Part shown: positions 1-64,000 of the stretch, one piece after another | Position numbering within the stretch: position 1 is the first letter of the stretch | Layout of the letters: each line of letters begins with the position of its first letter | Assembly: GCA_903902745.1 (NCBI GenBank) | Contig: CAIUWA010000012.1 | Span: forward strand, 1 to 64,000 | From: an uncultured Opitutia bacterium | GTDB taxonomy: Bacteria > Verrucomicrobiota > Verrucomicrobiia > Opitutales > Opitutaceae | Direction of reading: 5' to 3' | Length of the DNA: 64,000 nucleotides | Program-made: the position numbers and the translations under genes | The notes under the pieces: generated by a model | What the model was told of the DNA's origin: nothing | The model's input: the letters and a program-made list of their open reading frames with translations, nothing else | Database searches by the model: none

Positions 1-84
1 CAGCTGGAAGTTGACGCCAGCTTGGCTGGCGAGAAGGACGAACTCGTGGCGTTGGGACATCGGGGTATGGGTGATCCAGGGCAT
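1..84 (-). CDS. IS481-family transposase, N-terminal fragment (cut by window edge)
   Basis: Reading the minus strand from an ATG at 84 gives about 28 residues beginning MPWITHTPMSQRHEFVLLAS, then AGVNFQL at the edge. This is the leucine-rich helix-turn-helix start seen in IS481-type integrase-fold transposases (MPW..TPMSQR.EFV.LA...GANF). The rest, including the DDE catalytic core, lies left of the window. The start lies just inside the terminal repeat, as usual for this family. Identification rests on a short stretch recalled from family knowledge. Confidence 0.6.
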   Translation of the reverse strand, partial: MPWITHTPMSQRHEFVLLASQAGVNFQL

Positions 85-131
85 CCCCCAAGTGTTACCT
101 ATGTCTCCGAACAGTGTTACCCATGTCTCCA
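1..131. mobile_element. End of an IS481-like insertion sequence
   Basis: Upstream of the transposase start lie two near-identical motifs, TGTTACCTATGTCTCC (about 93-108) and TGTTACCCATGTCTCC (about 115-130). TGTTACC.ATGTCTCC is a typical IS481 terminal sequence, so the element probably ends near 131. The other end is outside the window. The element is inserted downstream of the Mla operon and does not interrupt a visible gene. Confidence 0.6.
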
Positions 132-140
132 GTCCATACA

Positions 141-206
141 GACCCCAACGCGTTGGTTGGTTCTGCCGGCCTTTGACGCGGACTGAGCGCCCAGCGCGTT
201 GGGGTC
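141..206. repeat. Inverted repeat with perfect 12-bp arms
   Basis: GACCCCAACGCG at 141-152 is exactly complemented by CGCGTTGGGGTC at 195-206, with a 42-base spacer. It lies between the IS end and the 3' end of the Mla lipoprotein gene, so it could form a hairpin in that transcript's tail. There is no T-run, so it is not called a terminator. Confidence 0.6.
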
Positions 207-238
207 AACGCGCTCCACCTTTCGGGCAGAGCCCGCCG

Positions 239-904
239 CTATTTCCTTTCCGGCACCGCCGCCACGATGGCTTCGCCCAGATCGGACACGGCGCGGCTCA
301 AAAGTTGCGTGAGGGCGGCGTAATCCTTCCCGTCCCACGCCGCCTCCTTTGCCGTGAAGCTCCGGTGCGCCGCCACTTCCTGGCTGGCGCCCGGTTTCAG
401 CAACTCAATCTCGGCGGTGAAGCGGGCCGTTCCCTTGCCTTCCGCCGCCTCGCCCTCGCAGTGTCGCACCCGCACCACGACGTCATAATCATGGGCCATC
501 TCGCGGGACTCCATCCCATGCACCCCGGTCAGCGCCGCGAGCCGCACGTTCAACACCCGCGCAATCCCCAGGTCGAGCGGCTCGGCCCAGCGGGCATCAT
601 CCATCATCTTCACTTCATTCGGACCAAGGCGTGTCACAAGGGGCTTGTGCTGCAAATAGGCCGGCACTTCGACCCGGAGTATCATCAACCGCGGCGCGGG
701 TGAAGCCGGAGTAGTCACGGATGCCGGCGCGGTGGAGAGCGTGTAATAGCGGATGGTATCCACCTGGGCCGGCTGGATCGGTAGGAGCGAGCATCCAGCA
801 GTGAGGAACCCAAGCATCGCACCCAAGCCGATCAGGGTGCGTCGCGTCCGGTGGTATTTTGCATTCATCGTCATTCCTCCGCCGTTTTTGGCTGCAGACA
901 TCAT
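239..904 (-). CDS. ABC-type transport auxiliary lipoprotein (PqiC/YmbA-like) of the Mla-type operon
   Basis: A 221-residue protein with a basic N-terminus, a hydrophobic segment and the lipobox LTAGC (Cys38), so a predicted lipoprotein. The mature part resembles the auxiliary lipoprotein (PqiC-like) family that partners MCE proteins, with the typical 'YYTLS' strand shortly after the lipidation site. Its ATG at 904 overlaps the stop of the upstream MCE gene (ATGA), so it is translationally coupled as the last gene of the operon. Role by context: outer-membrane-side component of a phospholipid transport system. No catalytic residues are expected. Confidence 0.8.
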   Translation of the reverse strand: MMSAAKNGGGMTMNAKYHRTRRTLIGLGAMLGFLTAGCSLLPIQPAQVDTIRYYTLSTAPASVTTPASPAPRLMILRVEVPAYLQHKPLVTRLGPNEVKMMDDARWAEPLDLGIARVLNVRLAALTGVHGMESREMAHDYDVVVRVRHCEGEAAEGKGTARFTAEIELLKPGASQEVAAHRSFTAKEAAWDGKDYAALTQLLSRAVSDLGEAIVAAVPERK

Positions 905-1902
905 GGCGCCTTCCTCTTCCCGACCAGCAGGGCATTGGGGTTGCGCTCGATGAAATCCGTCAATTGCTGCACCGCCGCGGCGGCGGCGGCCACCTGCCGC
1001 AGCGCTCCCGTCACCTCATCACCCAGCCCGCGCTGCGCCTGGATGAACTGCTGGGCGGCGGTCGAGGCGTCATTGAATTTCTTCAGCGCGTCCTGCGCCT
1101 CCTTCAGCGTGGCCTGGAGGCGTGCCCCGCCCGTGTCCACTTGGGTGTCCAGCTTCGAGAGGGTGACGCGCAGGTCGACGACCGCGTCGTCGAGATGGAC
1201 AAAGGTCGCCTTGATCTCCGGCGAATTGACGAGGGAGTCGACCGAGGCGCCGGTCTTCTGCCATTGCGCCACGAGGCCCTTGAGGTCGAGGCCGTCGAGC
1301 TGCCGGTGCGTGTCGGCCAGCAACTGGTCCACCCCGCGGCCAATGCCGGCAAAATCGATTTTTTTGATGTCGTTCAGGATCTCGGTCAGGTTGTTCTGGA
1401 ACTCGGCGATCGCCGACTGCACCGAGGGCACGATGAGGTATTTCGACTCGGCCATGGGCTTGTCCGCCGGATAGTCCTTCGGATTCTTGAAATCGAGCTC
1501 CACGAACAGGAGGCCCGTCGCGAGGCCCTGCACCCCGAGTTGGGCGCGCAGTCCGCGGTCGATCAGCGTCTGCAGCTCGGCCCGGTCGGAGACATTGATC
1601 GCGGCGCCCTTCGCGTCGGTGACCTTGTCCTTGCTGAACTCGCACACGACCGCCACCGCCGAGTGGTTGGATTTCTCCTCGTAGCGGATGCTGAGGTCGA
1701 CCACGCGGCCGACCGGCACGCCACTGAGCTTGACCGGCGAGCCGAGGGTGAGGCCGTGGACCGACTCGTCAAAATACACCACGAACCGCTGCGGTTTCGC
1801 AAAAAAGTTCACCCCGCCGAACGTGAGCAGGGCGATGACGCCCAGCGCGAACGCCCCGATCACAAACAGGCCGACGATGGCTGGGCTGACCTTGGTTTTC
1901 AC
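901..1902 (-). CDS. mlaD: MlaD-like MCE-domain lipid transport protein
   Basis: A 333-residue protein with one N-terminal membrane anchor (about residues 8-28, rich in GAFALGVIALL) followed by a single MCE domain (about 35-115; 'GLTLGSPVKLSGVPVGRV' is the classic MCE core). A long helical C-terminal tail (about 140-320) with heptad-like Leu/Ala spacing follows. The helical extension is longer than in E. coli MlaD and recalls MCE proteins that form helical tunnels. It lies between the ATPase gene and the auxiliary lipoprotein gene, on which its stop codon overlaps. Expected role: periplasmic shuttle between the inner-membrane permease and the outer membrane. Confidence 0.88.
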   Translation of the reverse strand: MKTKVSPAIVGLFVIGAFALGVIALLTFGGVNFFAKPQRFVVYFDESVHGLTLGSPVKLSGVPVGRVVDLSIRYEEKSNHSAVAVVCEFSKDKVTDAKGAAINVSDRAELQTLIDRGLRAQLGVQGLATGLLFVELDFKNPKDYPADKPMAESKYLIVPSVQSAIAEFQNNLTEILNDIKKIDFAGIGRGVDQLLADTHRQLDGLDLKGLVAQWQKTGASVDSLVNSPEIKATFVHLDDAVVDLRVTLSKLDTQVDTGGARLQATLKEAQDALKKFNDASTAAQQFIQAQRGLGDEVTGALRQVAAAAAAVQQLTDFIERNPNALLVGKRKAP

Positions 1903-1947
1903 GAGAGTTGGTTTTTAGAGGGATTCGGCCCGATGGACAGGCCGAAA

Positions 1948-2009
1948 GTAGGGCAGGTCTTTGACCTGCTCTGCCTTGGAGCCAAGAGCGGGTCGAAGAC
2001 CCGCCCTAC
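1948..2009. repeat. GTAGGGC-bounded imperfect palindrome inside the Mla operon
   Basis: The block opens with GTAGGGC and closes with GCCCTAC. Inner arms GCAGGTCTTTGACCTGC and GCGGGTCGAAGACCCGC form two smaller hairpins. It occupies most of the 144-base gap between mlaD and mlaF. The same bounding words recur elsewhere in the window (11533, 14113, 16565, 44091). Confidence 0.75.
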
Positions 2010-2046
2010 CGCCGCCGCTCTCATTCGGTAAGTTTCAGTCATGCTG

Positions 2047-2823
2047 TCAAAGCGGTTTGTCGCCGCGGCGCAGGAACTCTGACACGCGCGGGTCGCGGCT
2101 GTTCGCCAGCAAGTCGCGCGGCCGGCCCTCGGCGATGATTCCCTGCTCCGCGCGGTCGAGCATGATCACACGGTCGGCGAGGTCGAAGATCGACGCGAGC
2201 TCGTGCGAGACCACCACGATCGTCGTGCCAAACGTCTCGCGGATCTGCCGGATGAGCTCGTCGAGCTTCCGCGAGGTCACCGGATCGAGCCCCGCCGAGG
2301 GTTCGTCGAAAAACACGATGGCGGGATCCAGCGCCAGCGCGCGCGCCAGGCCCGCCCGCTTCTTCATGCCGCCGCTGATCTCGGCCGGGTAATAATCCTC
2401 GAACCCGCCCAGCCCCACCTGTCCGAGCTTCAGCCCCGCGATCTCGTCGATTTCCCGGCGGGAGAGCGTGGTGTATTCCTCGAGGGGCAGTCCCACGTTT
2501 CTCCGCAGCGTGAGGGAGCTCCACAGCGCGCCACTCTGGAACAGCATGCCGAAGGTCTTGAGCATCCCGCGCCGCGCCGCCGTGTCCGCGAGGGTGAACG
2601 ACTGCCCGAGGAACTTCACTGTCCCCGCCGTCGGGGTGTGCAATCCGACCATGTGCCGCAGCAGGGTGCTCTTGCCACAACCCGAGCCGCCGATGATAAA
2701 GAATATCTCCCCGCGTCCGACCGTGAACGAGATGTTCTTCAGCACGGGCTTGCCGCCGTAACCGCACTCGAGGCCGGCCACCTCGATGGCGGGTGCTGGG
2801 TTTGATGTCAGGGTGTCGGTCAT
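2047..2823 (-). CDS. mlaF: MlaF-like ABC transporter ATP-binding protein
   Basis: A 258-residue ABC ATPase from ATG 2823. Walker A GGSGCGKST is at about 45-53, signature ISGGMKKR at about 149-156, Walker B IVFFDEP at about 169-175 and the switch His at about 207 (VVSHE). The 'SGGMKKRAGLARAL' signature and the 'DEPSAGLDP' stretch are typical of the MlaF/Ttg2A subfamily. The start at 2823 is preferred over an upstream in-frame start at 2877 because it follows the permease stop (2828) by only four bases. It powers the MlaE permease. Confidence 0.93.
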   Translation of the reverse strand: MTDTLTSNPAPAIEVAGLECGYGGKPVLKNISFTVGRGEIFFIIGGSGCGKSTLLRHMVGLHTPTAGTVKFLGQSFTLADTAARRGMLKTFGMLFQSGALWSSLTLRRNVGLPLEEYTTLSRREIDEIAGLKLGQVGLGGFEDYYPAEISGGMKKRAGLARALALDPAIVFFDEPSAGLDPVTSRKLDELIRQIRETFGTTIVVVSHELASIFDLADRVIMLDRAEQGIIAEGRPRDLLANSRDPRVSEFLRRGDKPL

Positions 2824-2827
2824 GGCG

Positions 2828-3955
2828 TCAGATTCCCAGCGCGTTGAACAGCACCGCAAAGATCGCGTCGGCGACAATGATGAAGAGGAGCGCCGTCACG
2901 ACCGCCGAGGTCGCCGCGCGGCCCACGCCCGCCGCGCTGCGTTCGGCCTGCAGGCCGCGCAGGCAGCCGGACAGCCCCACGATCAGCCCGAACGCCAGCG
3001 CCTTGATCACCCCGGTCGCTATGTCCGACAGGTCCACGATCGTCAGCATCTCCGCCCAGAAGGCCGTCCCGGGGATCGAGAGGAGCCCGTAAGCCACGGC
3101 CAGGCCGCCAAAGATGCCGAGCGCGTTCGCATAGAGCGCCAGCAGCGGCATCATCACCGCGAGTGCCAGCAGGCGGGGCAGCACGAGGAATTGCACCGCC
3201 GGGATGCCGAGGACCTCCAGGGCGTCGATCTCCTCGTTGGCCTTCATGTTGGCCAGCGTCGCCGCAAACGCCGCGCCCGTCCGCCCCGCCAGCACGACTG
3301 CCGTCATCACCGCGCCCATCTCGCGCACCATTGAAAGTCCGATCAGGTCCGCGATGTAGATGTCGCCGCCATACTGCCGCAGCACGATCGCCCCCGTGTA
3401 TGCCAGCGTCACGCCGACCAGCAGGCTGACGAGGCTCACGATCGGCAACGCCATCGCCCCGCACTGCTGCATCTCGTCGAGGCAGTCGCGCCAGCGGAAT
3501 TTGCGCGGGCTCCGCACCAGTCGCACCGTGCTGAGCACGCACTCGCCCACGAAGTGGGAGATTTCCCGCCCTTTCTGCAGCGTGTCCTGCGTCGCCAGCC
3601 CCACGGTCGTGAGGAAATTCTCCGACCGGTCGAACGGCACCGCGGTCTCGTGCGCCGCCGTCAGCTGCGCCAGCAGGGTGCGGATTTTTTCCGGCAGCGC
3701 CGTCACGTCGCAATAGGCGCCCGTCCCGCGGCACCACTCCTGCGCGGCCGAGAGGAACAGCAGCAGGGAGGTGTCCCACACCCCGACCTCGTCCGTGCGC
3801 AGCCGCACGCGCGCGGGATTTTGCGGGCCGAGCAGCTCCGGCCAGGACGGCCGCGGCTCGGTGATCTGCCAGCTCCCCGCCAGCGACACCTCGAGCGTGT
3901 CGCCGTCGACCTTGGCCGACGCGCGCGCATTCCGGGTCTCGGGAGGGGCGGACAT
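2828..3955 (-). CDS. mlaE: MlaE-like permease with fused N-terminal STAS (MlaB-like) domain
   Basis: A 375-residue protein from ATG 3955. Residues about 10-105 look like a STAS fold (a 'DTLEVSLAGSW' strand, then a 'VWDTSLLLFL' segment), followed by a link helix. The C-terminal 250 residues are the MlaE permease family, with the conserved 'REMGAVMTAVVLAGRTGAAFAA' region and several transmembrane helices. In E. coli the STAS protein MlaB is separate; here it is fused. First gene of the minus-strand Mla operon. A longer reading frame upstream (to 4180) lies over the divergent phosphatase and is not used. Confidence 0.9.
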   Translation of the reverse strand: MSAPPETRNARASAKVDGDTLEVSLAGSWQITEPRPSWPELLGPQNPARVRLRTDEVGVWDTSLLLFLSAAQEWCRGTGAYCDVTALPEKIRTLLAQLTAAHETAVPFDRSENFLTTVGLATQDTLQKGREISHFVGECVLSTVRLVRSPRKFRWRDCLDEMQQCGAMALPIVSLVSLLVGVTLAYTGAIVLRQYGGDIYIADLIGLSMVREMGAVMTAVVLAGRTGAAFAATLANMKANEEIDALEVLGIPAVQFLVLPRLLALAVMMPLLALYANALGIFGGLAVAYGLLSIPGTAFWAEMLTIVDLSDIATGVIKALAFGLIVGLSGCLRGLQAERSAAGVGRAATSAVVTALLFIIVADAIFAVLFNALGI

Positions 3956-4016
3956 GGCCTTCACTTCACTCGTGACAGTGCCCGCCGCCAAACCAAATCT
4001 CCACGCCCCCGCGCCC

Positions 4017-4664
4017 ATGCCCGCCTTCCACACCTTCCTCTTTGACCTCGACGGCACGCTGGTCGACCACTTCGCCGCCATCCACCGCAGCCACAGCCAT
4101 GCAATGACGCAGCTCGGGCTGCCCGCGCCGACGCTGGCGCAGGTGCGCGCGGTGGTCGGCGGCGGTCTGGAAAATGCCATCAGCCGCCTCGCCGGTCCCG
4201 CCCTGGTCGCCCGGGCGCTGCCGATCTACCGGGAGTACTGGGACCGCACCATGCTTGAGGACGTGGTCCTGCTCCCCGGCGCCAGCGAATTGCTTTCGGC
4301 CCTGAAACAACGCGGCCTCCAGTCCGCGATCTTCACGAACAAGCACGGCCCCTCCGCCCGTCTGATTTGTGCGCATCTGGGCATTGACCGCCTGGTTGAC
4401 GGCGTGTTCGGCGCCATCGACACCCCCTGGCTCAAGCCCGACCGCCGGTTCACCGACCATGTGCTCGCCGAGCTCAAGGCGGACGCGAGAACCACCCTCT
4501 TCATCGGCGACTCGCCCTACGACATCCAGACCGCGCACAACGCCGGCCTCCCCTCCTGGTGCGTCGCCACCGGCACCCACACCGCCGACGAACTCCGCAC
4601 CGCCGGGGCGGAGGCGGTGTACGACAGCCTTGATGAAATTGCCGCGGCATTGGCTCTCAAGTGA
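4017..4664 (+). CDS. HAD-superfamily hydrolase, phosphoglycolate-phosphatase-like
   Basis: A 215-residue protein (from ATG 4017). HAD motif I FDLDGT (nucleophile Asp about residue 8) is at the very start; motif II is 'IFTNKHG'; motif III/IV is 'KPDRRF ... LFIGDSPYDIQTAHNAG'. The cap lies between motifs I and II (C1 cap), so the class fits Gph/PGP-type phosphatases acting on small phosphate esters. Another in-frame ATG at 3954 is preceded by GGGAGGGG and would add 21 residues; family length favours 4017. The gene diverges from mlaE. The exact substrate cannot be told. Confidence 0.85.
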   Translation: MPAFHTFLFDLDGTLVDHFAAIHRSHSHAMTQLGLPAPTLAQVRAVVGGGLENAISRLAGPALVARALPIYREYWDRTMLEDVVLLPGASELLSALKQRGLQSAIFTNKHGPSARLICAHLGIDRLVDGVFGAIDTPWLKPDRRFTDHVLAELKADARTTLFIGDSPYDIQTAHNAGLPSWCVATGTHTADELRTAGAEAVYDSLDEIAAALALK

Positions 4665-4680
4665 AGTCCGTTCCCGGCAG

Positions 4681-4760
4681 GATTTCGCGCAGAGACGCAG
4701 GGGCGCAGAGCGGGATCCATTGTTTTGATTCCTCGGCGCCCCTGCGCCTCTGCGCGAAAC
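4681..4760. repeat. 'GCGCAGAGGCGCAGG' long palindrome, copy 1
   Basis: Left arm TTTCGCGCAGAGACGCAG (from 4683) and right arm ending CTGCGCCTCTGCGCGAAA are nearly perfect complements over about 28 bases, with a loop of about 20 bases. A second copy lies at 7292-7384, so the two flank the RecD2-like gene. It could form a strong hairpin in transcripts but lacks a T-run. Confidence 0.8.
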
Positions 4761-4870
4761 CGGATCGTAGAAATACTTTTTGAGAACCACGCCGGTTCTT
4801 TTTCGTGTCATCCCTCCTCGCTCTATGGCAAAAAACTCCGGTTTCTCATTTCCTGCATCTGTGATAATCC

Positions 4871-7279
4871 GTGTTATCCGTGGCTAATCCCTCCCAACCC
4901 GCCGGCAGCCTCACCGGCGTCGTCGAGCGCATCATCTTCCTGAACGAGGAGAACCACTATACCATCGCGGAGTTCCGGCCGGACCCAGCCTCCGCCAAGG
5001 CTACGGCGGGCGAGGCTGTCCCGCCCGCCGCCACTCGTCCTGCCGTGGCCGCGAAACCGGCGGCGGGCAAAAATGTCCTGAAGGAAAAACCCGGCATCGT
5101 CACCATCACCGGCGCCCTACCCGGCGTGGAATGTGGGGAGACGCTCCACCTCACCGGCGAGTGGACGCGGCATGCGCAGCATGGTGACCAGTTCAAGGTC
5201 GCGGCGTTCAAGAGCGAGCTGCCCTCCAGCGTTTACGGCATCCGCAAATATCTCGGCAGCGGCCTCGTGCCGGGCATCGGCAAGGTCTACGCCAACAAGA
5301 TCGTCGACGCCTTCGGCACCGACACGTTCCGCGTGCTGAGCGAGGAGTCGGGCAAGCTCCGCGCCGTGCCGGGCATCGGCAAGAAGCGCGCGACCGCCAT
5401 CAAGCAGGCCTGGGATGAAAAGCGTACCGAGCGCGAGCTCTACATCTTTCTCCAGACCTACGGCGTGACGCCCAGCCAGTGCGTGAAGATCGTCCAGCAC
5501 TACGGCGCGCAGTCCAAGGCGATCCTGCTCGAGCAGCCCTACAAGGTCGCCCGCGAGATCGAGGGCATCGGCTTCAAGACCGCCGACCGCATCGCCATCA
5601 ACCTCGGCTTCGCCAACGACGCCCCGCCGCGGCTCGACGCCGGGATCATCTACGCGCTCGAGACGCTGCAGGAGGAGGGCCACACGGCCTTTCGCGAGGC
5701 CGAGCTCATCGAGCATTCCGCCGCCCAGCTCGAAACCGACTCTAAGCTTGTCGCCGCGCGCATTGACGCCTTGGTCGAATCCAAGGCCGTCGTGCGGCAC
5801 CCGCCCGCCGGTGTCGCCAATCCCCTGCCCGGCTCCGCGCTGATCCAGTTACCGCACAACGACCGCGCCGAGCAGAAAATCGCCGCCGCCGTCCAGCGGC
5901 TCAACCGCGTCGCCAGCGGCCTGCCGCCGATCAAGGCCGACGCCGCCGTCGAGTGGGCGGAGAAAAAGGCCGGCTTCGCGTTCCACGAGCTGCAGCGCGC
6001 CGCCGTCCGCCACGCGCTCACTTCCAAGTTAACGATTCTGACCGGCGGACCCGGCACGGGTAAGACGACAATTTTGCGCGCCCTCGTCGACATCCTGAAG
6101 GCCAAGAAGGTCCGCGTGCACCTCGCCGCGCCCACCGGCCGCGCCGCCCAGCGCCTCACGGAGACCACCGGCGGCTTTGCCTCCACGATTCACCGGCTCC
6201 TCAAATATGACCCGGCCGGCGGCGGCTTCGTCGCCAATGAGTCCTCGCCGCTCGCCACCGACTTCCTCGTGCTCGACGAGGCCTCGATGCTCGATACCCG
6301 CCTTGCCGCGGCGCTCCTGCAGGCCGTGCCGTCCAAGGCCCACCTCCTCCTCGTCGGCGACACCGACCAGCTCCCCAGCGTCGGGGCCGGCAACGTCCTC
6401 AAGGACCTCATCGCCGCCTCCGCGGCCTCCGCCTCAGACCTCACGCCTCAGACCTCACGCCTCACCCTCCCCGTCACCCGTCTCTCCGTCATCTACCGGC
6501 AGAAGGACCAGAGCGCCATTGTCACCACCGCGCACGCCATCAATGCCGGCGATCCCTCGCTGCCGCCCGCCGTGCCCGAGGTCGCGCAGGCGCAGGTGTG
6601 GTCCGACTTGAATTTCATCATCGCCGCCGACGCCGAGGACTGCCTCCGCAAGGTCATCCAGCTCGTCACCGAGTTCGTGCCGCAAAAACTGAAGTGGCCG
6701 GATCCTATCAACGACGTCCAAGTGCTTGCGCCGATGCACAAGGGTTTGGCCGGCGTCGGCAATTTCAACACGCAGCTCCAGGCCGCGCTGAATCCGTCCG
6801 CGACCGCACCGGCGAAGCCCTGGGAAAAAGGGCGGACGGCGTCCGCCCTGAAGACCATGGCCGGTGAGTTTCGCGCCGGCGACAAGGTCATCCAGCTGCG
6901 CAACGACTACGACAAAAACCTCTTTAATGGCGACATCGGCACCGTGACCGCCGTGCACGCGGCGGGCGGCACGCTGGAAGCGGAATTCGATGACGAACGG
7001 CACACGTTCGACCGCGGCGCCCTCGGCAATCTCGCGCTCGCCTACTGCATCAGCATCCACAAGTCGCAGGGCAGCGAATACCCCGTCGTGATCATCCCGC
7101 TGCTCAAGGCGCACTTCATGATGCTGCAGCGCAACCTGCTCTATACCGCGATCACGCGCGGCCGGAAAAAGGTCTTCCTCGTCGGCGAGCCCGCCGCCTA
7201 CGCGATGGCCGTCCGCAACAGCGAGTCCAAGCTCCGGCTGACCCACCTGCGCGAAAAGATCCTCGCCGGGAAAACCTGA
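4871..7279 (+). CDS. recD2: RecD2-like ATP-dependent DNA helicase (SF1B)
   Basis: An 802-residue protein (GTG at 4871; a GTG at 4880 is an alternative). The N-terminal OB-like region and tandem helix-hairpin-helix motifs ('LVPGIGKVYA', 'AVPGIGKKRA', 'EIEGIGFKTADRIA') match the RecD2/TraA family. Walker A GGPGTGKTT is at about 392-400, Walker B VLDEAS at about 467-472, and the C-terminal UvrD-like motif 'SIHKSQGSEYP' near 728. It would be a 5'-3' helicase in recombination or repair without RecBC. Odd: a repeat unit is inserted in frame near residues 40-48 (ASAKATAGE), making the N-terminal region longer than usual and Ala/Pro rich. Monocistronic, with palindromic repeats on both sides. Confidence 0.92.
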   Translation: MLSVANPSQPAGSLTGVVERIIFLNEENHYTIAEFRPDPASAKATAGEAVPPAATRPAVAAKPAAGKNVLKEKPGIVTITGALPGVECGETLHLTGEWTRHAQHGDQFKVAAFKSELPSSVYGIRKYLGSGLVPGIGKVYANKIVDAFGTDTFRVLSEESGKLRAVPGIGKKRATAIKQAWDEKRTERELYIFLQTYGVTPSQCVKIVQHYGAQSKAILLEQPYKVAREIEGIGFKTADRIAINLGFANDAPPRLDAGIIYALETLQEEGHTAFREAELIEHSAAQLETDSKLVAARIDALVESKAVVRHPPAGVANPLPGSALIQLPHNDRAEQKIAAAVQRLNRVASGLPPIKADAAVEWAEKKAGFAFHELQRAAVRHALTSKLTILTGGPGTGKTTILRALVDILKAKKVRVHLAAPTGRAAQRLTETTGGFASTIHRLLKYDPAGGGFVANESSPLATDFLVLDEASMLDTRLAAALLQAVPSKAHLLLVGDTDQLPSVGAGNVLKDLIAASAASASDLTPQTSRLTLPVTRLSVIYRQKDQSAIVTTAHAINAGDPSLPPAVPEVAQAQVWSDLNFIIAADAEDCLRKVIQLVTEFVPQKLKWPDPINDVQVLAPMHKGLAGVGNFNTQLQAALNPSATAPAKPWEKGRTASALKTMAGEFRAGDKVIQLRNDYDKNLFNGDIGTVTAVHAAGGTLEAEFDDERHTFDRGALGNLALAYCISIHKSQGSEYPVVIIPLLKAHFMMLQRNLLYTAITRGRKKVFLVGEPAAYAMAVRNSESKLRLTHLREKILAGKT
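4988..5014. repeat. REP-like unit in frame within the RecD2-like gene
   Basis: CCTCCGCCAAGGCTACGGCG and the following GGCGAG form a short imperfect palindrome encoding ASAKATAGE. The word 'TCCGCCAAGGCTACGGCGG' is known to me as a dispersed repeat in Verrucomicrobia-like genomes. It is flanked by low-complexity Ala/Pro codons, which suggests an insertion tolerated in a loop of the protein. Confidence 0.6.
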
Positions 7280-7291
7280 GGCCGATCGGAA

Positions 7292-7384
7292 GATTTCGCG
7301 CAGAGGCGCAGGGACGCAGAGGAAATCCAAACCAGAATTTATTTGCCGGATCGACCTTTGCGTCCCGGCGCCTCTGCGCGAAAC
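7292..7384. repeat. 'GCGCAGAGGCGCAGG' long palindrome, copy 2
   Basis: Left arm TTTCGCGCAGAGGCGCAGGG and right arm CGGCGCCTCTGCGCGAAA pair almost completely, with a loop of about 40 bases. It is the same family as 4681-4760 and starts 12 bases after the RecD2 stop codon, so it probably shapes the 3' end of that transcript. Confidence 0.8.
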
Positions 7385-7407
7385 CAATCCGGACACCCCA
7401 CTCCGCC

Positions 7408-7638
7408 CTAGCCTTTCACGCGCTTGAAAAAGCCCAGGGCCGCATTGGCCCCGGGCAACCGGAGCGCGCCGCCCTCGACATAGGGCAGCACGGAGACCAG
7501 CTCCCACCCGGCCTCACCCAGCGCGGCGAGATCCTCCAGACTTTTGGCGGCGAGCCCCTGCAGCACGTCGCTCCGGCTGGCGGCAAAGGCCTTCTTTTCA
7601 AACTTCAGGACAACGGTGGTGTGCTCGTATTTGGTCAT
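7408..7638 (-). CDS. Small DUF4177-like protein
   Basis: A 76-residue protein starting MTKYEHTTVVLKFEKKAF. The pattern 'L..LGEAGWELVSVLPY' followed by a glycine turn and a final 'ALGFFKRV' strand is typical of the DUF4177 family: small beta-alpha-beta proteins of unknown function with a conserved GWELV core. No signal peptide or membrane segment. It lies between the helicase and the sigma-factor gene, which is transcribed in the same direction 40 bases upstream and could be cotranscribed. Confidence 0.7.
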   Translation of the reverse strand: MTKYEHTTVVLKFEKKAFAASRSDVLQGLAAKSLEDLAALGEAGWELVSVLPYVEGGALRLPGANAALGFFKRVKG

Positions 7639-7678
7639 GGGTATGGTTTATTGAGGAAAGGATTCTGCGGTGGTCGCC

Positions 7679-9406
7679 TCACTTGCCCGCGGGCGAACTG
7701 GCGGCCGCGGCGTTTTTCTGTCCCGGCGGAGGCGGCGCGAGCTGCAACTGCGCGACCTGCTGGGCCTGCACTTGCTTGAGGACCGCGAATTGCGCCGGGG
7801 TGAGTACGGCTTGGGCCTGCGCCAGCGCGGCGTCCGACACCGGCGCCTGCCAGTCGAGCAGATTCATGCCGCCCTGCTGCATCGCCTGGGCGACGCCGTT
7901 GTTCAGCGTGGGCTGGTCGATAAGGGTGCCGTTCATGTTCGTGGCCGGCGAGGGAGTCGGCTGCGGGCTGAGCCGGTTCTTCGCCAGCACCTGTGCCAGT
8001 TGTTCCGCCTGCCCCGCCGAGAGCGGCTCCGCCGTGTAATAAAGCCGCGAGGCCAGCTGGTCCGCCACGTTGCGTTCGGCAATGGTGGCCGAATATTGCG
8101 CGAACTGCCTGAAGCCGTCGTCACCCAGCAACGCCCGCATTTCCGACTGAACCGCCTGGGCATGCTGCCGGTCGGAGCTCAGGATCTGTTGGAATTGCCT
8201 CTGCCCTTCCGGATCCTGCGGGACATTCCCCACGCCAAAGCCTTGGGCATGCAGCGCTGCCATGAGATCCAGTTGATCCCCCGCTCTTCCCTCCAGCGCC
8301 TTCAAAAGACCGTCCTGCTGCTCCGCCGAAAGCCCGGCCGTCTTGAAAAACCGATCATAGCGCGTCTTCAGCCTCAACCCCTGTTGCTGGACATAGGCCG
8401 CGTGGGTCTCGGGATGCTCCAACACATAGTCCATCGCCGCACCCTGGGTCACGGCCGGCCGCGCCGCGGGGGCCGGTTCGGGCGCGCGGGCCCGGGCGTC
8501 GCTCAGTTCCTTTTGCGTCGCGGCGAGCTGGGCGGCGGCGAGCCGGACGCCCTGGTCCCGCGTTCCCAGCTGCGTGCGCAGCGTGTCGCGTTCGGCGCTG
8601 GTCGCTGCAACCGTCGCGAGCGCATCGCGCGCAACACCGGCTTGATAAACGGCCGTGCCGATTGCGACCAGCGCAACGACCGCCGTGATTCCCATAACTG
8701 CTTTGGATATGCTCATGATAAAAATTCCCGCGGCACCCGCGCCGCCGGCGCCCGCCGCCGCACCCGCCAGGGCCGCCGTGGTGATCGACGCCGCCACGCC
8801 CGCCGGCGCGGCGACCGCGACTTGGTTGGCCAGCAGCACGGCCAGTGCGCCGCCGGTCGAGGTGATGCCGCGGCGGGCGAGTTGCGCGCCGAGCTTGTCG
8901 AGCGCGCGATCCACGCGCTTCCGCGCCGCATCCTCGCTGACCCGCAGTGCCGCGGCGACCGCCGCCAAGGGCCGGCCCTCGAAAAAACGCAGGAGCACCG
9001 CCTCGCGGTCCGGACCGTCGAGCTCGTCCATCACGTCGTCCAGCACGGGCCGGAGTTGCTCCCAGTCGGCCGGGGTTTCAGACGATGATGCCATTTGCTC
9101 CATGGTAAGTGCCTCCTCTTCGCGTTTCTGCCGGCGGCGCTCGGCGCGCATCAGGTCGATGGCGGCGTTGCGCGTGGCGGTGTAGAGCCAACCCGTCAAA
9201 GCCGGATGCCGGCTGAGCGCCGCCGCGTCGCGCGCCAGCGCGGAGAAAACGATCTGGGCCACGTCCTTGGCGCGGTGGGCGTCGCCATCGGTCCGCCGCA
9301 CGGCCGCCGAGTAGACCAGCGGCAGATGTCGCCGGACGATTTCGCCGAACGCCTCCTCCGCACGGTCCCGGGCGTAGCTTTTGAGCAATGTGGTGTCGTC
9401 GATCAT
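7679..9406 (-). CDS. ECF-type RNA polymerase sigma factor with transmembrane and extracytoplasmic C-terminal extension
   Basis: A 575-residue protein. Residues about 10-95 are sigma region 2 ('AKDVAQIVFSALARDA ... WLYTATRNAAIDLMRAERRR') and 120-175 are region 4 with its helix-turn-helix ('AAVAAALRVSEDAARKRVDRAL'). A small-residue hydrophobic stretch leads to a transmembrane helix (about 236-256), a Gln/Ala-rich helix (258-305) and an extracytoplasmic domain (about 325-545) rich in helices and Gln, somewhat CpxP-like in style. A normal ECF factor is about 190 residues. The architecture implies a membrane-anchored sigma factor whose activity is gated in cis by an external signal. No separate anti-sigma gene is adjacent. 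Confidence 0.88.
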   Translation of the reverse strand: MIDDTTLLKSYARDRAEEAFGEIVRRHLPLVYSAAVRRTDGDAHRAKDVAQIVFSALARDAAALSRHPALTGWLYTATRNAAIDLMRAERRRQKREEEALTMEQMASSSETPADWEQLRPVLDDVMDELDGPDREAVLLRFFEGRPLAAVAAALRVSEDAARKRVDRALDKLGAQLARRGITSTGGALAVLLANQVAVAAPAGVAASITTAALAGAAAGAGGAGAAGIFIMSISKAVMGITAVVALVAIGTAVYQAGVARDALATVAATSAERDTLRTQLGTRDQGVRLAAAQLAATQKELSDARARAPEPAPAARPAVTQGAAMDYVLEHPETHAAYVQQQGLRLKTRYDRFFKTAGLSAEQQDGLLKALEGRAGDQLDLMAALHAQGFGVGNVPQDPEGQRQFQQILSSDRQHAQAVQSEMRALLGDDGFRQFAQYSATIAERNVADQLASRLYYTAEPLSAGQAEQLAQVLAKNRLSPQPTPSPATNMNGTLIDQPTLNNGVAQAMQQGGMNLLDWQAPVSDAALAQAQAVLTPAQFAVLKQVQAQQVAQLQLAPPPPGQKNAAAASSPAGK

Positions 9407-9480
9407 GTGGCTTTCACTCTATAAGCGGCACCGCCGGAAAAACCGGACAAAAAATCGCTCGAGCTCGAAAATCCCATCCC

Positions 9481-9560
9481 GGGCGACAGGCGACAGGCGT
9501 CGGGTGACAGGATGACTGCCAGTCCTCTGTCTTCCGTCATCTGTCCTCCGTCCTCCGGCT
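9481..9560. repeat. Low-complexity GACAGG/CTGTC-CCTCCG repeat region
   Basis: Short words GACAGGCGACAGGCGTCGGG, then CCTCTGTCTTCCGTC and ATCTGTCCTCCGTCCTCCGG, repeat with small changes. The region lies in the 263-base divergent gap between the sigma factor and the histidine kinase. No convincing promoter elements were recognised. A related word set (GCCGGAC repeats, AGAGGACTG) is found inside the M16 gene at 22871. Confidence 0.5.
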
Positions 9561-9669
9561 CCCCTTGCCACGTGCCTTCGGTGGCTGAAATTCCGTGAAT
9601 TTCCCGCCCGACCTCGGTTTCCCTCCCTTCCAACCCCATGCAATCTAGGGCAATTATGGGTTTGAGGTA

Positions 9670-11505
9670 ATGGGCCGGACCGGTCGAAAATCGCTCATGT
9701 TCGTCTCGGTCCCGCTTCTTCCCGTCCTGGCTGCTGCCTTGGGGGAGGACGGCTGGCTGGCACCGATGACGCCGATCATCGGACTCGTGGCCATCGGGCT
9801 GCTGACGTGGCAGCTCTGGCGGGTGCAGCGCCATTACGCGCTGGATCTGGCGGAGCAGTCGCGCCAAGTGGCTGACGAGCATGACAAGAGCAGTCAGGCT
9901 TGGTCGGCCATGGAGGCGGTGAGCCGGGAAAGTCAGGCCAAGAGCGAAATGCTCGCCACCCTGAGCCGGGAAATCCGCGCCCACCTCAACGGCATCATCG
10001 GCTCCGCGGACCTGATGCTGGACAATCCCCTCAGCCCCGCGCAGCGCGAGCATCTCGTCACGCTGCGGGGATCCGCCGAGTCCCTCCACCAGTCGCTCAA
10101 CGACGTGCTGGATTACTCCACGATCGAAACCGGCCAGATCCAGTTCGGCCACGCCCCCTTCGACCTCCGCGAGCCGCTCATTCAGGTCGTGGAGGCCCTG
10201 TCGCCCCTCGCCCTGCTGAAGGGACTGGAGCTCGTGCTGATCGTCTCACCCGATGTGCTGCTGTCCGTGGTGGGCGATGCCGCCCGGCTGCGGCAGATCC
10301 TGCACAACCTGATGTCGAACGCCGTCAAGTCCACGCCCAGTGGCCGCGTCGTGCTGCGCGTGGGGCTCGCCGAGGGTTCGTCCGGTGTTTCCAAGCAGGG
10401 CGGGACCTGGCTGCATTTCAGCGTCACCGACACGGGCGCGGGCATCCCCGAGGAAATGCAGGACAAGATTTTTGACCGGACGGGCCAGTCCGGCTCCCGC
10501 TCCAACCGCAAGTCCGGCGGCTCCGGGCTCGAACTCGCCATCAGCAAGCGGCTCGTGGAGTTGATGGGCGGTCAGATCGGGGCACGCAGCCTGCCGGAGG
10601 GCGGATCGGAATTCTGGGTCACCCTCGCCTTCCCGGCCGAGAAGATCCCGGAACCGGCCGTCGTCTCCGCCGCGAACGGCCTGCACGTGGTGCTGCTGGA
10701 CAGCCGGGCGGTTTCCCGCGTCGCCGTATCCGCCATGCTCGCCCGGCTGGGCATCGACCAGGATGCGACCGACAACGCGGCCAAGGCCGCGATGCAGCTG
10801 AGCGACGCCCTCCAGGCGGGCGCGCGGGAACTGGTGCTCCTGCTGGACGAATCCGTCGTGACGGAAAGCCGCGGGGAGCTAACGCGCCTGCTCGCACCGG
10901 ATTCCGCGGTGCGTGCGACGCGCCTCGTGCTGATGTCCCGGAACCCCGACGAGCCCGTCGCGACCGGCCTCGGGCTGCCCGTGGCCGCCATCCTGCGCAA
11001 ACCGGTGCTGCGGGCCGAACTCCTGCTCGAGGCCCTGCAGGCCACTCCCGCCAAGGCCGCGAGCCGGGCCTCCGTGGCGCCGATGCCGCCCGACGCCCTG
11101 GGCGAGACCAAGCCGATGTTCCACCGGGGACCGCACGTGCTGGTCGTCGACGACGATGCCATCAGCCGCTCGGTCAGCGCCCAGCGCCTCGGCCGCCTCG
11201 GCTGCGCCGTGGACACGGCCCAGAGCGGGGCCGAGGCCATCGAGCTGGCGCAGCGCACCCGCTTCGAGCTGATCTTCATGGACTGCCAGATGCCGGAGAT
11301 GGACGGTTTCGCCGCGACCGAAAAAATCCGGGCGGCCACCGGGGACAAGGCCCCGCCGATTGTCGCCCTGACCGCGAATATTTCCGAAACGGACCGCCAG
11401 AAATGCTTTGCCGCCGGCATGTGCGACTTCGTCGCCAAACCCGTGAACAAGGCCGAGCTGGCCCGCGTGCTGAAACGCTGGGTCACCTCCGAACTCGCCA
11501 AGTAG
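9670..11505 (+). CDS. Hybrid histidine kinase/response regulator with degenerate phospho-histidine site
   Basis: A 611-residue protein with two N-terminal hydrophobic segments (about 10-25, 35-50), a HisKA-like dimerisation domain (about 90-155), HATPase domain (about 205-320), a degenerate receiver (about 338-450) and an intact C-terminal receiver (about 488-605; acidic pocket VVDDD, phospho-acceptor Asp538, Lys590). The H-box usually reads SHEIRTPLNG; here it is SREIRAHLNG, so Arg100 replaces the phospho-accepting His. The N-box Asn, 'DTGAGIP' and 'GGSGLELAISKRLVELMGG' remain, though the G2 box is altered. It may act as a non-canonical kinase or phosphatase, or as a phospho-acceptor only. 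GAGG just upstream of ATG 9670 supports the start. Confidence 0.9.
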   Translation: MGRTGRKSLMFVSVPLLPVLAAALGEDGWLAPMTPIIGLVAIGLLTWQLWRVQRHYALDLAEQSRQVADEHDKSSQAWSAMEAVSRESQAKSEMLATLSREIRAHLNGIIGSADLMLDNPLSPAQREHLVTLRGSAESLHQSLNDVLDYSTIETGQIQFGHAPFDLREPLIQVVEALSPLALLKGLELVLIVSPDVLLSVVGDAARLRQILHNLMSNAVKSTPSGRVVLRVGLAEGSSGVSKQGGTWLHFSVTDTGAGIPEEMQDKIFDRTGQSGSRSNRKSGGSGLELAISKRLVELMGGQIGARSLPEGGSEFWVTLAFPAEKIPEPAVVSAANGLHVVLLDSRAVSRVAVSAMLARLGIDQDATDNAAKAAMQLSDALQAGARELVLLLDESVVTESRGELTRLLAPDSAVRATRLVLMSRNPDEPVATGLGLPVAAILRKPVLRAELLLEALQATPAKAASRASVAPMPPDALGETKPMFHRGPHVLVVDDDAISRSVSAQRLGRLGCAVDTAQSGAEAIELAQRTRFELIFMDCQMPEMDGFAATEKIRAATGDKAPPIVALTANISETDRQKCFAAGMCDFVAKPVNKAELARVLKRWVTSELAK

Positions 11506-11532
11506 GGCGGCTTCCGATGCCCATCGGTCGTT

Positions 11533-11611
11533 GGTAGGGCGAACCCTCCGGGTGAGCCGTTCGTCAAACTAACGATCCAAACCACGGCTCGACGGGACGC
11601 CTCGCCCTACC
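11533..11611. repeat. GGTAGGGC-bounded palindrome after the hybrid kinase gene
   Basis: Opens with GGTAGGGCGA and closes with TCGCCCTACC, with inner arms around GAGCCGTTCGTC and GGCTCGACGGGA. The kinase stop codon TAG is itself part of another GTAGGGC word at 11502-11508. The DUF1080 gene starts 83 bases further on. Confidence 0.65.
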
Positions 11612-11693
11612 CACCGCCAATTGAGGGTTGGACAGTCTCAGCGGCGCGTGCTTTTGGATTTATCCCCGGAAGGTTTCCGTCACGCTGCCGCGG

Positions 11694-12281
11694 ATGAAAT
11701 ACCCCTCCCTCGCCCGTCTCGTGCTCCTCGCCTGCGTCCTCGCCGCCCCGCTGCGGGCCGCGGAATTCACGCCCGAGCCCGGCTTCACCGCCCTCACCAA
11801 CGGCCGCGACCTCACCGGCTGGCACCACAAGGACGCCGCGGGCGTGGACGGCCCGGCCCTCGACGGCAAGACCGAAGGCGGTGACGGCCGCTGGACGATC
11901 AAGGACGAAGCCCTTTCGGGTAATGACAAGAAAGCCGAAAGCGGCCGCGTGCTGCTGTGGACCACGAAGGCCTTCACCGGAAATTTCGTGTTGCGCTTCG
12001 ATTTCCGCTCCGCCGCGGGCACCGATGGCGGCCTGTTCTTCAACAAGACCCAGCTTCAGTGCGGTGACTACAGCAGCTACGCCTACAAGAACTGCAAAGC
12101 CTACCGCCCGCTCGACTGGAACGCCATCGAGGTCACGGTGCAGGACGGGGTCGCCCGCGCCACCTGCAACGGCGAGCTGCTCACCGCCACGCTGAAAATC
12201 ACCGAACCCGGACAGCTCGGCTTCGAAGCCGACAAGGGCGCGATCGATTACCGCCGCATCCGGATCAAGGTCCTGCCGTAA
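11694..12281 (+). CDS. Secreted DUF1080 (3-keto-disaccharide hydrolase-like) protein
   Basis: A 195-residue protein from ATG 11694, with signal peptide about 1-22 (LLACVLAAPLRAAEF, cleavage after RAA). The mature protein has the DUF1080 pattern: 'GFTALTNGRDLTGWHHKD', 'GRWTIKDEAL', 'FVLRFDFRSAAGTDGGLFF', 'DWNAIEVTVQDGVARATCNGE' and 'GQLGFEADKGAIDYRRIRIK', a concanavalin-like beta sandwich. Family members hydrolyse glycosidic bonds of 3-keto-glycosides and are abundant in Verrucomicrobia and Planctomycetes. The ORF extends upstream to 11628, but those residues precede the signal peptide and are not used. Confidence 0.88.
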   Translation: MKYPSLARLVLLACVLAAPLRAAEFTPEPGFTALTNGRDLTGWHHKDAAGVDGPALDGKTEGGDGRWTIKDEALSGNDKKAESGRVLLWTTKAFTGNFVLRFDFRSAAGTDGGLFFNKTQLQCGDYSSYAYKNCKAYRPLDWNAIEVTVQDGVARATCNGELLTATLKITEPGQLGFEADKGAIDYRRIRIKVLP

Positions 12282-12298
12282 GGCGTTTTCAATCGGTC

Positions 12299-12412
12299 GG
12301 ATTTTTGGCCGCAAAAGGGCGCAGAAGTCGCAAAAGGAAACCCGGTTGGCGGAGAATCGGAGTTCCTGCAGGATCGTTTTTGCGCCTTCTGCGCCTTTTT
12401 GCGGCTAAAGCT
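12299..12412. repeat. 'TTTTTGGCCGCAAAAGGGCGCAGAAG' long palindrome
   Basis: Left arm GGCCGCAAAAGGGCGCAGAA and right arm TTCTGCGCCTTTTTGCGGCT pair over about 25 bases, with shorter words inside. It lies between the converging DUF1080 and SSS genes and could serve as a two-way terminator-like structure. A sequence-related palindrome lies at 40681-40819. Confidence 0.75.
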
Positions 12413-12415
12413 CCG

Positions 12416-13954
12416 TTACTTGCCCGCGGCCGCACTCCGCCGATCCCACACGGTCAATCCCGCCAGATTTTTGCTGCCCTTCGCAAAGGCCAGACTCGCC
12501 GCGTAGCCCACGACGACGCAGGAGCCCACCGCCACGAACCCGTGGAGAAACGGGTTGGTCGCGGTGAAGGTCTGCACCAGCCAGGTCACCACGACACTCG
12601 TCAGCGCGCCAATGATCACCCCCGGGGCGTTCGCCCGGCGCGTGAGGAGCCCGAGCGCGAACACGCCGGGAAAGCCGCCGCCAATCAGCGCAACGAGTTT
12701 CAGGTACTGGTCCCAAAGCGAGGTCGTTCCGCGCCATGCAAGCCAGACCGCCATGCCGGTCGCAATGCCACCCGCCGCCAGCGTCGCGAGCCGCGCGAGC
12801 AGCACGCGCTGGCGGTCCGTGGCCCCGGGCCGGATCGTCCCCTGGAAATCGCTCACCACGATCGCCGCCGTCGCGTTCATCGCACTGCTCAACGCGCCCA
12901 TTCCGGCCGCGAACAGGCCCGCGACGATCAGCCCGACCACGCCGGGCGGCAGCTCGTTGGCGATGAAGTACGGGAAGATCGCATCGCCCGCCGGGCCCGC
13001 CGGCGCGCGCTCCGGATGCGCGCCGTAAAACGCCCACAGCGCCGTGCCCACGAAGAAGAACATCACCGAGCCTGCGAAGCCCACCACGTTGCCCATCACG
13101 ATCGAGCGCCGCGCCATGCGGACGTCCGCCGTCGCCAGCATGCGCTGCATCATCGGCTGGTCGCCCAGCACCGTGAAGATGTGGCCGAGGAACATGCCGA
13201 TAAACACCCAGAGCGTCGGCTGCGTCAGGTCCCAGTCCGTCGAGACCATCCGGAATTTTCCCGCCGTCACGCCACCGTGCACGATGCCCGCCAGCCCACC
13301 ATCGACGCCACGCGCCATGTAGGCCAGCGCCACCAGCACGCCGCCGACCGTCACACCCACCTGCATCACGTCGGTCCAGATCACCGCCTCGAAGCCACCT
13401 TCCATCGCATAGAGGGTCGTGACCAGTCCCATCAGCAGGATGCTCGCGTAGACGTTGAGACCCGTGACGGTCGAGAGCGCGAGCGACGGCAGCAGCATGA
13501 CCACGCTCATCCGCCCGCCGACCTTCAGCAGGATGCCGAGGCCCGCGCCGAGGAGCTGCACGCGGCGGTCGAAGCGCTGCTCAAGGTAGCCGAAGATGGT
13601 CGTCAGCTCGAGTCGCCGCAGCACGGCGACGAAAAACACGCCGACGAAAATCCCGGCGAGCACCTGCGCCGGCGCCGAGCCGAAGGAAAGCCAGTCCGCG
13701 CCAAACGTCCGCGCCGGCAGCGCCATGAAGCTGATGCTGCTCGTGGCCGTGGCCATGAAGCTGATCGCCGCCGCCCACCACGGGATGCGGCCGTTGCCGA
13801 GGAAGAATCCGCCGCTCGTGGCCTTTTTCTTGCGCGAGCACCACCAGCCGATCGCCAGGCTCAGGGAGAAATACGCGGTGAGCGCGAGGTAGTCGGGCCA
13901 CGTCAGCGTACGGGCCGAAATGACCGCGAAGATCGGAGAAACAAACGACGCCAT
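12416..13954 (-). CDS. Sodium:solute symporter (SSS family)
   Basis: A 512-residue integral membrane protein from ATG 13954, with about 13 hydrophobic segments. SSS hallmarks include an N-terminal helix 'LTWPDYLALTAYFSLSLAIGWW', a 'GGFFLGNGRIPWWAAAISFMATATSSISF' block and 'LFAAGMGALSSAMNATAAIVVSDF', matching the Na+-binding helix region. It would import an organic solute with Na+. Substrate unknown; the nearby DUF1080 protein hints at sugars or keto-sugars. The start at 13954 is preferred over the in-frame start at 14050, which lacks family similarity. Confidence 0.88.
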   Translation of the reverse strand: MASFVSPIFAVISARTLTWPDYLALTAYFSLSLAIGWWCSRKKKATSGGFFLGNGRIPWWAAAISFMATATSSISFMALPARTFGADWLSFGSAPAQVLAGIFVGVFFVAVLRRLELTTIFGYLEQRFDRRVQLLGAGLGILLKVGGRMSVVMLLPSLALSTVTGLNVYASILLMGLVTTLYAMEGGFEAVIWTDVMQVGVTVGGVLVALAYMARGVDGGLAGIVHGGVTAGKFRMVSTDWDLTQPTLWVFIGMFLGHIFTVLGDQPMMQRMLATADVRMARRSIVMGNVVGFAGSVMFFFVGTALWAFYGAHPERAPAGPAGDAIFPYFIANELPPGVVGLIVAGLFAAGMGALSSAMNATAAIVVSDFQGTIRPGATDRQRVLLARLATLAAGGIATGMAVWLAWRGTTSLWDQYLKLVALIGGGFPGVFALGLLTRRANAPGVIIGALTSVVVTWLVQTFTATNPFLHGFVAVGSCVVVGYAASLAFAKGSKNLAGLTVWDRRSAAAGK

Positions 13955-14269
13955 GGGGTAAAGGGAATGCGACCGGCATGGGGCCACTGGTCGCCGCATC
14001 ACTTTTCGAAGGACGCCCGCGACCGCGAACCAATTCTGCGGACGAGCCACTCGGAGCCGGAATTTTTAGCCAGGTAGAGGCACGAAATGACACGATAACG
14101 ACCCATTGCCCTTGTAGGGCACCGAGCATGCTCGGTGCCTCACCGCCTCTCCGCTTTTCGTGCAGCAACGTCATCGCCTCAAACCGGCCGCGACCAAGGT
14201 CGGCCCTACAAAAAAAGATGCTGGCACGGGGCACAGCCCCGGTCGCTCAAACCTCCCTTTCTTTCCCCC
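13955..14269. other. 315-base gap: repeats only
   Basis: Upstream of the SSS gene and downstream of a TIR gene. It contains a short GGAATTTTTAGCC..GCACGAAATGACACG fragment (14060-14100), a partial relative of the 40681 palindrome, and the complete GTAGGGC palindrome at 14113-14210. No ORF with plausible codon use or homology was seen. The SSS promoter should lie here but was not recognised. Confidence 0.6.
14113..14210. repeat. TGTAGGGC palindrome, copy flanking the TIR gene on its 3' side
   Basis: Opens TGTAGGGCACCGAGCATGCTCGGTG (itself a perfect small hairpin) and closes with ACCAAGGTCGGCCCTACA. The middle CCTCTCCGCTTTTCGTGCAG and CAACGTCATCGCC are shared with the repeat at 16565-16650 in the same orientation, so the two form direct repeats around the TIR gene 14270-16492. 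Confidence 0.8.
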
Positions 14270-16492
14270 TCAGAGCAGCGGCGCGTTGTTCTTCGGGTCG
14301 TTGAGCAGCGCCTCAAACGGCGGATAGCCCTGCATTGCTTTGAGCGCCCAGCTGTTGCGGATGATATAGACGTTAAGCCCGCTGGGAATCTTCAGCAGGC
14401 GCGCAAATTCGGCCACGGCCCGGTCCTTCTCCCCCGTCTGGGCCAGGATGAATGCGATATCCCACCCTCCCCGCACGAGGTTCCGGTTTATGCCCGCCTT
14501 CTGTTCCGCGGCACGCGCCGCCTCCGCCGTGTCAATGGCCGCCTGCTTTTCCCCCAGCAGGATCAACAGTCCGGGATCCGGCGCCAGATTGTCCGGCTCT
14601 GCCTTGCGTCGGGCTTCGATGGCTCTGGCCAGCTCCTGGGCCCGAACCGTCTCACCCAGCGCCGTCAGCGCGTTGGCATACATGATTTGATCACCCGGCC
14701 TGAGCATGCCGGTCGCACTCCGCTGCCGGGCCTCATCCAGCAGCTTGATATATTCCGCCGCATTCCCGGTGAAAAACCGCCAGGTAGAAAGCGCATCGGA
14801 ATTCGCCTCGGGATGCGTCGCGAACCAGGCATCCATCTCCCGGGTCGAACCCCGCTCGTAAAACGGCAGCAACGCGAGGTAATAGCCGTCGGAGCCGGGA
14901 TCCTCGCGTTCCAACCGCACGACCTCGTCGTAGCGGCGAATATCCAGGAGCCATCCGAACAGGACCGTGCGCATGAGGGAGTTCCGGCGGTCAAGTTCGT
15001 AGGCCTTTCGATAGTGGACCAGCACATCCACCGCCCGGCCGTTGCGCCGGTCCGCCTCGGCCTGCAGCAGCGCCACCAGGCCGTTGTTGGGCAGCGCCCG
15101 GGCCGCCCGCTCCAGGTAGCCGTCCGATCGCGCGTAGTCCATGGCGTAGGGGGCCAGATAATAGGTCGCCAGCTTGAGCCAGGTCTCCGGGTCATCTGGC
15201 GCGAGGCGCTCCATGGTTTCGATGGCCCGCCGGGCCTTTTCCGGGCGGGTCTTGTCGCCAGCCCGGCGATAGAGCGGAGTTTGGATGACGGCCAGCTCCC
15301 CCCAGGCCGCCGCAAAATTCGGATCCAGGTCCACCGCACTTTGGAACAGGGGTTCCGCCCGGGTCAGCGTGTCGAGGTTCCGACCCTCGTTATTAAGTAT
15401 TTCCCGGGCCCGGAGATAATTATCATAGGCAGCCGTATTCGTGGTCGGCGCGCGTTCCAGCCGGCTCTTTTCACCGGGTGAAAGCTTCGCCTTGAGGGCG
15501 CTCGCTATCTCCTCCGCGAGGGCGGTCTGGACCGCAAAGATGTCCTTCAGCGCCACCGCCCGGTCATAATGTTGCGCCCACACATGCCCCTCGGTGCGGG
15601 CATCGATCAACTGACCCGTCACGCGCACCGTGTCGCCTGCACGCTGGACGCTGCCTTCGAGGACATACGCCACCCCGAGTTCCACGCCAATCTGGCGGAT
15701 GGTCTTTTTCGTGTCGCGATACTGCCCCACCGAGGTGCGCGAGATGACCTGGAGATCGCCGATATTCTGCAGGCTCGTCAGGATGTCTTCCTGCACGCCA
15801 TCGGCAAAGTATCCGTTTTCCTTGTCCTCGCTCATGTTGGTGAACGGCAGGACCGCGATTGACTTGGCGGAGAGGGCGGGATTTGCGGCTGCGTCCGGCA
15901 CGGACGGCTTGGCGCCGGGGCGCTGCAGCCAGAACCATCCGCCCGCAGCGATCAGCAGGGCGACGGCCATCGCGATCCCGACGACCCTTTTTTCGGGTTG
16001 GCCCGCAATTTTCAGTTCGGGACGCCCCGCGGCCGGCAAAGCCGCATGCTGCGGTTTCTCCAGCAGGGCACGCACGCGCTCGACGAACGCGGTGCCCGGC
16101 ACGCCGCGGGGCAGGCGCGTCCACTGTGTTTTCAGAAATGACTCTGGCACCAGCGCCCCGGTCGCGGGTGTCTCATCGATCGCGACGGGAAGCAGGAATG
16201 ACGTGCCATCGGCCATGAGGTGCGTGCGCTCCTCCGCCAATTTCCATTCCAGCCGGAAATAGCCCTCCCGCTGCGCCTGGGTGTTCGCCGAGATCACGGG
16301 AATGAACAGCGCGCACTCCTTGATCTGCCGACGGATTTTCTGGTCCCAGGCATCGCCGCCTTCCAACCCGTCCTGGTCGAACCACACCTCCACGTCGAAC
16401 GCCGCCAGCGCGTCCGCAATCCGTCGCGCCGCCGCCATGTCCAGGCGCGAATAGCTCAGAAAGACGGCTTGCGGGTGACCGGCGGGATTCAT
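14270..16492 (-). CDS. TIR domain - transmembrane - TolB/FlgO-like - TPR protein (TIR paralogue D)
   Basis: A 740-residue protein. TIR domain is at about 8-145: 'AVFLSYSRLDMAAARRIADAL', 'VEVWFDQDGLEGGDAWDQKI', 'ALFIPVISANT', then 'EGYFRLEWKLAEER', where a Glu (82 or 87) is a candidate NADase residue. A single membrane helix (about 169-189) is followed by the domain found in 'adenylate cyclase'-annotated TPR proteins (208-330; 'KSIAVLPFTNMSEDKENGYFADGVQEDILTSL'), then TPRs to the end. Probably a cytoplasmic TIR with an exported or membrane-bound sensor half. It is the 3'-most member of a tandem TIR family and is flanked by direct repeats. Function is not established; NAD cleavage or signalling is an inference. 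Confidence 0.85.
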   Translation of the reverse strand: MNPAGHPQAVFLSYSRLDMAAARRIADALAAFDVEVWFDQDGLEGGDAWDQKIRRQIKECALFIPVISANTQAQREGYFRLEWKLAEERTHLMADGTSFLLPVAIDETPATGALVPESFLKTQWTRLPRGVPGTAFVERVRALLEKPQHAALPAAGRPELKIAGQPEKRVVGIAMAVALLIAAGGWFWLQRPGAKPSVPDAAANPALSAKSIAVLPFTNMSEDKENGYFADGVQEDILTSLQNIGDLQVISRTSVGQYRDTKKTIRQIGVELGVAYVLEGSVQRAGDTVRVTGQLIDARTEGHVWAQHYDRAVALKDIFAVQTALAEEIASALKAKLSPGEKSRLERAPTTNTAAYDNYLRAREILNNEGRNLDTLTRAEPLFQSAVDLDPNFAAAWGELAVIQTPLYRRAGDKTRPEKARRAIETMERLAPDDPETWLKLATYYLAPYAMDYARSDGYLERAARALPNNGLVALLQAEADRRNGRAVDVLVHYRKAYELDRRNSLMRTVLFGWLLDIRRYDEVVRLEREDPGSDGYYLALLPFYERGSTREMDAWFATHPEANSDALSTWRFFTGNAAEYIKLLDEARQRSATGMLRPGDQIMYANALTALGETVRAQELARAIEARRKAEPDNLAPDPGLLILLGEKQAAIDTAEAARAAEQKAGINRNLVRGGWDIAFILAQTGEKDRAVAEFARLLKIPSGLNVYIIRNSWALKAMQGYPPFEALLNDPKNNAPLL

Positions 16493-16564
16493 GGCAATGG
16501 CACAAAGCTTATTTCACGCCCGCCCGCCGCCCGCAAGTGCCGCGTTGGGCCAAGAGCTTCGCCT

Positions 16565-16650
16565 TTGTAGGGCCCGATCTTGCTCGGGCCTCTCCGCTTT
16601 GCACGCTGCAACGTCATCGCCAAGCCGGCCCGACCAAGGTCGGGCCCTAC
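16565..16650. repeat. TGTAGGGC palindrome, copy flanking the TIR gene on its 5' side
   Basis: Opens TGTAGGGCCCGATCTTGCTC and closes ACCAAGGTCGGGCCCTAC. It shares the core GCCTCTCCGCTTT and GCAACGTCATCGCC with 14113-14210. Just downstream (16668-16705) is a duplicated GAGCGTT(C/G)A word around AAAAGTTAAACG, another low-complexity repeat at the 3' end of the next TIR gene. Confidence 0.8.
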
Positions 16651-16703
16651 GGGGAAAGGGCAGTCAATTGAGCGTTCAGCGTTAAAAGTTAAACGTTGAG
16701 CGT

Positions 16704-19700
16704 TCACTTCCGCGCCGCCTGCTCCTTCAGCAACTGCGCCAGTGTCGCGCGCGCGGCCTTGTATTCTTCGGTGCGGCCATTTTTCGCCAGTATTTGAGCA
16801 AAGCGCGGATCCTCGCGCCACGGATCCCACATCGTCCCCCAGTAAATTCCAAGCTGCAGAACCGGCTGCGTTTGCCCTAGGAACGGGAGCGCTTCGTCGA
16901 AACGGCCCAACGCCACCAAAACCCAGCCCCGCATATAGCTGCCACTCGGCAGGCGCGCGAAGACCTCCTTGGCGTAATCCTCCGCCTCGCGCTCGAAGCC
17001 CGCCTGGCGCAGCACAAAAATCGCGTTGGGATCCGCGTCCCAGCGCGGACGCAGCTCGCCGTTCCGGCGAGCCCGGCGTGCCGTCTCCACCGCCTCGTCC
17101 TTCCGCCCCAGGGCCAGTAAAGCCTCGGCGACGTATCCGAGGCTGGGGATGAAGATGTCCGTCTCCGCCCGCAGGGCCGCCGCCCGCGTGGCGGTCTTGA
17201 GCGCGTCCCCGTAACGCTGCGCCGACACCAGTCCCTTGAGGTAAACCTGGTAGTTGATGAACCAAAGCGGATCGAGTTCGGCTGCTTTTTCGTATTCCAG
17301 CAGGGATTCGTCGATTCGCCCCAACGCGGTCAGGATATTACCATGCCAGCACCGCACGACGGGATCGTTGGGGTTCAATGCCAGGGCCCGCTGAAACTCC
17401 TGCTCCGATTCGGCCAGCCGGTTCCCGACCGACAAACCGAAGCCCAGCACCGCATGCGGCTCGGCCAGCGTGGGATCGAGATCGATGGCCCGCTGCGCTT
17501 CCGCTCGCCCTCTGCCCGCGTCCGCGGGATTGGCGTCGTAGCCATCGAGCAACCGGTATTGGTCCCGGATCACGCAGACGCCCGCCAGTCCCGAATGGGC
17601 CTCGGCGTATTTGGGGTCGATTTCGATCGCCTTCACGAACGCGGTCTCCGCCCGCGCGAATCCCTCGTCATTGCGGAGGTTCCAGAAATAACGTCCCTCC
17701 AGCACCAGCCGGTGCGCCTCCGGATCGACCGTCCGCACCACCCGCGGCGTGTCGCCCATCTTGAGCTGCAGGTTCTTCGCGATCAGCCCCGCGATCTCGT
17801 CCTGCACGGCGAAGATGTCCTTCAGCTCGCGCGTGAAGGTGTCCGACCAGACATGGAACCCGTCCGCCGCGCTGATGAGCTGCGCCGTGATCCGCACCTG
17901 CGTCCCCGCCTTCCGCACGCTGCCCTCGACGACGTAGGCCACGCCGAGTTGCTTGGCGATGTCCGCCATCGGCACCTGCTTGCCCTTGAAATAAAACGCC
18001 GACGTCCGCGCCGCCACCTTCAGGCCCGGGATCTTCGCCAGCACATTCAGCAGTTCCTCGCTGATGCCGTCGGAGAAATACTCGTTCTCCGTGTCGCCGC
18101 TCAAATTCGCGAATGCCAGCACGGCGACGGACTTTTGATCTACCTTTGTCGGAGATTCCGCCGGCGACGGCGCCCCGGGCTTTCGGTTTTCCGCGCTTTT
18201 CATTTCCTCGACCAGCTCGGCATAGCCCGGCTGGTCGTGCAGCGGCGCCCAGCGCAGCTCGACCGCGAGCAGCGCGGCGGAAACCCCGCCCCACTCGCTC
18301 CGGTAGGAAGAGTGGCGCAGCACCTCGATGGCGCGGACCGGGGCGCCCAACCGGGCGTAAGCGTCGGCGACATACTCCGCCGTCCCCGTGTTGCCGCCCT
18401 TGCCGGTCAGGTGGTTCGAGACCTGGCGCAGCCGGGCATCCGCGGCGCACGCGTCGGCGACCGTCCGGGCCTCCGCCGTGCGGTGTTCCCCGGCGAGAAT
18501 GACCGCGAGCATCGAGCGCCATTGGATCTCCGCGGGATCGGCGGCCATTTTCTCGCGCACGATTCGTTCTGCAGTCTGCCATTGTTCCGTGGCGAGTTCG
18601 GGGTGCCCGGCCAGCTCCTGCGCCTGCGCAATCAGGAACGCCTTCGGGCCAACAAAGAAGTTGTCCTCCAGGTAGTCGACCGCGAGGTCCGATATCACCC
18701 GCACGGCCGTGGCGGCGTCGCGCTGCAGCATGGCGGCATAGTAACGCACAACCGCCACCCGCGGTTCGTCCCGGCGGATCTCCGGCACCCGGTCCAACCA
18801 GCCGATCATTTTCACGGGATCGGCCGTCCGCAGGCTCTCGACTCCGGCCCGATAGACGAAGGTTCGCCAAAATGGCTGCGCCGCGATCGCGTGTTCCAGC
18901 GCCGCGGCGGCATCGTCGAATCTCCCGGAAAATGCAAACTGGTCCCCGGCGTAGTAAAACAATTCCGCCGGTCGTGGCACCCGGGCGGCCATGTCCAGCA
19001 GCATCTGTCCGCGTGCCGCCTGATCCGGCAGCTGCCACGCTTGCGCGATGATGACCCGGACGTTTTGCGGATCGGCGGCCTGCGCGCGGTCGAGGTAGTC
19101 CTTGGCCTGGGCGTTTTCGCCGACCGCGAGGCGACGCAGGCCCAGCGCCAGCAGGGCGTCGACGGAACGCGGATCCAGCCTCAGCGCGTTTTCGCCGTCC
19201 GCCTGGGAGCGGACCAGGCGCTCCCGGTTCAAATCATAGGCCCGGGCAAAAAGATACTGGTTGAGCAGAGCCGATGCGCCCCACGCCGACCCGGACAAGG
19301 GCGCCAGCTCGGTGGCGCGCTTCAGGAGTTTCTCCGCGAGGAAGAATTCGGTGCGACCGGAATCAGGGTCGTAGATGAGCTCGCGCGCCTTCTGGACGTC
19401 TTGGTCGGCCTCGCTGGGCGCAGGCGCGGTCGTAGCCGGCCCGGCGCCCGCATTCGACGCCGGGTTTGTTTCGCCGTGGCGCCGGGAGATGAAAACGACG
19501 ACGGCAACGGCCACGACTGCCGCGATGACCCAGGCCAGCCGCCCGCGGAGCGACCGGCCCGCCTCCGGCAGATTTCGGGGCGCGATACCCTCAGCGCGCG
19601 CCGATGAACTCACCTGCGCCGCCTCCTGCTTCAGCACGCCGGTGCGGTGCGACCAGAGTTTCAGGAAGCGCGCCTTCACGTCGGGTGGCACCTCTCCGCC

Positions 19701-20003
19701 GCGGAGCCGCGTCCACTGCACGGTGCGAAAACGATCCGGCACAAGCGCGTCGGGTTCGCGCGTGTCGTCGATCACGACGGGCAGGATGAACGGCACACCC
19801 GCCGCGATGCCGCGCGCCCGCTCCGCCGCGAGATCCCACTCGATGCGGAAATAGCCCTCATGCCGCGCCTCCGTGTTCGCCGAGATGACCGGGAGGAACA
19901 GCACGCACTCCTTGATCTGCCCGCGGATCTTCCGGTCCCACTCGTCGCCGTGCTCCAGCCCGCCGTCCGCATCGAACCACACCTCCACGCCCGCCTGTCT
20001 CAA
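16704..20003 (-). CDS. TIR - transmembrane - TPR - TolB/FlgO-like - TPR protein (TIR paralogue C), 5' end damaged
   Basis: At least 1099 residues from a TTG at 20003, but the TIR fold clearly continues upstream in the same frame ('AVFLSYASQDAEAAKRICD') to a stop at 20115-20117, with no ATG, GTG or TTG there. An ATG at 20092 (MSQRS) is one frame off. So the start is either frameshifted or lost. Domains from the TTG: rest of TIR (1-115), membrane helix (155-173), TPRs (190-600), TolB/FlgO-like domain (about 619-745; 'KSVAVLAFANLSGDTENEYFSDGISEELLNVLA'), second TPR array (750-1090). The middle part looks like a fusion of two TPR modules. Role unknown. Confidence 0.75.
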   Translation of the reverse strand: MRQAGVEVWFDADGGLEHGDEWDRKIRGQIKECVLFLPVISANTEARHEGYFRIEWDLAAERARGIAAGVPFILPVVIDDTREPDALVPDRFRTVQWTRLRGGEVPPDVKARFLKLWSHRTGVLKQEAAQVSSSARAEGIAPRNLPEAGRSLRGRLAWVIAAVVAVAVVVFISRRHGETNPASNAGAGPATTAPAPSEADQDVQKARELIYDPDSGRTEFFLAEKLLKRATELAPLSGSAWGASALLNQYLFARAYDLNRERLVRSQADGENALRLDPRSVDALLALGLRRLAVGENAQAKDYLDRAQAADPQNVRVIIAQAWQLPDQAARGQMLLDMAARVPRPAELFYYAGDQFAFSGRFDDAAAALEHAIAAQPFWRTFVYRAGVESLRTADPVKMIGWLDRVPEIRRDEPRVAVVRYYAAMLQRDAATAVRVISDLAVDYLEDNFFVGPKAFLIAQAQELAGHPELATEQWQTAERIVREKMAADPAEIQWRSMLAVILAGEHRTAEARTVADACAADARLRQVSNHLTGKGGNTGTAEYVADAYARLGAPVRAIEVLRHSSYRSEWGGVSAALLAVELRWAPLHDQPGYAELVEEMKSAENRKPGAPSPAESPTKVDQKSVAVLAFANLSGDTENEYFSDGISEELLNVLAKIPGLKVAARTSAFYFKGKQVPMADIAKQLGVAYVVEGSVRKAGTQVRITAQLISAADGFHVWSDTFTRELKDIFAVQDEIAGLIAKNLQLKMGDTPRVVRTVDPEAHRLVLEGRYFWNLRNDEGFARAETAFVKAIEIDPKYAEAHSGLAGVCVIRDQYRLLDGYDANPADAGRGRAEAQRAIDLDPTLAEPHAVLGFGLSVGNRLAESEQEFQRALALNPNDPVVRCWHGNILTALGRIDESLLEYEKAAELDPLWFINYQVYLKGLVSAQRYGDALKTATRAAALRAETDIFIPSLGYVAEALLALGRKDEAVETARRARRNGELRPRWDADPNAIFVLRQAGFEREAEDYAKEVFARLPSGSYMRGWVLVALGRFDEALPFLGQTQPVLQLGIYWGTMWDPWREDPRFAQILAKNGRTEEYKAARATLAQLLKEQAARK

Positions 20004-20050
20004 CGTGTCACAGATACGCTTCGCGGCCTCGGCATCTTGGGAGGCATAAC

Positions 20051-20215
20051 TCAGGAAGACCGCTTTGTGCTCGTCGCTGATCGTTGAGACATTGCGCGCC
20101 TTGTCCTCCGGAGCTCAACGAGCGAAGGAGGAAGCGCCTCGCAGATGTGCCGCGCCGCCTCCGCGTCCTGCGAGGCATACGACAGAAATACCACTTTGTT
20201 CGATCCCTCGTTCAT
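20051..20215 (-). pseudogene. Remnant of a further TIR gene (paralogue B), about 28 codons
   Basis: ATG 20215 (overlapping the stop of paralogue A as ATGA) begins MNEGSNKVVFLSYASQDAEA and continues ARHICEAL, the first strand and helix of a TIR domain. The frame then runs into a REP-like unit (20101-20133) and ends at 20051 after unrelated residues. Its DNA differs from the matching part of paralogue C at many synonymous sites, so it is the head of a distinct gene rather than a fresh duplicate. The rest has been deleted. Confidence 0.7.
20101..20133. repeat. REP-like unit at the junction of TIR paralogues B and C
   Basis: On the minus strand: CCTCCTTCGCTCGTTGAGCT then CCGGAGGACAA, a short hairpin-forming unit. 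It matches the dispersed 'TCCTTCGCTC..GAGCT.CGGAGGAC' word that I associate with verrucomicrobial genomes, and is related in shape to the unit inside RecD2 (4988). It sits exactly where the B reading frame leaves TIR homology. Confidence 0.6.
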
Positions 20216-21090
20216 GCCCGCTTCACCATCTGAGCGTCCGGTTGGCCGCGGTTTTCCACCACGGCAAACGGTGAACGATTCCAAATGTCCCGTGCCTTCA
20301 GACAGGGGCCGTAAGCCGCCAGGTTGACCCTGGGGGCGCGGTCGATCCGGGCTTTTTCCTGCGGCGAGAGTGCAGCCACTCCCACTGAAACGGCTCCCAT
20401 TTTTGTATCCCGGGCAGGGCCGGAAGCGAGATGCCGCCACCACCAGACTGCCACTGCTCCGACGATCAAAATTCCGGCAAGGACGGCCCAGGCCCACCGG
20501 GGAAAATCTCCCTGGCGGCGTCCGAACCCGATCCGGTGTAACGGGGCCGGTTGCTGAGTCTCTGCAGAAGCCGCGGTTACGTTCTCGGCCGGAGCGGAAG
20601 GCACGGGGTCCCCCTTGCGTTGCCCGGTGCGGGGACGTCCCACCAGCAGGCGCTTTACCTGATCCACAAACTGCGGCGTCGGCAGGGCGCCCGGCAGGCG
20701 CGTCCACGGCACTTGCATGAATTCCTCGGGTACCGCCGCGCCTTGTTCCGGGGTGTCGTCGATCACGACTGGAACAAAAAACGCGACCCCCGCCGCCATG
20801 TCGGGTGTCCGACTGACGGCCACCTTCCACTCGTGCCGGAAATTGCCCTCCTGGCGTTCCTGAGTCGTGGCGGAAATCACGGGCAGGAAGAGCGCGCACT
20901 TCTGGATCTGGTGTCGGATCTTCGCATCCCATGCATCGCCGCCGCGCAGTTCATTGTGATCGAACCACACTTCCACGTCCTGGCTCCGCAGCGCATCGGC
21001 AATGCGCCGGGCCGCGGCGGTGTCCTCGCGCGCGTAACTAAGAAACACGGCGCGGGGGGCGGATGCAGGCGTGCTGGAATCGGCCGACAT
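20212..21090 (-). CDS. Short TIR - transmembrane protein, internally deleted (TIR paralogue A)
   Basis: A 292-residue protein from ATG 21090. TIR is at about 13-150 ('AVFLSYAREDTAAARRIADAL', 'VEVWFDHNELRGGDAWDAKI', 'ALFLPVISATT', 'EGNFRHEWKVA'), a membrane helix at about 199-218, then 'LSPQEKARIDRAPRVNLAAY' (241-260). In paralogue D the equivalent 'LSPGEKSRLERAPTTNTAAY' comes only after the whole TolB/FlgO-like domain. So about 150 residues have been cut out precisely, and the TPR tail is also lost. It may still work as a minimal membrane TIR protein. The stop overlaps the ATG of remnant B, implying former translational coupling of the array. Confidence 0.8.
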   Translation of the reverse strand: MSADSSTPASAPRAVFLSYAREDTAAARRIADALRSQDVEVWFDHNELRGGDAWDAKIRHQIQKCALFLPVISATTQERQEGNFRHEWKVAVSRTPDMAAGVAFFVPVVIDDTPEQGAAVPEEFMQVPWTRLPGALPTPQFVDQVKRLLVGRPRTGQRKGDPVPSAPAENVTAASAETQQPAPLHRIGFGRRQGDFPRWAWAVLAGILIVGAVAVWWWRHLASGPARDTKMGAVSVGVAALSPQEKARIDRAPRVNLAAYGPCLKARDIWNRSPFAVVENRGQPDAQMVKRA

Positions 21091-21181
21091 TGTTAAGTGA
21101 CGAATGCCACCGCGGCTTACACCTTGCCAGCCCAAACCCCTGCCAGCACGCGCTGATGCCAATCTGCTGCATTCCAAACCT

Positions 21182-21285
21182 GGTTTCACACAGAGGCACG
21201 GAGGACACAGAGTTGGGAAGCCCCAACCCAACGATGATTGGGTGACCGGAAGTTCTCCGTGATCTCCGTGCCTCTGTGTGAAACC
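21182..21285. repeat. 'GGTTTCACACAGAGGCACGGAG' long palindrome
   Basis: Left arm GGTTTCACACAGAGGCACGG and right arm CCGTGCCTCTGTGTGAAACC are exact complements over 20 bases, with further pairing (GGAGGACACAGAG / CTCCGTGATCTC) inside. It occupies the 281-base divergent gap between TIR paralogue A and the M16 peptidase gene. No promoter motif was picked out with confidence. Confidence 0.8.
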
Positions 21286-21371
21286 TGATCGATGGGCATC
21301 CGCCGCATCCGCAAACGGCTTGGCCTCGCGGCACTCTTGGCTACGGTGCCGGTCGCAAGTCCCCATCCCGC

Positions 21372-24227
21372 ATGAAACTCCCCGCCTTCCGTTCCCTGCT
21401 CCTTCCCTGGCTCTTCGCCTTCGCGCCGGCCGCCGCCCTTTTTGCCGCCGAGCCCCCTGCCGTTGTCCGGATGAACGGCTCGCGGCCCGAGCCGGGCCAG
21501 GGCGTAACGTTCGTCAAGACCGCCGGCGGCATTTCCGAGTACACGCTCGACGCCAACAAGCTCTCCGTGCTCCTGCTGGAGGACCACTCCGCGCCCGTCC
21601 TGACCTTCATGGTCACCTACCGCGTCGGCTCCCGCAACGAGGTCACCGGCTCCACGGGTGCCACCCATCTGCTCGAGCACCTCATGTTCAAGGGCAGTGC
21701 GCATTTCAACGCCGACCTCGGCAACGGCTTCGACACGGTGCTCGACAAGTTCGGCGCGAACAACAACGCGACCACCAGTCTCGACCGCACCAACTACTAT
21801 GAGAACCTGCCGAGCGACCGCCTCGAGCTGGCTGTCCAGCTCGAGTCCGACCGCATGCGCGGCCTGCTGCTGCGCGAATCCGACCGCGCCCCCGAGATGA
21901 CGGTCGTGCGCAACGAATTCGAACGCGGCGAAAACGACCCCGTCTCCGCCCTCGACAAGGAGATCTCCGCCGCCGCCTACATCGCTCATCCCTACCACCA
22001 CCCGACCATCGGCTGGCGCTCCGACATCGAGAAGGTCTCGATTGAGAAGCTGCGCGCGTTCTACGACACGTTCTACTGGCCGGACAACGCGACCGTCACG
22101 ATCATCGGGGATTTCAAGCCGGCGAACGCGCTCGGCCTGCTCAAGCAATACTACGGCCCGATTCCCGCCGCGCCCCACGCGCTGCCGGAGATTTACACCG
22201 AGGAGCCCGCGCAACAGGGCCCGCGCCGCGTCACGGTCAAGCGCGCCGGCGAACTCGGCGTCGTCGGCGTCGCCTACAAGATTCCCGCCGGCCTGCACGC
22301 CGACCACCCCGCCCTCGCGATCCTCGGCGACATTCTCGCCGACGGGAAAAACAGCCGGCTCTATCGCGCGCTCATCGACCAGAACCTCGCCGTGAGCGCG
22401 GATGCGTACGTCAACTTCACCCGCGATGACTCGCTGCTGAACATTTACGTGCGCCTCGCGCCCGGCACGACGCACGAGCAGGCCGAGAAGATCATCCTCG
22501 CCGAGGTGGAGAAGCTGAAGGCGGGCGGCGTGACGCCCGACGAGGTCGCGCGCGCCATCAGCAAGGAATCCGCGAGCACCGCCTACGGCCGTGACGGCGG
22601 ATTCGCGATCGCGAGCCAGATCAACGAGGACATCGCCGCGGGCGACTGGACGGCCTACCTCACGATCCCGGAGAAGATCAAGGCCGTCACCGCCGCTGAG
22701 GTGAACCGCGTCGCCAAGACCTATCTGCTCGAGGACCAGAGCACTTCGGGCTGGTTCATCCCGGTAAGAGAGGGCGGTGCCGCCGATTCCGCGGCTGGCC
22801 CAAAACAGGAGCCCTCCAAGCGCCATGGCTTCGGCCAGCCGAATTTCTACCGGGATCCGGAAGGGGAAGCGGATGCCGGACGCCGGACGCCGGACGCCAG
22901 AGGACTGAATGCCAGTGAGGCCGTTGCCGCAGGAGGCGGTAGCGGAGTGACTTCCGGCGCCCTGATCGCGCCGCAGGTCGTCCGACGCAAGGTAGCGGGC
23001 ATTGACCGCATCACCTTGAAAACTTCCCTGCAGGACGTCGTGACCATCCGCGGCAGCCTGCCGGCCGGCGATGTGTTCAATCCTCAGAACCATCCTGCCC
23101 TCGCCGACCTTACGGCCGGCCTGCTCGACAAGGGCACGGTGACGCACGACAAGTTCGCCCTGGCCGGGCAGCTGGAAGACATGGGGGCGGAGATCGGATT
23201 CGACAGCAGCTCGCAGAACCTCGTGTTCACCGCGAAGTGCCTGAAGAAGGACGTGCCGCTCGTGCTCAGCCTGCTCGCGGAGCAGTTGCGCACGCCCGCG
23301 TTCTCCGCCGAGGAGCTGGAAAAATTGAAGAAGCAGTCCGCCGGCGAATACCAGGAGCGGCTCGACGACACCAATTTCCGGGCGAGCCAGGCGCTGAGTC
23401 GCGCCCTCTTTCCCGCGGGCCATCCCAATCACCCGGCGGAGGCGGAAAGCTATCTCGCCGATCTCGCGGCGGTGAGCATCGACGACATCAAGGCCTTCCA
23501 CGCCGCGCACTATGGCCCGGCCGCCATGCTGTTCGTGGCCGTGGGCGACGTGGATGACGCGGCCATCGATGCCGCTCTCAGCACCGCGTTCGCCGGCTGG
23601 ACCGGTGGATCGCCACTGCCGGCCGCACCGCGGGCCGCCCTGCCGGCCGCCGCGCGCACGGAGAAAATCCCGATGCCCGGCAAGGCGAGCGTCTCCGTGT
23701 TCATCGGCCTGCCCGACGGCTTGAAGTACAGCGACCCAGACCGGATCGCGCTGGCGGCGGCCACCGAGGTGTTCGGCGGCGGCTATTTTTCCTCGCGCCT
23801 GCTCGCCACCGTTCGCGGCAAGGAGGGGCTGACCTACGGCATCTACGCCTCCCTACGCAACGACACCTACACCGACGGGCAGTGGGCCATCCAGGCCACG
23901 TTCGCGCCCAAGCTGCTCGACAAGGGCCTGGCCTCCACCCAGCGCGAGCTGCAGCGCTTCGCCCGCGAAGGCGTGACGGCGGAGGAACTCCGCGATTTCA
24001 AGGGCGCGATCACCGGGAGCTACAAGCTCGCACTCGCCACCAGTCGCGGGGTCGCCAGCCAGCTCCTCACGAACGTGCAGCGCGGCCTGCCGCTGGATTT
24101 CATCGACACCTATCCGAAGCAGGTGGACGCGCTCACCCTCGAGCAGGTGAATGCGGCGGTGAAAAAATACCTCACCCCGGACAAGATGATCACCGTCATG
24201 GCCGGTTCGCTGCCCGAGGCGAAGTGA
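21372..24227 (+). CDS. Secreted M16 family zinc metallopeptidase, two-domain
   Basis: A 951-residue protein with a signal peptide (about 1-26, ending ALFAAE). The N-terminal half has the inverted zinc motif HLLEH at 99-103 and the downstream Glu region 'TVVRNEFERGEN' (Glu182); M16 features include 'FDTVLDKFGANNNATTSLDRTNYY'. The C-terminal half (about 540-951) is a second M16 repeat without HxxEH, carrying the 'SRLLATVRGKEGLTYGIYASL' substrate-binding block. Full-length pitrilysin-like proteases of this size act in the periplasm. The linker between halves (about 500-530) contains low-complexity DNA (22871-22904). It stands alone, after a divergent repeat region. Confidence 0.9.
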   Translation: MKLPAFRSLLLPWLFAFAPAAALFAAEPPAVVRMNGSRPEPGQGVTFVKTAGGISEYTLDANKLSVLLLEDHSAPVLTFMVTYRVGSRNEVTGSTGATHLLEHLMFKGSAHFNADLGNGFDTVLDKFGANNNATTSLDRTNYYENLPSDRLELAVQLESDRMRGLLLRESDRAPEMTVVRNEFERGENDPVSALDKEISAAAYIAHPYHHPTIGWRSDIEKVSIEKLRAFYDTFYWPDNATVTIIGDFKPANALGLLKQYYGPIPAAPHALPEIYTEEPAQQGPRRVTVKRAGELGVVGVAYKIPAGLHADHPALAILGDILADGKNSRLYRALIDQNLAVSADAYVNFTRDDSLLNIYVRLAPGTTHEQAEKIILAEVEKLKAGGVTPDEVARAISKESASTAYGRDGGFAIASQINEDIAAGDWTAYLTIPEKIKAVTAAEVNRVAKTYLLEDQSTSGWFIPVREGGAADSAAGPKQEPSKRHGFGQPNFYRDPEGEADAGRRTPDARGLNASEAVAAGGGSGVTSGALIAPQVVRRKVAGIDRITLKTSLQDVVTIRGSLPAGDVFNPQNHPALADLTAGLLDKGTVTHDKFALAGQLEDMGAEIGFDSSSQNLVFTAKCLKKDVPLVLSLLAEQLRTPAFSAEELEKLKKQSAGEYQERLDDTNFRASQALSRALFPAGHPNHPAEAESYLADLAAVSIDDIKAFHAAHYGPAAMLFVAVGDVDDAAIDAALSTAFAGWTGGSPLPAAPRAALPAAARTEKIPMPGKASVSVFIGLPDGLKYSDPDRIALAAATEVFGGGYFSSRLLATVRGKEGLTYGIYASLRNDTYTDGQWAIQATFAPKLLDKGLASTQRELQRFAREGVTAEELRDFKGAITGSYKLALATSRGVASQLLTNVQRGLPLDFIDTYPKQVDALTLEQVNAAVKKYLTPDKMITVMAGSLPEAK
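22871..22904. repeat. Low-complexity GGACGCC repeat in the M16 linker
   Basis: GGATGCCGGACGCCGGACGC and CGGACGCCAGAGGA: three tandem seven-base units followed by AGAGGACTG. It is in frame and encodes DAGRRTPDARG-type residues between the two M16 domains. It resembles the wording of the intergenic repeat at 9481-9560. Confidence 0.55.
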
Positions 24228-24236
24228 CGGTTGGGC

Positions 24237-24312
24237 CGGATGATCAGATGGTCGGAGGGTCGGAAATTCGGAGGATCAGACCATCCGATCATCTGAACAT
24301 CCGATCATCCGG
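24237..24312. repeat. 'CCGGATGATCAGATGGTC' palindrome, copy 1
   Basis: CCGGATGATCAGATGGTC is matched by GACCATCCGATCATCTG and CCGATCATCCGG. It lies between the converging M16 and DUF4159 genes. A second copy at 26814-26889 has nearly the same arms but a different loop. Confidence 0.8.
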
Positions 24313-24334
24313 TTTGTCCCGCGGGTTCGCCGCG

Positions 24335-25204
24335 CTAGTGCGTCATCGCGTACACCACGATGTTGATGAACATCGGGTACGCCATGCCCTCGGAAATCAC
24401 GTGGAAATAGGCGGGGTCATCACCCTCGTGCTCCCAGCCGTCGCCAAAATGGTTGTTGTGGCAGATGATCATCATCATGCGCCCCTTGTCGTCATACATC
24501 GCGAAGTAGTGCGGATCATGGGTCAGGACATCGTAGTCGCGGTTCGGATCGTAGAAGATGCCGAACCGCTGGTAGACCCCCGAGGTCGGCATCTGCGGCT
24601 TGGTCTTGAAATTGTACACCGTGTGAAAGATCGGGTGGTCGATGGCGAGGTCGGTCGCCTCGCGATTGGGAAAAAGCCGCTTCATCTCGGCCAGGAAATT
24701 ATTCCACGCGGCGTCGCCCCAGAAATTGTCGACCATCATGAACCCCCCGTTGAGCAGGTACTCGCGCAGGGCCACCATTTCCTGCTCGCGGAAGGACAGG
24801 TTTTCCACCCCCGACAGGTACACGAATGGAAACTTCACCAGGTCCGCCTTGGTGATGTCGATCGGGTTCGGCCCCGGGCGCACCATCATCGAGGTGATCT
24901 GGTGCACCCGATACGAGATCATCACGTCCGCCAGCGGGTAATCCTCCTGCCATGACATGCGGCGGCCAAAGCCGAAGCCACCCACGCCCTGATGCTTCAG
25001 CCGCGCGAAGGTGAACAAATCCTCCTTGAACGCGGGATTCACCGGCCACTGCATTTCCTGGTTCGACAAGTCATCGAGGTAGCTGTTCTGCCCGCCGCCA
25101 CCCTGGCGACCTCCCTGGGCCAAACCCGTCAAGGGCAGCAGGGCCGTGAGGATCATTCCGATGCGCCAGCTGCGAAACCAGCCGAGGGGGAGCGCCGCAT
25201 TCAT
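24335..25204 (-). CDS. Secreted DUF4159 protein
   Basis: A 289-residue protein with an N-terminal signal-like segment (about 12-30, IGMILTALLPLTGLAQ) and a Gly/Gln-rich spacer. The body has DUF4159 features: 'FTFARLKHQGVGGFGFGRR', 'WQEDYPLADVMISYRVHQIT', 'FPFVYLSGVENLSFREQEMVALREYLLNGGFMMVDNFWG' and 'HPIFHTVYNFK'. The family has a flavodoxin/glutamine-amidotransferase-like fold and often sits next to MoxR/BatA genes, but here it is alone. Function unknown; probably periplasmic. Confidence 0.8.
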   Translation of the reverse strand: MNAALPLGWFRSWRIGMILTALLPLTGLAQGGRQGGGGQNSYLDDLSNQEMQWPVNPAFKEDLFTFARLKHQGVGGFGFGRRMSWQEDYPLADVMISYRVHQITSMMVRPGPNPIDITKADLVKFPFVYLSGVENLSFREQEMVALREYLLNGGFMMVDNFWGDAAWNNFLAEMKRLFPNREATDLAIDHPIFHTVYNFKTKPQMPTSGVYQRFGIFYDPNRDYDVLTHDPHYFAMYDDKGRMMMIICHNNHFGDGWEHEGDDPAYFHVISEGMAYPMFINIVVYAMTH

Positions 25205-25258
25205 ACTCTGCTCATCAAACCCAGTGAGGGCCGTTTGTCCAATCCGGAGTCAGCTTGT

Positions 25259-25533
25259 TGTAGCGGCGCTCTATGAGCGCCGATCCGTAGGGCCGCCTTG
25301 ACGGCGCCCGCCGGAGGCGGGCAAGCCCGGGCGTCGTTCCTTCGGCAGGCTCGGGACCCTGAGCTAGGGCGTGTTTTCAAATCCGCTGGGGGGTGGCCGC
25401 CCCCTGAGGTCGGCGGCCACCACCATTCGCTGGTGCTCGATCGGATATTCCTCACGCAAGTTTGCAAACACGCCCTAGTCGAATGGGAAGCAACGCCTCT
25501 ACGACGAACCGGCGGTCATAGACCGCCGCTACA
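25259..25533. repeat. Composite palindrome with GTAGCGGCG..CGCCGCTAC ends, split by a MITE
   Basis: TGTAGCGGCGCTCTATGAGC at the left (25259) and GGCGGTCATAGACCGCCGCT then ACA at the right (to 25533) are the two arms of one repeat type. Between them lie a GTAGGGC word, a GGCGCCCGCC/GGCGGGC hairpin, a 'CGTTCCTTCGGCAGGCTCGG' REP-like word (from 25333) and the MITE at 25364-25478. This explains the whole 411-base gap before the multicopper oxidase gene. Confidence 0.65.
25364..25478. mobile_element. 115-bp MITE-like element with IS5-type terminal repeats
   Basis: CTAGGGCGTGTTTTCAAAT at 25364 and, inverted, CTAGGGCGTGTTTGCAAAC at 25478 agree at 17 of 19 positions. The outer CTAG on both sides fits a YTAR-type target as used by IS5-group elements. 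There is no ORF; inside is a perfect GGTGGCCGCC-type hairpin (GGTGGCCGC and GCGGCCACC arms). So it is a non-autonomous derivative inserted in an existing repeat. No parent transposase is in the window. Confidence 0.65.
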
Positions 25534-25616
25534 TTCTTTGCCCGCTGTCTCGCACCGAACAAACTTGCGCTTTCGACCGGTCGATTGACTTTTCTTTCCA
25601 CCCTCCCCGCCTGCGC

Positions 25617-26789
25617 ATGAAAACCTGGTTCACCCTCGGACTGCTGCTCGGTGCCTTCGCCCCGGTCCTCCCCGTGCGGGCGGCGGACGCCCCGGCCACG
25701 CCCGGCGCGGGCCGGACCCGGATTTACTTCATTGCCGCGGACGACACCAACTGGAACTACGCGCCGGCCGGCAACGTCCTGGCCGGCAGCATGCCGGGCG
25801 GCGAAGCGGACGCCAATGTCTGGCTGAAACGCGGCCTGAACGGCGACCCGCCGGTTTTTCGCAAGGCGGTTTTCCGCGAATACACGGACGGCACCTTCAA
25901 GACGCCGAAGCCGCGCGCGCCCGAATGGGTCCATCTCGGTTTGCTGGGCCCGGCTATCCGCGCGGAGGTCGGTGACCGCATCGAGGTGACGCTGAAGAAC
26001 AACACCCTTTTCCCCGTCAGCCTGCATCCGCACGGCGTGCTCTACGACAAGGCGGCGGAAGGCGCCCATTACCCCGACGGCACCAGCGGGGCGGACCGCG
26101 CCGATGATGCCGTCGCTCCCGGCCAGTCCTATACCTATCACTGGGACGTGCCCGAACGCGCCGGCCCCGGGCCCGGCGACCCCAGCTCCACGGTGTGGCT
26201 TTACCACTCGCATGTGGACAGCTTGCGGGAGACCAATGCCGGCCTCGTCGGCGTCATCATCGTCACCCGCCGCGGCGCCGCCCGGCCCGACGGTTCGCCC
26301 GCCGACGTCGATCGCGAATTTGTGACTTACTTCTCGATCATCAACGAAACCATGAGCCACTACTCGGTGGTGAACACCAAGCTGTTTGCGCCGGGCACGG
26401 CGGCGAACATGGGTGACAAGGATGAAAAAATGGTGATGCCCATGCTGATGCCCGGGGCCTCGATGTTTGCCGGCCGGCCCGAGGCCGACATGTTTTTTTC
26501 CATCAACGGCTACATCCTCGGCAACCTGCCGCTGCTGCACATGAAGGTGGGGGAACGCGTGCGCTGGTACGTGGTCGCGCTGGGCGGTGAATCCGACCTG
26601 CATACGCCGCACTGGCATGGCAACGTGGTCCTGACGGAGGGGCACCGCACCGATGTCCTTGAGTTGCTACCCGCCAGCATGAAAGTGGCCGACATGGTGC
26701 CCGACAGCCCCGGCATCTGGATGTATCACTGCCACGTCGAGGATCACATGATGGCGGGCATGACCGCCCGGTACGAAGTCGTGAAGTGA
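25617..26789 (+). CDS. Secreted two-domain multicopper oxidase
   Basis: A 390-residue protein with a signal peptide (about 1-22, ending PVRAA). Copper ligands appear in the expected order: HPHG at about 137-140, 'WLYHSHVDS' (HSH 197-199), 'HTPHWHG' near 330, and the C-terminal 'YHCHVEDHMMAGM' with the type-1 Cys, His and Met. The N-terminal part resembles hephaestin/ceruloplasmin-like domains ('YFIAADDTNWNYAP'). Likely a periplasmic laccase, ferroxidase or copper-tolerance oxidase. No copper transporter or regulator is next to it. Confidence 0.88.
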   Translation: MKTWFTLGLLLGAFAPVLPVRAADAPATPGAGRTRIYFIAADDTNWNYAPAGNVLAGSMPGGEADANVWLKRGLNGDPPVFRKAVFREYTDGTFKTPKPRAPEWVHLGLLGPAIRAEVGDRIEVTLKNNTLFPVSLHPHGVLYDKAAEGAHYPDGTSGADRADDAVAPGQSYTYHWDVPERAGPGPGDPSSTVWLYHSHVDSLRETNAGLVGVIIVTRRGAARPDGSPADVDREFVTYFSIINETMSHYSVVNTKLFAPGTAANMGDKDEKMVMPMLMPGASMFAGRPEADMFFSINGYILGNLPLLHMKVGERVRWYVVALGGESDLHTPHWHGNVVLTEGHRTDVLELLPASMKVADMVPDSPGIWMYHCHVEDHMMAGMTARYEVVK

Positions 26790-26813
26790 CCGCGCTGGTG
26801 CTGCGGGCCTCGC

Positions 26814-26889
26814 CCGGATGATCAGATGGTCTGAGGGCCTGATCTTTCCGCTTCAGACCATCCGATCATCTGAACATCCGATCAACCGG
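26814..26889. repeat. 'CCGGATGATCAGATGGTC' palindrome, copy 2
   Basis: Same arms as 24237-24312 (CCGGATGATCAGATGGTCTG; CAGACCATCCGATCATCTG) with a diverged loop. It lies 25 bases after the multicopper oxidase stop and 65 bases before the SLOG gene. Confidence 0.8.
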
Positions 26890-26953
26890 CGGGTGCAGAG
26901 CGCCAAAGTTTCGCGTCGCCAACGGCCGGGCCCCTTGCTTGCTTCCGCATCCG

Positions 26954-28474
26954 ATGCTGCGCCCCTGGGTATTCGTAGGATTCACGGGAAACCGGATGCT
27001 GGAAAAGCCCGAACTGATCGGTCCCCGGATCGATGAGGCCTTGCGCCGCATCGCGGCCCACACCCGGGCGCCGCTCGCCGCCGTGTCCTCCGCGGCCAAG
27101 GGTGCGGATACGCTGTTTGTCGAGACGATCCTGCGGCGGGAAATTCCCTGGGTGCTGCTGCTGCCGTTCGCGGCCGAGGAATTTTTCAACGCCGAGGATT
27201 TTTCCCCGGAGGATTTGCGCCGCATCGAGCCGCTGGTGCCGAAGGCGGTCCGCACGCACATCGAGGCTTCCCCCGCGACCGGCCTGCCCCTGAAGGATCA
27301 GCGCGTGAACGCGTTTGCGGATTGCAGCGCGCGCACCGTGGACACCGGCGACTATTTGATCGCGGTCTGGGACGGACAGCCCGGCAAGCCCGGCGGCACC
27401 GGCGGCACCGTCGCGTATGCGCGCGAGCAGAAGAAACCCCTGGTGTGGATCCACGCGGTCACCGGCGAAATTCAGGAGGAGAATTTTCCCGCGCCGTCGA
27501 CCGACCCGGTTCCGACCGCTGCGGGCCTGGCGCGGAATCCCGTGGAGGGCGGCCTGCAGGTCCTGCAGGCCACCATGAATCACCATGACAAACTGGCGAT
27601 GCAGCACAGCCCGCACGCCCGCCAGCTCGTGACGGTGGTCATTTTCCTGCACCTGGCCGCCACGGCGGTCGGCGTGGTCGAGCCGGTGTTCCTGATTCCG
27701 GCCTGGATCGCGGTGTTCGCCGTGATGTTCAAGGTGACCACGCTGATTGGGGCCCAGGCCTTCAGCCACCGGCAGCATCATGCCAAGGGCGAATGGCTCC
27801 GCGCGCGCATCATCGCCGAGCTTTGCCGATCCGCGGAGGGCACCTGGTACCTGCCTTACTCGGACAAGGTCAACCAAGCCGTGATGGTGCCCGGCTTCCG
27901 GGAATGGCAGCGCACGCTCGCCCTCTGGCGGGTGATCGCTCCGCCGGAAACCAGGGGATTAGCCGCCCAACGCGATGCCTACATGGAAGTCCGGCTCGAC
28001 AACGAGAAGACCGGCCAGATCCCTTATTTCGAACGGCAACTGAAGCGCGCGGAGATAAAACTTTTCTCCCGGCAGAAAGTTGCCCGCCGCAGCACCACGA
28101 TCGCCATCGTGTGTGCAGCGGTGGTGCTGCTCATGAAGGGCCTGTCCGTGCTCTGGCCCGAAGGTCACCTCGTCCACGAATTCGAGCGCCTGCAATTCGG
28201 GCCCGTCACGCTGGAGCAGTGCCTCGAGTTCTCCTCCCTGGTGCTGCCGCTCCTCAGTGCCGCGGTTTTCACCTGGCTCATGGCCAGCGACTGCCAGCGC
28301 CGCGTCGAGCGCAACCGCGAGATCCTCGCCTACCTGCAAGCCGCGCGGGAGCGGATCCGGCGGGCCACGACCTGGAGCGGGCTGGAACGCCGGGTGGCCG
28401 AAGTCGAGACCACGCTGCTGCTGGAGGTGCTGGAGTGGCACTCGATCACCCACTTCACCGCCAGCGCACACTGA
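26954..28474 (+). CDS. SLOG-domain protein with four transmembrane helices (SLATT-like)
   Basis: A 506-residue protein from ATG 26954 (an in-frame TTG at 26939 is less likely). The N-terminal 190 residues form a Rossmann-like SLOG domain: 'VFVGFTGNR', 'AVSSAAKGADTLFVE', 'DYLIAVWDGQPGKPGGTGGTVAYA', a nucleotide-ligand site related to TIR/DprA-like sensors. Two hydrophobic pairs follow (about 224-262 and about 380-400 / 425-443), the second resembling the 2TM SLATT (DUF4231-like) pore domain. The C-terminal helix is amphipathic. In known conflict systems SLOG senses a nucleotide and SLATT forms a membrane pore. The stop is five bases from the patatin start, so the two are an operon. Confidence 0.75.
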   Translation: MLRPWVFVGFTGNRMLEKPELIGPRIDEALRRIAAHTRAPLAAVSSAAKGADTLFVETILRREIPWVLLLPFAAEEFFNAEDFSPEDLRRIEPLVPKAVRTHIEASPATGLPLKDQRVNAFADCSARTVDTGDYLIAVWDGQPGKPGGTGGTVAYAREQKKPLVWIHAVTGEIQEENFPAPSTDPVPTAAGLARNPVEGGLQVLQATMNHHDKLAMQHSPHARQLVTVVIFLHLAATAVGVVEPVFLIPAWIAVFAVMFKVTTLIGAQAFSHRQHHAKGEWLRARIIAELCRSAEGTWYLPYSDKVNQAVMVPGFREWQRTLALWRVIAPPETRGLAAQRDAYMEVRLDNEKTGQIPYFERQLKRAEIKLFSRQKVARRSTTIAIVCAAVVLLMKGLSVLWPEGHLVHEFERLQFGPVTLEQCLEFSSLVLPLLSAAVFTWLMASDCQRRVERNREILAYLQAARERIRRATTWSGLERRVAEVETTLLLEVLEWHSITHFTASAH

Positions 28475-28479
28475 CGGAC

Positions 28480-29580
28480 ATGAAGCGCATCCTCTCGCTC
28501 GATGGCGGCGGCATCCGCGGGATGTTCAGCCTGCAGATCCTCGCGCGCATCGAGCAGGTCTTCCGGGAGAAACGCGGCCGGCCCGGGCTCGTGCTGCGGG
28601 ATGAGTTTGACCTCATCGCCGGCACCAGCACGGGTGGGATCATCGCCACCTTTCTCGCCTGGGGCCTGCCGGTGGCGGAGATCGACGACCTCTACACCCG
28701 GTTTGGCGCCGCGATGTTCACGCAGGCCGGCTGGCTCGACCGGCTCTGGAAGAACAAATACAATCCCGAGACCATCGCACAATTTTTCAAGGAACGCTTC
28801 AGCGAGGACGATGGCACGCCCGCCCTCCTCGGCACGCGCAAGCTCTGGGCCGGTGGCGTTCCGAAGTACCTCGTGCTCGTCATGCGCAACGCCACCACCG
28901 GCTCGGCCTGGCCGGTCAGCAACAATCCGGCCGCCGAGTATAACCGGGAGTCGCGCCCGAACTGCAACCTGCGCCTGCCCCTCTGGCAGCTGCTGCGGGC
29001 CAGCACGGCCGCGCCCACGTTTTTTCCGCCCGAGGAGATCACGTTCCCGGGATGCGACCCGCAGATCTTCATCGATGGCGGCATCACGCCCTACAACAAC
29101 CCCGCCCTCATCGCGTTCCTCATGGCCACGCTGCCCGGCTACAAGCTCGAGTGGCCCGCGGGGCGCGACCGGATCCAACTCGTCTCCGTCGGCACGGGCC
29201 AGGTGCGCCAGCGGCTGCCCGACAAGGAGGCCCGCGAATTCCACCTGCTCGACCACGCGAAGTATGCGACCCCCGCGCTCATGGCCTCCACCAACCTCGA
29301 GCAGGACCTGCTCTGCCGCGTGCTGGGCGAGTGCCTGGCCGGCGGCGAAATCGATCGGGAGCTGAAGTCCCTCATGCCGTCGGGCCTGCTCGCTCCGGCG
29401 GAAAAAAAATTCACGTACCTCCGCTACGACCAGGCCTTCACCGTGGCGGAAATTGAAAAAATTGAGCAGGACACCCAGCTCAAGTTCGGCCTAGACAACC
29501 TCGGCCTGATCGAGCCCCTGCGTGCGCTCGGCCGCGCCTACGCCGCGAAGCACGTTGAGCCCGCGCACCTGGTCCCGTGA
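28480..29580 (+). CDS. Patatin-like phospholipase
   Basis: A 366-residue protein from ATG 28480. Oxyanion motif GGGIRG is at 9-14, nucleophile elbow GTSTG at 48-52 (Ser50) and the dyad Asp in 'FIDGGITPYNNP' near 199, so the catalytic site is complete. No signal peptide. It resembles CapV-like cytoplasmic patatins that degrade membrane phospholipids when activated. Five bases separate it from the SLOG gene, suggesting that the SLOG partner controls it. No cGAS-like nucleotidyltransferase is nearby, so a standard CBASS call is not supported. Confidence 0.9.
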   Translation: MKRILSLDGGGIRGMFSLQILARIEQVFREKRGRPGLVLRDEFDLIAGTSTGGIIATFLAWGLPVAEIDDLYTRFGAAMFTQAGWLDRLWKNKYNPETIAQFFKERFSEDDGTPALLGTRKLWAGGVPKYLVLVMRNATTGSAWPVSNNPAAEYNRESRPNCNLRLPLWQLLRASTAAPTFFPPEEITFPGCDPQIFIDGGITPYNNPALIAFLMATLPGYKLEWPAGRDRIQLVSVGTGQVRQRLPDKEAREFHLLDHAKYATPALMASTNLEQDLLCRVLGECLAGGEIDRELKSLMPSGLLAPAEKKFTYLRYDQAFTVAEIEKIEQDTQLKFGLDNLGLIEPLRALGRAYAAKHVEPAHLVP

Positions 29581-29583
29581 GTT

Positions 29584-29659
29584 GCCGGTGGTGAGGCCGA
29601 ACCAATCAGGTAAGGGTTGAATATTTTTCGGCCTCCGGCGTAATGCGGACGCCACCGGC
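29584..29659. repeat. Palindrome between patatin and lipoprotein genes
   Basis: Outer arms GCCGGTGG / CCACCGGC and inner arms GAGGCCGAA / TTCGGCCTC are perfect. It fills the 87-base gap before the GTG start of the lipoprotein gene, so cotranscription with patatin is possible but interrupted by a strong potential hairpin. Confidence 0.65.
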
Positions 29660-29667
29660 TTCCCCCT

Positions 29668-31077
29668 GTGTCCACCGCCCCTTCCGCTTCTTCCAGTTTT
29701 CGACCCCGCTGGCAGTTTGCCGCCTTGGCCCTCGCGGGCCTGGGCCTCGCCGGGTGCGTCACCAAGCAGCTGGTGCCGGACTTCGCGACCTACTCCGAGG
29801 CCTACGCGCACGACCTGAACTGGCAGATGCTCCTCAACCTCGCGCGACTCGACCAGGGACATCCCGCCTACTTCATGGCGATCGGCGAAATCCGCCTGTC
29901 CCGCACCCAGGCGGCGAGCCTGCAGGGCAGCGGCACCTCCAGCCATACCGAGGCGCAGACCGTGACCAGTTCCATCTCACGCACCGTCACGAACGTCCTC
30001 GCCGGCACGCTCACGCCCAACGTCTCGAACAACGCGGTCCCCACCTACAGCATCATCCCTCTCAACAGCGAGGACACCGCGCAGCAGCTGCTCCAGCCGA
30101 TTTCGATCGAGGTGTTCAACACGCTCTACCAGCAGGGCTGGCCCGTGGACCAGCTCCTGCGCGTGCTGGTCGAGCGGATTGAGCTGGAGCGGACCGATGG
30201 CGTGCGCCTCGTGCTGCACAATTCGCCCACCCGCGCCGCCAACCCCGCCTCCTTCGCGCGTTTTCTGCGCGCCTGTGAAGTCGTGCGCGAACTGCAAAAA
30301 CGCGGCGGGCTGCAACTCGTGAGTGATGAAGTTCCCTCCCCGTCCACGGCCGAACCCGCCGGCCCGGGCGGACCCGCCACGCGTGGCGGAGGTCCGGCGG
30401 CGGATGCGCCGGCCGGTGGTGCCAGGGGTAGCGGCCGCCCGGGAGCGGGATCGGCCGCCGCGAACCGGCCGGCGGTCGGCGGCGGCAGCCAGTCCACCCG
30501 GGATTCCCGGGCCGCGGAGGCCTCGCACCCGGTTTACCACTTCCGCGCCAATCCGCAGATTCTCGAGGAGGTGCTCGCCGGCTTCGCCCGGGATGAAAAA
30601 TACGCGGGGGGCAGCACGGTGGAAAATTTCCGCGAGGTCTTCCGCTCGAGCCTCACCGTCGGCTCGGGCGCCACTGTCGACCAGGCCGGCGAGCTTGAGT
30701 CCGGCGGACGACGCGGGCCGCATTCGGTGCTCGTGCTGCGGTCGTTCCGCAACGTGCTCGACGCCGTCGCGCAGGAGCAGCGCGCGTTCGACGAGCTCGC
30801 GAAAAAGGATCCCTCGTTTCTCCCGCAGATTCCCGAGCGCCAGCAGCGGCCCGTGCTGCGCACCGACTGGTCCGGCCAAAAGGCTTCACTGCTCAAACCG
30901 GTCGCCGAGCTGAAATATTTCGGCAACACCTACCAGATTACCGACCACGCCGGCGAGCCCACCTCCCTCGACAACCGCTGGAACCGTGACGTGTTCCGCC
31001 TGCTCATCGACCTCTCCTCGCAGGTGACCGTGGACATCACGAAATTCCAGCGCCAGGTGCTCGAGCTGTCGCAGTAG
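29668..31077 (+). CDS. Lipoprotein of unknown function downstream of patatin
   Basis: A 469-residue protein from GTG 29668. Signal peptide with lipobox LAGC (Cys30). The mature N-terminal part is helical ('YSEAYAHDLNWQMLLNLARLDQGHPAYFMAIGEI'), followed by a Ser/Thr-rich segment and a helical region. A Gly/Pro/Ala-rich linker (about 220-285) precedes a C-terminal domain ('HPVYHFRANPQILEEVLAGFARDEKY ... SVLVLRSFRNVLDAVAQEQRAFDELAKKDPSF'). I do not recognise the family. Its place after SLOG and patatin in the same direction suggests a third component acting in the envelope, but this is inference. Confidence 0.65.
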   Translation: MSTAPSASSSFRPRWQFAALALAGLGLAGCVTKQLVPDFATYSEAYAHDLNWQMLLNLARLDQGHPAYFMAIGEIRLSRTQAASLQGSGTSSHTEAQTVTSSISRTVTNVLAGTLTPNVSNNAVPTYSIIPLNSEDTAQQLLQPISIEVFNTLYQQGWPVDQLLRVLVERIELERTDGVRLVLHNSPTRAANPASFARFLRACEVVRELQKRGGLQLVSDEVPSPSTAEPAGPGGPATRGGGPAADAPAGGARGSGRPGAGSAAANRPAVGGGSQSTRDSRAAEASHPVYHFRANPQILEEVLAGFARDEKYAGGSTVENFREVFRSSLTVGSGATVDQAGELESGGRRGPHSVLVLRSFRNVLDAVAQEQRAFDELAKKDPSFLPQIPERQQRPVLRTDWSGQKASLLKPVAELKYFGNTYQITDHAGEPTSLDNRWNRDVFRLLIDLSSQVTVDITKFQRQVLELSQ

Positions 31078-31162
31078 CGGGACGCCACGCCTCCACCCCT
31101 TTATTCCTGGGCGGAGACCGCCGCGCGCTTCCTCCCGGCTCCAGCCACCACTCCTCATCGCC

Positions 31163-31720
31163 ATGAAAACAATTCCCCGTTTCCTCGCGGTCATCGCCAC
31201 CGCCCTGTCTCTCGCTTCCACTGTTCTGGCTCAGCTCACGCCTTCCCTGAACCCGATCCCCGCGCCCACGCCCGCAACTCCGGCGCAGCCTGCCCAAGCG
31301 GTCGTCCGGCAGCCGGCGGTCGCAGCAGCCGTAGCGGTTTCGGCGCCCAAGGAGCTCCCCCAGTGGCATGGGCCGAATGGCGGCGATCCCGATTTCGGGA
31401 CCGAGGTGATCCGCAGCGCGAAGCAGTGGGAAACCTTCTGGCAGCGCGTCGACAAGGCGGTACCCCACAAGCTCGACGAAGCCACCGAGATGGCGGTGGT
31501 GGTGTTCGCCGGCGAGCGCCCGACCGGCGGCTTCATCGTGAAGATCACCGACAGCTTTGTGGAAAAGGAAACCCTGGTTGTCGTCTATGAGGTCCAGGCG
31601 CCCGGACGGGAAACGTTCGTCACGCAGGCCCTCACCCATCCGTGGGGCACGGCCATCCTGCCGCGTAGCGACCGGCCCATGGTCTTCCGTCAGGCGGCCA
31701 AGAAGCCCGCTGGAAACTGA
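31163..31720 (+). CDS. Secreted PrcB_C-domain protein
   Basis: A 185-residue protein with a signal peptide (about 1-23, ending TVLAQ), then a Pro/Ala-rich spacer (24-62). The C-terminal 115 residues match the PrcB C-terminal domain: 'EMAVVVFAGERPTGGFIVKITDS', 'ETLVVVYEVQAPGRETFVTQALTHPWGTAIL'. In PrcB this domain accompanies secreted protease complexes; here no protease is adjacent. Probably a periplasmic or surface protein. It ends one base before the converging pRiA4b-like gene. Confidence 0.75.
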   Translation: MKTIPRFLAVIATALSLASTVLAQLTPSLNPIPAPTPATPAQPAQAVVRQPAVAAAVAVSAPKELPQWHGPNGGDPDFGTEVIRSAKQWETFWQRVDKAVPHKLDEATEMAVVVFAGERPTGGFIVKITDSFVEKETLVVVYEVQAPGRETFVTQALTHPWGTAILPRSDRPMVFRQAAKKPAGN

Positions 31721-31721
31721 A

Positions 31722-32315
31722 TCACTTCCCGAGTTTTTTCAGCGCCAGGTTGATTTTTTCCAGGTCGCAGGCCGCCGGGTCGTAGTCGGGCCCGAGCCAT
31801 TCGCGCCACTCGCGGCCGAGGTCGCTCGACGGTGCCTTGAGGCACGCCAGCATGTCATGAAAGGCCTCGAGCCCGCCGCAATCCTCCGGTGGCCCGGCGC
31901 GTTCGCCGGCGAGACACAGCGGATAGCGCAGGCCTTTCTCGACCACCCCGCTCTTCTCCACCTTCAGGTCCACCTGCCAGCCTTCGCCAAAGTGGTAAAC
32001 GTAGGTGAAATGCGACCGCGTTTCGAGATCGAGGTCAGCGAGCGCCATGTCGCGGTCGTCCTCGACGATGAGGTCCTCGCGCTTGACCGGGTTCCCCAAG
32101 CGGAGGTCGTCGAGGCTGAAGGCATGCGTCTGGTAGTCGAACCAGTCGAACAACACCTGGATGCTGTCGTGCAGGCGCGCCAACCACATCGACTCGCGCA
32201 CCAGCAGCCGGCGCCAGATGCGTGGCTGGCAGCCCGTGACAGTCAGCCTCAGCGAAAAAACGCGCTCCGGCGGCTTCTTCACCTTCGAACCCTTGCCTTC
32301 GTGCAGCGAAATCAT
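31722..32315 (-). CDS. Plasmid pRiA4b ORF-3 family protein
   Basis: A 197-residue protein. After a short basic lead it shows the IS1096-passenger/pRiA4b ORF-3 pattern: 'VFSLRLTVTGCQPRIWRRLLV', 'LARLHDSIQVLFDWFDYQTHAFSL', 'HFTYVYHFGEGWQVDLKVE', then 'RYPLCLAGERAGPPEDCGGLEAF' and a final 'WREWLGPDYDPAACDLEKINLALKKL'. The family is widely mobile, often next to IS or plasmid genes, with no firmly established function. Complete and in the expected size range. Confidence 0.85.
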   Translation of the reverse strand: MISLHEGKGSKVKKPPERVFSLRLTVTGCQPRIWRRLLVRESMWLARLHDSIQVLFDWFDYQTHAFSLDDLRLGNPVKREDLIVEDDRDMALADLDLETRSHFTYVYHFGEGWQVDLKVEKSGVVEKGLRYPLCLAGERAGPPEDCGGLEAFHDMLACLKAPSSDLGREWREWLGPDYDPAACDLEKINLALKKLGK

Positions 32316-32617
32316 ATCGGGAGTTGAACGGGGCGGATGCAGCCGCGCAAGCCGTGGAATTTTTCTGTGCGGGACTTGATCGCGAAACCGCGAAAGATCG
32401 GAATCGCTGAAAACTTATCCCGATTTCGCGTTTCGGTCCTTTAGCGTTTCCGCGATCAAATTCCGGGGCTCAGGATGTCGAATCTCTTTGTGACAAAATA
32501 TCCGGAGCCGCACTTGAACTCTCCCGCCCCTTCGATTGGAGTTTCGCGCGATCTTTCCAATCGGGAAACGATTCTGCCAACCATCACGTCATATGGCCCG
32601 AACCTTCCAGCTTCGCC
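32316..32617. other. 302-base gap with one palindrome
   Basis: Divergent gap between the pRiA4b-like gene and the DUF4062 gene. A palindrome at 32376-32460 has arms TTGATCGCGAAACCGCGAAA and GCGTTTCCGCGATCAA. The remaining 157 bases before ATG 32618 should hold the promoter of the DUF4062-TIR operon, but no clear -35/-10 pair or operator was seen. Confidence 0.6.
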
Positions 32618-34999
32618 ATGACTCCCCGCCGCCCTGAAATCTTCGTCAGCGCCACCAGCCAGGACCTGCGGACCTGCCGGCAGCTCATCAAGGAGGCGCT
32701 GCTCACGCTGGGCTGCACGCCCGTCGAGCAGACCAATTTCCCGCCCGAGGCGCGCACCGTGCGCGAGATGCTTCGCGCGAAGATCACCGCGTGCGACGCC
32801 GTGGTCCACGTCGCCGGCGAGGTCTACGGCGCGGAGCCGCGTGACCGCGATCCCGCGGACTCCCGGCGCAGCTACACCCAGCTCGAATACGACCTCGCGA
32901 AGGAGCTCGGCAAGCCGGTCTACGTTTTCGTCTGCGGCGCGGGCTTCCCCTACGATGAGCACGCTCCGGAAGACGCGGAGAAGCAATCCCTCCAGCAGGA
33001 ACACCGGGCCCACCTCCAGCAAAGCGATCATCACTACACGCCGGTCAGCTCCCGCGATGAACTCGCGCTGCGCATCCACGCCCTGCAGACGCGGGTCGAG
33101 TCCCTCAGCGGCGAACTGAAGAAAACCCGCTCCTGGCTTGGCCGCGGCGTCGCGATCGGCCTGCTCGCCCTTGCCCTGCTCGGCGGCGGACTCTGGTGGT
33201 TGAACCAGCGCACCGGCAAAACCGAGGGCAAGGTCGCCCAATTGGAAACCGCGCTCGACCAGCAGCGCCGCTACATCAAGTCCGTCGCCGACGCCTACAC
33301 CCAGCAGCAGTCCGAGCTGGAGAAGCTGAAGCTCACCGACGAGCAGAAGTTCGACCGCGCCCTTGCCGCCGTTGCGTCGAAGGAAAAGATCCCCGAGGCG
33401 GACCTACGCAGCGGCATCAACCTCTTCGTCGTCGCGGTGCGCGGCGACCCGAAGGCGGACTTCTATGACCGCGCGCTGGCCGAGTTTGCGCAGAAGAACT
33501 TCACGGCCGCCGCCACCAGCGCGGGCCAGGCCGCCACGGCCGCGCGCGACCAGTATCTCGCGGCTGACAAACTGGCCGCGCAAGCCGCGGAGAAGGCGGA
33601 CGAAGCGCGCACCCGCGCCCGCAGCGCCTTCAGCCTCCAGGGCCAGGCCTACTTTGCCGGTCGGAAGTTTCCCGAGGCGGTCACCGCCTTCGAAGCCGGG
33701 CTCGAGGCCACCCCGCGTGCCACCCACGACCGTGAATGGGCGTATCTTCAGACCCGGATCGGGCTGGCCGCGAACGATTGGGCCGCCGTCTCCACGGGCG
33801 TCGCCATCGCGGAGCGCAACGCCAAAGCCGTCGTCGCCTACCGCGCCGCCCTCGAAGTTTATACCCGCGAGGCCTTCCCCCAGGACTGGGCCAAGACCGA
33901 GGACAACCTCGCCAACACACTCCATGACCAGGCCAGTGCCACCTCCGGGCCCGAGCATGCCCGGCTGCTCGCCGAGTCCGCCGCCGCCCATCGCTCCACC
34001 CTCGCGGTCCTGACACGCCAGGACTTGCCGCAAAACTGGGCCGCCACCCAGAACAACCTCGGCGGCGTGCTCAACGACCAGGCCGCGGCCAGCACGGGAG
34101 CCGAGCGCGACCGGCTCATGGCCGAGGCCATCGCCGCGTTCCGCGCCGCCCTCGAAGTCCGTACGCGAGACACCCTGCCCAAGGACTGGGCCCTGACCCA
34201 AAGCAACCTGGCCGAAGCGCTGCGGACTCAGGCGGCCGGCCGGCCCCAGCCCGAACGCCTCCGGTTGCTCACCGAGGCCATCGCCTCCCACCGGGCCTCG
34301 CTCGAGGTCCGCACCCGCACCGAACTGCCCGAGGACTGGGCCATGTCCCAGCTCAACTTGGGCGCCGCGCTCAGCGACCTGGCGGATGATTCCACCGGAC
34401 CGGAGCGCGCCCGGCTCCTCGCCGAGTCCATCGCGGCTGAGCGCGCCGCCCTCGAAGTCTACACCCGCGACCAATTTCCCCAGGACTGGGCCATGGTTCA
34501 GGTCAACCTGGGAGCGTCCCTCCGCACTCAAGCCACCGACAGCAGCGGCCCCGAGCGTGCTCAGCTGCTCACCGAGGCCGGCGCCGCCTATCGCTCCGCC
34601 CTCAGCGTCTACACCCGCGCAGCCCTGCCCCAATACTGGGCCACGATCCAATACAATCTGGACTTCGTCCTCCGCGATCAGGCCGCCGCCGCCACGGGAC
34701 CCGAGCGCACCCAGCTCCTCGCCGAGCGGGTCGCGGCCAATCGGGCCTCCCTGGAGGTCCGCACCCGCGAAGCCTTCCCGCGGGACTGGGCTTCCTCCCA
34801 GCACAATCTGGCCGGCGCGCTCCGCACCCAGGCCGCCGACACCACCGGCCCCGAGCACGCCCGCCTCCTGCGCGCCGCCATCGCGGCCGAGCGCGCCGCC
34901 ATGGAAATCTTCACGGCCGCCGCCTACCCCAACTGGTACCAGGAGCAAGTCGCTTGGATCACCGCGGCCGACGCGGAACTCTCCCGCTCGGCACCCTGA
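32618..34999 (+). CDS. DUF4062 - transmembrane - tandem-repeat protein
   Basis: A 793-residue protein. Residues about 5-110 are DUF4062 ('EIFVSATSQDLRTCRQLIKEAL', 'CDAVVHVAGEVYG', 'RRSYTQLEYDLA'), a TIR/SLOG-like fold used in NLR-type defence proteins. A membrane helix is at about 175-195 and a coiled coil at about 200-235. Residues 413-762 are seven repeats of exactly 50 residues with the consensus 'EV.TR...P.DWA..Q.NL...L..QA....GPER..LL.E.IAA.RAAL', a TPR-like superhelix. The TIR-WD40 gene begins 12 bases after the stop, so the two form an operon. Likely a sensor/scaffold; target unknown. Confidence 0.85.
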   Translation: MTPRRPEIFVSATSQDLRTCRQLIKEALLTLGCTPVEQTNFPPEARTVREMLRAKITACDAVVHVAGEVYGAEPRDRDPADSRRSYTQLEYDLAKELGKPVYVFVCGAGFPYDEHAPEDAEKQSLQQEHRAHLQQSDHHYTPVSSRDELALRIHALQTRVESLSGELKKTRSWLGRGVAIGLLALALLGGGLWWLNQRTGKTEGKVAQLETALDQQRRYIKSVADAYTQQQSELEKLKLTDEQKFDRALAAVASKEKIPEADLRSGINLFVVAVRGDPKADFYDRALAEFAQKNFTAAATSAGQAATAARDQYLAADKLAAQAAEKADEARTRARSAFSLQGQAYFAGRKFPEAVTAFEAGLEATPRATHDREWAYLQTRIGLAANDWAAVSTGVAIAERNAKAVVAYRAALEVYTREAFPQDWAKTEDNLANTLHDQASATSGPEHARLLAESAAAHRSTLAVLTRQDLPQNWAATQNNLGGVLNDQAAASTGAERDRLMAEAIAAFRAALEVRTRDTLPKDWALTQSNLAEALRTQAAGRPQPERLRLLTEAIASHRASLEVRTRTELPEDWAMSQLNLGAALSDLADDSTGPERARLLAESIAAERAALEVYTRDQFPQDWAMVQVNLGASLRTQATDSSGPERAQLLTEAGAAYRSALSVYTRAALPQYWATIQYNLDFVLRDQAAAATGPERTQLLAERVAANRASLEVRTREAFPRDWASSQHNLAGALRTQAADTTGPEHARLLRAAIAAERAAMEIFTAAAYPNWYQEQVAWITAADAELSRSAP
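33854..34903 (+). repeat. Seven exact 150-bp coding repeats
   Basis: Units start at 33854 and every 150 bases up to 34754, ending at 34903, with no length variation. Each opens with a codon pair for EV/AV/SV followed by TR and a P.DWA motif (DWA, NWA or YWA). DNA divergence between units is visible, so the array is not a very recent expansion, but the constant length points to amplification of one 50-codon module. Confidence 0.85.
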
Positions 35000-35011
35000 G
35001 CTCCCGCCCCA

Positions 35012-37894
35012 ATGAGCACGCCTTACAAATACTGGGCCTTCATCAGCTACAGCAGCAAGGACCGGGCGTGGGCGGAGTGGCTGAGCCGGTCGATCGAAAC
35101 CTACCGGGTGCCGGTGGCGCTGAGGGGCCGGCCCACTTCGCGAGGGGAGCCGGTGCCGGCCCGGGCTTTCCCGGTTTTTCGCGATCGCGAGGAATTGCCG
35201 ACCAGCGCGGATCTTGGAGGCGTGATTAACGCGGCGCTCGAGCAAAGCCGCTATCTGGTGGTCATCTGCTCGCCTCGCAGCGCGCAGAGCCGCTGGGTCG
35301 AAAAGGAGGTGCTCGAATTCAAGGCCCTCGGACGGGAAAACCGCGTGCTGGCCCTGATCATCGACGGCGAACCCAACGCCAGCGAAGCCCGGGCCGCGGC
35401 CGAGTGCTTTCCGGCCGCGTTGCGCTTTCAGGCCGGCCCGGATGGCAGCCTCACGGACCAGCGGGTCGAGCCGATCGCCGCTGACGCACGGAAATCCGGC
35501 GACGGCCGGCACAAGGCGTTGCTCAAGGTGATTGCCGGTATCATCGGCGTCGATTTCGACCTGCTGTTTCAACGCGAACGGCGGCGCCAGCGTATGCGGC
35601 GGTTGCAGCTCGTCACGCTGCTGGCGGCCTGCGCCGGCGGAATTTTTTCCTTCTCGCACTACAAGGACGGGCAGCGGATGGCCCTGGCCCGGGAAAACGA
35701 GCAAAAGGCCCGGGTCGTGGCCGCCCAAGCGGACGCGGAGCAAGGCGACCGCAGCGACCGGGAAGGCAATCCGAACGAGGCGCTCGCGTGGTTTGCGCAG
35801 GCGCTGCGGGAGGATCCGGCCAATCCCTGGGCGGCGCAGCGCTTGGCGACATTGCTGCGGGATCTGAACCATCCCGTGCCCCTCGCCCGTTTCCGCCTGC
35901 CCGACCGGAATGGAGTCGAAATCATGGCAGCACCGGACGGGTCCGGGTTCGCCGTCACCGACGATGCCCACGGCGTGCAATGTTTCGCCCTGCCCTCGGG
36001 CCAGCCGTGGTTTGCGCGGTTGGTGCTGCCCGGACCCGTGCGCTCCTTCGCCTTCAGCGGGGACAGTTCGCGGCTGGCCATCATCTGCGAGGAGGACCAC
36101 GGCGGCCCCATCGCCAGCGGTTTTCTCTGGCTCGCCATCCTCGATCCGCATTCGGGAGTTTATGTGAAGGCTCTGGAGCGCACGGATTGCCAGGAGGTGA
36201 CGGGCGAAGGGGCGGACTCCACCTTCCTCACCGTGAGCGGTTACCGGGTGCAGGCCTGGGACGCCGCCACTGGCAAGCTCAAGTACGGGTCCGAAAGAAA
36301 GGAAATCGTCCGCGCCGCCACGATGGCCGAGGAGGGCCGGCGCGTGTTCGAAGCCTGCGCCGACAACGTGGCCAGGATCATCGACCTTTCCACCGGGGAA
36401 ATCACCGGCACGCTGCCGCACCTAGCGGAAGTGCGCGCGATTTCCTACGGCGCCGGAACGAAGCAGGTGGCCACCGGCTCGGAGGACGGCATCGCGCGAG
36501 TCTGGGACGCCAGCACCGGCGAAGCCCTGACGCCACCCCTGCGGCATCCGGGTCCGGTGGCATTCGTCCAACTCGATCCGGGCAGCCCCCGACTCGTCAC
36601 TGTCACGCGGGACGATCTCGTCCAGCTCTGGGACACCCGCACGGGCGAGCGGCTGGCAGGACCGAAATCCCTCGGTGGCAATTGGAGCACCGCCGCCTTC
36701 AATTTTCCCGGCCTGCTGATTCGGGCCCGGGGGGCCGGTGTCACGGTCCTCAGCTCGGTGACCGGCGAAATCCTGTTCACCCCGCTCCGAAGCGAGACCG
36801 ATCTACAGGCGGCCGACTGGTCCGACCGTTCGGGCTCCGGCCAAAAAATCCTCACGCTGGCGAACTCCCACGAGATCCACCTTTGGGACGTGGCGCCGCG
36901 CTGGGTGAAGCCGGTGGAGATGATGCATGCGTCCGAAGTGCGATCCTTCGCCGTCAGCCCCGACGGCCTGCAACTGGCTGCCGGCTGCGCCGATGGCACC
37001 GTGCAGGTCTGGAATCCCGCCACCGGGGTAAAACTGGTTTCCCTGCCGGCCCAGGGTGGCGCCGTACAGCGGGTGCGTTTCGTCACCGATCGCAGCAACT
37101 TCGAGGATCCGCCTCCCGGCAACCTCATCGAAACCGACACGGACCGGCGCAGCGATCTCTGGAGCGCGGAGACCGGGGTGCATTTTGGCGGCGGAGAGGG
37201 CACGAGTGATCGGGCGGTGGCCTACATGGATTTCGGCGAAACCTGGGGACGCTGGTCGGCCGACCGGCGGTTTCAGATCTCCGCGCGAGTGGACAACCAG
37301 GTTTACGTCCTCGATGGCAACCGGAAGCCCGTGGCCCCGGCCATCAAACTGCCGAACGTGCCCAAGGACGGCATCCTCTCCGCCGACGGCTCCCGGCTTC
37401 TGCTCTGGTCGGCCAATGGCATGGTCCAGATCTGGGATGTACCCAGCGCGTCGGCCATCGGCCATGCGATGGTAGAAAACGCGCCCGTGACCGACGCGAA
37501 TTTCAGCCCGGACGGGCGCTACGTCGCCGTCGCCTGGGAAAATGGTGCCGTTCGTCTCTGGGATGCGGCGACCGGCCGGGCGTTGACCGAGTCCCTGCAT
37601 CACCCCGGACCGGTCGGACAACTGCAATTTACCTCCGACAGTCGGTCGCTCCTGACCCGCGCCCGCAACGGTGTCTTCAAGTGGGCTGTGCAATCCGTCG
37701 CACCCGTGCCGGTGCCGGCCTGGATTCCGGATCTCGCCGAAGCGGCCGCTGGCGTCAAAGTGGACGCCGCCGGCAAGATCGTGCCGCTGGGCCGGGATCC
37801 CGTTGAGGCTTTCGCCGCGGTTCGCGCCACCCTGAGCAAGCTCCCGCAGGCGGATGGCTGGACGCAACTGGGCCGGCTCATCACCGGCGACTAG
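35012..37894 (+). CDS. TIR - transmembrane - WD40 repeat protein
   Basis: A 960-residue protein. TIR domain is at about 5-180: 'YWAFISYSSKDRAWAEWL', 'VFRDREELPTSADLGG', 'YLVVICSPRSAQSRWVEKEVLEF', in which Glu99 follows the conserved S.SRWV and is the candidate NADase residue. A membrane helix is at about 199-214, a Lys/Gln/Ala helix at 220-270, then WD40 blades from about 290 to 930 ('VATGSEDGIARVWDASTGEAL', 'QLAAGCADGTVQVWNPATG', 'YVAVAWENGAVRLWDAATGRAL'). TIR with WD40 is typical of bacterial NLR-like or signalling ATPase-free effectors. Operon partner of the DUF4062 gene. Expected: propeller senses, TIR acts. Confidence 0.88.
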   Translation: MSTPYKYWAFISYSSKDRAWAEWLSRSIETYRVPVALRGRPTSRGEPVPARAFPVFRDREELPTSADLGGVINAALEQSRYLVVICSPRSAQSRWVEKEVLEFKALGRENRVLALIIDGEPNASEARAAAECFPAALRFQAGPDGSLTDQRVEPIAADARKSGDGRHKALLKVIAGIIGVDFDLLFQRERRRQRMRRLQLVTLLAACAGGIFSFSHYKDGQRMALARENEQKARVVAAQADAEQGDRSDREGNPNEALAWFAQALREDPANPWAAQRLATLLRDLNHPVPLARFRLPDRNGVEIMAAPDGSGFAVTDDAHGVQCFALPSGQPWFARLVLPGPVRSFAFSGDSSRLAIICEEDHGGPIASGFLWLAILDPHSGVYVKALERTDCQEVTGEGADSTFLTVSGYRVQAWDAATGKLKYGSERKEIVRAATMAEEGRRVFEACADNVARIIDLSTGEITGTLPHLAEVRAISYGAGTKQVATGSEDGIARVWDASTGEALTPPLRHPGPVAFVQLDPGSPRLVTVTRDDLVQLWDTRTGERLAGPKSLGGNWSTAAFNFPGLLIRARGAGVTVLSSVTGEILFTPLRSETDLQAADWSDRSGSGQKILTLANSHEIHLWDVAPRWVKPVEMMHASEVRSFAVSPDGLQLAAGCADGTVQVWNPATGVKLVSLPAQGGAVQRVRFVTDRSNFEDPPPGNLIETDTDRRSDLWSAETGVHFGGGEGTSDRAVAYMDFGETWGRWSADRRFQISARVDNQVYVLDGNRKPVAPAIKLPNVPKDGILSADGSRLLLWSANGMVQIWDVPSASAIGHAMVENAPVTDANFSPDGRYVAVAWENGAVRLWDAATGRALTESLHHPGPVGQLQFTSDSRSLLTRARNGVFKWAVQSVAPVPVPAWIPDLAEAAAGVKVDAAGKIVPLGRDPVEAFAAVRATLSKLPQADGWTQLGRLITGD

Positions 37895-38033
37895 AGGATT
37901 TTCTGTTTACTGGGCAGCTCCCAAAAGAAGTGGCGGCTTCGCTCGGAAGTAGGGCTGGTTTTTAGTCCGCCTTCCGAGGCCAAGCAGGTGGGAAATGAAG
38001 ACATGACCCGCCCTGCACCCACGCTGTCACCCG

Positions 38034-40376
38034 CTAAAACCGGAGCTTCACATACCCTTCCATCCGGAACGGCAATTCCGGGAAGATCAGCTCGCTGGCG
38101 GTGTAGGCGTCGCCGTTGTGGATCCAGTTGCGCTCGTTCGTGAGGTTCAGGAAGTCGAGGTTCGCGGACCAGCGCTTGGTTTCGTAGAACAGGTTCGCGT
38201 TGTACAGGACTTGCGCGGGGAGGTGCCACTGGTCGTCGAGGTTGCCCTTCTGGCGGCTCTGCCACTGGACGTTGGCGCCGGCGCCAAATCCGCTTTCCCA
38301 GCGGTAGCGCACGCTGCCGTTCAGCAACGTGTGCGAGAAGCCGACCAGCGGCCAGTCGCCCGCGGGCACCTGGTTGTCGTAGGGATTGTAGGCCACTCCG
38401 CCCGTGCCGTGGCCGCCGGGGCCGCGGCCGAGTGCATAGCCGGCGTAAATGTCGCGGCCGCCAAGTTGGAACGGCGACGCGTTCACGTAGTTGCCATTCT
38501 GCAGCGTGGCGTTGGCCGTGGCGCTCAGGCGTGAGTTCGGTTGATAGACCGTCTCAAGCTCCAAGCCGCGGACAAGGATGTCGTCGTGGCCGCCACCGAG
38601 CGAAACCTTGGTGCGCCGCTGGTCGAAGACCGTGGCCGCGGCATAGAGCTTGTGGTCCAGCAGGGAAAACTTGGCCCCGGCCTCGGCGAGGTCGCTGCGG
38701 TTGCGGAAGTCATCCTTGCTCAGCGCGCCGGTGCCGTCGCCCCGGTCGTTCAGGATCAGGCCGCCGCCCGCGAGGCTGCCGCGGACCGAGCGAATGCGCT
38801 GGTACGTGGCGTAGAACGAGGTTTGCGGCGCCGGTCGGTAGAGCAGGCTCACCGAGGGGGAAAAGGACCCGACTCTTACCCGGTCGTGCCACGGCACATT
38901 GCCCGCCTGCGGCAGTGCATCGCGGGCGTCGCCGATGAACAGGTCGCCGCGCAGGCCCGCGAGCAGCGAAAGCTTCGGCGTCAGCTTAATGTCCTGCTGC
39001 CAGAACGCCGCCGGGTTCCAGAGCTTGCTGTCGGCGGTCTCGGGACTGCCAAAGGCCGCGGGGAAGAAGGGCCGGCCACCGGGCCCGGGCGCACCGGGAT
39101 AGTAGGAACTGGGAAACTGCGCCGCTTCGTTGAACACGCGCGAGGGATCGGTGACGTCGAAGTTGTAGATGTATTCGTTGAAGTAGTTTTCGTAGCCGAG
39201 CACGTGCGCGTAGCGCACGGTCACTCCGGCCACCGCGGTCGACGGCAGCGCGGCGCCGCTCCAGTCGAGGTGCAGCTCGGTGCGGTTCTCGAACGTGTGC
39301 TGCGTGACATACTCCGCGTACTCGAACTGCTGGAAGCGCCGGCGGTTCACATACTCAAAGAGCGTGCGGTTCGTCAGGCTCACCGCAGGCGAGATGACAT
39401 GGGTCAGGACGGCCTGCGCGCGCGCGACATTGGCGTTGGAGAAGTCTCCGCGCGAAAACAGCGTCGCCTCCCACGGCAGTTTGACCACGCCCGTCGCGGG
39501 CACCGGGCCGGGAAAGCCCGGATTGTCCGCGGAGATCCCGGTATAATAGAGCGCGTGATCCACGAGGTCCTGGTTGACGCGGTTGACGCCGAGTGTCTCG
39601 GGCGCGTTCTGCCAGAAAACCTGCGCGTTGAACTCCACCGTGGTGCCGGCCGACGGGCGCCAGGTGACCGCCCCGAAGAGATCCTGCCGGTCGTCGCGCG
39701 CCCCGTTCTTGCGGAAGAACGTGTCCCCGCCCTTCGCCTCGTAGCTCACGCGCCACGCGAGGCGGTCGTTGACCGGCGCGGTCGTGTCGATCTGCACCGA
39801 CCCGTTGGTGAAAGAGACATTGCCCGGCGCCCACGTGCCGAACCGCGAGGTGACGATGGTCTCGGGGCCGGAGAACTTCGGCTGCTTGGTGACGTAGTTG
39901 ACATAGCCACCAGTGAAATAGCCCGCGCCAAAGACGGCCGAACCCGGCCCGCGCACGAGATCGACGGCCTCGACGCCGTTGAACGACGGAAAGGTGCCGT
40001 AGTAATTGTAGCTGAGCCGCTGGCCGTTGAGATAGGTTTCGGCGATGTCACCGCGGATGTTCGGCGTCGTGATGTTGCCGTAGGCCGCGCCGACATAGGC
40101 GCCGGGGGAATAGAGCAGGATTTCCTGCACGCCGTGGATTTGGCGCTCGTTGAACAGGCCGCTGGTGATGGTGCTCACGCCGCGCGGGGTATCGAGCGGG
40201 CCGCGGGCGTCCCCGGTCACGGCGGCGGTCTCGCGCGTGAGCGGATTGACCGACTCCTCGACGGGCACGCCGGTGACGGTGAAATCCGGGAGCGTAGTGA
40301 CGCCGGGAACAGTCTGCGCCGCAGCATGGTTGAACACCAGCGCCAGGGCGAAAGGAATGCGGAGTGGGAGCTTCAT
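38034..40376 (-). CDS. TonB-dependent receptor under TPP riboswitch control
   Basis: A 780-residue outer-membrane receptor from ATG 40376 (signal peptide about 1-20, FALALVFNHAAAQ). The plug domain has 'LPDFTVTGVPVEESVNPLTRETAAVTG', 'NIRGDIAETYLNGQRLSYNYYG' and 'GVEAVDLVRGPGSAVFGAG', and the barrel ends in an aromatic residue (VKLRF). About 75 bases upstream of the ATG is a THI-box (40450-40550). The receptor should therefore be repressed by thiamine pyrophosphate and import thiamine, a phosphate ester or a precursor. The ORF runs on upstream (to 40580) through the riboswitch and is not used there. Monocistronic; the next gene downstream converges. Confidence 0.92.
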   Translation of the reverse strand: MKLPLRIPFALALVFNHAAAQTVPGVTTLPDFTVTGVPVEESVNPLTRETAAVTGDARGPLDTPRGVSTITSGLFNERQIHGVQEILLYSPGAYVGAAYGNITTPNIRGDIAETYLNGQRLSYNYYGTFPSFNGVEAVDLVRGPGSAVFGAGYFTGGYVNYVTKQPKFSGPETIVTSRFGTWAPGNVSFTNGSVQIDTTAPVNDRLAWRVSYEAKGGDTFFRKNGARDDRQDLFGAVTWRPSAGTTVEFNAQVFWQNAPETLGVNRVNQDLVDHALYYTGISADNPGFPGPVPATGVVKLPWEATLFSRGDFSNANVARAQAVLTHVISPAVSLTNRTLFEYVNRRRFQQFEYAEYVTQHTFENRTELHLDWSGAALPSTAVAGVTVRYAHVLGYENYFNEYIYNFDVTDPSRVFNEAAQFPSSYYPGAPGPGGRPFFPAAFGSPETADSKLWNPAAFWQQDIKLTPKLSLLAGLRGDLFIGDARDALPQAGNVPWHDRVRVGSFSPSVSLLYRPAPQTSFYATYQRIRSVRGSLAGGGLILNDRGDGTGALSKDDFRNRSDLAEAGAKFSLLDHKLYAAATVFDQRRTKVSLGGGHDDILVRGLELETVYQPNSRLSATANATLQNGNYVNASPFQLGGRDIYAGYALGRGPGGHGTGGVAYNPYDNQVPAGDWPLVGFSHTLLNGSVRYRWESGFGAGANVQWQSRQKGNLDDQWHLPAQVLYNANLFYETKRWSANLDFLNLTNERNWIHNGDAYTASELIFPELPFRMEGYVKLRF

Positions 40377-40449
40377 GGGAGGTTTGAGACCTGACCCAAA
40401 GCGGACTGCCGGCGAAAGCGGCGCCGCGCGCCCCACGGCGCTCGCAGCG

Positions 40450-40550
40450 CCTGCTGTTTCCTTCGTCGGCATGATCCGTTTCAGGTTCAAAGGGTCGAGC
40501 AGCCGATCGCGCCGCAATCTCAGCCTTCCGCGGAAGACACCCCTACAGGC
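40450..40550 (-). promoter_or_regulatory. TPP riboswitch (THI-box)
   Basis: Reading the minus strand: GTAGGGGTGTC (near 40547), GGCTGAGATTGCGGC (40511-40525), then GACCCTTTGAACCTG and AAACGGATCATGCCGACGAA, ending GGAAACAG (about 40454). These are the conserved CUGAGA, ACCCUUUGAACCUGAU-like and GGAA blocks of the TPP aptamer in the right order and spacing. A GC-rich stretch (GGCGCTGCGAGCGCC and neighbours, 40400-40450) between aptamer and ATG could be the expression platform. The GAACCTGA is followed by AACGGATCATGCCGACG rather than TCTGG, an acceptable variant. Confidence 0.93.
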
Positions 40551-40680
40551 AACGCGGACAAAAGACCGGCGCCCCGCCAACGCAAGTGAAAGTTTGGCGG
40601 CGGGACAGACAAGCCTTCCGCCGTCCGTGCGTTCATGGTGCCAGCCCGTGCTCCTTTGCGGTCAAATCACCCGGCCGCCG

Positions 40681-40819
40681 AGCTTCGGAATTTTTGGCCA
40701 CAAAAGGGCACAAAATGACACAAAAAATATCCAGACGAATTGAGGCCGATCCTCAATCCGTTCCGATCGATTTTTATCGCGTCATTTTGTGCCCTTTTGT
40801 GGCCAAAAATTCCGGAGCT
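40681..40819. repeat. Long palindrome with 39-bp nearly perfect arms
   Basis: AGCTTCGGAATTTTTGGCCA at 40681 continuing CAAAAGGGCACAAAATGAC is complemented by GTCATTTTGTGCCCTTTTGT then GGCCAAAAATTCCGGAGCT, with one mismatch in 39. The loop is about 60 bases. It lies between the last gene of the RidA-creatininase run and the riboswitch, so it may end that long transcript. It is a relative of 12299-12412. Confidence 0.85.
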
Positions 40820-40842
40820 CGACTGCTGTAAACCTGGGCTGG

Positions 40843-41304
40843 TCACGCGAACCGCACCGTGACCTGGATCTCGACGGTGGCGTTGCGCGGGAGGCCGGCG
40901 ACGGCGATGGCGGCGCGGGCGTGTTTGCCGGCCTCGCCGTAGAGCTGAACGAAAAGGTCGCTCGCGCCGTTGATCACCTGCGGGCTCTCCGCGAAACCCG
41001 CCACGGCGTTCACGTACCCGCCGACATAGAGAAACTCCTGCACGCGCGCGAGCGAGCCAAGCGCGCCCTTGATCGCGGCGAGCGTGTTGAGGGCACAGAC
41101 TTGGGCCGCGACCGCGGCGGTGGCGACCGTTTGGTCGCGGCCCACCTGGCCGGCGTGGGTGACGATCCCGTCGCGCGCGCTGATCACGCCCGCAAGGATG
41201 AGCGTGTTGCCGTTGATGCGGTGCGGCACGTAGCTGCCGCCCGGCGCCGGGGCTGCCGGCAGCGTGAGCCCGAGCGCGGAGAGTTTTTCCTCGATGGCAT
41301 CCAT
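40843..41304 (-). CDS. RidA family protein (longer type)
   Basis: A 153-residue protein from ATG 41304, matching the RidA/YjgF-like family of about 150 residues: 'MDAIEEKLSALGLTLPAAPAPGG', 'NTLILAGVISARDG', 'GQVGRD', 'NTLAAIKGALGSLARVQEFLYVGGYVNA', 'QVINGASDLFVQLYGEAGKHARAAIAVAGLPRNATVEIQVTV'. This subgroup lacks the classic deaminase Arg pattern of short RidA and is of unclear role, often in amidase or deaminase clusters. Two bases after the FmdA stop, last gene of the minus-strand run. Likely clears or hydrolyses a reactive imine/enamine or carbamate product. Confidence 0.85.
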   Translation of the reverse strand: MDAIEEKLSALGLTLPAAPAPGGSYVPHRINGNTLILAGVISARDGIVTHAGQVGRDQTVATAAVAAQVCALNTLAAIKGALGSLARVQEFLYVGGYVNAVAGFAESPQVINGASDLFVQLYGEAGKHARAAIAVAGLPRNATVEIQVTVRFA

Positions 41305-41306
41305 GT

Positions 41307-42248
41307 TCAGCGGGCCGGCGCGTCGAAGATCGCCTCGGGCAGGTAGGCGGAGATGGTCGAGACGGGGGCGTTGACCAGCTGACTGATCTTCAGGTCGAGC
41401 ACGACGCTGCAGAGGATGAGCGCGCGTTCGCGCGTCAGGCCGAGGCGCTGCTGGAGGTACGCCATCGCCCGGCGCACCGCAGCGCGGCTGGCCTCGCGCA
41501 GGTCCTCGTGCGACTCGATGAAGACGTGGAACGGCTTCGTGAGATACCGCGGCGGCAACAGCGTGGGCAGCGCGAGCACGTAGGGCGCCGCGAGCGGATG
41601 TTTCTTGCGCAGGTGGACGCGGAAAGTGGCGGTCATCGGCGCCTCCATGCCGTTGATGCAGACCTCGCCATCGCCCTGCGCGGCGTGGGCGTCGCCCGCA
41701 CACAGGCCCGCGCCCGGCGTGAACACCGGCAGCATCAATCGCGCCCCCGCGCCAAGGTGGCGGACATCCATGTTGCCGCCGAACGGCCCGGGCGCGCGCG
41801 TGCGAAACTCTCCGGACTCGGCGCGCTGCACGCCGATGATCCCGCAGAACGGATGGAGATCGAGCGTGACGCCCGGCATGCTGCGCGTCTGCGTGGCGTC
41901 GAGTTTCCAGATGTGCAGGTCGGGCGCGGTGAACTCGTCGCCCAGCAGGCCGAGGCCCGGGATGATGCTCGTCCACGCCCAGCCCTCGTGGCGGTAGTCG
42001 AGGATCTCGATGTCGAGCGCGTCACCCGGCTCGGCGCCGTCGACCGCGACCGGCCCGGTCAGTGCATGCACGCGCAACTTGTCGAAGGCGGCGAATGCCG
42101 GGATCGTCATGCCCGGATGCACCTGGCCGTCGCTGGAATCCTTCATCACGAGCGAGACGGTGTCGCCCGGGGCAATCGTGAGCACGGGCGGATAATCGCG
42201 GTTCCAGCGGTTGCACGTATGCGTGCGATCAACGGTGTGGTGGGCCAT
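41307..42248 (-). CDS. Acetamidase/formamidase family protein (FmdA/AmdA)
   Basis: A 313-residue protein with the FmdA_AmdA pattern: 'TVDRTHTCNRWNRDYPPVLTIAPGDTV', 'TGPVAVDGAEPGDALDIEIL', 'HPFCGIIGVQRAESGEFRTRAPGPFGGNMDVRHLGAGARLMLPVFTPGAGLCAGDAHAAQGDGEVC'. The conserved GDAHAAQGDGE motif with Asp/His/Glu is intact. The family hydrolyses formamide, acetamide and N-formyl compounds. Here it sits between a RidA and an amidohydrolase, so it may release formate or ammonia from a ring-opening product. A role in deformylating a pyrimidine such as formylaminopyrimidine is an inference. Confidence 0.9.
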   Translation of the reverse strand: MAHHTVDRTHTCNRWNRDYPPVLTIAPGDTVSLVMKDSSDGQVHPGMTIPAFAAFDKLRVHALTGPVAVDGAEPGDALDIEILDYRHEGWAWTSIIPGLGLLGDEFTAPDLHIWKLDATQTRSMPGVTLDLHPFCGIIGVQRAESGEFRTRAPGPFGGNMDVRHLGAGARLMLPVFTPGAGLCAGDAHAAQGDGEVCINGMEAPMTATFRVHLRKKHPLAAPYVLALPTLLPPRYLTKPFHVFIESHEDLREASRAAVRRAMAYLQQRLGLTRERALILCSVVLDLKISQLVNAPVSTISAYLPEAIFDAPAR

Positions 42249-42254
42249 GGTTCG

Positions 42255-43496
42255 TTAGAACGAACTGCCCGGACTGAACCCCGGTGCGCGCCAGAGTTCG
42301 CGACCGAGCCGATAGGTGGCGAGCACATCCCCGGGGGTCACGCGCGTGAGGATCGACGCGGGGATATGGCGCGTCGCGCGCAGGTGCGGCTGGTGAAAGT
42401 CGAGCACCACAAACGTGGCGGGCAGGCCGCGCTCGAGGTTTCCGTGGTGGTCGCCGCCGAGGACAGGACGGATGTTGCTCGTAGCCATGCGCAGGATCGT
42501 GAGTGGGTCGGGCCGCAGGGCGTCGCCAAACTGACTCTTCGCCAGCTTGTAGGTGAAATCGAGCTCGGCGAAGAGGTTCGGGCTGTTGAGCAGGCCGTTG
42601 TCGCTGCCCAGCAGCAGGTTCACCCCGGCGTCGAGCAGCGCGCTCACGGGCGGCAGCGGGAGGCCAAGGTTGGCGTTGGCCCGCGGGTTGAGGGCGGCGG
42701 TCTTGCCGGACTTGGCGAGCAGCGCGATCTCGGCGGCATTCGCGACGGTGAGGTGGACAATGAGATGCGGGTCGTAGAGCTCCAGCGCACGGATGAGGTC
42801 GCCCCGACCGGTGCGCGCCAGACTCACGTCGCGATAGGCGGCGTTCTCGAGGCAATGGATGGCCCGCAGTTTTTTGCGAAGCGTGGTGATCTCGCGGATC
42901 TCGCGCCACGCGAAGTCCGTGAGGTCGTTCATCGTGCTCTCGCTGAAGCCGTCGGCCACCTTCAAGATCGCCTCCAGCTCGGCGCGGGCGGCCTGGGGCA
43001 GGAAGGTGTTGTTGGCGGCGAGTGCCTGGGCGTCGAACGGCACGCCGTCAAACTGGCCGAGGATGACCGAGTCGACCCCGGTCTCGCGCGCCGCGGCGCG
43101 CAGCAGCTCGGCGCCCGCAGGGCCCTGCTCGCGGAAATCGAGGTGGCAGACGGTGCCGGAGCGCGCCATGTAGCGCAGGTGCGCAATGACGTGCGGCAGG
43201 TGCTGCCCGCGCGAGAGCTTGGCCAGCTCGCGGTATTTGAAGCCGTGCGGGCGGAAAAAGCCCTGCTCCAGCGTGAGTCCCGTGGCCCCGTCGGGCAGGC
43301 ACGAGTCGCCCATGTGCGTGTGGCTGTTGTAGAGGCCGGGAATGATGACGAACGCGCCCTGCGCCAGCTCGCGCGCCGGTTCGACGCGGTCGAGCGCGGT
43401 GATCGTGTCGTGGGACCACGCGAACCGCGCGCAGCGCCAGGGCTCGAGCGCGGGCCCGATGAGGACAATGCAGTCGCGAAGTTCGCCGGCGCTCAT
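42255..43496 (-). CDS. Amidohydrolase (metal-dependent, cytosine deaminase/TrzF-like)
   Basis: A 413-residue protein of the amidohydrolase superfamily. Metal motif 'NSHTHMGDS' (HxH) follows the first strand, a later 'HCLEN' and 'HLTVANAAEIALLAKSG' supply His ligands, and 'GSDNGLLNSPNLFAEL' supplies the catalytic Asp. The terminal 'LPATFVVLDF' strand closes the small beta domain. The active site appears complete. Related proteins hydrolyse cyclic amides or deaminate heterocycles. It overlaps neither neighbour but is only six bases from each, so it is in the operon. Confidence 0.83.
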   Translation of the reverse strand: MSAGELRDCIVLIGPALEPWRCARFAWSHDTITALDRVEPARELAQGAFVIIPGLYNSHTHMGDSCLPDGATGLTLEQGFFRPHGFKYRELAKLSRGQHLPHVIAHLRYMARSGTVCHLDFREQGPAGAELLRAAARETGVDSVILGQFDGVPFDAQALAANNTFLPQAARAELEAILKVADGFSESTMNDLTDFAWREIREITTLRKKLRAIHCLENAAYRDVSLARTGRGDLIRALELYDPHLIVHLTVANAAEIALLAKSGKTAALNPRANANLGLPLPPVSALLDAGVNLLLGSDNGLLNSPNLFAELDFTYKLAKSQFGDALRPDPLTILRMATSNIRPVLGGDHHGNLERGLPATFVVLDFHQPHLRATRHIPASILTRVTPGDVLATYRLGRELWRAPGFSPGSSF

Positions 43497-43502
43497 GGCG
43501 GG

Positions 43503-44024
43503 TTACGCGGACAGCTCGTCGTCCCGCTGGTGCAGGAAGACGAGGATCAGGCCGAGGCAGGCGAACATGCGGAAGGCGGCGTCCTGGCCGTTCCACGATT
43601 TCGACTGCCACATGAGGAACCATTCGCCGCCGACGGTGATGAAGGCGGTGAACCACTGGAGCAGGCTGACGGTGAGACCGGCGGTGGCGAACGCCTTGGC
43701 GCGGTTGAAGGCCGCGGCGTCGGCTTGGCGCGCCGCCCAGAGCTTCCCCGCACCGACAAAACAAAGGGCACCCGCGGCGGCCTCCCAGGCGATGATCGAC
43801 CAGTAGAAGGCATGGTGCAGCCAGTAGCTGTGGCTGCCCGCCACGGGATCGCGGAACGCGCGCCAGGCCTGCGCCTCGCCGGAGAAGAGCGTGTCCATGC
43901 CGAGGACATGCTGGACGAAGCCGTAGTTGGAAGGATAGTCGAAGACCGCGTTGTTAAGGACGACGATCAGCAGGAAAAAACCCACTGCGGCCACGAGGGC
44001 GATTTTGCAGAGACGGACAGCCAT
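43503..44024 (-). CDS. DUF2165 family small membrane protein
   Basis: A 173-residue protein with four hydrophobic helices (about 5-27, 70-92, 115-137, 148-166) and the family pattern 'NNAVFDYPSNYGFVQHVLGMDTLF' after the first helix, then 'FYWSIIAWEAAAGALCFVGAGKLW'. Unknown function. Family members are small inner-membrane proteins of about 165 residues. Six bases before the amidohydrolase start, so it may help membrane transport or anchoring of the pathway. Confidence 0.85.
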   Translation of the reverse strand: MAVRLCKIALVAAVGFFLLIVVLNNAVFDYPSNYGFVQHVLGMDTLFSGEAQAWRAFRDPVAGSHSYWLHHAFYWSIIAWEAAAGALCFVGAGKLWAARQADAAAFNRAKAFATAGLTVSLLQWFTAFITVGGEWFLMWQSKSWNGQDAAFRMFACLGLILVFLHQRDDELSA

Positions 44025-44090
44025 GGCCGCTGAAATAGCAGGAACGGCGCCAGAAAAGAGAAGGAGATCAGCGCGCCAGGTTCCAAATAT

Positions 44091-44206
44091 GGTAGGGCGC
44101 GGACTCCGTTCCGCGCCGGGCTCAAGGACAGAGCCTATTCGATAGCGAATGGCTCCGTTTTGACTCCGGAGACATTCCCGGCGCGGAGCGGAGTCCGCGC
44201 CCTACC
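44091..44206. repeat. GGTAGGGC palindrome with 30-bp arms within the operon
   Basis: GGTAGGGCGCGGACTCCGTT and CCGCGCCGGG form the left arm; the right arm CCCGGCGCGGAGCGGAGTCC and GCGCCCTACC complements it at 29 of 30 positions. A smaller hairpin (GAGCCTATTCGATAGCGAAT and GGCTC) lies in the loop. It fills the 184-base gap between the deaminase-like gene and DUF2165 and touches the stop of the former. Confidence 0.85.
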
Positions 44207-44208
44207 AA

Positions 44209-45504
44209 TTAGCCCAGCTCGGCGTAATCCGGCACCGGCGGTGCGTGCAGCTCCTCGTCGTCGACGCAGCGGCGCGAGGCCAGCGAACGGCTCAGCAGTT
44301 CGCTGAACGATTGGGCAGCAAACACGACGAGGTGAGCCGGCGCGCCGGGCGCGACCCGGCCCGATTCCGGACGGCCGACCAGTTCCGCCGCCATGCGCGT
44401 GACAACGCTCACCGACTCCGCCAGTCGCGAGTCGAGATGGGCCAGACGCAGGCTTTGGTTGTAGACCTCGATCATATCGAGATCTCCGTAGGCGCAGAAC
44501 GCATCGCGCACGTTGTCACTCGCGCAGGCCACGGGCACGCCCGCGTCGAGGAGATCCTGGATCAGCGTGAGCCCGCGCCAGAAGGGCGTGCGCGGAAATT
44601 CCGCGCCGCGCCGGCCCTGGAGATAGAGGTTGCACAGCGGCAGCGAGATCACGCCGATGCGCGCCTCCTTGACGAGGGCGATGGTCGAGCGCTGCCGCTC
44701 GGGGGCCTGCACGGTCAGGCTGCAGCAGTGGCCGCAGACGACGGGAAACGGAAAGGCGTTCCGCAGCACGCCTTCCGCGACGGCGCGCAGGACCTCGGCG
44801 GCTGGGTTGCCGTTCTCGTCCACGTGCAGGTCGATGCCCGTGCCGCGATCGCGCGCGATCGCCAACAAGCGGTCGATCTGCCGGGGCAGCTCCGGCGACA
44901 TCTGCAAGAATCCCCCCAGGGCGCTCGCGCCATAACCCAGGGCGAGGTCGGCGATTTTCTCCCCGCCGGCACCCGTGTAGCTGTCGCCGCCGCAGAGCGG
45001 CACGGTCTGGAGCTCGATGCGGCCGCGCCATTCCGCGCGCAGCTCCGCCATCACGGCATGGCTCGTCTCGCCGTGCGGCAGCCAGGTGTCGACATGGGTG
45101 CGCACGATCCGCGTGCCATGGGCCCACGCACAGCGGAGCGCAAAGCCGGCGCGCCGGCGGAGGTCGTCCGCCGTCCAGTTGACCTTGTCACGGCCGAGCG
45201 TTTCCAGCGCATCCTGAAAGGTGCCGGAGCGGTTGGGTGCGCGGGTCCAGGTGTGCGCCTTGTCGAGATGGGTGTGCGCATCGACGAAGGCGGGAAACAC
45301 CAGCGCGCCCCCGAGATCCAAGACACGGCCGGTCGCGGACGCGGCCGGGGGACGGGAGTCAGGCGACAGGGTGACGGCGACCAGGCGATTGCCCTCGATG
45401 GCGAGGTCGCAAAGTAGCGCCGGGTCCAGCGGATCGAACGAGGTGGCGGCCAATGCGGGCGGCAGCAGCGCAACCGGCACGCGGGCACGGCGGAGGAGAA
45501 GCAT
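44209..45504 (-). CDS. Cytosine deaminase-like amidohydrolase
   Basis: A 431-residue protein of the CodA-type amidohydrolase branch. 'VDAHTHLDKAHTW' (HxH), 'THVDTW', 'DLHVDENGNP', 'VVCGHCCSL' and 'ASDNVRDAFCAYGDLDMIEVYNQ' give all metal and catalytic positions (His, Glu, His, Asp). It differs from E. coli CodA after the catalytic Asp, so the substrate may be cytosine, creatinine, isoguanine or a related ring. It is upstream of DUF2165 and downstream of DUF3891 in the same direction. Confidence 0.85.
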   Translation of the reverse strand: MLLLRRARVPVALLPPALAATSFDPLDPALLCDLAIEGNRLVAVTLSPDSRPPAASATGRVLDLGGALVFPAFVDAHTHLDKAHTWTRAPNRSGTFQDALETLGRDKVNWTADDLRRRAGFALRCAWAHGTRIVRTHVDTWLPHGETSHAVMAELRAEWRGRIELQTVPLCGGDSYTGAGGEKIADLALGYGASALGGFLQMSPELPRQIDRLLAIARDRGTGIDLHVDENGNPAAEVLRAVAEGVLRNAFPFPVVCGHCCSLTVQAPERQRSTIALVKEARIGVISLPLCNLYLQGRRGAEFPRTPFWRGLTLIQDLLDAGVPVACASDNVRDAFCAYGDLDMIEVYNQSLRLAHLDSRLAESVSVVTRMAAELVGRPESGRVAPGAPAHLVVFAAQSFSELLSRSLASRRCVDDEELHAPPVPDYAELG

Positions 45505-45557
45505 GGAAGTTCAGGATGTAAGGTTTCGCCCCATGATGCGAGGCCGGAGGAACGGCT

Positions 45558-46373
45558 TCATCGCACCAGGCACAAGGCCAGACTTTCAGGAGCCACCGCG
45601 GCATAGGCCGCGCGGAATTGCTCCTCGCTGGCGAAGATCCCGCCGCGCACACAGCGGCAGGGCACCGTCAGCCGCAATTCGTCGGCATCAAACGGATAGG
45701 GCGAGATCCGGTAGGTGTCGCCGCCGAGCGGGGTGCACTGCAGGGTCGTGAGCGTGCCGTCGCGAAGCGGGTGCCGGTGGCGCAGGGGCCGGGGCTGCGG
45801 ATAGCGCACGCAGGCGATGAGCGAAAGATTGTCGCAAACCTGGAGAAACTCGAAGGCGCGCTCCAAGCCCGCCGCCTCCACGTCGGCCGCGCGGCCCGTG
45901 GCGCGAACCTGCATGGCCAGCGCGGCCTGCCGGCGCCGCTGGCCGAGGAGAAATTCGCGCAACCGGACGAGATCGGGCTGGCTCACCCCGGCCAGGTTGG
46001 CCTGCTCGGTCAGCAGGTTAACCGTGTGCATAGAGATGAGGATGGCGGCGTAGGGATTGTCCGCCGCCACCGCCTCGGTCGCCCGGCCGCGCACCGCGAG
46101 ATAATCGGCGAGGTCAATCTCCTCAAAGGCACTGTAGGTCCCGACCAGTTCATGCGAAAACGCGCTCGGCAGCCCCGCGCGCGTCAGGCACGGCCGGGCG
46201 TCGCGCTCTGCCCAGGCGTCGTCGTGCCGGGTCACCGCCACGAGAATGTCGCCCCGCGGCTCGGGCGGCGCGAAGTCGGCGTTGCCCCAGTGCCGGGCGA
46301 ATTCCCCGGCCAGCCGGGCGTGGTCCGGATGCTCCACCAGCCTCCAACCGCCGGCTTCCTTGATGCGAATCAT
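45558..46373 (-). CDS. DUF3891 family protein
   Basis: A 271-residue protein with the family start 'WRLVEHPDHARLAGEFARHWGN' and the 'VTRHDDAWAERDARPCL' block, whose conserved HDD and H residues could bind a metal. The later part is helical ('YAAILISMHTVNLLTEQANLAGV') and ends in a beta-rich tail with a 'YRISPYPFDADELRLTVPCR' strand. The fold and function are not known to me. It is a soluble protein, so perhaps a hydrolase of a pathway intermediate. Confidence 0.78.
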   Translation of the reverse strand: MIRIKEAGGWRLVEHPDHARLAGEFARHWGNADFAPPEPRGDILVAVTRHDDAWAERDARPCLTRAGLPSAFSHELVGTYSAFEEIDLADYLAVRGRATEAVAADNPYAAILISMHTVNLLTEQANLAGVSQPDLVRLREFLLGQRRRQAALAMQVRATGRAADVEAAGLERAFEFLQVCDNLSLIACVRYPQPRPLRHRHPLRDGTLTTLQCTPLGGDTYRISPYPFDADELRLTVPCRCVRGGIFASEEQFRAAYAAVAPESLALCLVR

Positions 46374-46547
46374 GCAGGCGCGGGAGCAGGGTCAGTGCCA
46401 GCGACCGCCGGACTGGGGCAGAGCCCTCAGCCGGATTGATCTTTCTCATTCTAGTAAACGTTCCTCGTTCTCGGTTTTGGCCAGGATGAAAGACCGGGGC
46501 GAGAACGAGAAGGAGAACGATTTCGGGTGCTGGGATTCTCTGACCCC
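46374..46547. other. 174-base gap with a CGTTCTCG-type inverted repeat
   Basis: Between the creatininase stop and the DUF3891 start. AACGTTCCTCGTTCTCG (46457-46473) pairs with CGAGAACGAGAAGGAGAACG (46500-46519). The loop contains TTTTGGCCAGGATGAAAGAC. It could act as an internal transcription attenuator in the run. No small ORF was recognised. Confidence 0.55.
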
Positions 46548-47360
46548 TTACTCCAATCCAGCCGCATGCCGGCCCTCGCGCGCGAGCTCGGCGATGGCAG
46601 CCGCGTAGAGGCCGGCACCGTGATCGAGCCATTGGGCACCCAGTTCGGGTGTGGCCGCGAGGGCATCGCCCATGACGCCGGATTTCGAGAGATCGGCCGT
46701 CACCCAAGCCATGGTCACCGGCGCCCGCTCGGGCCTCAACTCACCGGGATCCCCCACCCGGCCGCAATATTCGCAGACGGCATCGGCCATTTTCACATAT
46801 TGCGGCGCCGCGGCCAGCAGCCACGCGGTCTCGGCGGTGTTGGCGTGGAAGCCAAAGGCCTTCTCCTGGTCCGAAAGGCCCAGCTCGAACATAGGCGCGA
46901 GCTGGCTGCAGCGCAGGCCGAACTGCGCCCGGATTTCCCGCAGGGTGTAGCCGATCACCGCCGTGTTGCCACCGTGGGTGTTGAGCACGGCGATCTGGCG
47001 GAAGCCCCAGGCGTGCACCTGGCGCGCGATCGTGAGCAGCAGCGCCCGCAGCGTGTCCTTGGAAATGAACAGCGTGCCGGGAAACCCCGTGTGCTCGTTG
47101 CTCTTGCCGATGGTGATCGGCGGGGCGACATAGCACGAGGCGGCCGGCGGCAGCAGCGGCAGTGTCCGTGAGAGCCAGACCTGGCCCATGAACGCATCCA
47201 CGGCCACGGGCAGGTGCGGGCCGTGCTGCTCGATGGCCCCGGTGGTGATGATGACCGGCGCCCACGCCTTGTCGGGCAGCGCCGCGATCTGCCGCGGCGT
47301 CATCGCCGGCAGATAGCGGTCGCGGTAAGCGGGGAAGATCCCGGGAGGAGAGGCACTCAT
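46548..47360 (-). CDS. Creatininase family amidohydrolase
   Basis: A 270-residue protein with a complete creatininase site: 'TTGAIEQHGPHLPVAVDAF' (Glu, His, Asp), 'PPITIGKSNEHTGFPGTLFIS', 'VLNTHGGN' and 'GFHANTAETAW' with the second metal Glu. The family cleaves cyclic or linear amides, e.g. creatinine to creatine, or MftE and riboflavin/formamidopyrimidine-like substrates. ATG 47360 overlaps the upstream stop as ATGA. The preceding gene encodes a related protein that has lost these residues, so the two may form a heteromer. Confidence 0.9.
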   Translation of the reverse strand: MSASPPGIFPAYRDRYLPAMTPRQIAALPDKAWAPVIITTGAIEQHGPHLPVAVDAFMGQVWLSRTLPLLPPAASCYVAPPITIGKSNEHTGFPGTLFISKDTLRALLLTIARQVHAWGFRQIAVLNTHGGNTAVIGYTLREIRAQFGLRCSQLAPMFELGLSDQEKAFGFHANTAETAWLLAAAPQYVKMADAVCEYCGRVGDPGELRPERAPVTMAWVTADLSKSGVMGDALAATPELGAQWLDHGAGLYAAAIAELAREGRHAAGLE

Positions 47361-48124
47361 GGCTGGGCGATGGGGATTTTCCCGCCGTGGGCCAGCGGCG
47401 GGCGGGCGTGGATCTCAGCCAGGAGCGAGCCGAGGTGCTTCGCGACTGACGCCAAGGTGGCCGCGCCGGCGACGGCGGCGGCCTCGAGCGACAGCGCCGG
47501 CTCCATGAGCGGCCGGACCGTCTCATCGCCCGGGCCGGCAACTGGCGGAGGGACGGCGGCAGGGGATGGATCGGGGACGCGTCCCGTCAGTGCGGTGATC
47601 AAGGTCTGGACCTTCCGGCGGTCCTTGCTCCGGACGGGATGAAGATCCAGTCCGAGGCCGCTGAGACTGACGCGGAAAATCTGCAGGCCGTGGGCAATGC
47701 GCAAGTCGCGAGCCGCGGCGCCGATCAGTTCCTCGTTCCACGGGCTCGCATTATAGAACACCAGCTTGCGAAAGCCGACAGCGGCAATGGAGGCGGCCAC
47801 CTCCGCAATCAGCGCATGGGCGACGGGGGGATCCACCGCAAATGCGCAGCCCGGATCGGGCCCAAGAACAAAGCGCAGCGGCGGCACCACCAGCAGAGGC
47901 AGACCCGCGGGACGCTGCTGCGAGGCCGCGCGAAGCACATGCATCAGCACGGTCTCCTCGGCATCCAGCGCATGGCCCAGGCCCCAGTCCGCCGTGCCGG
48001 CGAGGGGCAGGACGACGACGGTACCGGCGGGATCGGGCCAGCTGGAAAATTCCGGCCAGCGGTGCCACGGCCAGAACGTGGCGTCGTCGGCGACGCAGAG
48101 CGGAGTGAGGGCGGGCGGGCTCAT
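47357..48124 (-). CDS. Creatininase-fold protein lacking metal ligands (pseudoenzyme)
   Basis: A 255-residue protein from ATG 48124. It aligns along its length with the next gene: 'GTADWGLGHALDAEE' in place of the EQHGPHLPVAVDA block (Asp retained, Glu and His lost), 'PPLRFVLGPDPGCAF' in place of the 'PPITIGKSNEHTGF' strand, and 'GFRKLVFYNASPWN' in place of GFRQIAVLNTHGGN (His lost). So it has the creatininase fold without the metal site. It overlaps both neighbours by ATGA (stop at 47357 and start at 48124), a sign of tight stoichiometric coupling. Likely a regulatory or structural partner of the active creatininase. Confidence 0.75.
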   Translation of the reverse strand: MSPPALTPLCVADDATFWPWHRWPEFSSWPDPAGTVVVLPLAGTADWGLGHALDAEETVLMHVLRAASQQRPAGLPLLVVPPLRFVLGPDPGCAFAVDPPVAHALIAEVAASIAAVGFRKLVFYNASPWNEELIGAAARDLRIAHGLQIFRVSLSGLGLDLHPVRSKDRRKVQTLITALTGRVPDPSPAAVPPPVAGPGDETVRPLMEPALSLEAAAVAGAATLASVAKHLGSLLAEIHARPPLAHGGKIPIAQP

Positions 48125-48516
48125 TTGACGGCGGTGACCTCGATCTCCACGCAACAGCCCGTGCGGGCCAGGCCCTTCACCTCGATGAGCGTGCTCGCGG
48201 CCAGCGCGGTGCCGAGGTAGCGGTTGCGCACCGCGGAAAACTTCGGGAAATCATCCATGTTGGTGAGATAAGTCTGCGCCCGCACGACGTGGTCAAAGGT
48301 CATGCCGGCCGCCGCGAGGATTTCCCCCGTCAGCTTGAACACATATTCCGTCTGCACCGTGGCGTCGCCCGGGGCGACGACCTGGCCGGCGGGATCCACC
48401 GCCAGCTGGCCGGTGGCGAACAGCAGCTGGCTGCCACCCAGATCCAGCAGGACGCCGGGGCTGTAGGTGCCACGCGGCGCGGCGAAACCCGGGGGATGGA
48501 CGAGAGTTTTTTTCAT
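48121..48516 (-). CDS. RidA family enamine/imine deaminase (short type)
   Basis: A 131-residue protein from ATG 48516. It matches the classic YjgF/RidA family: 'LVHPPGFAAPRGTYSPGVLLDLGGSQLLFATGQLAVDPAGQVVAPGDATVQTEYVFKLTGEILAAAG', 'HVVRAQTYLTNMDDFPKFSAVRNRYLG' and 'ASTLIEVKGLARTGCCVEIEVTAV'. The usual Arg near the C-terminus (GLARxGCCVEIE) that binds the substrate carboxylate is present. First gene of the minus-strand run, coupled to the pseudo-creatininase by ATGA. It would hydrolyse reactive enamines or imines formed during deamination. Confidence 0.9.
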   Translation of the reverse strand: MKKTLVHPPGFAAPRGTYSPGVLLDLGGSQLLFATGQLAVDPAGQVVAPGDATVQTEYVFKLTGEILAAAGMTFDHVVRAQTYLTNMDDFPKFSAVRNRYLGTALAASTLIEVKGLARTGCCVEIEVTAVK

Positions 48517-48651
48517 GCGCGGGACACCAGGGAAAGACTCGAAGGGGCTGGAGGCACCAGCCGAAGTTAGCAGAAACGAAGCCAGTTGCGCGGGATCGCG
48601 GACCGCGGGGAGCCGGGAAGCCCGTGGCAAGTTTCCTGCTGAGCTGAAGTC

Positions 48652-50064
48652 ATGACCACCGTGACGGCTGAGCTCCGGTCGCAGTTGCGCGACCTGCTCG
48701 GACAGGAAAACCTTGTCGAAGGCGGAGATACGCTCGAGACGCTCTCGAAGGACTTCTACTGGTATTCGCCCGTGCTGAAGCGTCAGCTCGATGACAAGCG
48801 CGCCGAGCTGATCGCGCGCCCCGCCGACCTGTCGGCCTTGCGGGCCGTCTTGGCCGCGTGCCATGCGGCCGGGGTGCCCGTCGTGCCGCGCGGTGCGGGC
48901 ACCGGCAATTACGGCCAGTGCGTGCCCCTCTACGGCGGCGTGGTCGTGGACCTGTCGCGGCTCGACCGCATCCTCTCACTCGACGACGGGGTGGCCCGCG
49001 TGGAGGCCGGGGCGCGGATGGGCACCATCGAGGCCGCCGCCCGCGCCCTCGGATGGGAGCTGCGCTGCATGCCGTCGACCTGGGTCAAGTGCACCATCGG
49101 TGGATTTTTCTGCGGTGGCTCGGGCGGTATCGGCTCGATCACCTGGGGCGGCATCAACGCCCCCGGCAACGTCAAGTCGGTCACGATCCTCACCTGCGAG
49201 GCCGAACCGCGCCTGATCAGGCTGGAGGAAGCCGAGGCGCTCAAGGCGCTGCACACCTACGGCACGACCGGCTTCATGGTCGAGATCGAGATGCGGCTCG
49301 CGCCCAAGGTGGACTACGACCAGCTCATTTTCAGCACGCCCGACTGGGACCGGCTGCTGGACTGGACCGATGCCACGGCGCGGCGCGGGGACTGGCGCAA
49401 GCGGCTCGTCACGCAGTTCGAGTGGCCGACCCCCTCGTTTTTCAAGCCGTTGAAAAAATATTTCCGCAACGGCGAGCACGTGAGCTTCCTGCTCCTCGAC
49501 CGCGCGCGGACGGACGAGGTGGTGCGCCTCGCCGAGGCCACGGGCCTGGCCTGCGTCTTCCGGCAGCCGCTCTCCGATCCGCCCAAGCCGCCGTTCATCA
49601 CCGACTACACCTGGAACCACACCACCCTCTGGGCCATGAACGCCGACCCGGCCTACACCTACCTGCAGTCCGGCTTCGGGCGGAATTTCCGCGAGCAGTT
49701 CGCCGAGCTGCGGCGGCGGTTTCCCGGGGAAATCCTGTTCCACCTCGAGTGGACCGCCGGCAACGCCAAGATGATGCGCGGCAACGCCGTCGCGCAAAAC
49801 CCGGACTCCGTCGTGGTCGGAGGCATTCCCCTCGTGTATTTCAAGTCCGAGGCGAGGCTCAACGAAATCCTCCGGGCCTGCGACGAGCTCGGCGTTTTCA
49901 TCGCCAACCCGCACACTTTTTATCTGGAGGAGGGAGGGCGGCATCCCAACATTGCCGACAAGCGCACCTTCAAATCCGAGGTTGATCCGCGCGGCCTGCT
50001 TAATCCCGGCAAGATGAAAACCTACGAGCACAACCCCTTCGCCCCCGCCGAGGTGAAGGCCTGA
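48652..50064 (+). CDS. FAD-binding oxidoreductase (glycolate oxidase GlcD/berberine-like)
   Basis: A 470-residue protein with an FAD_binding_4 (PCMH) domain: 'RPADLSALRAVLAACHAAGVPVVPRGAGTGNYGQCVPLYGGVVVDLSRLDRIL', 'KCTIGGFFCGGSGGIGSITWGGINAPGNVKSVTILTC'. The C-terminal half is a substrate domain ending 'EVDPRGLLNPGKM', the usual GlcD-type tail. It would oxidise a hydroxy- or ring-CH substrate, passing electrons to a carrier. Start ATG 48652 has no strong ribosome site; it diverges from the RidA gene over a 135-base gap. Head of the plus-strand run leading into the ABC importer. Confidence 0.85.
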   Translation: MTTVTAELRSQLRDLLGQENLVEGGDTLETLSKDFYWYSPVLKRQLDDKRAELIARPADLSALRAVLAACHAAGVPVVPRGAGTGNYGQCVPLYGGVVVDLSRLDRILSLDDGVARVEAGARMGTIEAAARALGWELRCMPSTWVKCTIGGFFCGGSGGIGSITWGGINAPGNVKSVTILTCEAEPRLIRLEEAEALKALHTYGTTGFMVEIEMRLAPKVDYDQLIFSTPDWDRLLDWTDATARRGDWRKRLVTQFEWPTPSFFKPLKKYFRNGEHVSFLLLDRARTDEVVRLAEATGLACVFRQPLSDPPKPPFITDYTWNHTTLWAMNADPAYTYLQSGFGRNFREQFAELRRRFPGEILFHLEWTAGNAKMMRGNAVAQNPDSVVVGGIPLVYFKSEARLNEILRACDELGVFIANPHTFYLEEGGRHPNIADKRTFKSEVDPRGLLNPGKMKTYEHNPFAPAEVKA

Positions 50065-50082
50065 GCGGCGCACCGGCCCGGC

Positions 50083-50223
50083 ATGGCGAACAACGCAACC
50101 CTCTCGCCGGATCCGGCCGATGGCAGGCTGTTCCCGCCGGTTGTCACGGTGCGGCCGGCCACCTCGCTGGGTTTCGACGGTCCGGCCCGGCCTCCGGTGC
50201 CCAAACAGCGCGTGCTGCCATGA
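50083..50223 (+). CDS. Small ORF (46 residues) coupled to the ABC ATPase gene
   Basis: ATG at 50083 opens a 46-codon frame beginning MANNATLSPDPADGRLFPPV whose stop overlaps the ATPase start as ATGA. About 80 percent of its codons end in G or C, as in neighbouring genes. The product is Pro-rich and has no recognisable domain, signal or membrane helix. It may be a leader peptide, a small partner or an open frame by chance. No good ribosome site was seen before the ATG. Confidence 0.35.
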   Translation: MANNATLSPDPADGRLFPPVVTVRPATSLGFDGPARPPVPKQRVLP

Positions 50224-50981
50224 CTGCCCCGCCCATCGTCCAGCTCAAAGCCACCGGCAAGCGCTTCGGTGCCGGTCCTCCCGTGCTGGAAGCGATCAAC
50301 CTGGAGGTCGAACGTGGTGAGTTCATCAGCCTCATCGGGCCCAGCGGCTGCGGCAAATCCACCCTGCTCCGCCTCATCGCCGGGCTCACTCCGCCCACCG
50401 CGGGGGAGATCATCGTCGATGGCATGACGCCGGCGAACGCGCGCGAGGAGGTGTTCTTCGTCTTCCAGGATTCGAACCTGCTGCCATGGCGGCGGGTGGC
50501 CGCCAATGTCGAGCTCCCGCTGATGCTGCGCCGGGATCTCACCCTCAAGCGACGCGAACGGGTGAAGGCGATGCTCGAGCTCGTGGGCCTGGGGGACGCC
50601 GCGGAAAAATATCCGTGGCAGCTCTCCGGCGGCATGAAGATGCGCGTGTCCATCGCGCGGGCTCTCAGCGTGGCGCCGCACATCCTGCTCCTCGACGAGC
50701 CGTTCGGGGCACTCGACGAAATGACGCGGGACCACTTGAACGAGGATCTCCTGGGCATTCGCGCCCGGGATCCGTTCACGGCGTTTTTCGTCACGCATTC
50801 GGTGGCCGAGGCGGTGTTCCTCTCGACCCGCGTCGTCGTGCTCTCAGCCAACCCGGGGCGGGTGCACCGCGTGATCACGGTGCCGTTCCCCTACCCGCGC
50901 CCGCCGGAACTGCGCGAGACGCCCGAGTTCCTCCAGCTGCTGGCAGAAACTTCCCGCGAATTGCGCGCCGTGCGGCATTGA
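50220..50981 (+). CDS. NitT/TauT/ThiZ-type ABC transporter ATP-binding protein
   Basis: A 253-residue ABC ATPase. Walker A 'GPSGCGKST' is at about 39-47, Q-loop 'FVFQDSNLLPWR', signature 'LSGGMKMRVSIARAL', Walker B 'ILLLDEPFGALDE' and switch His in 'FFVTHSVAEAV'. The sequence belongs to the SsuB/TauB/ThiZ group used for nitrate, taurine, sulfonates and thiamine pyrimidine precursors. Eight bases separate its stop from the permease start. The binding protein three genes on fits a THI5-like ligand. Confidence 0.9.
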   Translation: MTAPPIVQLKATGKRFGAGPPVLEAINLEVERGEFISLIGPSGCGKSTLLRLIAGLTPPTAGEIIVDGMTPANAREEVFFVFQDSNLLPWRRVAANVELPLMLRRDLTLKRRERVKAMLELVGLGDAAEKYPWQLSGGMKMRVSIARALSVAPHILLLDEPFGALDEMTRDHLNEDLLGIRARDPFTAFFVTHSVAEAVFLSTRVVVLSANPGRVHRVITVPFPYPRPPELRETPEFLQLLAETSRELRAVRH

Positions 50982-50989
50982 GCTCCCCC

Positions 50990-51772
50990 ATGAAACGCCA
51001 TCTTCCCTGGTTGCTGCCCGTCGCCACCGGCGCGCTGCTGATCGCAGCCTGGTACGGCTTGAAACGACTGTTCCATGTCGAGTCATTCGTGCTGCCCGCG
51101 CCCGACGAGATCCTGACGGCGGCATGGCGGGAGCGGCGGGCGCTCATCAGCGCGGTGGGGCTGACGGCCCAGGGCGCGGTGCTGGGGTTTCTCGCGGCGG
51201 TCGGCGTCGGCTTCGGGCTGTCCATGTTCCTGGCCTTCTCGATCCGCATCAAGCAGTCCTTCTATCCCTACATCCTGATCCTGCAGATGACGCCGGTCAT
51301 CATCCTCGCACCGATCTTCGTGCTGTGGCTGGGCCAGGGTTTGCCGAGCATCGTCGCGATCACTTTCATGATCTGCTTCTTTCCCGTCGTCGCGAACACA
51401 ACGATGGGCTTCATCTCGGTCGACCGGAACCTCCAGGAGCTTTTCGTCATGTGCAATGCCACCCGCAGCCAGGAAATCCGCTACCTGCGCGTGCCGGGGG
51501 CGATGCCGTACTTCCTCACCGGCGTGAAAATCGCCGGGACCCTGGCGCCGATTGGCGCGATCACGGGCGACTTTCTCGCCGGCAGCGCCCAGAACGGTGT
51601 CGGCGGCATCGGGTTCATGACCATCACGTACTTTTCCCAGCTGAAAACACCCGCCCTCTTTGCCACCGGCATGATCGCCTGCCTGCTGGGCTTCCTTTTC
51701 GTCTTTGGCGTCAATTTCCTGCACTGGTTCCTGCTGCACCAATGGCACGACTCCCTGGTACGGAAGGAGTGA
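50990..51772 (+). CDS. NitT/TauT/ThiX-type ABC transporter permease
   Basis: A 260-residue membrane protein from ATG 50990 with about six helices and the BPD_transp_1 core 'NATRSQEIRYLRVPGAMPYFLTGVKIAGTLAPIGAITGDFLAG' (EAA loop equivalent). A further hydrophobic segment 'KQSFYPYILILQMTPVIILAPIFVLWLGQG' matches the SsuC/ThiX/TauC group. It forms the channel for the downstream binding lipoprotein. Confidence 0.9.
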   Translation: MKRHLPWLLPVATGALLIAAWYGLKRLFHVESFVLPAPDEILTAAWRERRALISAVGLTAQGAVLGFLAAVGVGFGLSMFLAFSIRIKQSFYPYILILQMTPVIILAPIFVLWLGQGLPSIVAITFMICFFPVVANTTMGFISVDRNLQELFVMCNATRSQEIRYLRVPGAMPYFLTGVKIAGTLAPIGAITGDFLAGSAQNGVGGIGFMTITYFSQLKTPALFATGMIACLLGFLFVFGVNFLHWFLLHQWHDSLVRKE

Positions 51773-51824
51773 AACCGGCGCCCGCGCGTGAAAGCGGCAC
51801 ACAGCAAGCTAGGTGACCGGGGTC

Positions 51825-52859
51825 ATGACCATTTTCCGACGCCTTTCCCCCTCAGCCACGGTTTTCATCCTGCTCAGCGCCCTCGGGCTCGCGGGCTGCA
51901 GCCGTGATGCAGCCCCGAAGCCCGCTCCCGGCGGCGCACCGACGCTCACGAAGGTCATTCTCCAGACCGACTGGTATGCCGAGCCGGAGCACGGCGGCTT
52001 TTACCTGGCCTTGGTCAAGGGTTATTACCGCGAAGCGGGACTCGACGTGGAAATCAGCCAGGGCGGACCCAATTCGATGCCCCCGCAAAAGGTCGCCACC
52101 GGCGCCGCCACCTTCGCCCTCGGCCGCAGCGACGACGTGGCGATCGCCAACAGCCGCGGCATTCCCATCGTGATGGTCGGCGCGCTGATGCAGCGCGATC
52201 CGCAGGCGATCATGTTTCATCGCGAGAGCGGCATTCACACGTTCAAGGACCTCGACGGGCGCAACATCATGGCGGTGCCGGGCTCCACGTTTCTCCCCAT
52301 CATGGAGCAGACCTACCACATCAAGGTCGCGGTCACCCCGCTCGACTTCGGCCTGAGCCGGTTCATGGCCGACAAGAATTTTGTGCAGCAATGCTTCATC
52401 ACCAACGAGCCCTTCTACGTGCGCAAGGAGGGCGCCAAGGTCGAAACGCTGCTGCTCTCCGACTCGGGCTTTTCACCCTATCGCGTGTGGTATGCGAAGC
52501 GGAGTTATATCGCCGAGCACCCGGAGGTCGTGCGGGCGTTCACCGCCGCGTCGATCCGCGGCTGGCGGGAATACGTGGCGGGTGACACGGCGGAGGCGAA
52601 CGCCCGGATCTCATCGCTCAACCCCAAGATGGACGCGGAATTCATGGCCTACAGCGTGAAGGCCATGCAGGACTTCAAGCTCGTGACGGGTGACCCCGCC
52701 CTCGGTGAGTCGGTCGGGCAGATTCGACGGGAACGCATTGAGCACGAGCTCAAGCAGATGGCCGGGATCGGCCAGTTTGAACGCCCCGTGACCGTGGACG
52801 AGGTTTTCGACGGGCGCTTTCTGCCCCCCGAGGCCCAGCCGGCGGCTCCCGGCAAGTAG
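51825..52859 (+). CDS. THI5/NMT1-like substrate-binding lipoprotein (ThiY-like)
   Basis: A 344-residue lipoprotein from ATG 51825 (in-frame GTG at 51813 also possible); lipobox LAGC, Cys25. The start of the mature domain 'LQTDWYAEPEHGGFYLALVKGYYREAGLDVEI' is the THI5/NMT1 and ThiY hallmark (W-x-N/E-x-x-H-G-G/A-F-Y), known in periplasmic receptors for formylaminopyrimidine and related pyrimidines. 'GRSDDVAIANSRGIPIVMVGALMQRDPQAIMF' follows the usual order. Operon with the ATPase and permease above. Its ligand is thus likely a pyrimidine or similar ring, though the family also binds others. Confidence 0.85.
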   Translation: MTIFRRLSPSATVFILLSALGLAGCSRDAAPKPAPGGAPTLTKVILQTDWYAEPEHGGFYLALVKGYYREAGLDVEISQGGPNSMPPQKVATGAATFALGRSDDVAIANSRGIPIVMVGALMQRDPQAIMFHRESGIHTFKDLDGRNIMAVPGSTFLPIMEQTYHIKVAVTPLDFGLSRFMADKNFVQQCFITNEPFYVRKEGAKVETLLLSDSGFSPYRVWYAKRSYIAEHPEVVRAFTAASIRGWREYVAGDTAEANARISSLNPKMDAEFMAYSVKAMQDFKLVTGDPALGESVGQIRRERIEHELKQMAGIGQFERPVTVDEVFDGRFLPPEAQPAAPGK

Positions 52860-53040
52860 CACGGACACGGACCAGTGCGACGAGTCCGCCCCACTCGTGA
52901 TCCTGTCACGCGATTTGTGGCCGGTCGGCCATGCATGAATTTTTTTCGTATGATCATGCCCTGCGCCGTCACCTAAAAGTCATCAATGGCATACGTGGTG
53001 CTGAACTGCTCCCACTTAACTCGGCTTAACAAAAACACGC

Positions 53041-55590
53041 ATGAACCACCAAAAAAGAACTCTCATACGTCTCGGCGTATTTTTCATCTGCAGCGGCCTG
53101 ACCGGCGCGCTCTGGGCTGCGGATGCAAAACCGGCGGATTCCACCAAGACTGATTCCACAACTTCCAGCGAGCCCATCACGGAGCTGGCCAAGTTCACCG
53201 TCAGCGAGGTTCCGATTGAACGGCAGATCCTGCCGACCATCCGGCCCATCGGCAGCGTCTTCGGCGACGACCGCAGCATTGTCGACACCCCGCGCTCGGT
53301 CACGAGCGTCAACAAGGCCTGGATGGACGACCGCCAGATCAAGAACGCGATGGACTTCAGCCAGTTCTCGGCCGGCGTTTATTCGGCGGCGCAGTATGGC
53401 ATCCCCGGCGTGCCGCAAATGCGCGGTGACCTCGCCCAAGTCTACGTCAACGGGCAGATCATCCCCTTTTCCCGCAACAGCACGCCGCTCAGCTTCAACG
53501 GCGTCGAGGCGATGGACATCGTCAAGGGTCCGGGGTCGGCTGTCTACGGACCGCAGGGCCAGGGCCCGGGCGGCTATGTCAACTTTGTGCCCAAGAGCCC
53601 GTATTTCGACCGGCAGCATGTCGATACCAGCACGACACTCGGCTACTGGACCAGCGGTCACTCTTACTCGAATCCCGAGACCACCATCGATTTCGGCGGC
53701 CCGATCAGCGACAAGCTGGCTTATCGCGTCAGCTACCTCGGCCGGTGGGGCAACCAATACTACCTGAATGCCAAGGATGAGACGCAGGACGTTTATGCGG
53801 CCCTGACTTATCTGGCGAGCAAGACGGTGAAGTTCGAATGGTGGGGTCAGGTTTATGCCGACCGCACCAACGAGATCACCGGCGCGAACCGCGTGACCCA
53901 GGCATTCATTGACCATGGCACCTATATCGGTGGGCCGACCGTCCCGGTCACCTCGGGTCCGACCGCCTTTTTCGGGTTTACCACCGTCACAACCGTGAAT
54001 GCGCCTGTCGGCACCTTTGGCAGCGTAGCAGACGGTTCCTTTCAAATCGTCAATCCCGCCACGGCCTACAAGGTGAAGCTCCCGGCCTATGACGCCCTCG
54101 TCGGGCCCAGTGACACCGCCCGGTCCAAGGTGGTCATGTCCCAGCTCAAAACCACCATCGGGCTTTCTGGAGATGCGAGCCTGGTCAACCTGGCCTTCTT
54201 CGCCAATGGCGTGTCGAACAAGTACGAGACCTACGGCTACGACGAATTCGTGCCCAAGAACATGACCATTCAGGACCGCCTCTCCTATCATACGACCCTG
54301 ACCACGGGCACGGTGAGCCACAATCTCATCACCGGGATTGATTTCCGCTACACGGACCTGAGGGCCTATCAGGATTTCCAGACCGAGCCGTTCACCATCT
54401 ACGACATCTATCAGCCGCTCTCGAGTGTGTATTATCCGGTGTACAATCTTCAGGGCCAGACTTGGGGCAGCGGCCTGCAGGTGCCGGGCAAGCCTGGCTA
54501 CAGCAGCGACGAGAATCAAGACACGCAGATCAAGGACTCCGCACTCTTCATTCAGGACAGCATTCAATTCACCAAGAAATTTTCGGCCGTCTTGGGCGCC
54601 CGGGCCGATCACATCAGTGTCACAACCGCCAATCCGCCCATGACCCAGGTCGGCTTGGTCGGGCCAGCCGTCGACTTCCAATATCTGCCGATTTCACCGG
54701 CCATATTTTATCCCAAGGGATCCCAGTACAACGTCAGCACCTCCAAGACTGATCCCTCGTTCTTCGGCAGCCTGGTCTACAAGGCCAACGACTCCCAGTC
54801 GTTCTACATTACCTATGACCGGATCAATGCCGTGCAGGGCGCTTCCAATTTTGGCGGCGTCGGCAGCGGTGGCACCTTTGGCAATCCCACCCCGGCCTCG
54901 ACCAAAAACAACCTGGCCAACCTCAGCACCCTGTATGAAGCCGGTTACAAGGGTAGTTTCCTGAAGAACAAGCTCTACTTCAGCGCCATCCTCTTCCAGC
55001 AGGTAAAGACCCAGCCGCAGCTCAAGGGCGCCGCGAGCTTCATGGTCAAGGACAACGGCTTGGAGCTCGAGACGGTTTACCAGCCGAATCGCGCCCTTTC
55101 CTTCAATGCCAACCTGACCTACCAGGACGCCACCGCCTTCGGCACGGGATTTTTCCAGGAGTCGGGCAACTATCTTGATGCCTATGCGACCACCATGACG
55201 GTCGACGGTCAGAAGGGCACCGGCATCGGCGCGGTCAACTATACCACCTATGCGCCGCCCACCGGCCGGATGCGCGCCCCCGGCGTGCCCCAGGTCCTCG
55301 CTAATTTCTTCGTCGAATACAAGTGGCCGTCCGGGTTTGGCATCGGCATCGGCCCGCAATACACCGGCCGCCAGCTCGCCAACGACCAGGGCACCCTGCA
55401 CATTGCGAGCGAATACCAGGTCGATGGTTATCTCTTCTATCGCCAGAAAACCTGGGATGCCCGCTTCAACGTGACCAACATCACGAACGATCGCCTCCTG
55501 GATCCGATCGATGTGAGCTTCGCCGGCAATGACGTCGTCTTCGTCCGCAAGCCGATCTCGGCCTCGTTGACGATCCGCTTCCATCTCTGA
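53041..55590 (+). CDS. TonB-dependent receptor of the ABC/deaminase island
   Basis: An 849-residue receptor, signal peptide about 1-26 (FFICSGLTGALWAAD). Plug: 'LAKFTVSEVPIERQILPTIRPIGSVFGDD', 'VPQMRGDLAQVYVNGQIIPFSRN' and 'GVEAMDIVKGPGSAVYGPQGQGPGGYVNF'. Many beta strands follow and the barrel ends 'ISASLTIRFHL'. It belongs to the same receptor class as 38034-40376 (GVEA.D.V.GPGSAV.G), but no THI-box is in its 181-base upstream gap, so control differs. The adjacent THI5-like and BMP importers suggest it brings their substrate across the outer membrane. Followed by a clear terminator. Confidence 0.92.
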   Translation: MNHQKRTLIRLGVFFICSGLTGALWAADAKPADSTKTDSTTSSEPITELAKFTVSEVPIERQILPTIRPIGSVFGDDRSIVDTPRSVTSVNKAWMDDRQIKNAMDFSQFSAGVYSAAQYGIPGVPQMRGDLAQVYVNGQIIPFSRNSTPLSFNGVEAMDIVKGPGSAVYGPQGQGPGGYVNFVPKSPYFDRQHVDTSTTLGYWTSGHSYSNPETTIDFGGPISDKLAYRVSYLGRWGNQYYLNAKDETQDVYAALTYLASKTVKFEWWGQVYADRTNEITGANRVTQAFIDHGTYIGGPTVPVTSGPTAFFGFTTVTTVNAPVGTFGSVADGSFQIVNPATAYKVKLPAYDALVGPSDTARSKVVMSQLKTTIGLSGDASLVNLAFFANGVSNKYETYGYDEFVPKNMTIQDRLSYHTTLTTGTVSHNLITGIDFRYTDLRAYQDFQTEPFTIYDIYQPLSSVYYPVYNLQGQTWGSGLQVPGKPGYSSDENQDTQIKDSALFIQDSIQFTKKFSAVLGARADHISVTTANPPMTQVGLVGPAVDFQYLPISPAIFYPKGSQYNVSTSKTDPSFFGSLVYKANDSQSFYITYDRINAVQGASNFGGVGSGGTFGNPTPASTKNNLANLSTLYEAGYKGSFLKNKLYFSAILFQQVKTQPQLKGAASFMVKDNGLELETVYQPNRALSFNANLTYQDATAFGTGFFQESGNYLDAYATTMTVDGQKGTGIGAVNYTTYAPPTGRMRAPGVPQVLANFFVEYKWPSGFGIGIGPQYTGRQLANDQGTLHIASEYQVDGYLFYRQKTWDARFNVTNITNDRLLDPIDVSFAGNDVVFVRKPISASLTIRFHL

Positions 55591-55608
55591 GCCCTTCCTG
55601 ACTCCATC

Positions 55609-55640
55609 AGGCGCCACTCTTGCCGGTGGCGCCTTTTTTA
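55609..55640 (+). terminator. Rho-independent terminator after the second TonB receptor
   Basis: AGGCGCCAC, a loop TCTTGCCG, then GTGGCGCCT directly followed by TTTTTA: a nine-base perfect stem and a T-run. It separates the receptor from the cupin and BMP transporter genes, whose ATG follows only about eight bases after the T-run. Confidence 0.92.
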
Positions 55641-55647
55641 TAAGCTC

Positions 55648-56310
55648 ATGCTCCCCGGCGGAAAGTCGTCCCGACCCGCGCTGCCTCCAAAGTGGAATGG
55701 CCCTGGGCATGTCCGTCGAATCACCCGCGCCGGGCTCGCCCTCGTCCTGGCGGCCGGCGCGGCTTGGGCGGACCCACCGACCCCCTCCGATCCGCGCGCC
55801 TTGGAATTGATGCAGTCGCTCGCCCTGCACTATCTCGAGGGCGAGTCGGGGTACCTGAATGCCATCAGTATCTCCAAGCAGGTGGTCGAGGTCGGGGGAC
55901 GCAAGCTGCAGGCCCACGACTCGATTTATTACCTGCTGACCCGGGAGGCACCGGTCAATTACCTGCACTGGCTGGAGTGCGATGACGTCCATATCATCCT
56001 GGAGGGCGGGCCGGTGGACTATTTCATCTTCCATCCTGACGGGCAGGTGGAAAAGAAGACCCTGGGCCGCGACCTCGCCGCGGCGCAGGTGCTGGTCGTG
56101 AGCATTCCGGCGGGCTGCTGGAAGGCGCTGCGGTTGCATCCTACCGCCGGCTACGCGCTCATGGCCAACGTCCTGACTCCGCAATGGACCAAGGATCGCG
56201 TGAAAATCGGCGCCGGCCCGGAATTCCTCAAGGCTTATGCCGGCCACGCGCCTTGGGCGACAGAACCATTTCTCCGCGAACTCATCGGCCCAAATTTCAA
56301 GGCACCATAA
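55648..56310 (+). CDS. Secreted DUF985 cupin protein
   Basis: A 220-residue protein; ATG 55648 is the only in-frame start before a signal peptide (about 24-42, AGLALVLAAGAAWAD). The mature domain follows the Cupin_5/DUF985 pattern: 'LALHYLEGESGYLNAISIS', 'SIYYLLTREAPVNYLHWLECDDVHIILEGGPVDYFIFHPDGQVEKKTLGRDLAAAQVLVVSIPAGCWKAL', 'GYALMANVLTPQWTKDRVKIGAGPEFLKAY'. Typical DUF985 proteins are cytoplasmic; this one is exported. Some metal-binding His/Glu positions of canonical cupins are kept (H, E). Possibly binds the pathway ligand or a metal in the periplasm. Confidence 0.8.
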   Translation: MLPGGKSSRPALPPKWNGPGHVRRITRAGLALVLAAGAAWADPPTPSDPRALELMQSLALHYLEGESGYLNAISISKQVVEVGGRKLQAHDSIYYLLTREAPVNYLHWLECDDVHIILEGGPVDYFIFHPDGQVEKKTLGRDLAAAQVLVVSIPAGCWKALRLHPTAGYALMANVLTPQWTKDRVKIGAGPEFLKAYAGHAPWATEPFLRELIGPNFKAP

Positions 56311-56433
56311 GATGCGATCATTATTCCGGCTCCATGCCGTTGTCTGAGCCCACAGCTCAGACCTACCTTTCCGACCAACCGATCAACCGTCCCTCCGCTC
56401 GATTTCCAGCTCCGCCCCATTCCTTCCATCAAT

Positions 56434-57441
56434 ATGAAAACGCTACTCCTCCGCCGGACTTTTTTCGTCCCCCTCGTCATCGCCGCCCTGCTTTCATTTT
56501 TCCCCTCCCAGCCGCTGCTGGCCGCCGACGGCAAATTGAAGGTGGCCGCCATTTATACCGTGCCGGTCGAGCAGCAATGGGTCGGCCGCATCCATCATGC
56601 GCTCGGGCTCGCTAAGGACCGGGGCGAAATCGAGTATGCCTTTTCCGAGAACGTCGCCAATGCCGACTACGAGCGGGTCATGCGGCAATATGCCGAGGCC
56701 GGCAACAAGCTGATCATCGGCGAGGCGTTCGCCGTCGAGGCCGCGGCCCGCAAGGTGGCCAAGGACTACCCGGATGTCGCCTTTCTCCTGGGTTCCTCCG
56801 GCAAACCCGTCGCGCCCAATTTCTCCGTGTTCGACAACTATATCCAGGAATCCTCCTATCTCAGCGGCCTGATCGCCGGCGGCCTGACCAAGACCAACAC
56901 CATCGGCATGGTCGGCGGCTTCGCGATTCCCGAGGTCAACCGGCTGATGCACGCCTTCATGCTCGGGGCCAAGGACGCCAACCCGAAGGTCACGTTCATG
57001 GTGACCTTTATTGGCTCCTGGTTTGACCCACCCAAGGCCAAAGAGGCGGCGTTCGCGCAGATCGACAAGGGCGCCGACGTCCTTTACGCCGAGCGTTTCG
57101 GCGTGTCCGATGCGGCGAAGGAACGCGGCAAGCTCGCGATCGGCAATGTGATCGACACCCAGCCGCAGTATCCCGACACCGTGGTGGCGTCCGCCCTGTG
57201 GTTCATGGAGCCGACGGTTGATCACGCGATCGCGGCCGTCAAAGCGGGCAACTTCAAGGCCGAGGACTACGGGCCGTTCTCCACGATGAAATATAACGGC
57301 AACACGCTGGCCCCGCTCGGGACCTTCGAGGGCAAGATCCCCGCGGCGGTGCTGGCGCTGGTCAAGGACAAGCAGGCCGCGATTGCTTCCTCCAAGTTCT
57401 CCGTGCCCGTGATCGAGACCGAGCCGAAATCGACGAAGTAG
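56434..57441 (+). CDS. BMP-family ABC transporter substrate-binding protein (nucleoside/purine type)
   Basis: A 335-residue protein with signal peptide about 1-30 (FFPSQPLLAAD). It matches the Bmp/PnrA-like fold: 'KVAAIYTVPVEQQWVGRIHHAL', 'EYAFSENVANADYERVMRQYAEAGNKLIIGEAFAVE', 'VAFLLGSSGK', 'SSYLSGLIAGGLTKTNTIGMVGGFAIPEVNRLMHAFMLGAK'. It lacks a lipobox Cys in the usual place, so it is probably a free periplasmic protein. Followed 18 bases later by the ATPase, then two permeases: a complete BMP-type importer, used elsewhere for nucleosides and purine-like rings. Confidence 0.92.
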   Translation: MKTLLLRRTFFVPLVIAALLSFFPSQPLLAADGKLKVAAIYTVPVEQQWVGRIHHALGLAKDRGEIEYAFSENVANADYERVMRQYAEAGNKLIIGEAFAVEAAARKVAKDYPDVAFLLGSSGKPVAPNFSVFDNYIQESSYLSGLIAGGLTKTNTIGMVGGFAIPEVNRLMHAFMLGAKDANPKVTFMVTFIGSWFDPPKAKEAAFAQIDKGADVLYAERFGVSDAAKERGKLAIGNVIDTQPQYPDTVVASALWFMEPTVDHAIAAVKAGNFKAEDYGPFSTMKYNGNTLAPLGTFEGKIPAAVLALVKDKQAAIASSKFSVPVIETEPKSTK

Positions 57442-57459
57442 CCCTCCGCCCATCCGTTC

Positions 57460-58998
57460 ATGACCCCGGAGACCGTCCTGAAGCTCACCGGGATAACCAA
57501 GCGCTTCGGCCCGCTCACCGCGAACCAGTCCATCTCCCTGCAACTGCAGCGTGGCGAAGTTCTCGCCTTGCTCGGCGAAAATGGCGCCGGCAAGAGCACC
57601 CTGATGTCGATTCTCTTCGGCCACTACGTCGCCGATGAGGGAAGCATCGAGGTCTTTGGCCGGCCGCTGCCGCCCGGCCAGCCGCGCGCCGCGCTCGCCG
57701 CCGGGATCGGCATGGTGCACCAGCATTTCGCCCTGGCGGACAACCTGACCGCCCTGGACAACATCCTCCTCGGCACCGAGTCCCTGCTCGCCCCGGTCTC
57801 GCATCGCGGCCCGGCTGCCGCCCGGATCCGGGAACTCGCCACGCGCTTCGGCCTGATGGTCGAGCCCGATGCCCGCGTGGCCGACTTGTCAGTGGGCGAG
57901 CGCCAGCGGGTCGAAATCCTGAAGGCGCTCTACCGGGGAGCAAAAATTCTCATCCTCGATGAGCCCACCGCCGTGCTCACGCCGCAGGAGAGCACAGCCC
58001 TGTTCGCCACGCTGCGCAGTATGCTGGCCGAAGGACTCTCCCTCATCTTCATCAGCCATAAGCTCGACGAGGTCCTCGCGATCAGCGACCGCATCGTCGT
58101 GCTCCGCAAAGGCGAGCTCGTGGCCGAGATGCCGGCGGCCCGGGCCAGCAAGGCCCAGCTCGCGGAAATCATGGTCGGGCGAAAGGTCACTTTGCCGGCG
58201 CGGACCGACCACGCCGGCCATGCGGCCGAGGTCGATGAACCTCCGTTGCTGAAGCTCGATCGGGTCACCGCCGCGCCGGAATCGGGTGGACGCGGACTCA
58301 GGGATTTTTCCCTGCACGTGGCCGCCGGCGAAATCGTCGCCATCGCCGGCGTGGCGGGCAACGGGCAGGATGTGCTTGCCGACTTGCTTAGCGGTTTGCT
58401 GGCGCTGCAATCCGGCCGCATCGAGTTCAAGGGCGGGCCCTGGCCCGCCAGTCCGCGCGCGCTGGTGCAGGCCGGCTGCGGCCGCGTGCCGGAGGATCGC
58501 CACCACGCCGGCACGATCGGCGACCTGCCCGTCTGGGAAAACGCCGTGCTTGAGACCTACCGGGGCGACCGGTTCGCGGGCCGCGGTTTCCGCAACAAGC
58601 CGGCCGCGATCCGGCACGCGGAAAAAATCGTCGCCGAGTACGATGTGCGGCTCACGAGCATCCACGCGGTCACGCGCACGCTCTCCGGCGGCAACATGCA
58701 AAAATTGATCCTCGGCCGCGTGCTGCTCGAGACCCCGCAGCTCGTCATCGTCAGCCAGCCGACCTGGGGTCTGGACATCGGCGCGGTCGCCTACATCCAC
58801 GAGCGGCTGCTCGCGGCCCGGGCCCGTGGCGCCGGGGTGCTTTTGATTTCCGAGGACCTTGATGAAATTTTCGCCCTGGCCGACCGGATCGGCGTGATGC
58901 ACGAGGGCGAGGTCACGGAAGCGCGGCCCACCTCGACCTGGACCATCGCGTCCATCGGACTGGCAATGGCGGGCGCCGCGGTCGAAGCCACGGTTTGA
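57460..58998 (+). CDS. BMP/nucleoside-type ABC transporter, double ATP-binding protein
   Basis: A 512-residue fusion of two ABC cassettes. First: Walker A 'GENGAGKST' (39-47), signature 'LSVGERQRVEILKAL', Walker B 'ILILDEPTAVLT'. Second: degenerate Walker A 'AGVAGNGQ' (as usual in the RbsA/NupO/YufO group), signature 'LSGGNMQKLILGRVL', then 'VSQPTWGLDIGAVAYIHERLLAARARGAGVLLISEDLDEIFALADRIGVMHEGEV'. It powers the two permeases downstream; three bases lie between its stop and the next ATG. Confidence 0.93.
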   Translation: MTPETVLKLTGITKRFGPLTANQSISLQLQRGEVLALLGENGAGKSTLMSILFGHYVADEGSIEVFGRPLPPGQPRAALAAGIGMVHQHFALADNLTALDNILLGTESLLAPVSHRGPAAARIRELATRFGLMVEPDARVADLSVGERQRVEILKALYRGAKILILDEPTAVLTPQESTALFATLRSMLAEGLSLIFISHKLDEVLAISDRIVVLRKGELVAEMPAARASKAQLAEIMVGRKVTLPARTDHAGHAAEVDEPPLLKLDRVTAAPESGGRGLRDFSLHVAAGEIVAIAGVAGNGQDVLADLLSGLLALQSGRIEFKGGPWPASPRALVQAGCGRVPEDRHHAGTIGDLPVWENAVLETYRGDRFAGRGFRNKPAAIRHAEKIVAEYDVRLTSIHAVTRTLSGGNMQKLILGRVLLETPQLVIVSQPTWGLDIGAVAYIHERLLAARARGAGVLLISEDLDEIFALADRIGVMHEGEVTEARPTSTWTIASIGLAMAGAAVEATV

Positions 58999-59001
58999 AC
59001 G

Positions 59002-60063
59002 ATGCAACTCGTGCCCTATGCCGATTCCTCGCGCTGGCGGCTCGTCCTGGCTCCTGTCTGGGCGCTCGCGGCCACTCTCGTCCTGTCGGCCTTGCTCATT
59101 GCCTGGGCCCACGCGCCCGTGGGCCGCGCGTACGCGCTGTTGCTCCAGGGGGCGTTTGGCAGCCGCTTCGCCTGGTCGGAAACACTTACACGCGCGACCC
59201 CGCTGATCCTGACCGGACTGGCCGTCGCGGTGGCCTTCCGGGCCCGGCTCTTCAACATCGGGGCCGAGGGCCAGCTCTATGCCGGGGCGCTCGCGGCCGT
59301 CGCCGTGGGCGGCCTGCATGGTGGCACGGGCTGGAACCTGCCCGTTGTGATTCTGTTTCCGGCGATGTTGGCCGCAGCCGCGCTTGCCGGCGCCTTGCTG
59401 CTGCTGGTGCCCGCGCTGCTCAAGACCCGGTTCGGCGTGGACGAGGTCGTGACCACGCTGCTGCTGAACTTCATCGCCCTCCTGCTGGTGTCACTGCTGC
59501 TCGACGGCCCGCTCAAGGATCCCGGCGCCATGGGCTGGCCGCAATCGGTGGCGCTCAATCCCGCCCTGGAAATGGCGCCCCTGCTCGCCAAGCTGCGCGT
59601 GAGCAGCGGGCTGCTCGTCGCGGTCGCGGTCGCGCTGGTGGTGTACGTCCTGAACCAGCACACCGTCCTCGGCTTTGAAATGCGCGCGGTGGGCGCCAAC
59701 GCCGTGGCCGCGCGTTTCGCCGGCATGCCGGTGGGCCGCGTCGTGCTCAAGACCGCGCTGTTGTCCGGCGCCATCGCCGGCCTCGCCGGCGCGGTCGAGG
59801 TCGCCGGGCGCACCACTTACGTCACCCTCGATATGTCCCCCGGCTATGGCTACACGGGCATCGTCATCGCCGTGCTGGCCGGGCTGCATCCGCTCGGCGT
59901 GGTGGCCGTCGCTATCTTCATCGCCGGCATCCTGATCGGTGCCGATGGCATGAGCCGCACGCTCGGTGTGCCGACCTACCTGGCCGACGTGATGGTGGCG
60001 ATCGCCCTGCTGGCGATGCTCACGTCGACCATGCTGGCGCGCTATCGGATTCGCTGGCGGTGA
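59002..60063 (+). CDS. BMP/nucleoside-type ABC transporter permease 1 (YufP-like)
   Basis: A 353-residue membrane protein with about nine helices. 'ATPLILTGLAVAVAFRARLFNIGAEGQLYAGALAA' and 'MRAVGANAVAARFAGMPVGRVVLKTALLSGAIAGLAGAVEV' are the BPD_transp_2 hallmarks of nucleoside importer permeases. The N-terminal part is longer than permease 2, as usual for the first permease of the pair. Stop 60063, next ATG 60067. Confidence 0.93.
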   Translation: MQLVPYADSSRWRLVLAPVWALAATLVLSALLIAWAHAPVGRAYALLLQGAFGSRFAWSETLTRATPLILTGLAVAVAFRARLFNIGAEGQLYAGALAAVAVGGLHGGTGWNLPVVILFPAMLAAAALAGALLLLVPALLKTRFGVDEVVTTLLLNFIALLLVSLLLDGPLKDPGAMGWPQSVALNPALEMAPLLAKLRVSSGLLVAVAVALVVYVLNQHTVLGFEMRAVGANAVAARFAGMPVGRVVLKTALLSGAIAGLAGAVEVAGRTTYVTLDMSPGYGYTGIVIAVLAGLHPLGVVAVAIFIAGILIGADGMSRTLGVPTYLADVMVAIALLAMLTSTMLARYRIRWR

Positions 60064-60066
60064 TCC

Positions 60067-60992
60067 ATGATCCACGACCTGTTCACCATTTTCGCGGCGC
60101 AAAGTTTCTGGATCGCGGTCCTTCGCATCGGCACACCGCTCATCCTCGGCACCCTGGGCGTGCTGCTGTGCGAGCGCTGCGGCGTGCTCAACCTCGGCAT
60201 CGAGGGCATCATGGTGGCGGGCGCTTACACCGGCTGGCTGGCCGTCTACCATGGGGCAAATCTCTGGGTTGGCGTGCTCGTCGGCGCCGCCACCGGCGCG
60301 GCGTTCGGGTTGCTGCATGCCCTGCTCACCGTGGGGCTGGCCCTGGCGCAGCACGTCGTCGGCCTCGGCATCACCCTGCTGGCGACGAGCCTGGCCTCGT
60401 TTTCCTACCGCCTGCATTTCCCCCGCGTGACGACCCCGCCCACCATCCAGCCCTTCGCCGAGATGCATTGGCTGCACATTCCGGTGTTGAGTGCGCAGAC
60501 TCCGCTCACCCTGCTGGCGCTCGTGCTCGTGCCGCTGGTCGGCTACGGGCTCTATCGCACACCCGCGGGCCTTGCATTGCGGATGGCCGGGGAGAATCCC
60601 GCCGTGGTCGAGGCCCAGGGCCTGAGCGTCTATGCCGTTCGCACCCTCGCCCTCGCCGCCGGGAGCGCCCTGATGGGCGTGGCGGGCGCCTACTTGACGC
60701 TCTCCGAGTTCAACGCCTTTTTTTCAACATGGTCAATGGACGCGGCTGGATCTGCGTGGCGCTGGTGGTCTTCGCCTCGTGGCGGCCGGGCAAGGCGCTG
60801 TTGGGGGCACTGCTCTTCGCGGCCTTTGATGCCCTGCAACTGCGGTTGCAGCAATCGAGCGGCGGCGTTGTGCCCTACCAGGTTTTCCTCATGCTGCCCT
60901 ATGTGCTCTCCATCCTCGCCCTTGTCATGGTCGCCCGCCGCGCGGCCTACCCGCAGGCGCTGATGAAACCCTATCGCAAGGGCGAACGCTGA
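60067..60992 (+). pseudogene. BMP/nucleoside-type ABC transporter permease 2 (YufQ-like), frameshifted
   Basis: The frame from ATG 60067 codes a good permease ('FWIAVLRIGTPLILGTLGVLLCERCGVLNLGIEGIMVAGAY', 'MAGENPAVVEAQGLSVYAVRTLALAAGSALMGVAGAYLTLSEFNAFF') up to about 60725. The other frame then continues it ('FFNMVNGRGWICVALVVFASWRPGKALLGALLFAAFDALQLRLQQ') to a stop at 60990-60992 that overlaps the ATG of codA (TGATG). The switch lies in a run of seven T's (60718-60724); one extra T restores a protein of about 308 residues. It may be a real defect, a sequencing error in the homopolymer, or slippage. Confidence 0.88.
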
Positions 60993-62281
60993 TGGACCTC
61001 ATCGTGCGCAACGCCACGCTGCCGGATGGCCGCCGCGGACTGGACCTCGCGGTGCAGGCCGGCCGCATTGCCGCCGTCGAGCCGCGGATCGCCGCGCGGG
61101 GCCGCGAGGAAATCGACGCCGCCGGCCGGCTCGTCACGCCGCCCTTCGTCGACGCCCACTTTCACCTCGATGCCACACTGTCCTACGGCCTGCCGCGCAT
61201 CAACCGCTCGGGCACGCTGCTGGAAGGCATCGCCCTCTGGGGCGAGCTGAAGCCGCTGCTGACCCACGAGGCAGTGATCGAGCGGGCACTCAAGTATTGT
61301 GACTGGGCCGTCGGACGCGGGCTGCTCGCCATCCGCTCGCATGTCGATGTGTGTGACGACCGCCTGCTGGCCGTCGAGGCCCTGCTCGAGGTCAGGAAGC
61401 GCGTCGCCCCCTACCTTGATCTTCAGCTGGTCGCGTTCCCGCAGGACGGCCTGCTACGGAGTCCGCGGGCCTTCGAGAATCTCCAGCGCGCCATCGCGCT
61501 GGGCGTCGAGGTCGTCGGCGGCATCCCGCACTTCGAGCGCACGATGGCCGAGGGCGCCGAGTCCGTGCGCCTGCTGTGCGAATTCGCCGCCGCGCGCGGA
61601 TTGCGCGTCGATCTCCACTGCGACGAGACGGACGATCCCCTTTCCCGGCACATCGAAACGCTTGCCGCCCAGACCCACCGGCTGGGCCTGCATGGCCGCG
61701 TTGTCGGCTCGCATCTCACCTCGATGCACTCGATGGACAATTACTACGTCAGCAAACTCATTCCGCTGATGAAAGAGTCCGGGGTCGCGGTCGTGGCCAA
61801 TCCACTCGTCAACATCGTCATCCAGGGCCGCCATGACACCTACCCCAAGCGCCGCGGCCTGACGCGGGTGCCCGAGCTGCTGGCGGCAGGCATCGACGTG
61901 GCGTTCGGTCAGGATTGCACGATGGATCCCTGGTACAGCCTGGGTTCCGGCGACATGCTCGATGTCGCCCACATGGGCCTGCACATCGCCCAGATGACAG
62001 GCGTCGAGGCCATGCGCGCGGCCTTCCAGGCCATCACAGAAACGCCGGCGCGCCTGCTGGGTCTGGACGGCTACGGTCTCGCGCCCGGCTGTCATGGTGA
62101 CTTCGTGCTGCTGGACGCCAGCGACCCGATCGAGGCGATCCGCCTGCGGGCGGCGCGCCTCGCCGTCGTGCGGCGCGGCCGGATCATCAGCCGTGCCCCC
62201 GCGGCGCGCGCCGAACTCAATCTGCCCGGCCGGCCGGCGCACACGGACTTCCGACTGCCGCCGGCTGGCTATGATTCCTAA
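60992..62281 (+). CDS. codA: Cytosine deaminase-type amidohydrolase (CodA-like)
   Basis: A 429-residue protein very like E. coli CodA: 'PPFVDAHFHLDATLSYG' (HxH), 'VDLHCDETDDPLSRHIETLAAQTHRLGLHGRVVGSHLTSMHSMDNYYVSKL', 'GVAVVANPLVNIVIQGRHDTYPKRRGLTRVPELLAAGIDVAFGQDCTMDPWYSLGSGDMLDVAHMGLHIAQ'. Metal and catalytic positions (HxH, the HCDE His/Glu, the SH His, the QDC Asp) are present. The residue after the catalytic Asp is Cys where CodA has Asp (D314), a specificity position, so the true ring substrate may differ. TGATG overlap with permease 2 ties it to the importer: it should deaminate what the BMP system brings in. Confidence 0.88.
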   Translation: MDLIVRNATLPDGRRGLDLAVQAGRIAAVEPRIAARGREEIDAAGRLVTPPFVDAHFHLDATLSYGLPRINRSGTLLEGIALWGELKPLLTHEAVIERALKYCDWAVGRGLLAIRSHVDVCDDRLLAVEALLEVRKRVAPYLDLQLVAFPQDGLLRSPRAFENLQRAIALGVEVVGGIPHFERTMAEGAESVRLLCEFAAARGLRVDLHCDETDDPLSRHIETLAAQTHRLGLHGRVVGSHLTSMHSMDNYYVSKLIPLMKESGVAVVANPLVNIVIQGRHDTYPKRRGLTRVPELLAAGIDVAFGQDCTMDPWYSLGSGDMLDVAHMGLHIAQMTGVEAMRAAFQAITETPARLLGLDGYGLAPGCHGDFVLLDASDPIEAIRLRAARLAVVRRGRIISRAPAARAELNLPGRPAHTDFRLPPAGYDS

Positions 62282-62333
62282 TCCGGAACGCCGGCGTTCA
62301 TGGCCCGGGAGTTTACGGCGGGAGCTTGCACCG

Positions 62334-63434
62334 ATGAAATCGTCACTCCCACAGCCAACACACCCCGCCCTTTCGGGCACCCCTCTTGATAGAGGGAACC
62401 CAATCTTCTCCCCTCTAAAAAGAGGGGTGGCACAAAGCGCCGGGGTGTGTCGGTTCGACCTCGGCGGCAGCGAACCATCCCGGTTGGGATGTCTGCTCTT
62501 GTTCTTCGCTCTGGCCGTGGCCGGAAGTGCCGCCGAGCCGGTCACTTTCTATCCGGACTGGTTTCCCGGACCACAGTTCGCCGGGTTTTATGTGGCGGCT
62601 GATCGCGGGTTTTTCCGAGAGGCCGGTCTGGAGGTGGCATTCGTGCCCTTCAAGTTCGGGGCCAAGACGAACGAGGCGATCGCCGCATCTTCGGTCTGCG
62701 CGCTGGGCAGCATCGAGGGTTACATTTTTCTCCAGCAACGCGCGGCCGGGCCGGATCTCCGCGCGCTCGCGGCGGTGCTGCAGGAAAGCCCGGCGGGCTT
62801 CATGTCGCTCACCGCGACCGGCATCGCCTCCGTGCGTGATTTTTCGGGCAAGCGCATTGGCGTGCACAAATTTGCCGACCCGCTTTATCACTGGTTCCTG
62901 CACCGCGCCGGCATGAGCGAAACCGCCGCCACGCTGGTGCCGGTCGGCAACGACCTCGGGCTGCTCACCCGCGGCGAGGTCCAGGCTATGCAAGGCTACG
63001 CCATCGAGGAGTTCGTGCGCCTGCAACAAATGACCGGCGGTCAGGCGCGCTTCCTGTCGTTCCGCGAACTCGGTTTCGATGCCTATTCCGAGATCCTCTA
63101 CACGACGGCGCCCCAGCACGCGCAACACCACGCGGCGCTTCAGGCCTTCCTCGCCGCCACGCAGCGCGGATGGATCCACGCCCTGGCGCATCCGGATGAT
63201 GCGCTGGCCGCCCTGCGGGCGCGCCTCGGGACGGACTTCGACGAGCCCTATTTGCGCGCATCCCTCGCCGCGCTGGCTCCCTATGTCAGCGGCGGCGGCC
63301 CGCCCCTCGCTCCGATGCGCCCGGAAAAATGGCGGCAGATGCAGGCCGCCTGCGTCGAGATGGGTTTTTTGGCGAAGGCGGAACCCGTGGAAAATTTCCT
63401 CCCGCCCGGACCTACTTCTTCCCCTCCGCCGTGA
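62334..63434 (+). CDS. THI5/NMT1-like substrate-binding protein with a repeat in its signal region
   Basis: A 366-residue protein from ATG 62334; GGGAG about nine bases upstream supports this start. The leader is unusually long, and the hydrophobic signal 'LGCLLLFFALAVAGSAAEP' begins only at about residue 48. Residues 8-39 come from a palindromic repeat (62358-62449) kept in frame. The mature domain opens 'FYPDWFPGPQFAGFYVAADRGFFREAGLEVAFVPF', the NMT1/THI5 pattern, with weaker match further on. No ABC partner is adjacent, so it may share the importer at 50220. A downstream start (e.g. TTG near 62485) could also be used. Confidence 0.8.
   Translation: MKSSLPQPTHPALSGTPLDRGNPIFSPLKRGVAQSAGVCRFDLGGSEPSRLGCLLLFFALAVAGSAAEPVTFYPDWFPGPQFAGFYVAADRGFFREAGLEVAFVPFKFGAKTNEAIAASSVCALGSIEGYIFLQQRAAGPDLRALAAVLQESPAGFMSLTATGIASVRDFSGKRIGVHKFADPLYHWFLHRAGMSETAATLVPVGNDLGLLTRGEVQAMQGYAIEEFVRLQQMTGGQARFLSFRELGFDAYSEILYTTAPQHAQHHAALQAFLAATQRGWIHALAHPDDALAALRARLGTDFDEPYLRASLAALAPYVSGGGPPLAPMRPEKWRQMQAACVEMGFLAKAEPVENFLPPGPTSSPPP
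62358..62449. repeat. Nested palindrome inside the signal region of the binding protein gene
   Basis: ACACACCCCGCCCTTTCGGG then CACCCCTCTTGATAGAGGG on the left; CCCCTCTAAAAAGAGGGGTG and GCACAAAGCGCCGGGGTGTG then T on the right. The outer ACACACCCCG/CGGGGTGTGT arms are perfect, as are inner CCCCTCT/AGAGGGG words. This is a dispersed-repeat style element; its length keeps the reading frame open. Confidence 0.8.
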
Positions 63435-64000
63435 TGAAGGCGATCAGCTGCGCGATCTCGGGATCGGTGTAATGCGGATGTGCCTCCATCAAGGCCCCGT
63501 CCATCATCGCCTGCGGGTTGTGAACGTATTTTTTGAAAAAATCCGCATTGTAGCCGGCAATGGCCTGGACCACCGGGAACGGCTGGGCGCATTTGGTCCC
63601 GGCGAACATCTTTCCCGGGCCTTCGTGACAGCAGGTACAGGAATTGACCCAGATCTCCCGTCCCTGCACCGCCCGCGGCGAGAGCGACGACCACGGGCCG
63701 GTATAGGCGCCGGCAAATTTCTCGGCATAGTTCGCCACCTCCACCACCGTCACGCCCCACGGTTTTTTGTGGGGCGCATCCAACATCTGCGCCACCGCGG
63801 GCGCCGCCACGGGGGAGACGGACATGACATAGGGGCCGGGATTGAACTTCAGCCCAGGGGGCGGCCAGTTCTCCGGGCCCTGGCCGTTGATCTCGAGGAC
63901 GACAAACGGCCGGTGACTCGTGATGAAGTCAGCGCGGAACACCGACGCGTAGCCATCGCTGCACGTCGCCAGCAAGACATCGGCTCCATTGTCGCGTGGC
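63412..64000 (-). CDS. c-type cytochrome (partial, N-terminus beyond window)
   Basis: The visible 196 residues end at TAG 63412-63414 and stay open to the right edge. Heme motif 'CTCCH' lies in 'REIWVNSCTCCHEGPGKMF' (CxxCH) and a later Met in 'MMDGALMEAHPHYTDPEIAQLIAFI' may be the axial ligand. The upstream part 'SDGYASVFRADFITSHRPFVVLEINGQGPENWP' is not typical of small cytochromes and suggests a fused or larger periplasmic protein. It converges on the binding protein gene and overlaps it by 23 bases. It could accept electrons from an oxidoreductase; link to the FAD enzyme at 48652 is speculative. Confidence 0.75.
   Translation of the reverse strand, partial: PRDNGADVLLATCSDGYASVFRADFITSHRPFVVLEINGQGPENWPPPGLKFNPGPYVMSVSPVAAPAVAQMLDAPHKKPWGVTVVEVANYAEKFAGAYTGPWSSLSPRAVQGREIWVNSCTCCHEGPGKMFAGTKCAQPFPVVQAIAGYNADFFKKYVHNPQAMMDGALMEAHPHYTDPEIAQLIAFITAEGKK

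Follow-up and report, generated by a model that had tools for sequence, protein, structure and literature searches.

The window, by which we mean the whole stretch of 64,000 nucleotides of contig CAIUWA010000012.1 from an uncultured Opitutia bacterium, contains three consecutive genes (26954 to 31077) for a SLOG domain protein with four transmembrane (TM) helices (SLOG-4TM), a patatin-like phospholipase and a lipoprotein. The three genes are one evolutionary module, since they co-occur in other genomes, and presumably they also act as one machine. The trio is probably a conflict effector cassette that serves defense or self-killing. For the narrower reading, in which it is the effector cassette of a nucleotide-signaled conflict system that is Thoeris- or CBASS-like yet neither of the two, we see about an even chance.

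A predicted SLOG sensor on four membrane helices

The SLOG-4TM protein (P0001; 506 amino acids; 26954..28474, plus strand) starts with ATG, and upstream of it an in-frame TTG is present at position 26939. Translation, TM scan, AF2 model, VIA-align and weak SLATT matches give a layout with a cytosolic Rossmann/SLOG domain at about residues 1 to 180, TM helices at about residues 224 to 270 and 376 to 444, and helical cytosolic segments. Four TM segments were found by both hydropathy and the AF2 model, which had a mean pLDDT of 81.5 with 13 relatives in the alignment. The closest solved fold to the SLOG domain was YpsA, with a Z score of 17.0 and an rmsd of 2.6 over 154 residues (VIA-align, P0001 residues 4 to 172); DprA and ShosA followed with Z scores of about 13, LOG with about 10 and the SLOG domain of ThsA with 8.0. 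The SLOG fold fused to four membrane helices that had been read from the sequence in the initial annotation is indeed present in the model. Plain Foldseek with the same model gave nothing at E ≤ 0.001 (top match ShosA, 1.8e-3), P0001 had no match among PDB sequences, and P0001 as the lone query found no relative in a search of genome contigs. PADLOC had no match for SLOG-4TM, and no ThsA match was obtained with NCBIfam and PADLOC.

P0001 matched SLATT_3 with 20.0 bits and SLATT_1 with 17.1 bits, both below the cutoff of 26.3 bits, yet 8 of 13 SLOG-4TM relatives matched SLATT_1 at E ≤ 0.01 (best E, 1.8e-7). Because of these two findings, "SLATT-like" seems a fair label for the protein, with SLATT membership short of proof. 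A glycine-rich nucleotide loop, GGT (G147 G148 T149), is invariant in the 13 SLOG domains aligned, and in all 13 the last glutamate of the LOG motif PGGxGTxxE, a mark of LOG-type phosphoribohydrolases, is replaced by T, V, I or F. Since this glutamate is missing throughout and since the SLOG domain of ThsA is established to bind 3'cADPR (PMC11204291), we infer that the SLOG head is a sensor and not an enzyme. TRPM channels likewise carry a SLOG-like head on TM helices, and TRPM structures were found at Z scores of about 7 to 8 (VIA-align), but TRPM channels are eukaryotic and their structural match to SLOG-4TM is weak.

A patatin related to CapV

Five bases (28475 to 28479) separate the SLOG-4TM gene from the gene for the patatin-like phospholipase (366 amino acids; 28480..29580, plus strand; ATG start; Pfam PF01734, E = 3.1e-26). 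The motifs GGGxxG, GTS50xG and D199-G are intact and invariant in the alignment, and the catalytic dyad is Ser50/Asp199; the complete patatin five bases downstream, as first annotated, was thus confirmed in both dyad and spacing. The protein has neither a signal peptide nor a TM segment. Its closest solved relatives are CapV proteins (PDB, 2.9e-26), and its nearest named relative is from an Opitutaceae MAG. The CBASS_lipase profile of NCBIfam matched it with an E value of 6.6e-35 and 120.9 bits, which is below the 200-bit equivalog cutoff, and a patatin copy from a related locus (L116) reached 112.2 bits against the same profile, again below 200 bits. A plasmid search with the patatin returned 260 records, many of them annotated as CBASS phospholipases; plasmid searches with P0001 and with the lipoprotein returned no relative.

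A lipoprotein family with a conserved lipobox

The lipoprotein gene (P0003; 469 amino acids; 29668..31077, plus strand; GTG start) follows after a gap of 87 bases. This gap holds a GC-rich hairpin (29584..29658, plus strand) that has no T-tract, a folding energy of −37.2 kcal/mol and a modest z score of −1.86; it may separate the expression of the lipoprotein gene. P0003 has the lipobox LAGC with the lipid-accepting position at Cys30, and the lipobox cysteine is at the aligned site in nine of nine family members, with no Asp at position +2. Lipoproteins without Asp at +2 are generally sorted to the outer membrane. Since P0003 lacks this residue, its sequence places it probably in the outer membrane. 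A Gly/Pro-rich insert is present at about residues 225 to 285; the idea that it arose by a frameshift was tried, and the other frames were unlike the relatives.

The family had no match in Pfam, NCBIfam or PADLOC, in line with the "unrecognized lipoprotein" of the initial annotation. The structure model of P0003 was poor (pLDDT of 55.7), and this low-confidence model had no match among solved folds with Foldseek and VIA-align, which does not by itself imply a new fold. Among 289 genomes of the phylum, only the window's own genome had the full-length lipoprotein; N-terminal relatives in these genomes belong to a separate lipoprotein group. In two loci of small-genome Opitutales (L083 and L086), lipoproteins akin to the N-terminal part of P0003 adjoin SurA/PPIase-like genes.

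Conservation of the three genes as a module

The trio recurs elsewhere, so that neither of the two outcomes named as refuting in the initial annotation (genes never found together again, a first protein without the SLOG fold) was observed. Ten complete trios were found, i.e., the one in the window, eight by a patatin-based search and one by an unbiased profile search; they range over Verrucomicrobiota and Acidobacteriota. The gene order is shuffled and may be lipoprotein-SLOG-patatin, SLOG-patatin-lipoprotein or SLOG-lipoprotein-patatin.

In the patatin-based search, four related patatins were used as queries on genome contigs, which gave 80 loci. In 29 of the 51 nearer loci (L105 to L155) and in 0 of the 29 distant ones (L156 to L184), SLOG and/or SLATT-like genes were within 2 kb of the patatin, with a p value of about 3e-8 for loci that are mostly on MAG contigs and not fully independent (L142 to L144 are near copies). 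In the patatin tree, the SLOG/SLATT-linked patatins grouped in a single clade (100/100) that excluded the distant ones. The junction of the SLOG-4TM and patatin genes is a gap of 4 to 5 bases or an overlap of 4 bases in many loci, and in eight loci (L116, L118 to L121 and L123 to L125) the lipoprotein gene adjoins the SLOG-patatin pair.

Because these loci had been found through the patatin, 200 genomes from a single Acidobacteriaceae family were searched with a lipoprotein profile and, separately, with a SLOG-4TM profile. Both profiles matched the identical four genomes (G526, G528, G569 and G675), with the two genes side by side each time; identical four-genome sets are expected by chance with a probability of about 1.5e-8. 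A patatin was adjacent in three of the four, and G569 (L211) provided the tenth complete trio. The fourth, G675 (L210), has a TIR-nSTAND1 gene, a lipoprotein fragment and a SLOG-4TM gene without a patatin and is a decayed or reduced copy of the module. C-terminal remnants of the lipoprotein lie upstream of SLOG-4TM genes in both L113 (4365-5996) and L210 (9811-10125), which suggests that these loci have lost the third component. In each of the eight other trio genomes, the single full-length lipoprotein copy was the one in the module. A housekeeping role of the lipoprotein, unrelated to the other two genes, was rejected on the basis of the 200-genome test. In the genome of L108, another short contig (L204:397-4515) carries a lipoprotein homolog divergent from a DUF4062-nSTAND1-WD40 gene, and with this contig the trio of L108 may be complete.

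TIR and DUF4062 genes near the module

A TIR domain (Pfam TIR_2) was within 2.5 kb of a SLOG-4TM relative in 12 of 16 genomes, compared to 0.08 expected (P of about 1e-25, with distances taken by hand from coordinates and with genomes of one genus that are not independent). The window's genome of 3.29 Mb has five TIR domains, and four of them are inside the window (Pfam). Two TIR-TM-TPR proteins (14270..16492 and 16704..20003, both minus strand; Pfam, TM scan) have homologs that adjoin SLOG-4TM genes in relatives. A TIR protein with one TM segment (20212..21366, minus strand; Pfam, TM scan) is a candidate signal maker, and so is a TIR-WD40 protein (35012..37894, plus strand; Pfam), which has kept SRWVEKE, a candidate motif for the catalytic Glu of TIR domains. 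A DUF4062-TM-TPR protein (32618..34999, plus strand; Pfam, TM scan) is a candidate sensor that may be associated with the module. The three minus-strand TIR genes lie in a row (14270 to 21366); each product has one TM segment, and two have TPR repeats. In most of the TIR/DUF4062 proteins of the window, one hydrophobic segment lies between the TIR or DUF4062 part and the repeats (the segment of the TIR-WD40 protein is marginal, at 1.64), which suggests cytosolic TIR/DUF4062 heads with the repeats across the membrane. The nearest TIR genes in the window are about 4 to 6 kb from the module, with unrelated genes in between.

Related loci were scanned with TIR, DUF4062 and nSTAND1 HMMs that had been built from module loci and are therefore biased to such loci; the counts of five TIR domains and of 12 of 16 genomes come from Pfam models instead. 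In L113 and L120, a TIR-nSTAND1-WD40 gene immediately precedes SLOG-patatin, and in L114 it precedes the patatin alone. Downstream of the patatin, L106 and L107 have TIR-SIR2 and nSTAND1-TPR genes and L108 has two TIR-WD40 genes; a DUF4062-nSTAND1 gene adjoins the module in L115, and L123 has a divergent DUF4062 gene. In four trio loci (L119/L212, L121/L214, L125/L216 and L211), the flanking DNA, which for some of them is a short contig, had no TIR-type gene. A CD-NTase cyclase was not found among the scanned neighbors of the window's module and of the related loci. The remark in the initial annotation that no cGAS-like synthase is present therefore stands for the window proteins scanned, but it overlooked the five TIR/DUF4062 proteins around the module.

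Proposed mechanism and alternatives

In the mechanism that we propose, a TIR or DUF4062 protein, often anchored in the membrane and equipped with TPR or WD40 repeats, would perceive the threat, and its TIR domain would convert NAD+ to an ADP-ribose-type nucleotide. This nucleotide would be bound by the cytosolic SLOG head, whose fold is predicted, whereupon the 4TM part could open or oligomerize and the patatin, in which the catalytic residues are seen, would cleave phospholipids of the inner membrane. The lipoprotein, with its lipobox and its probable place in the outer membrane, might extend either the damage or the sensing through the envelope. That a nucleotide is sensed, as proposed at the outset, agrees with a SLOG nucleotide-binding fold on the 4TM protein, but the generic endogenous nucleotide then envisaged is less likely than a TIR-made signal, given the clustering of TIR and SLOG-4TM genes and the fact that four of the five TIR domains of the genome flank the module. 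Carried further, the scheme would be an envelope-spanning TIR immunity in which an anchored TIR/DUF4062 protein makes an NAD-derived signal for a SLOG-gated pore that acts with a phospholipase and with a lipoprotein of the outer membrane, both membranes being hit in one step; this extension is speculative and we put little weight on it. Against the cassette model speak the trios without TIR genes, the distance of 4 to 6 kb in the window, the relatives without patatin and lipoprotein, the lack of a PADLOC match for SLOG-4TM or the lipoprotein, and the poor lipoprotein model.

Thoeris is alike in part: it has a TIR gene beside the gene of a SLOG domain effector, which here is seen within 2.5 kb in 12 of 16 SLOG-4TM genomes but not in the window or near several trios, and a TIR-made nucleotide is sensed by SLOG, as we assume here, but its effector ThsA, which acts with the TIR protein ThsB, is SIR2-SLOG or TM-macro and not SLOG-4TM with patatin and lipoprotein. 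CBASS shares with the module a patatin related to CapV, but here the sensor would be the separate SLOG-4TM protein and the patatin is below the CBASS cutoff. Because the effector is not SIR2-SLOG or TM-macro and the patatin has 120.9 bits versus the 200 needed, the module is assigned to neither system. It does fit the broader SLOG/SLATT nucleotide-centered conflict systems, which were reportedly laid out by Burroughs et al. in 2015: a SLOG domain comes with a SLATT-like TM effector unit, whereas for the conserved patatin and lipoprotein partners no description was found in the papers searched. Our literature search found no paper that joins SLATT, SLOG and patatin; a mention of SLOG with patatin in Burroughs 2015 is possible. 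SLATT is regarded as a nucleotide-responsive pore (PMC7159879, PMC9503650), and for TIR-SLATT neighborhoods, gating through derivatives of ADP-ribose has been predicted (PMC9503650). The TM-macro type of Thoeris effector has also been proposed to perturb the membrane (PMC11204291).

In another reading, SLOG-4TM and TIR would make up the system proper, a pair that resembles Thoeris and has a pore as its effector, and some lineages would have added patatin and lipoprotein as optional further effectors. TIR genes do adjoin SLOG-4TM relatives without patatin, relatives in the window's own family mostly lack both patatin and lipoprotein, and L210 has its TIR-nSTAND1 gene beside SLOG-4TM and a lipoprotein fragment, with no patatin. 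However, SLOG/SLATT genes track one patatin clade in Pseudomonadota, Gemmatimonadota, Acidobacteriota and Verrucomicrobiota, and so reveal a specific SLOG-patatin partnership, and we consider the pair reading possible at best. It is unlikely that the trio is an envelope-stress or lipid-remodeling module and not a defense system. SLOG-4TM would then sense a housekeeping nucleotide and control a phospholipid-trimming patatin, and lipids or signals would reach the outer membrane through the lipoprotein. Such a role would suit the several trios that stand alone among housekeeping genes (argJ, squalene/phytoene synthase, pilus-type genes) and the lipoprotein relatives next to SurA/PPIase-like genes in the two Opitutales loci, but the conflict cassette fits better because the spread is patchy (4 of the 200 Acidobacteriaceae genomes), the gene order is shuffled, a copy is degraded (L210) and TIR, nSTAND1, RyR, TPR-S and subtilase neighbors are typical of conflict systems. 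That SLOG-4TM is an antitoxin-like restraint on a toxic patatin, released on loss of a nucleotide, with the lipoprotein as a chance neighbor, would suit the tight, seemingly cotranslational spacing of the two genes, but it is highly improbable given that SLOG-4TM is widespread without patatin and that, in the search of 200 genomes, the lipoprotein gene was found in the same four as SLOG-4TM and next to it each time.

With the conflict cassette as the preferred reading, a conserved cross-phylum effector cassette is added to the nucleotide-signaled conflict systems, in which TIR signaling would be tied to a patatin phospholipase via a SLOG sensor and not via a cyclase. The lipoprotein family, which has no recognized fold, is a candidate for the envelope component. 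Provided that the proposed wiring is correct, the module would correspond to SIR2-SLOG Thoeris but be directed at membranes.

Other features of the locus

Upstream of the module, a palindromic repeat (CAGACCATCCGATCATC...) is present in two copies (24239 to 24309 and 26817 to 26886) that flank genes for a DUF4159 protein and a multicopper oxidase; the genome has no more than two occurrences of the exact 24-base core. The gene immediately following that of the lipoprotein encodes a PrcB_C domain protein (31163 to 31720), which resembles PrcB of the dentilisin complex at a score below the cutoff of that model.

Follow-up and report, generated by a model that had tools for sequence, protein, structure and literature searches.

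A creatininase-family enzyme and its metal-site-deficient paralogue as probable partners in a hetero-oligomeric amidohydrolase

Two adjacent genes in the window, as we term the whole analysed stretch of 64,000 nucleotides from an uncultured Opitutia bacterium (contig CAIUWA010000012.1), probably encode the two subunits of a hetero-oligomeric amidohydrolase of the creatininase family, derived from an old duplication, in which one subunit is obligate but non-catalytic; we put the probability of this explanation at roughly 0.78. The catalytic creatininase-family protein, hereafter ACT (270 residues; 46548..47360, minus strand), and the creatininase-fold pseudoenzyme, hereafter PSE (255 residues; 47357..48124, minus strand), were both recovered as open reading frames, as proposed in an earlier sequence-only reading. 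They form the second part of a head-to-tail trio on the minus strand in the order Rid, PSE, ACT, the first gene of which codes for a Rid/YjgF family protein of 131 residues (48121..48516, minus strand). At each junction the genes share a 4-base ATGA overlap (-4), with the Rid stop meeting the PSE start at 48121..48124 and the PSE stop meeting the ACT start at 47357..47360 on the same strand, so that the overlaps described earlier on either side of PSE are real. Overlaps of this type probably couple the translation of the adjoining genes. The 1:1 production that had been deduced from these overlaps is certain only for the natural fusions described below; equal output from the split genes is plausible, an ATGA overlap alone being no proof of it.

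ACT displays the sequence features E44-Q-H46-G-P-H49-L-P...D55 and N127-T-H129-G-G-N, and retains E44, H46, H49, D55, E89, H90, H129, H172 and E177. It is recovered by the Pfam Creatininase profile (PF02633) with an e-value of 4.8e-57, and its AlphaFold2 model matches creatininases with Z-scores of 17.1–18.0, the next fold scoring 8.3; score, fold and ligands all place it in this family. The ligand positions are intact in all 34 ACT proteins of the loci first compared, and in a wider set of 49 pairs E44, H46, D55, H129, H172 and E177 are intact in every copy. This wider set omits one PSE whose partner is cut at the end of the fetched stretch (L113) and a near copy (L080) of another locus (L079); a frameshifted copy (L044) was excluded from the alignments throughout, and a lone creatininase (L046) served solely for the tree and as a route into Bacillota. 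Creatininase (creatinine amidohydrolase; PDB 1j2t, 1q3k, 3a6j) shares its fold with both PSE and ACT, and its metal-ligand motif with ACT. However, ACT falls below the cut-off of all three creatininase-type NCBIfam families that it matches: its best match is the mycofactocin peptidase MftE (TIGR03964; 99.1 bits against a cut-off of 172), followed by the true creatininase equivalog (TIGR04448; 60.1 against 235), as which it is accordingly not filed, and the 3-dehydro-scyllo-inosose hydrolase IolN (NF041098; 50.9 against 245). The model of ACT alone, built from 14 sequences, is of low confidence in four stretches (1–6, 46–51, 88–98 and 194–230), with 46–51 and 88–98 lying by the active site, and this counts against the preferred explanation; as a mere hint, these active-site loops might be ordered by the partner.

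PSE is matched by the PF02633 profile weakly but significantly (e-value 1.9e-9; 37.7 bits against a cut-off of 31.3) over residues 22–150, corresponding to the first half of PSE. A profile of PSE recovered only weak matches among the sequences of solved structures (3lub, e-value 0.044), and it is therefore the fold, rather than the sequence, that carries this step of the homology argument. Its AlphaFold2 model, generated from 14 sequences of the window's clade (pLDDT 78.6, pTM 0.81), matched the 12 listed creatininase entries with Z-scores of 16.4–17.2 over 204–213 residues against 8.8 for the next fold, and a Foldseek search with the model concurred (3a6k, e-value 5e-8). The creatininase-like nature of the upstream protein, for which structure prediction had been proposed as a check, thus survived that check, and the Pfam score together with the predicted fold rules out a mis-called or unrelated reading frame. 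At the positions of the ACT ligands the alignment shows glutamate replaced by alanine (A45), the first histidine by tryptophan (W47), the second by glycine (G50), aspartate by glutamate (E56) and the histidine of NTHGGN by serine (S127). The three losses that had been noted earlier, namely the histidine of HG(P)HLP, the glutamate and the histidine of NTHGGN, are hence correct and are joined by others. The ligand glutamate and the NTHGGN histidine are gone in all 34 PSE proteins of the loci first compared. Across the 49 copies of the wider set, the number of ligand equivalents left at the four sites is one in 34, two in 13, three in a single copy (L081) and none in another; glutamate is never seen at the first ligand site, histidine occurs once at the last, the ligand aspartate has become glutamate in 47 copies, and histidine persists at the first histidine position in 14. 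The last figure and the copy with three of four equivalents weigh against the preferred explanation. PSE thus scores above the gathering cut-off of PF02633 and has the fold of the family, and lacks its Glu/His/Asp/His metal ligands (A, W, E and S in the window); to judge from these residues, it is a homologue of the creatininases and not a metalloenzyme of this family. This also carries a warning for annotation, as the family score would name both proteins creatininase, though one is devoid of the metal site.

In PSE the most conserved region is that of the former metal-holding loops (3.24 versus 1.97 bits; Mann-Whitney p 3.5e-8; 24 sequences). PSE further possesses a signature of its own, D54-x-E56-E57 with D140-x-R142, which is present in 45–48 of the 49 copies. 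Columns conserved in at least 90% of the 49 pairs number 14 in PSE versus 44 in ACT, and, taken over the set, PSE has changed at about 1.6 times the rate of ACT. Among close relatives the dN/dS of PSE is 0.11–0.21, compared with 0.07–0.24 for ACT (9 comparisons each), so purifying selection acts on both proteins, and decay by drift is rejected. This selection, the retention of the former metal loops as the best-conserved part and the distinct signature together suggest that the protein was rebuilt rather than abandoned. In a tree of 38 PSE, 38 ACT and 8 lone creatininase sequences computed with IQ-TREE, all PSE proteins form one clade, on a long stem, and all ACT proteins another, each with an ultrafast bootstrap of 100. 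The distance matrices of the two are correlated (r = 0.75, 37 pairs, the window pair not among them), where the maximum of 2000 permutations was 0.43; correlated trees are expected for any co-inherited neighbours.

We surveyed 200 genomes of the window's family and tested each ACT match by position for a PSE immediately preceding it on the same strand, which was found for 92 of 101 matches; minor second hits are omitted from this count, and one genome (G172) contributes two rows for a single broken gene. The nine exceptions are accounted for: four lie at contig ends (G125, G022, G053 and G158, with L097 still showing an in-frame PSE end), one is a fusion with overlapping hit ends (G124), three are C-terminal fragments (G025, G163 and G059), and one is a distinct lone creatininase (G048). 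This is the co-occurrence expected of an enzyme–pseudoenzyme heteromer, and the recurrence of the arrangement rules out chance adjacency. The PSE and ACT queries each matched 78 of the genomes, the two sets differing through contig ends, fragments and unrelated creatininases. No PSE without ACT was found in the 200 genomes, contig ends excepted, and the pairing is obligate as far as tested. Two genomes of the window's genus match neither protein, indicating that the pair as a whole is accessory, a point against the preferred explanation. C-terminal fragments of ACT at three places (L104, L105 and L106) are without a nearby PSE, and are apparently relics of lost pairs. In a search of the phylum 26 of 387 genomes were matched, weak matches to lone creatininases included, and in a search of the order 27 of 177; of 14 places fetched from the latter, 12 are pairs and two are lone canonical creatininases. 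Pairs are thereby seen in 10 families, including one from beyond the class, with f2, f6 and f28 added by the phylum search and f5, f8, f9, f82, f85 and f95 by the order search. In f5, f6 and f28 PSE is strongly diverged and the neighbouring ACT intact.

Furthermore, PSE and ACT frequently occur as the N- and C-terminal halves of one open frame. This was the case at 15 of the 20 distant places first fetched, the other five having them as separate neighbours, and six and then one more fused frames came from places fetched later. Over the 200 family genomes the two fall in the same listed frame at 41 places, and 12 of the 70 pair-bearing genomes have both same-frame and different-frame places, a figure that is approximate as it uses listed frame lengths. 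The linkers vary in length, some being short and others reaching about 220 residues, which gives the halves the appearance of tethered domains rather than of a merged fold. Two genomes belonging to one genus carry an in-frame IS200-like transposase domain (Y1_Tnp; Pfam 3e-10; of the REP-associated type by eye) within the linker, at 5236-5835 on the minus strand of L059 (G002) and 6108-6737 on the plus strand of L090 (G051), so that a single open frame reads PSE-transposase-ACT.

These natural fusions, the near-strict co-occurrence and the mirror-image trees make a physical complex of PSE and ACT likely. Creatininase is a homohexamer, and the creatininase PDB entries, which list 6 chains or multiples thereof, are consistent with this. 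Under the explanation that we favour, a duplication early in the history of the Verrucomicrobiota would have given rise to two creatininase copies. ACT would have retained the binuclear metal site, whereas PSE, which lacks two or more of the four ligands in nearly all copies but preserves the fold, would have been maintained as an obligate non-catalytic subunit. PSE would probably stand in for one protomer of an ancestral homodimer or homohexamer, yielding an (ACT-PSE)n particle in which it replaces one protomer per dimer and catalysis is confined to ACT. The subunits would be supplied either from overlapping PSE-ACT genes or as a single PSE-linker-ACT polypeptide, and the emptied loops of PSE would have one of two roles, namely to lie against ACT and mould its active site, or to accommodate a small molecule. 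We infer this geometry, and likewise that PSE would be needed to stabilise or activate ACT.

Genes for consecutive steps of a pathway can also be co-transcribed and fused, and fusion alone is hence no proof of a shared quaternary structure. One could envisage that PSE is a second live enzyme with a rebuilt active site, catalysing the step before or after that of ACT, and that the fusions are bifunctional proteins, which are common. The strong conservation of the former ligand loops, their polar residues D46, D54, E56, E57 and E132 and the signature seen in nearly all copies are compatible with such a site. However, other polar positions are lost in some of the copies (H162 is kept in 33, N130 in 32 and R169 in 36 of the 49), no common set of metal ligands or nucleophile emerges across the PSE copies, columns conserved at 90% or more are far fewer than in ACT, and in the 200 family genomes PSE is seen on its own only at contig ends, making a second enzyme unlikely. 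A looser association, wherein the two are separate proteins of a shared pathway that never touch, would be in keeping with the Rid protein, deaminase-type amidohydrolase, DUF2165 protein and ABC transporter that also travel along in the window's clade. Yet outside this clade only PSE and ACT stay together, to the point of becoming one polypeptide, and the fused type is without these conserved neighbours; we therefore consider mere pathway sharing improbable. The faster divergence of PSE might even suggest a decaying duplicate, kept by linkage and devoid of any role, but such a relic is very hard to reconcile with a dN/dS similar to that of ACT in the same genomes and with retention in 10 families and in-frame fusion.

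Within the hetero-oligomeric explanation, a possible though tentative refinement assigns PSE a regulatory role, whereby an effector, such as the substrate, the product or a pathway intermediate, would bind in its emptied pocket and thereby turn the activity of ACT on or off. The constraint on the pocket loops, stronger than anywhere else in PSE, fits this proposal, as does the activation of trypanosome AdoMetDC by its dead paralogue, although loops facing ACT across an interface would give equal conservation. Extended to the lineage, this would speculatively depict a Verrucomicrobiota branch of the creatininases as a catalytic/non-catalytic hetero-oligomer or fusion, with the dead pocket now an effector- or substrate-sensing gate on ACT.

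The principle of an active enzyme bound to a catalytically dead paralogue is known. Trypanosome AdoMetDC is reported to form a working heteromer with its dead paralogue, the prozyme (PMC5201418), and deoxyhypusine synthase with its own (PMC3663545). PSE resembles the prozyme in being a paralogue with lost catalytic residues; however, these systems belong to other enzyme families, are eukaryotic and have measured activation, whereas that of ACT by PSE is inferred. The creatininase structures matched by our models list one molecule each and no pseudo-subunit, unlike the pair described here. We found no report of a hetero-oligomeric or pseudoenzyme-containing creatininase in the open-access literature, most subscription journals being outside this search, and a term search of a review covering the principle (PMC10211241) turned up no mention of "creatinin-". 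If our explanation is correct, the pair would be such a creatininase, and would offer a bacterial system in which one enzyme-pseudoenzyme pair occurs in two forms, encoded by overlapping genes or naturally fused. The role of the dead subunit would then be directly testable, with split and fused forms and pockets eroded differently across lineages serving as natural experiments.

Beyond the phylum, a search of viral contigs recovered no relative. In a plasmid collection 405 records matched the fusion query, with one having a single place that spans 80% of it; the 15 matches listed are short single places of about 735–840 bases, by eye mostly lone creatininase genes. As a control, PF02633 was detected in 82 of 199 Bacillota genomes, with two adjacent same-strand pairs apparent by eye (in G743 and G573). 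EQHG and HGGN are intact in both members of the G743 pair. In G573 (L100, 3928-5591) the first copy has, by eye, cysteine for the first histidine and has lost the region of the ligand aspartate; unlike PSE it keeps the glutamate and the histidine of GH-WN, and among 20 genomes of the family concerned such a pair was seen in one. It is possibly an independent case of a degenerate partner. Three other Bacillota loci (L101, L102 and L103) encode divergent lone creatininase-like proteins with the motif GLEWH(G/S)EHLAVG, in which the Pfam match consists of two weak pieces.

In the window's clade the pair is accompanied by genes for Rid, a deaminase-type amidohydrolase, DUF2165, an FAD oxidase and an ABC transporter. 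In the window itself, ACT is followed on the minus strand by genes for a DUF3891 protein (45558..46373), an amidohydrolase of the NCBIfam cytosine deaminase type (PRK07583; 465 bits against a cut-off of 403; 44209..45504), whose homologue is conserved near the pair in relatives, the DUF2165 membrane protein conserved in this neighbourhood (43503..44024), another amidohydrolase (42255-43496) and a formamidase-like FmdA_AmdA protein (41307-42248). Divergently, on the plus strand, lie an FAD-binding oxidase (48652-50064), an ABC ATPase (50220-50981) and an NMT1-type substrate-binding protein (51813-52859). Positions 41307-62281 hold altogether three amidohydrolases, the formamidase-like protein, Rid and ABC transporters of the NMT1 and PnrA types, and two large reading frames there resemble TonB receptors by eye. 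The neighbours of the pair, along with the further amidohydrolases and the formamidase-like, PnrA-type and TonB-like frames, point to uptake and breakdown of an N-heterocycle, and 41307-62281 is probably a region for the uptake and catabolism of nucleobases or other N-heterocycles. The substrate of ACT in this genome would most likely be a cyclic amide or ureide within the catabolic pathway of a nucleobase-like N-heterocycle. In its own neighbourhood comparison the fused type showed no conserved metabolic neighbours; in one genus GreA/B-like, ParA-like and NadA genes lie nearby. Given this lack of window-type neighbours and the genomes with both forms, split and fused proteins may differ in substrate. 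By eye, a second Rid/YjgF-like reading frame is present at about 40843-41310 (minus strand). The Rid protein of the trio has serine (Ser108) at the position of YabJ's arginine, as do 24 of 24 homologous rows from L003-L045, in which some genomes appear twice. In RidA this arginine is the catalytic one, and the Rid protein of the window may not be an imine deaminase.
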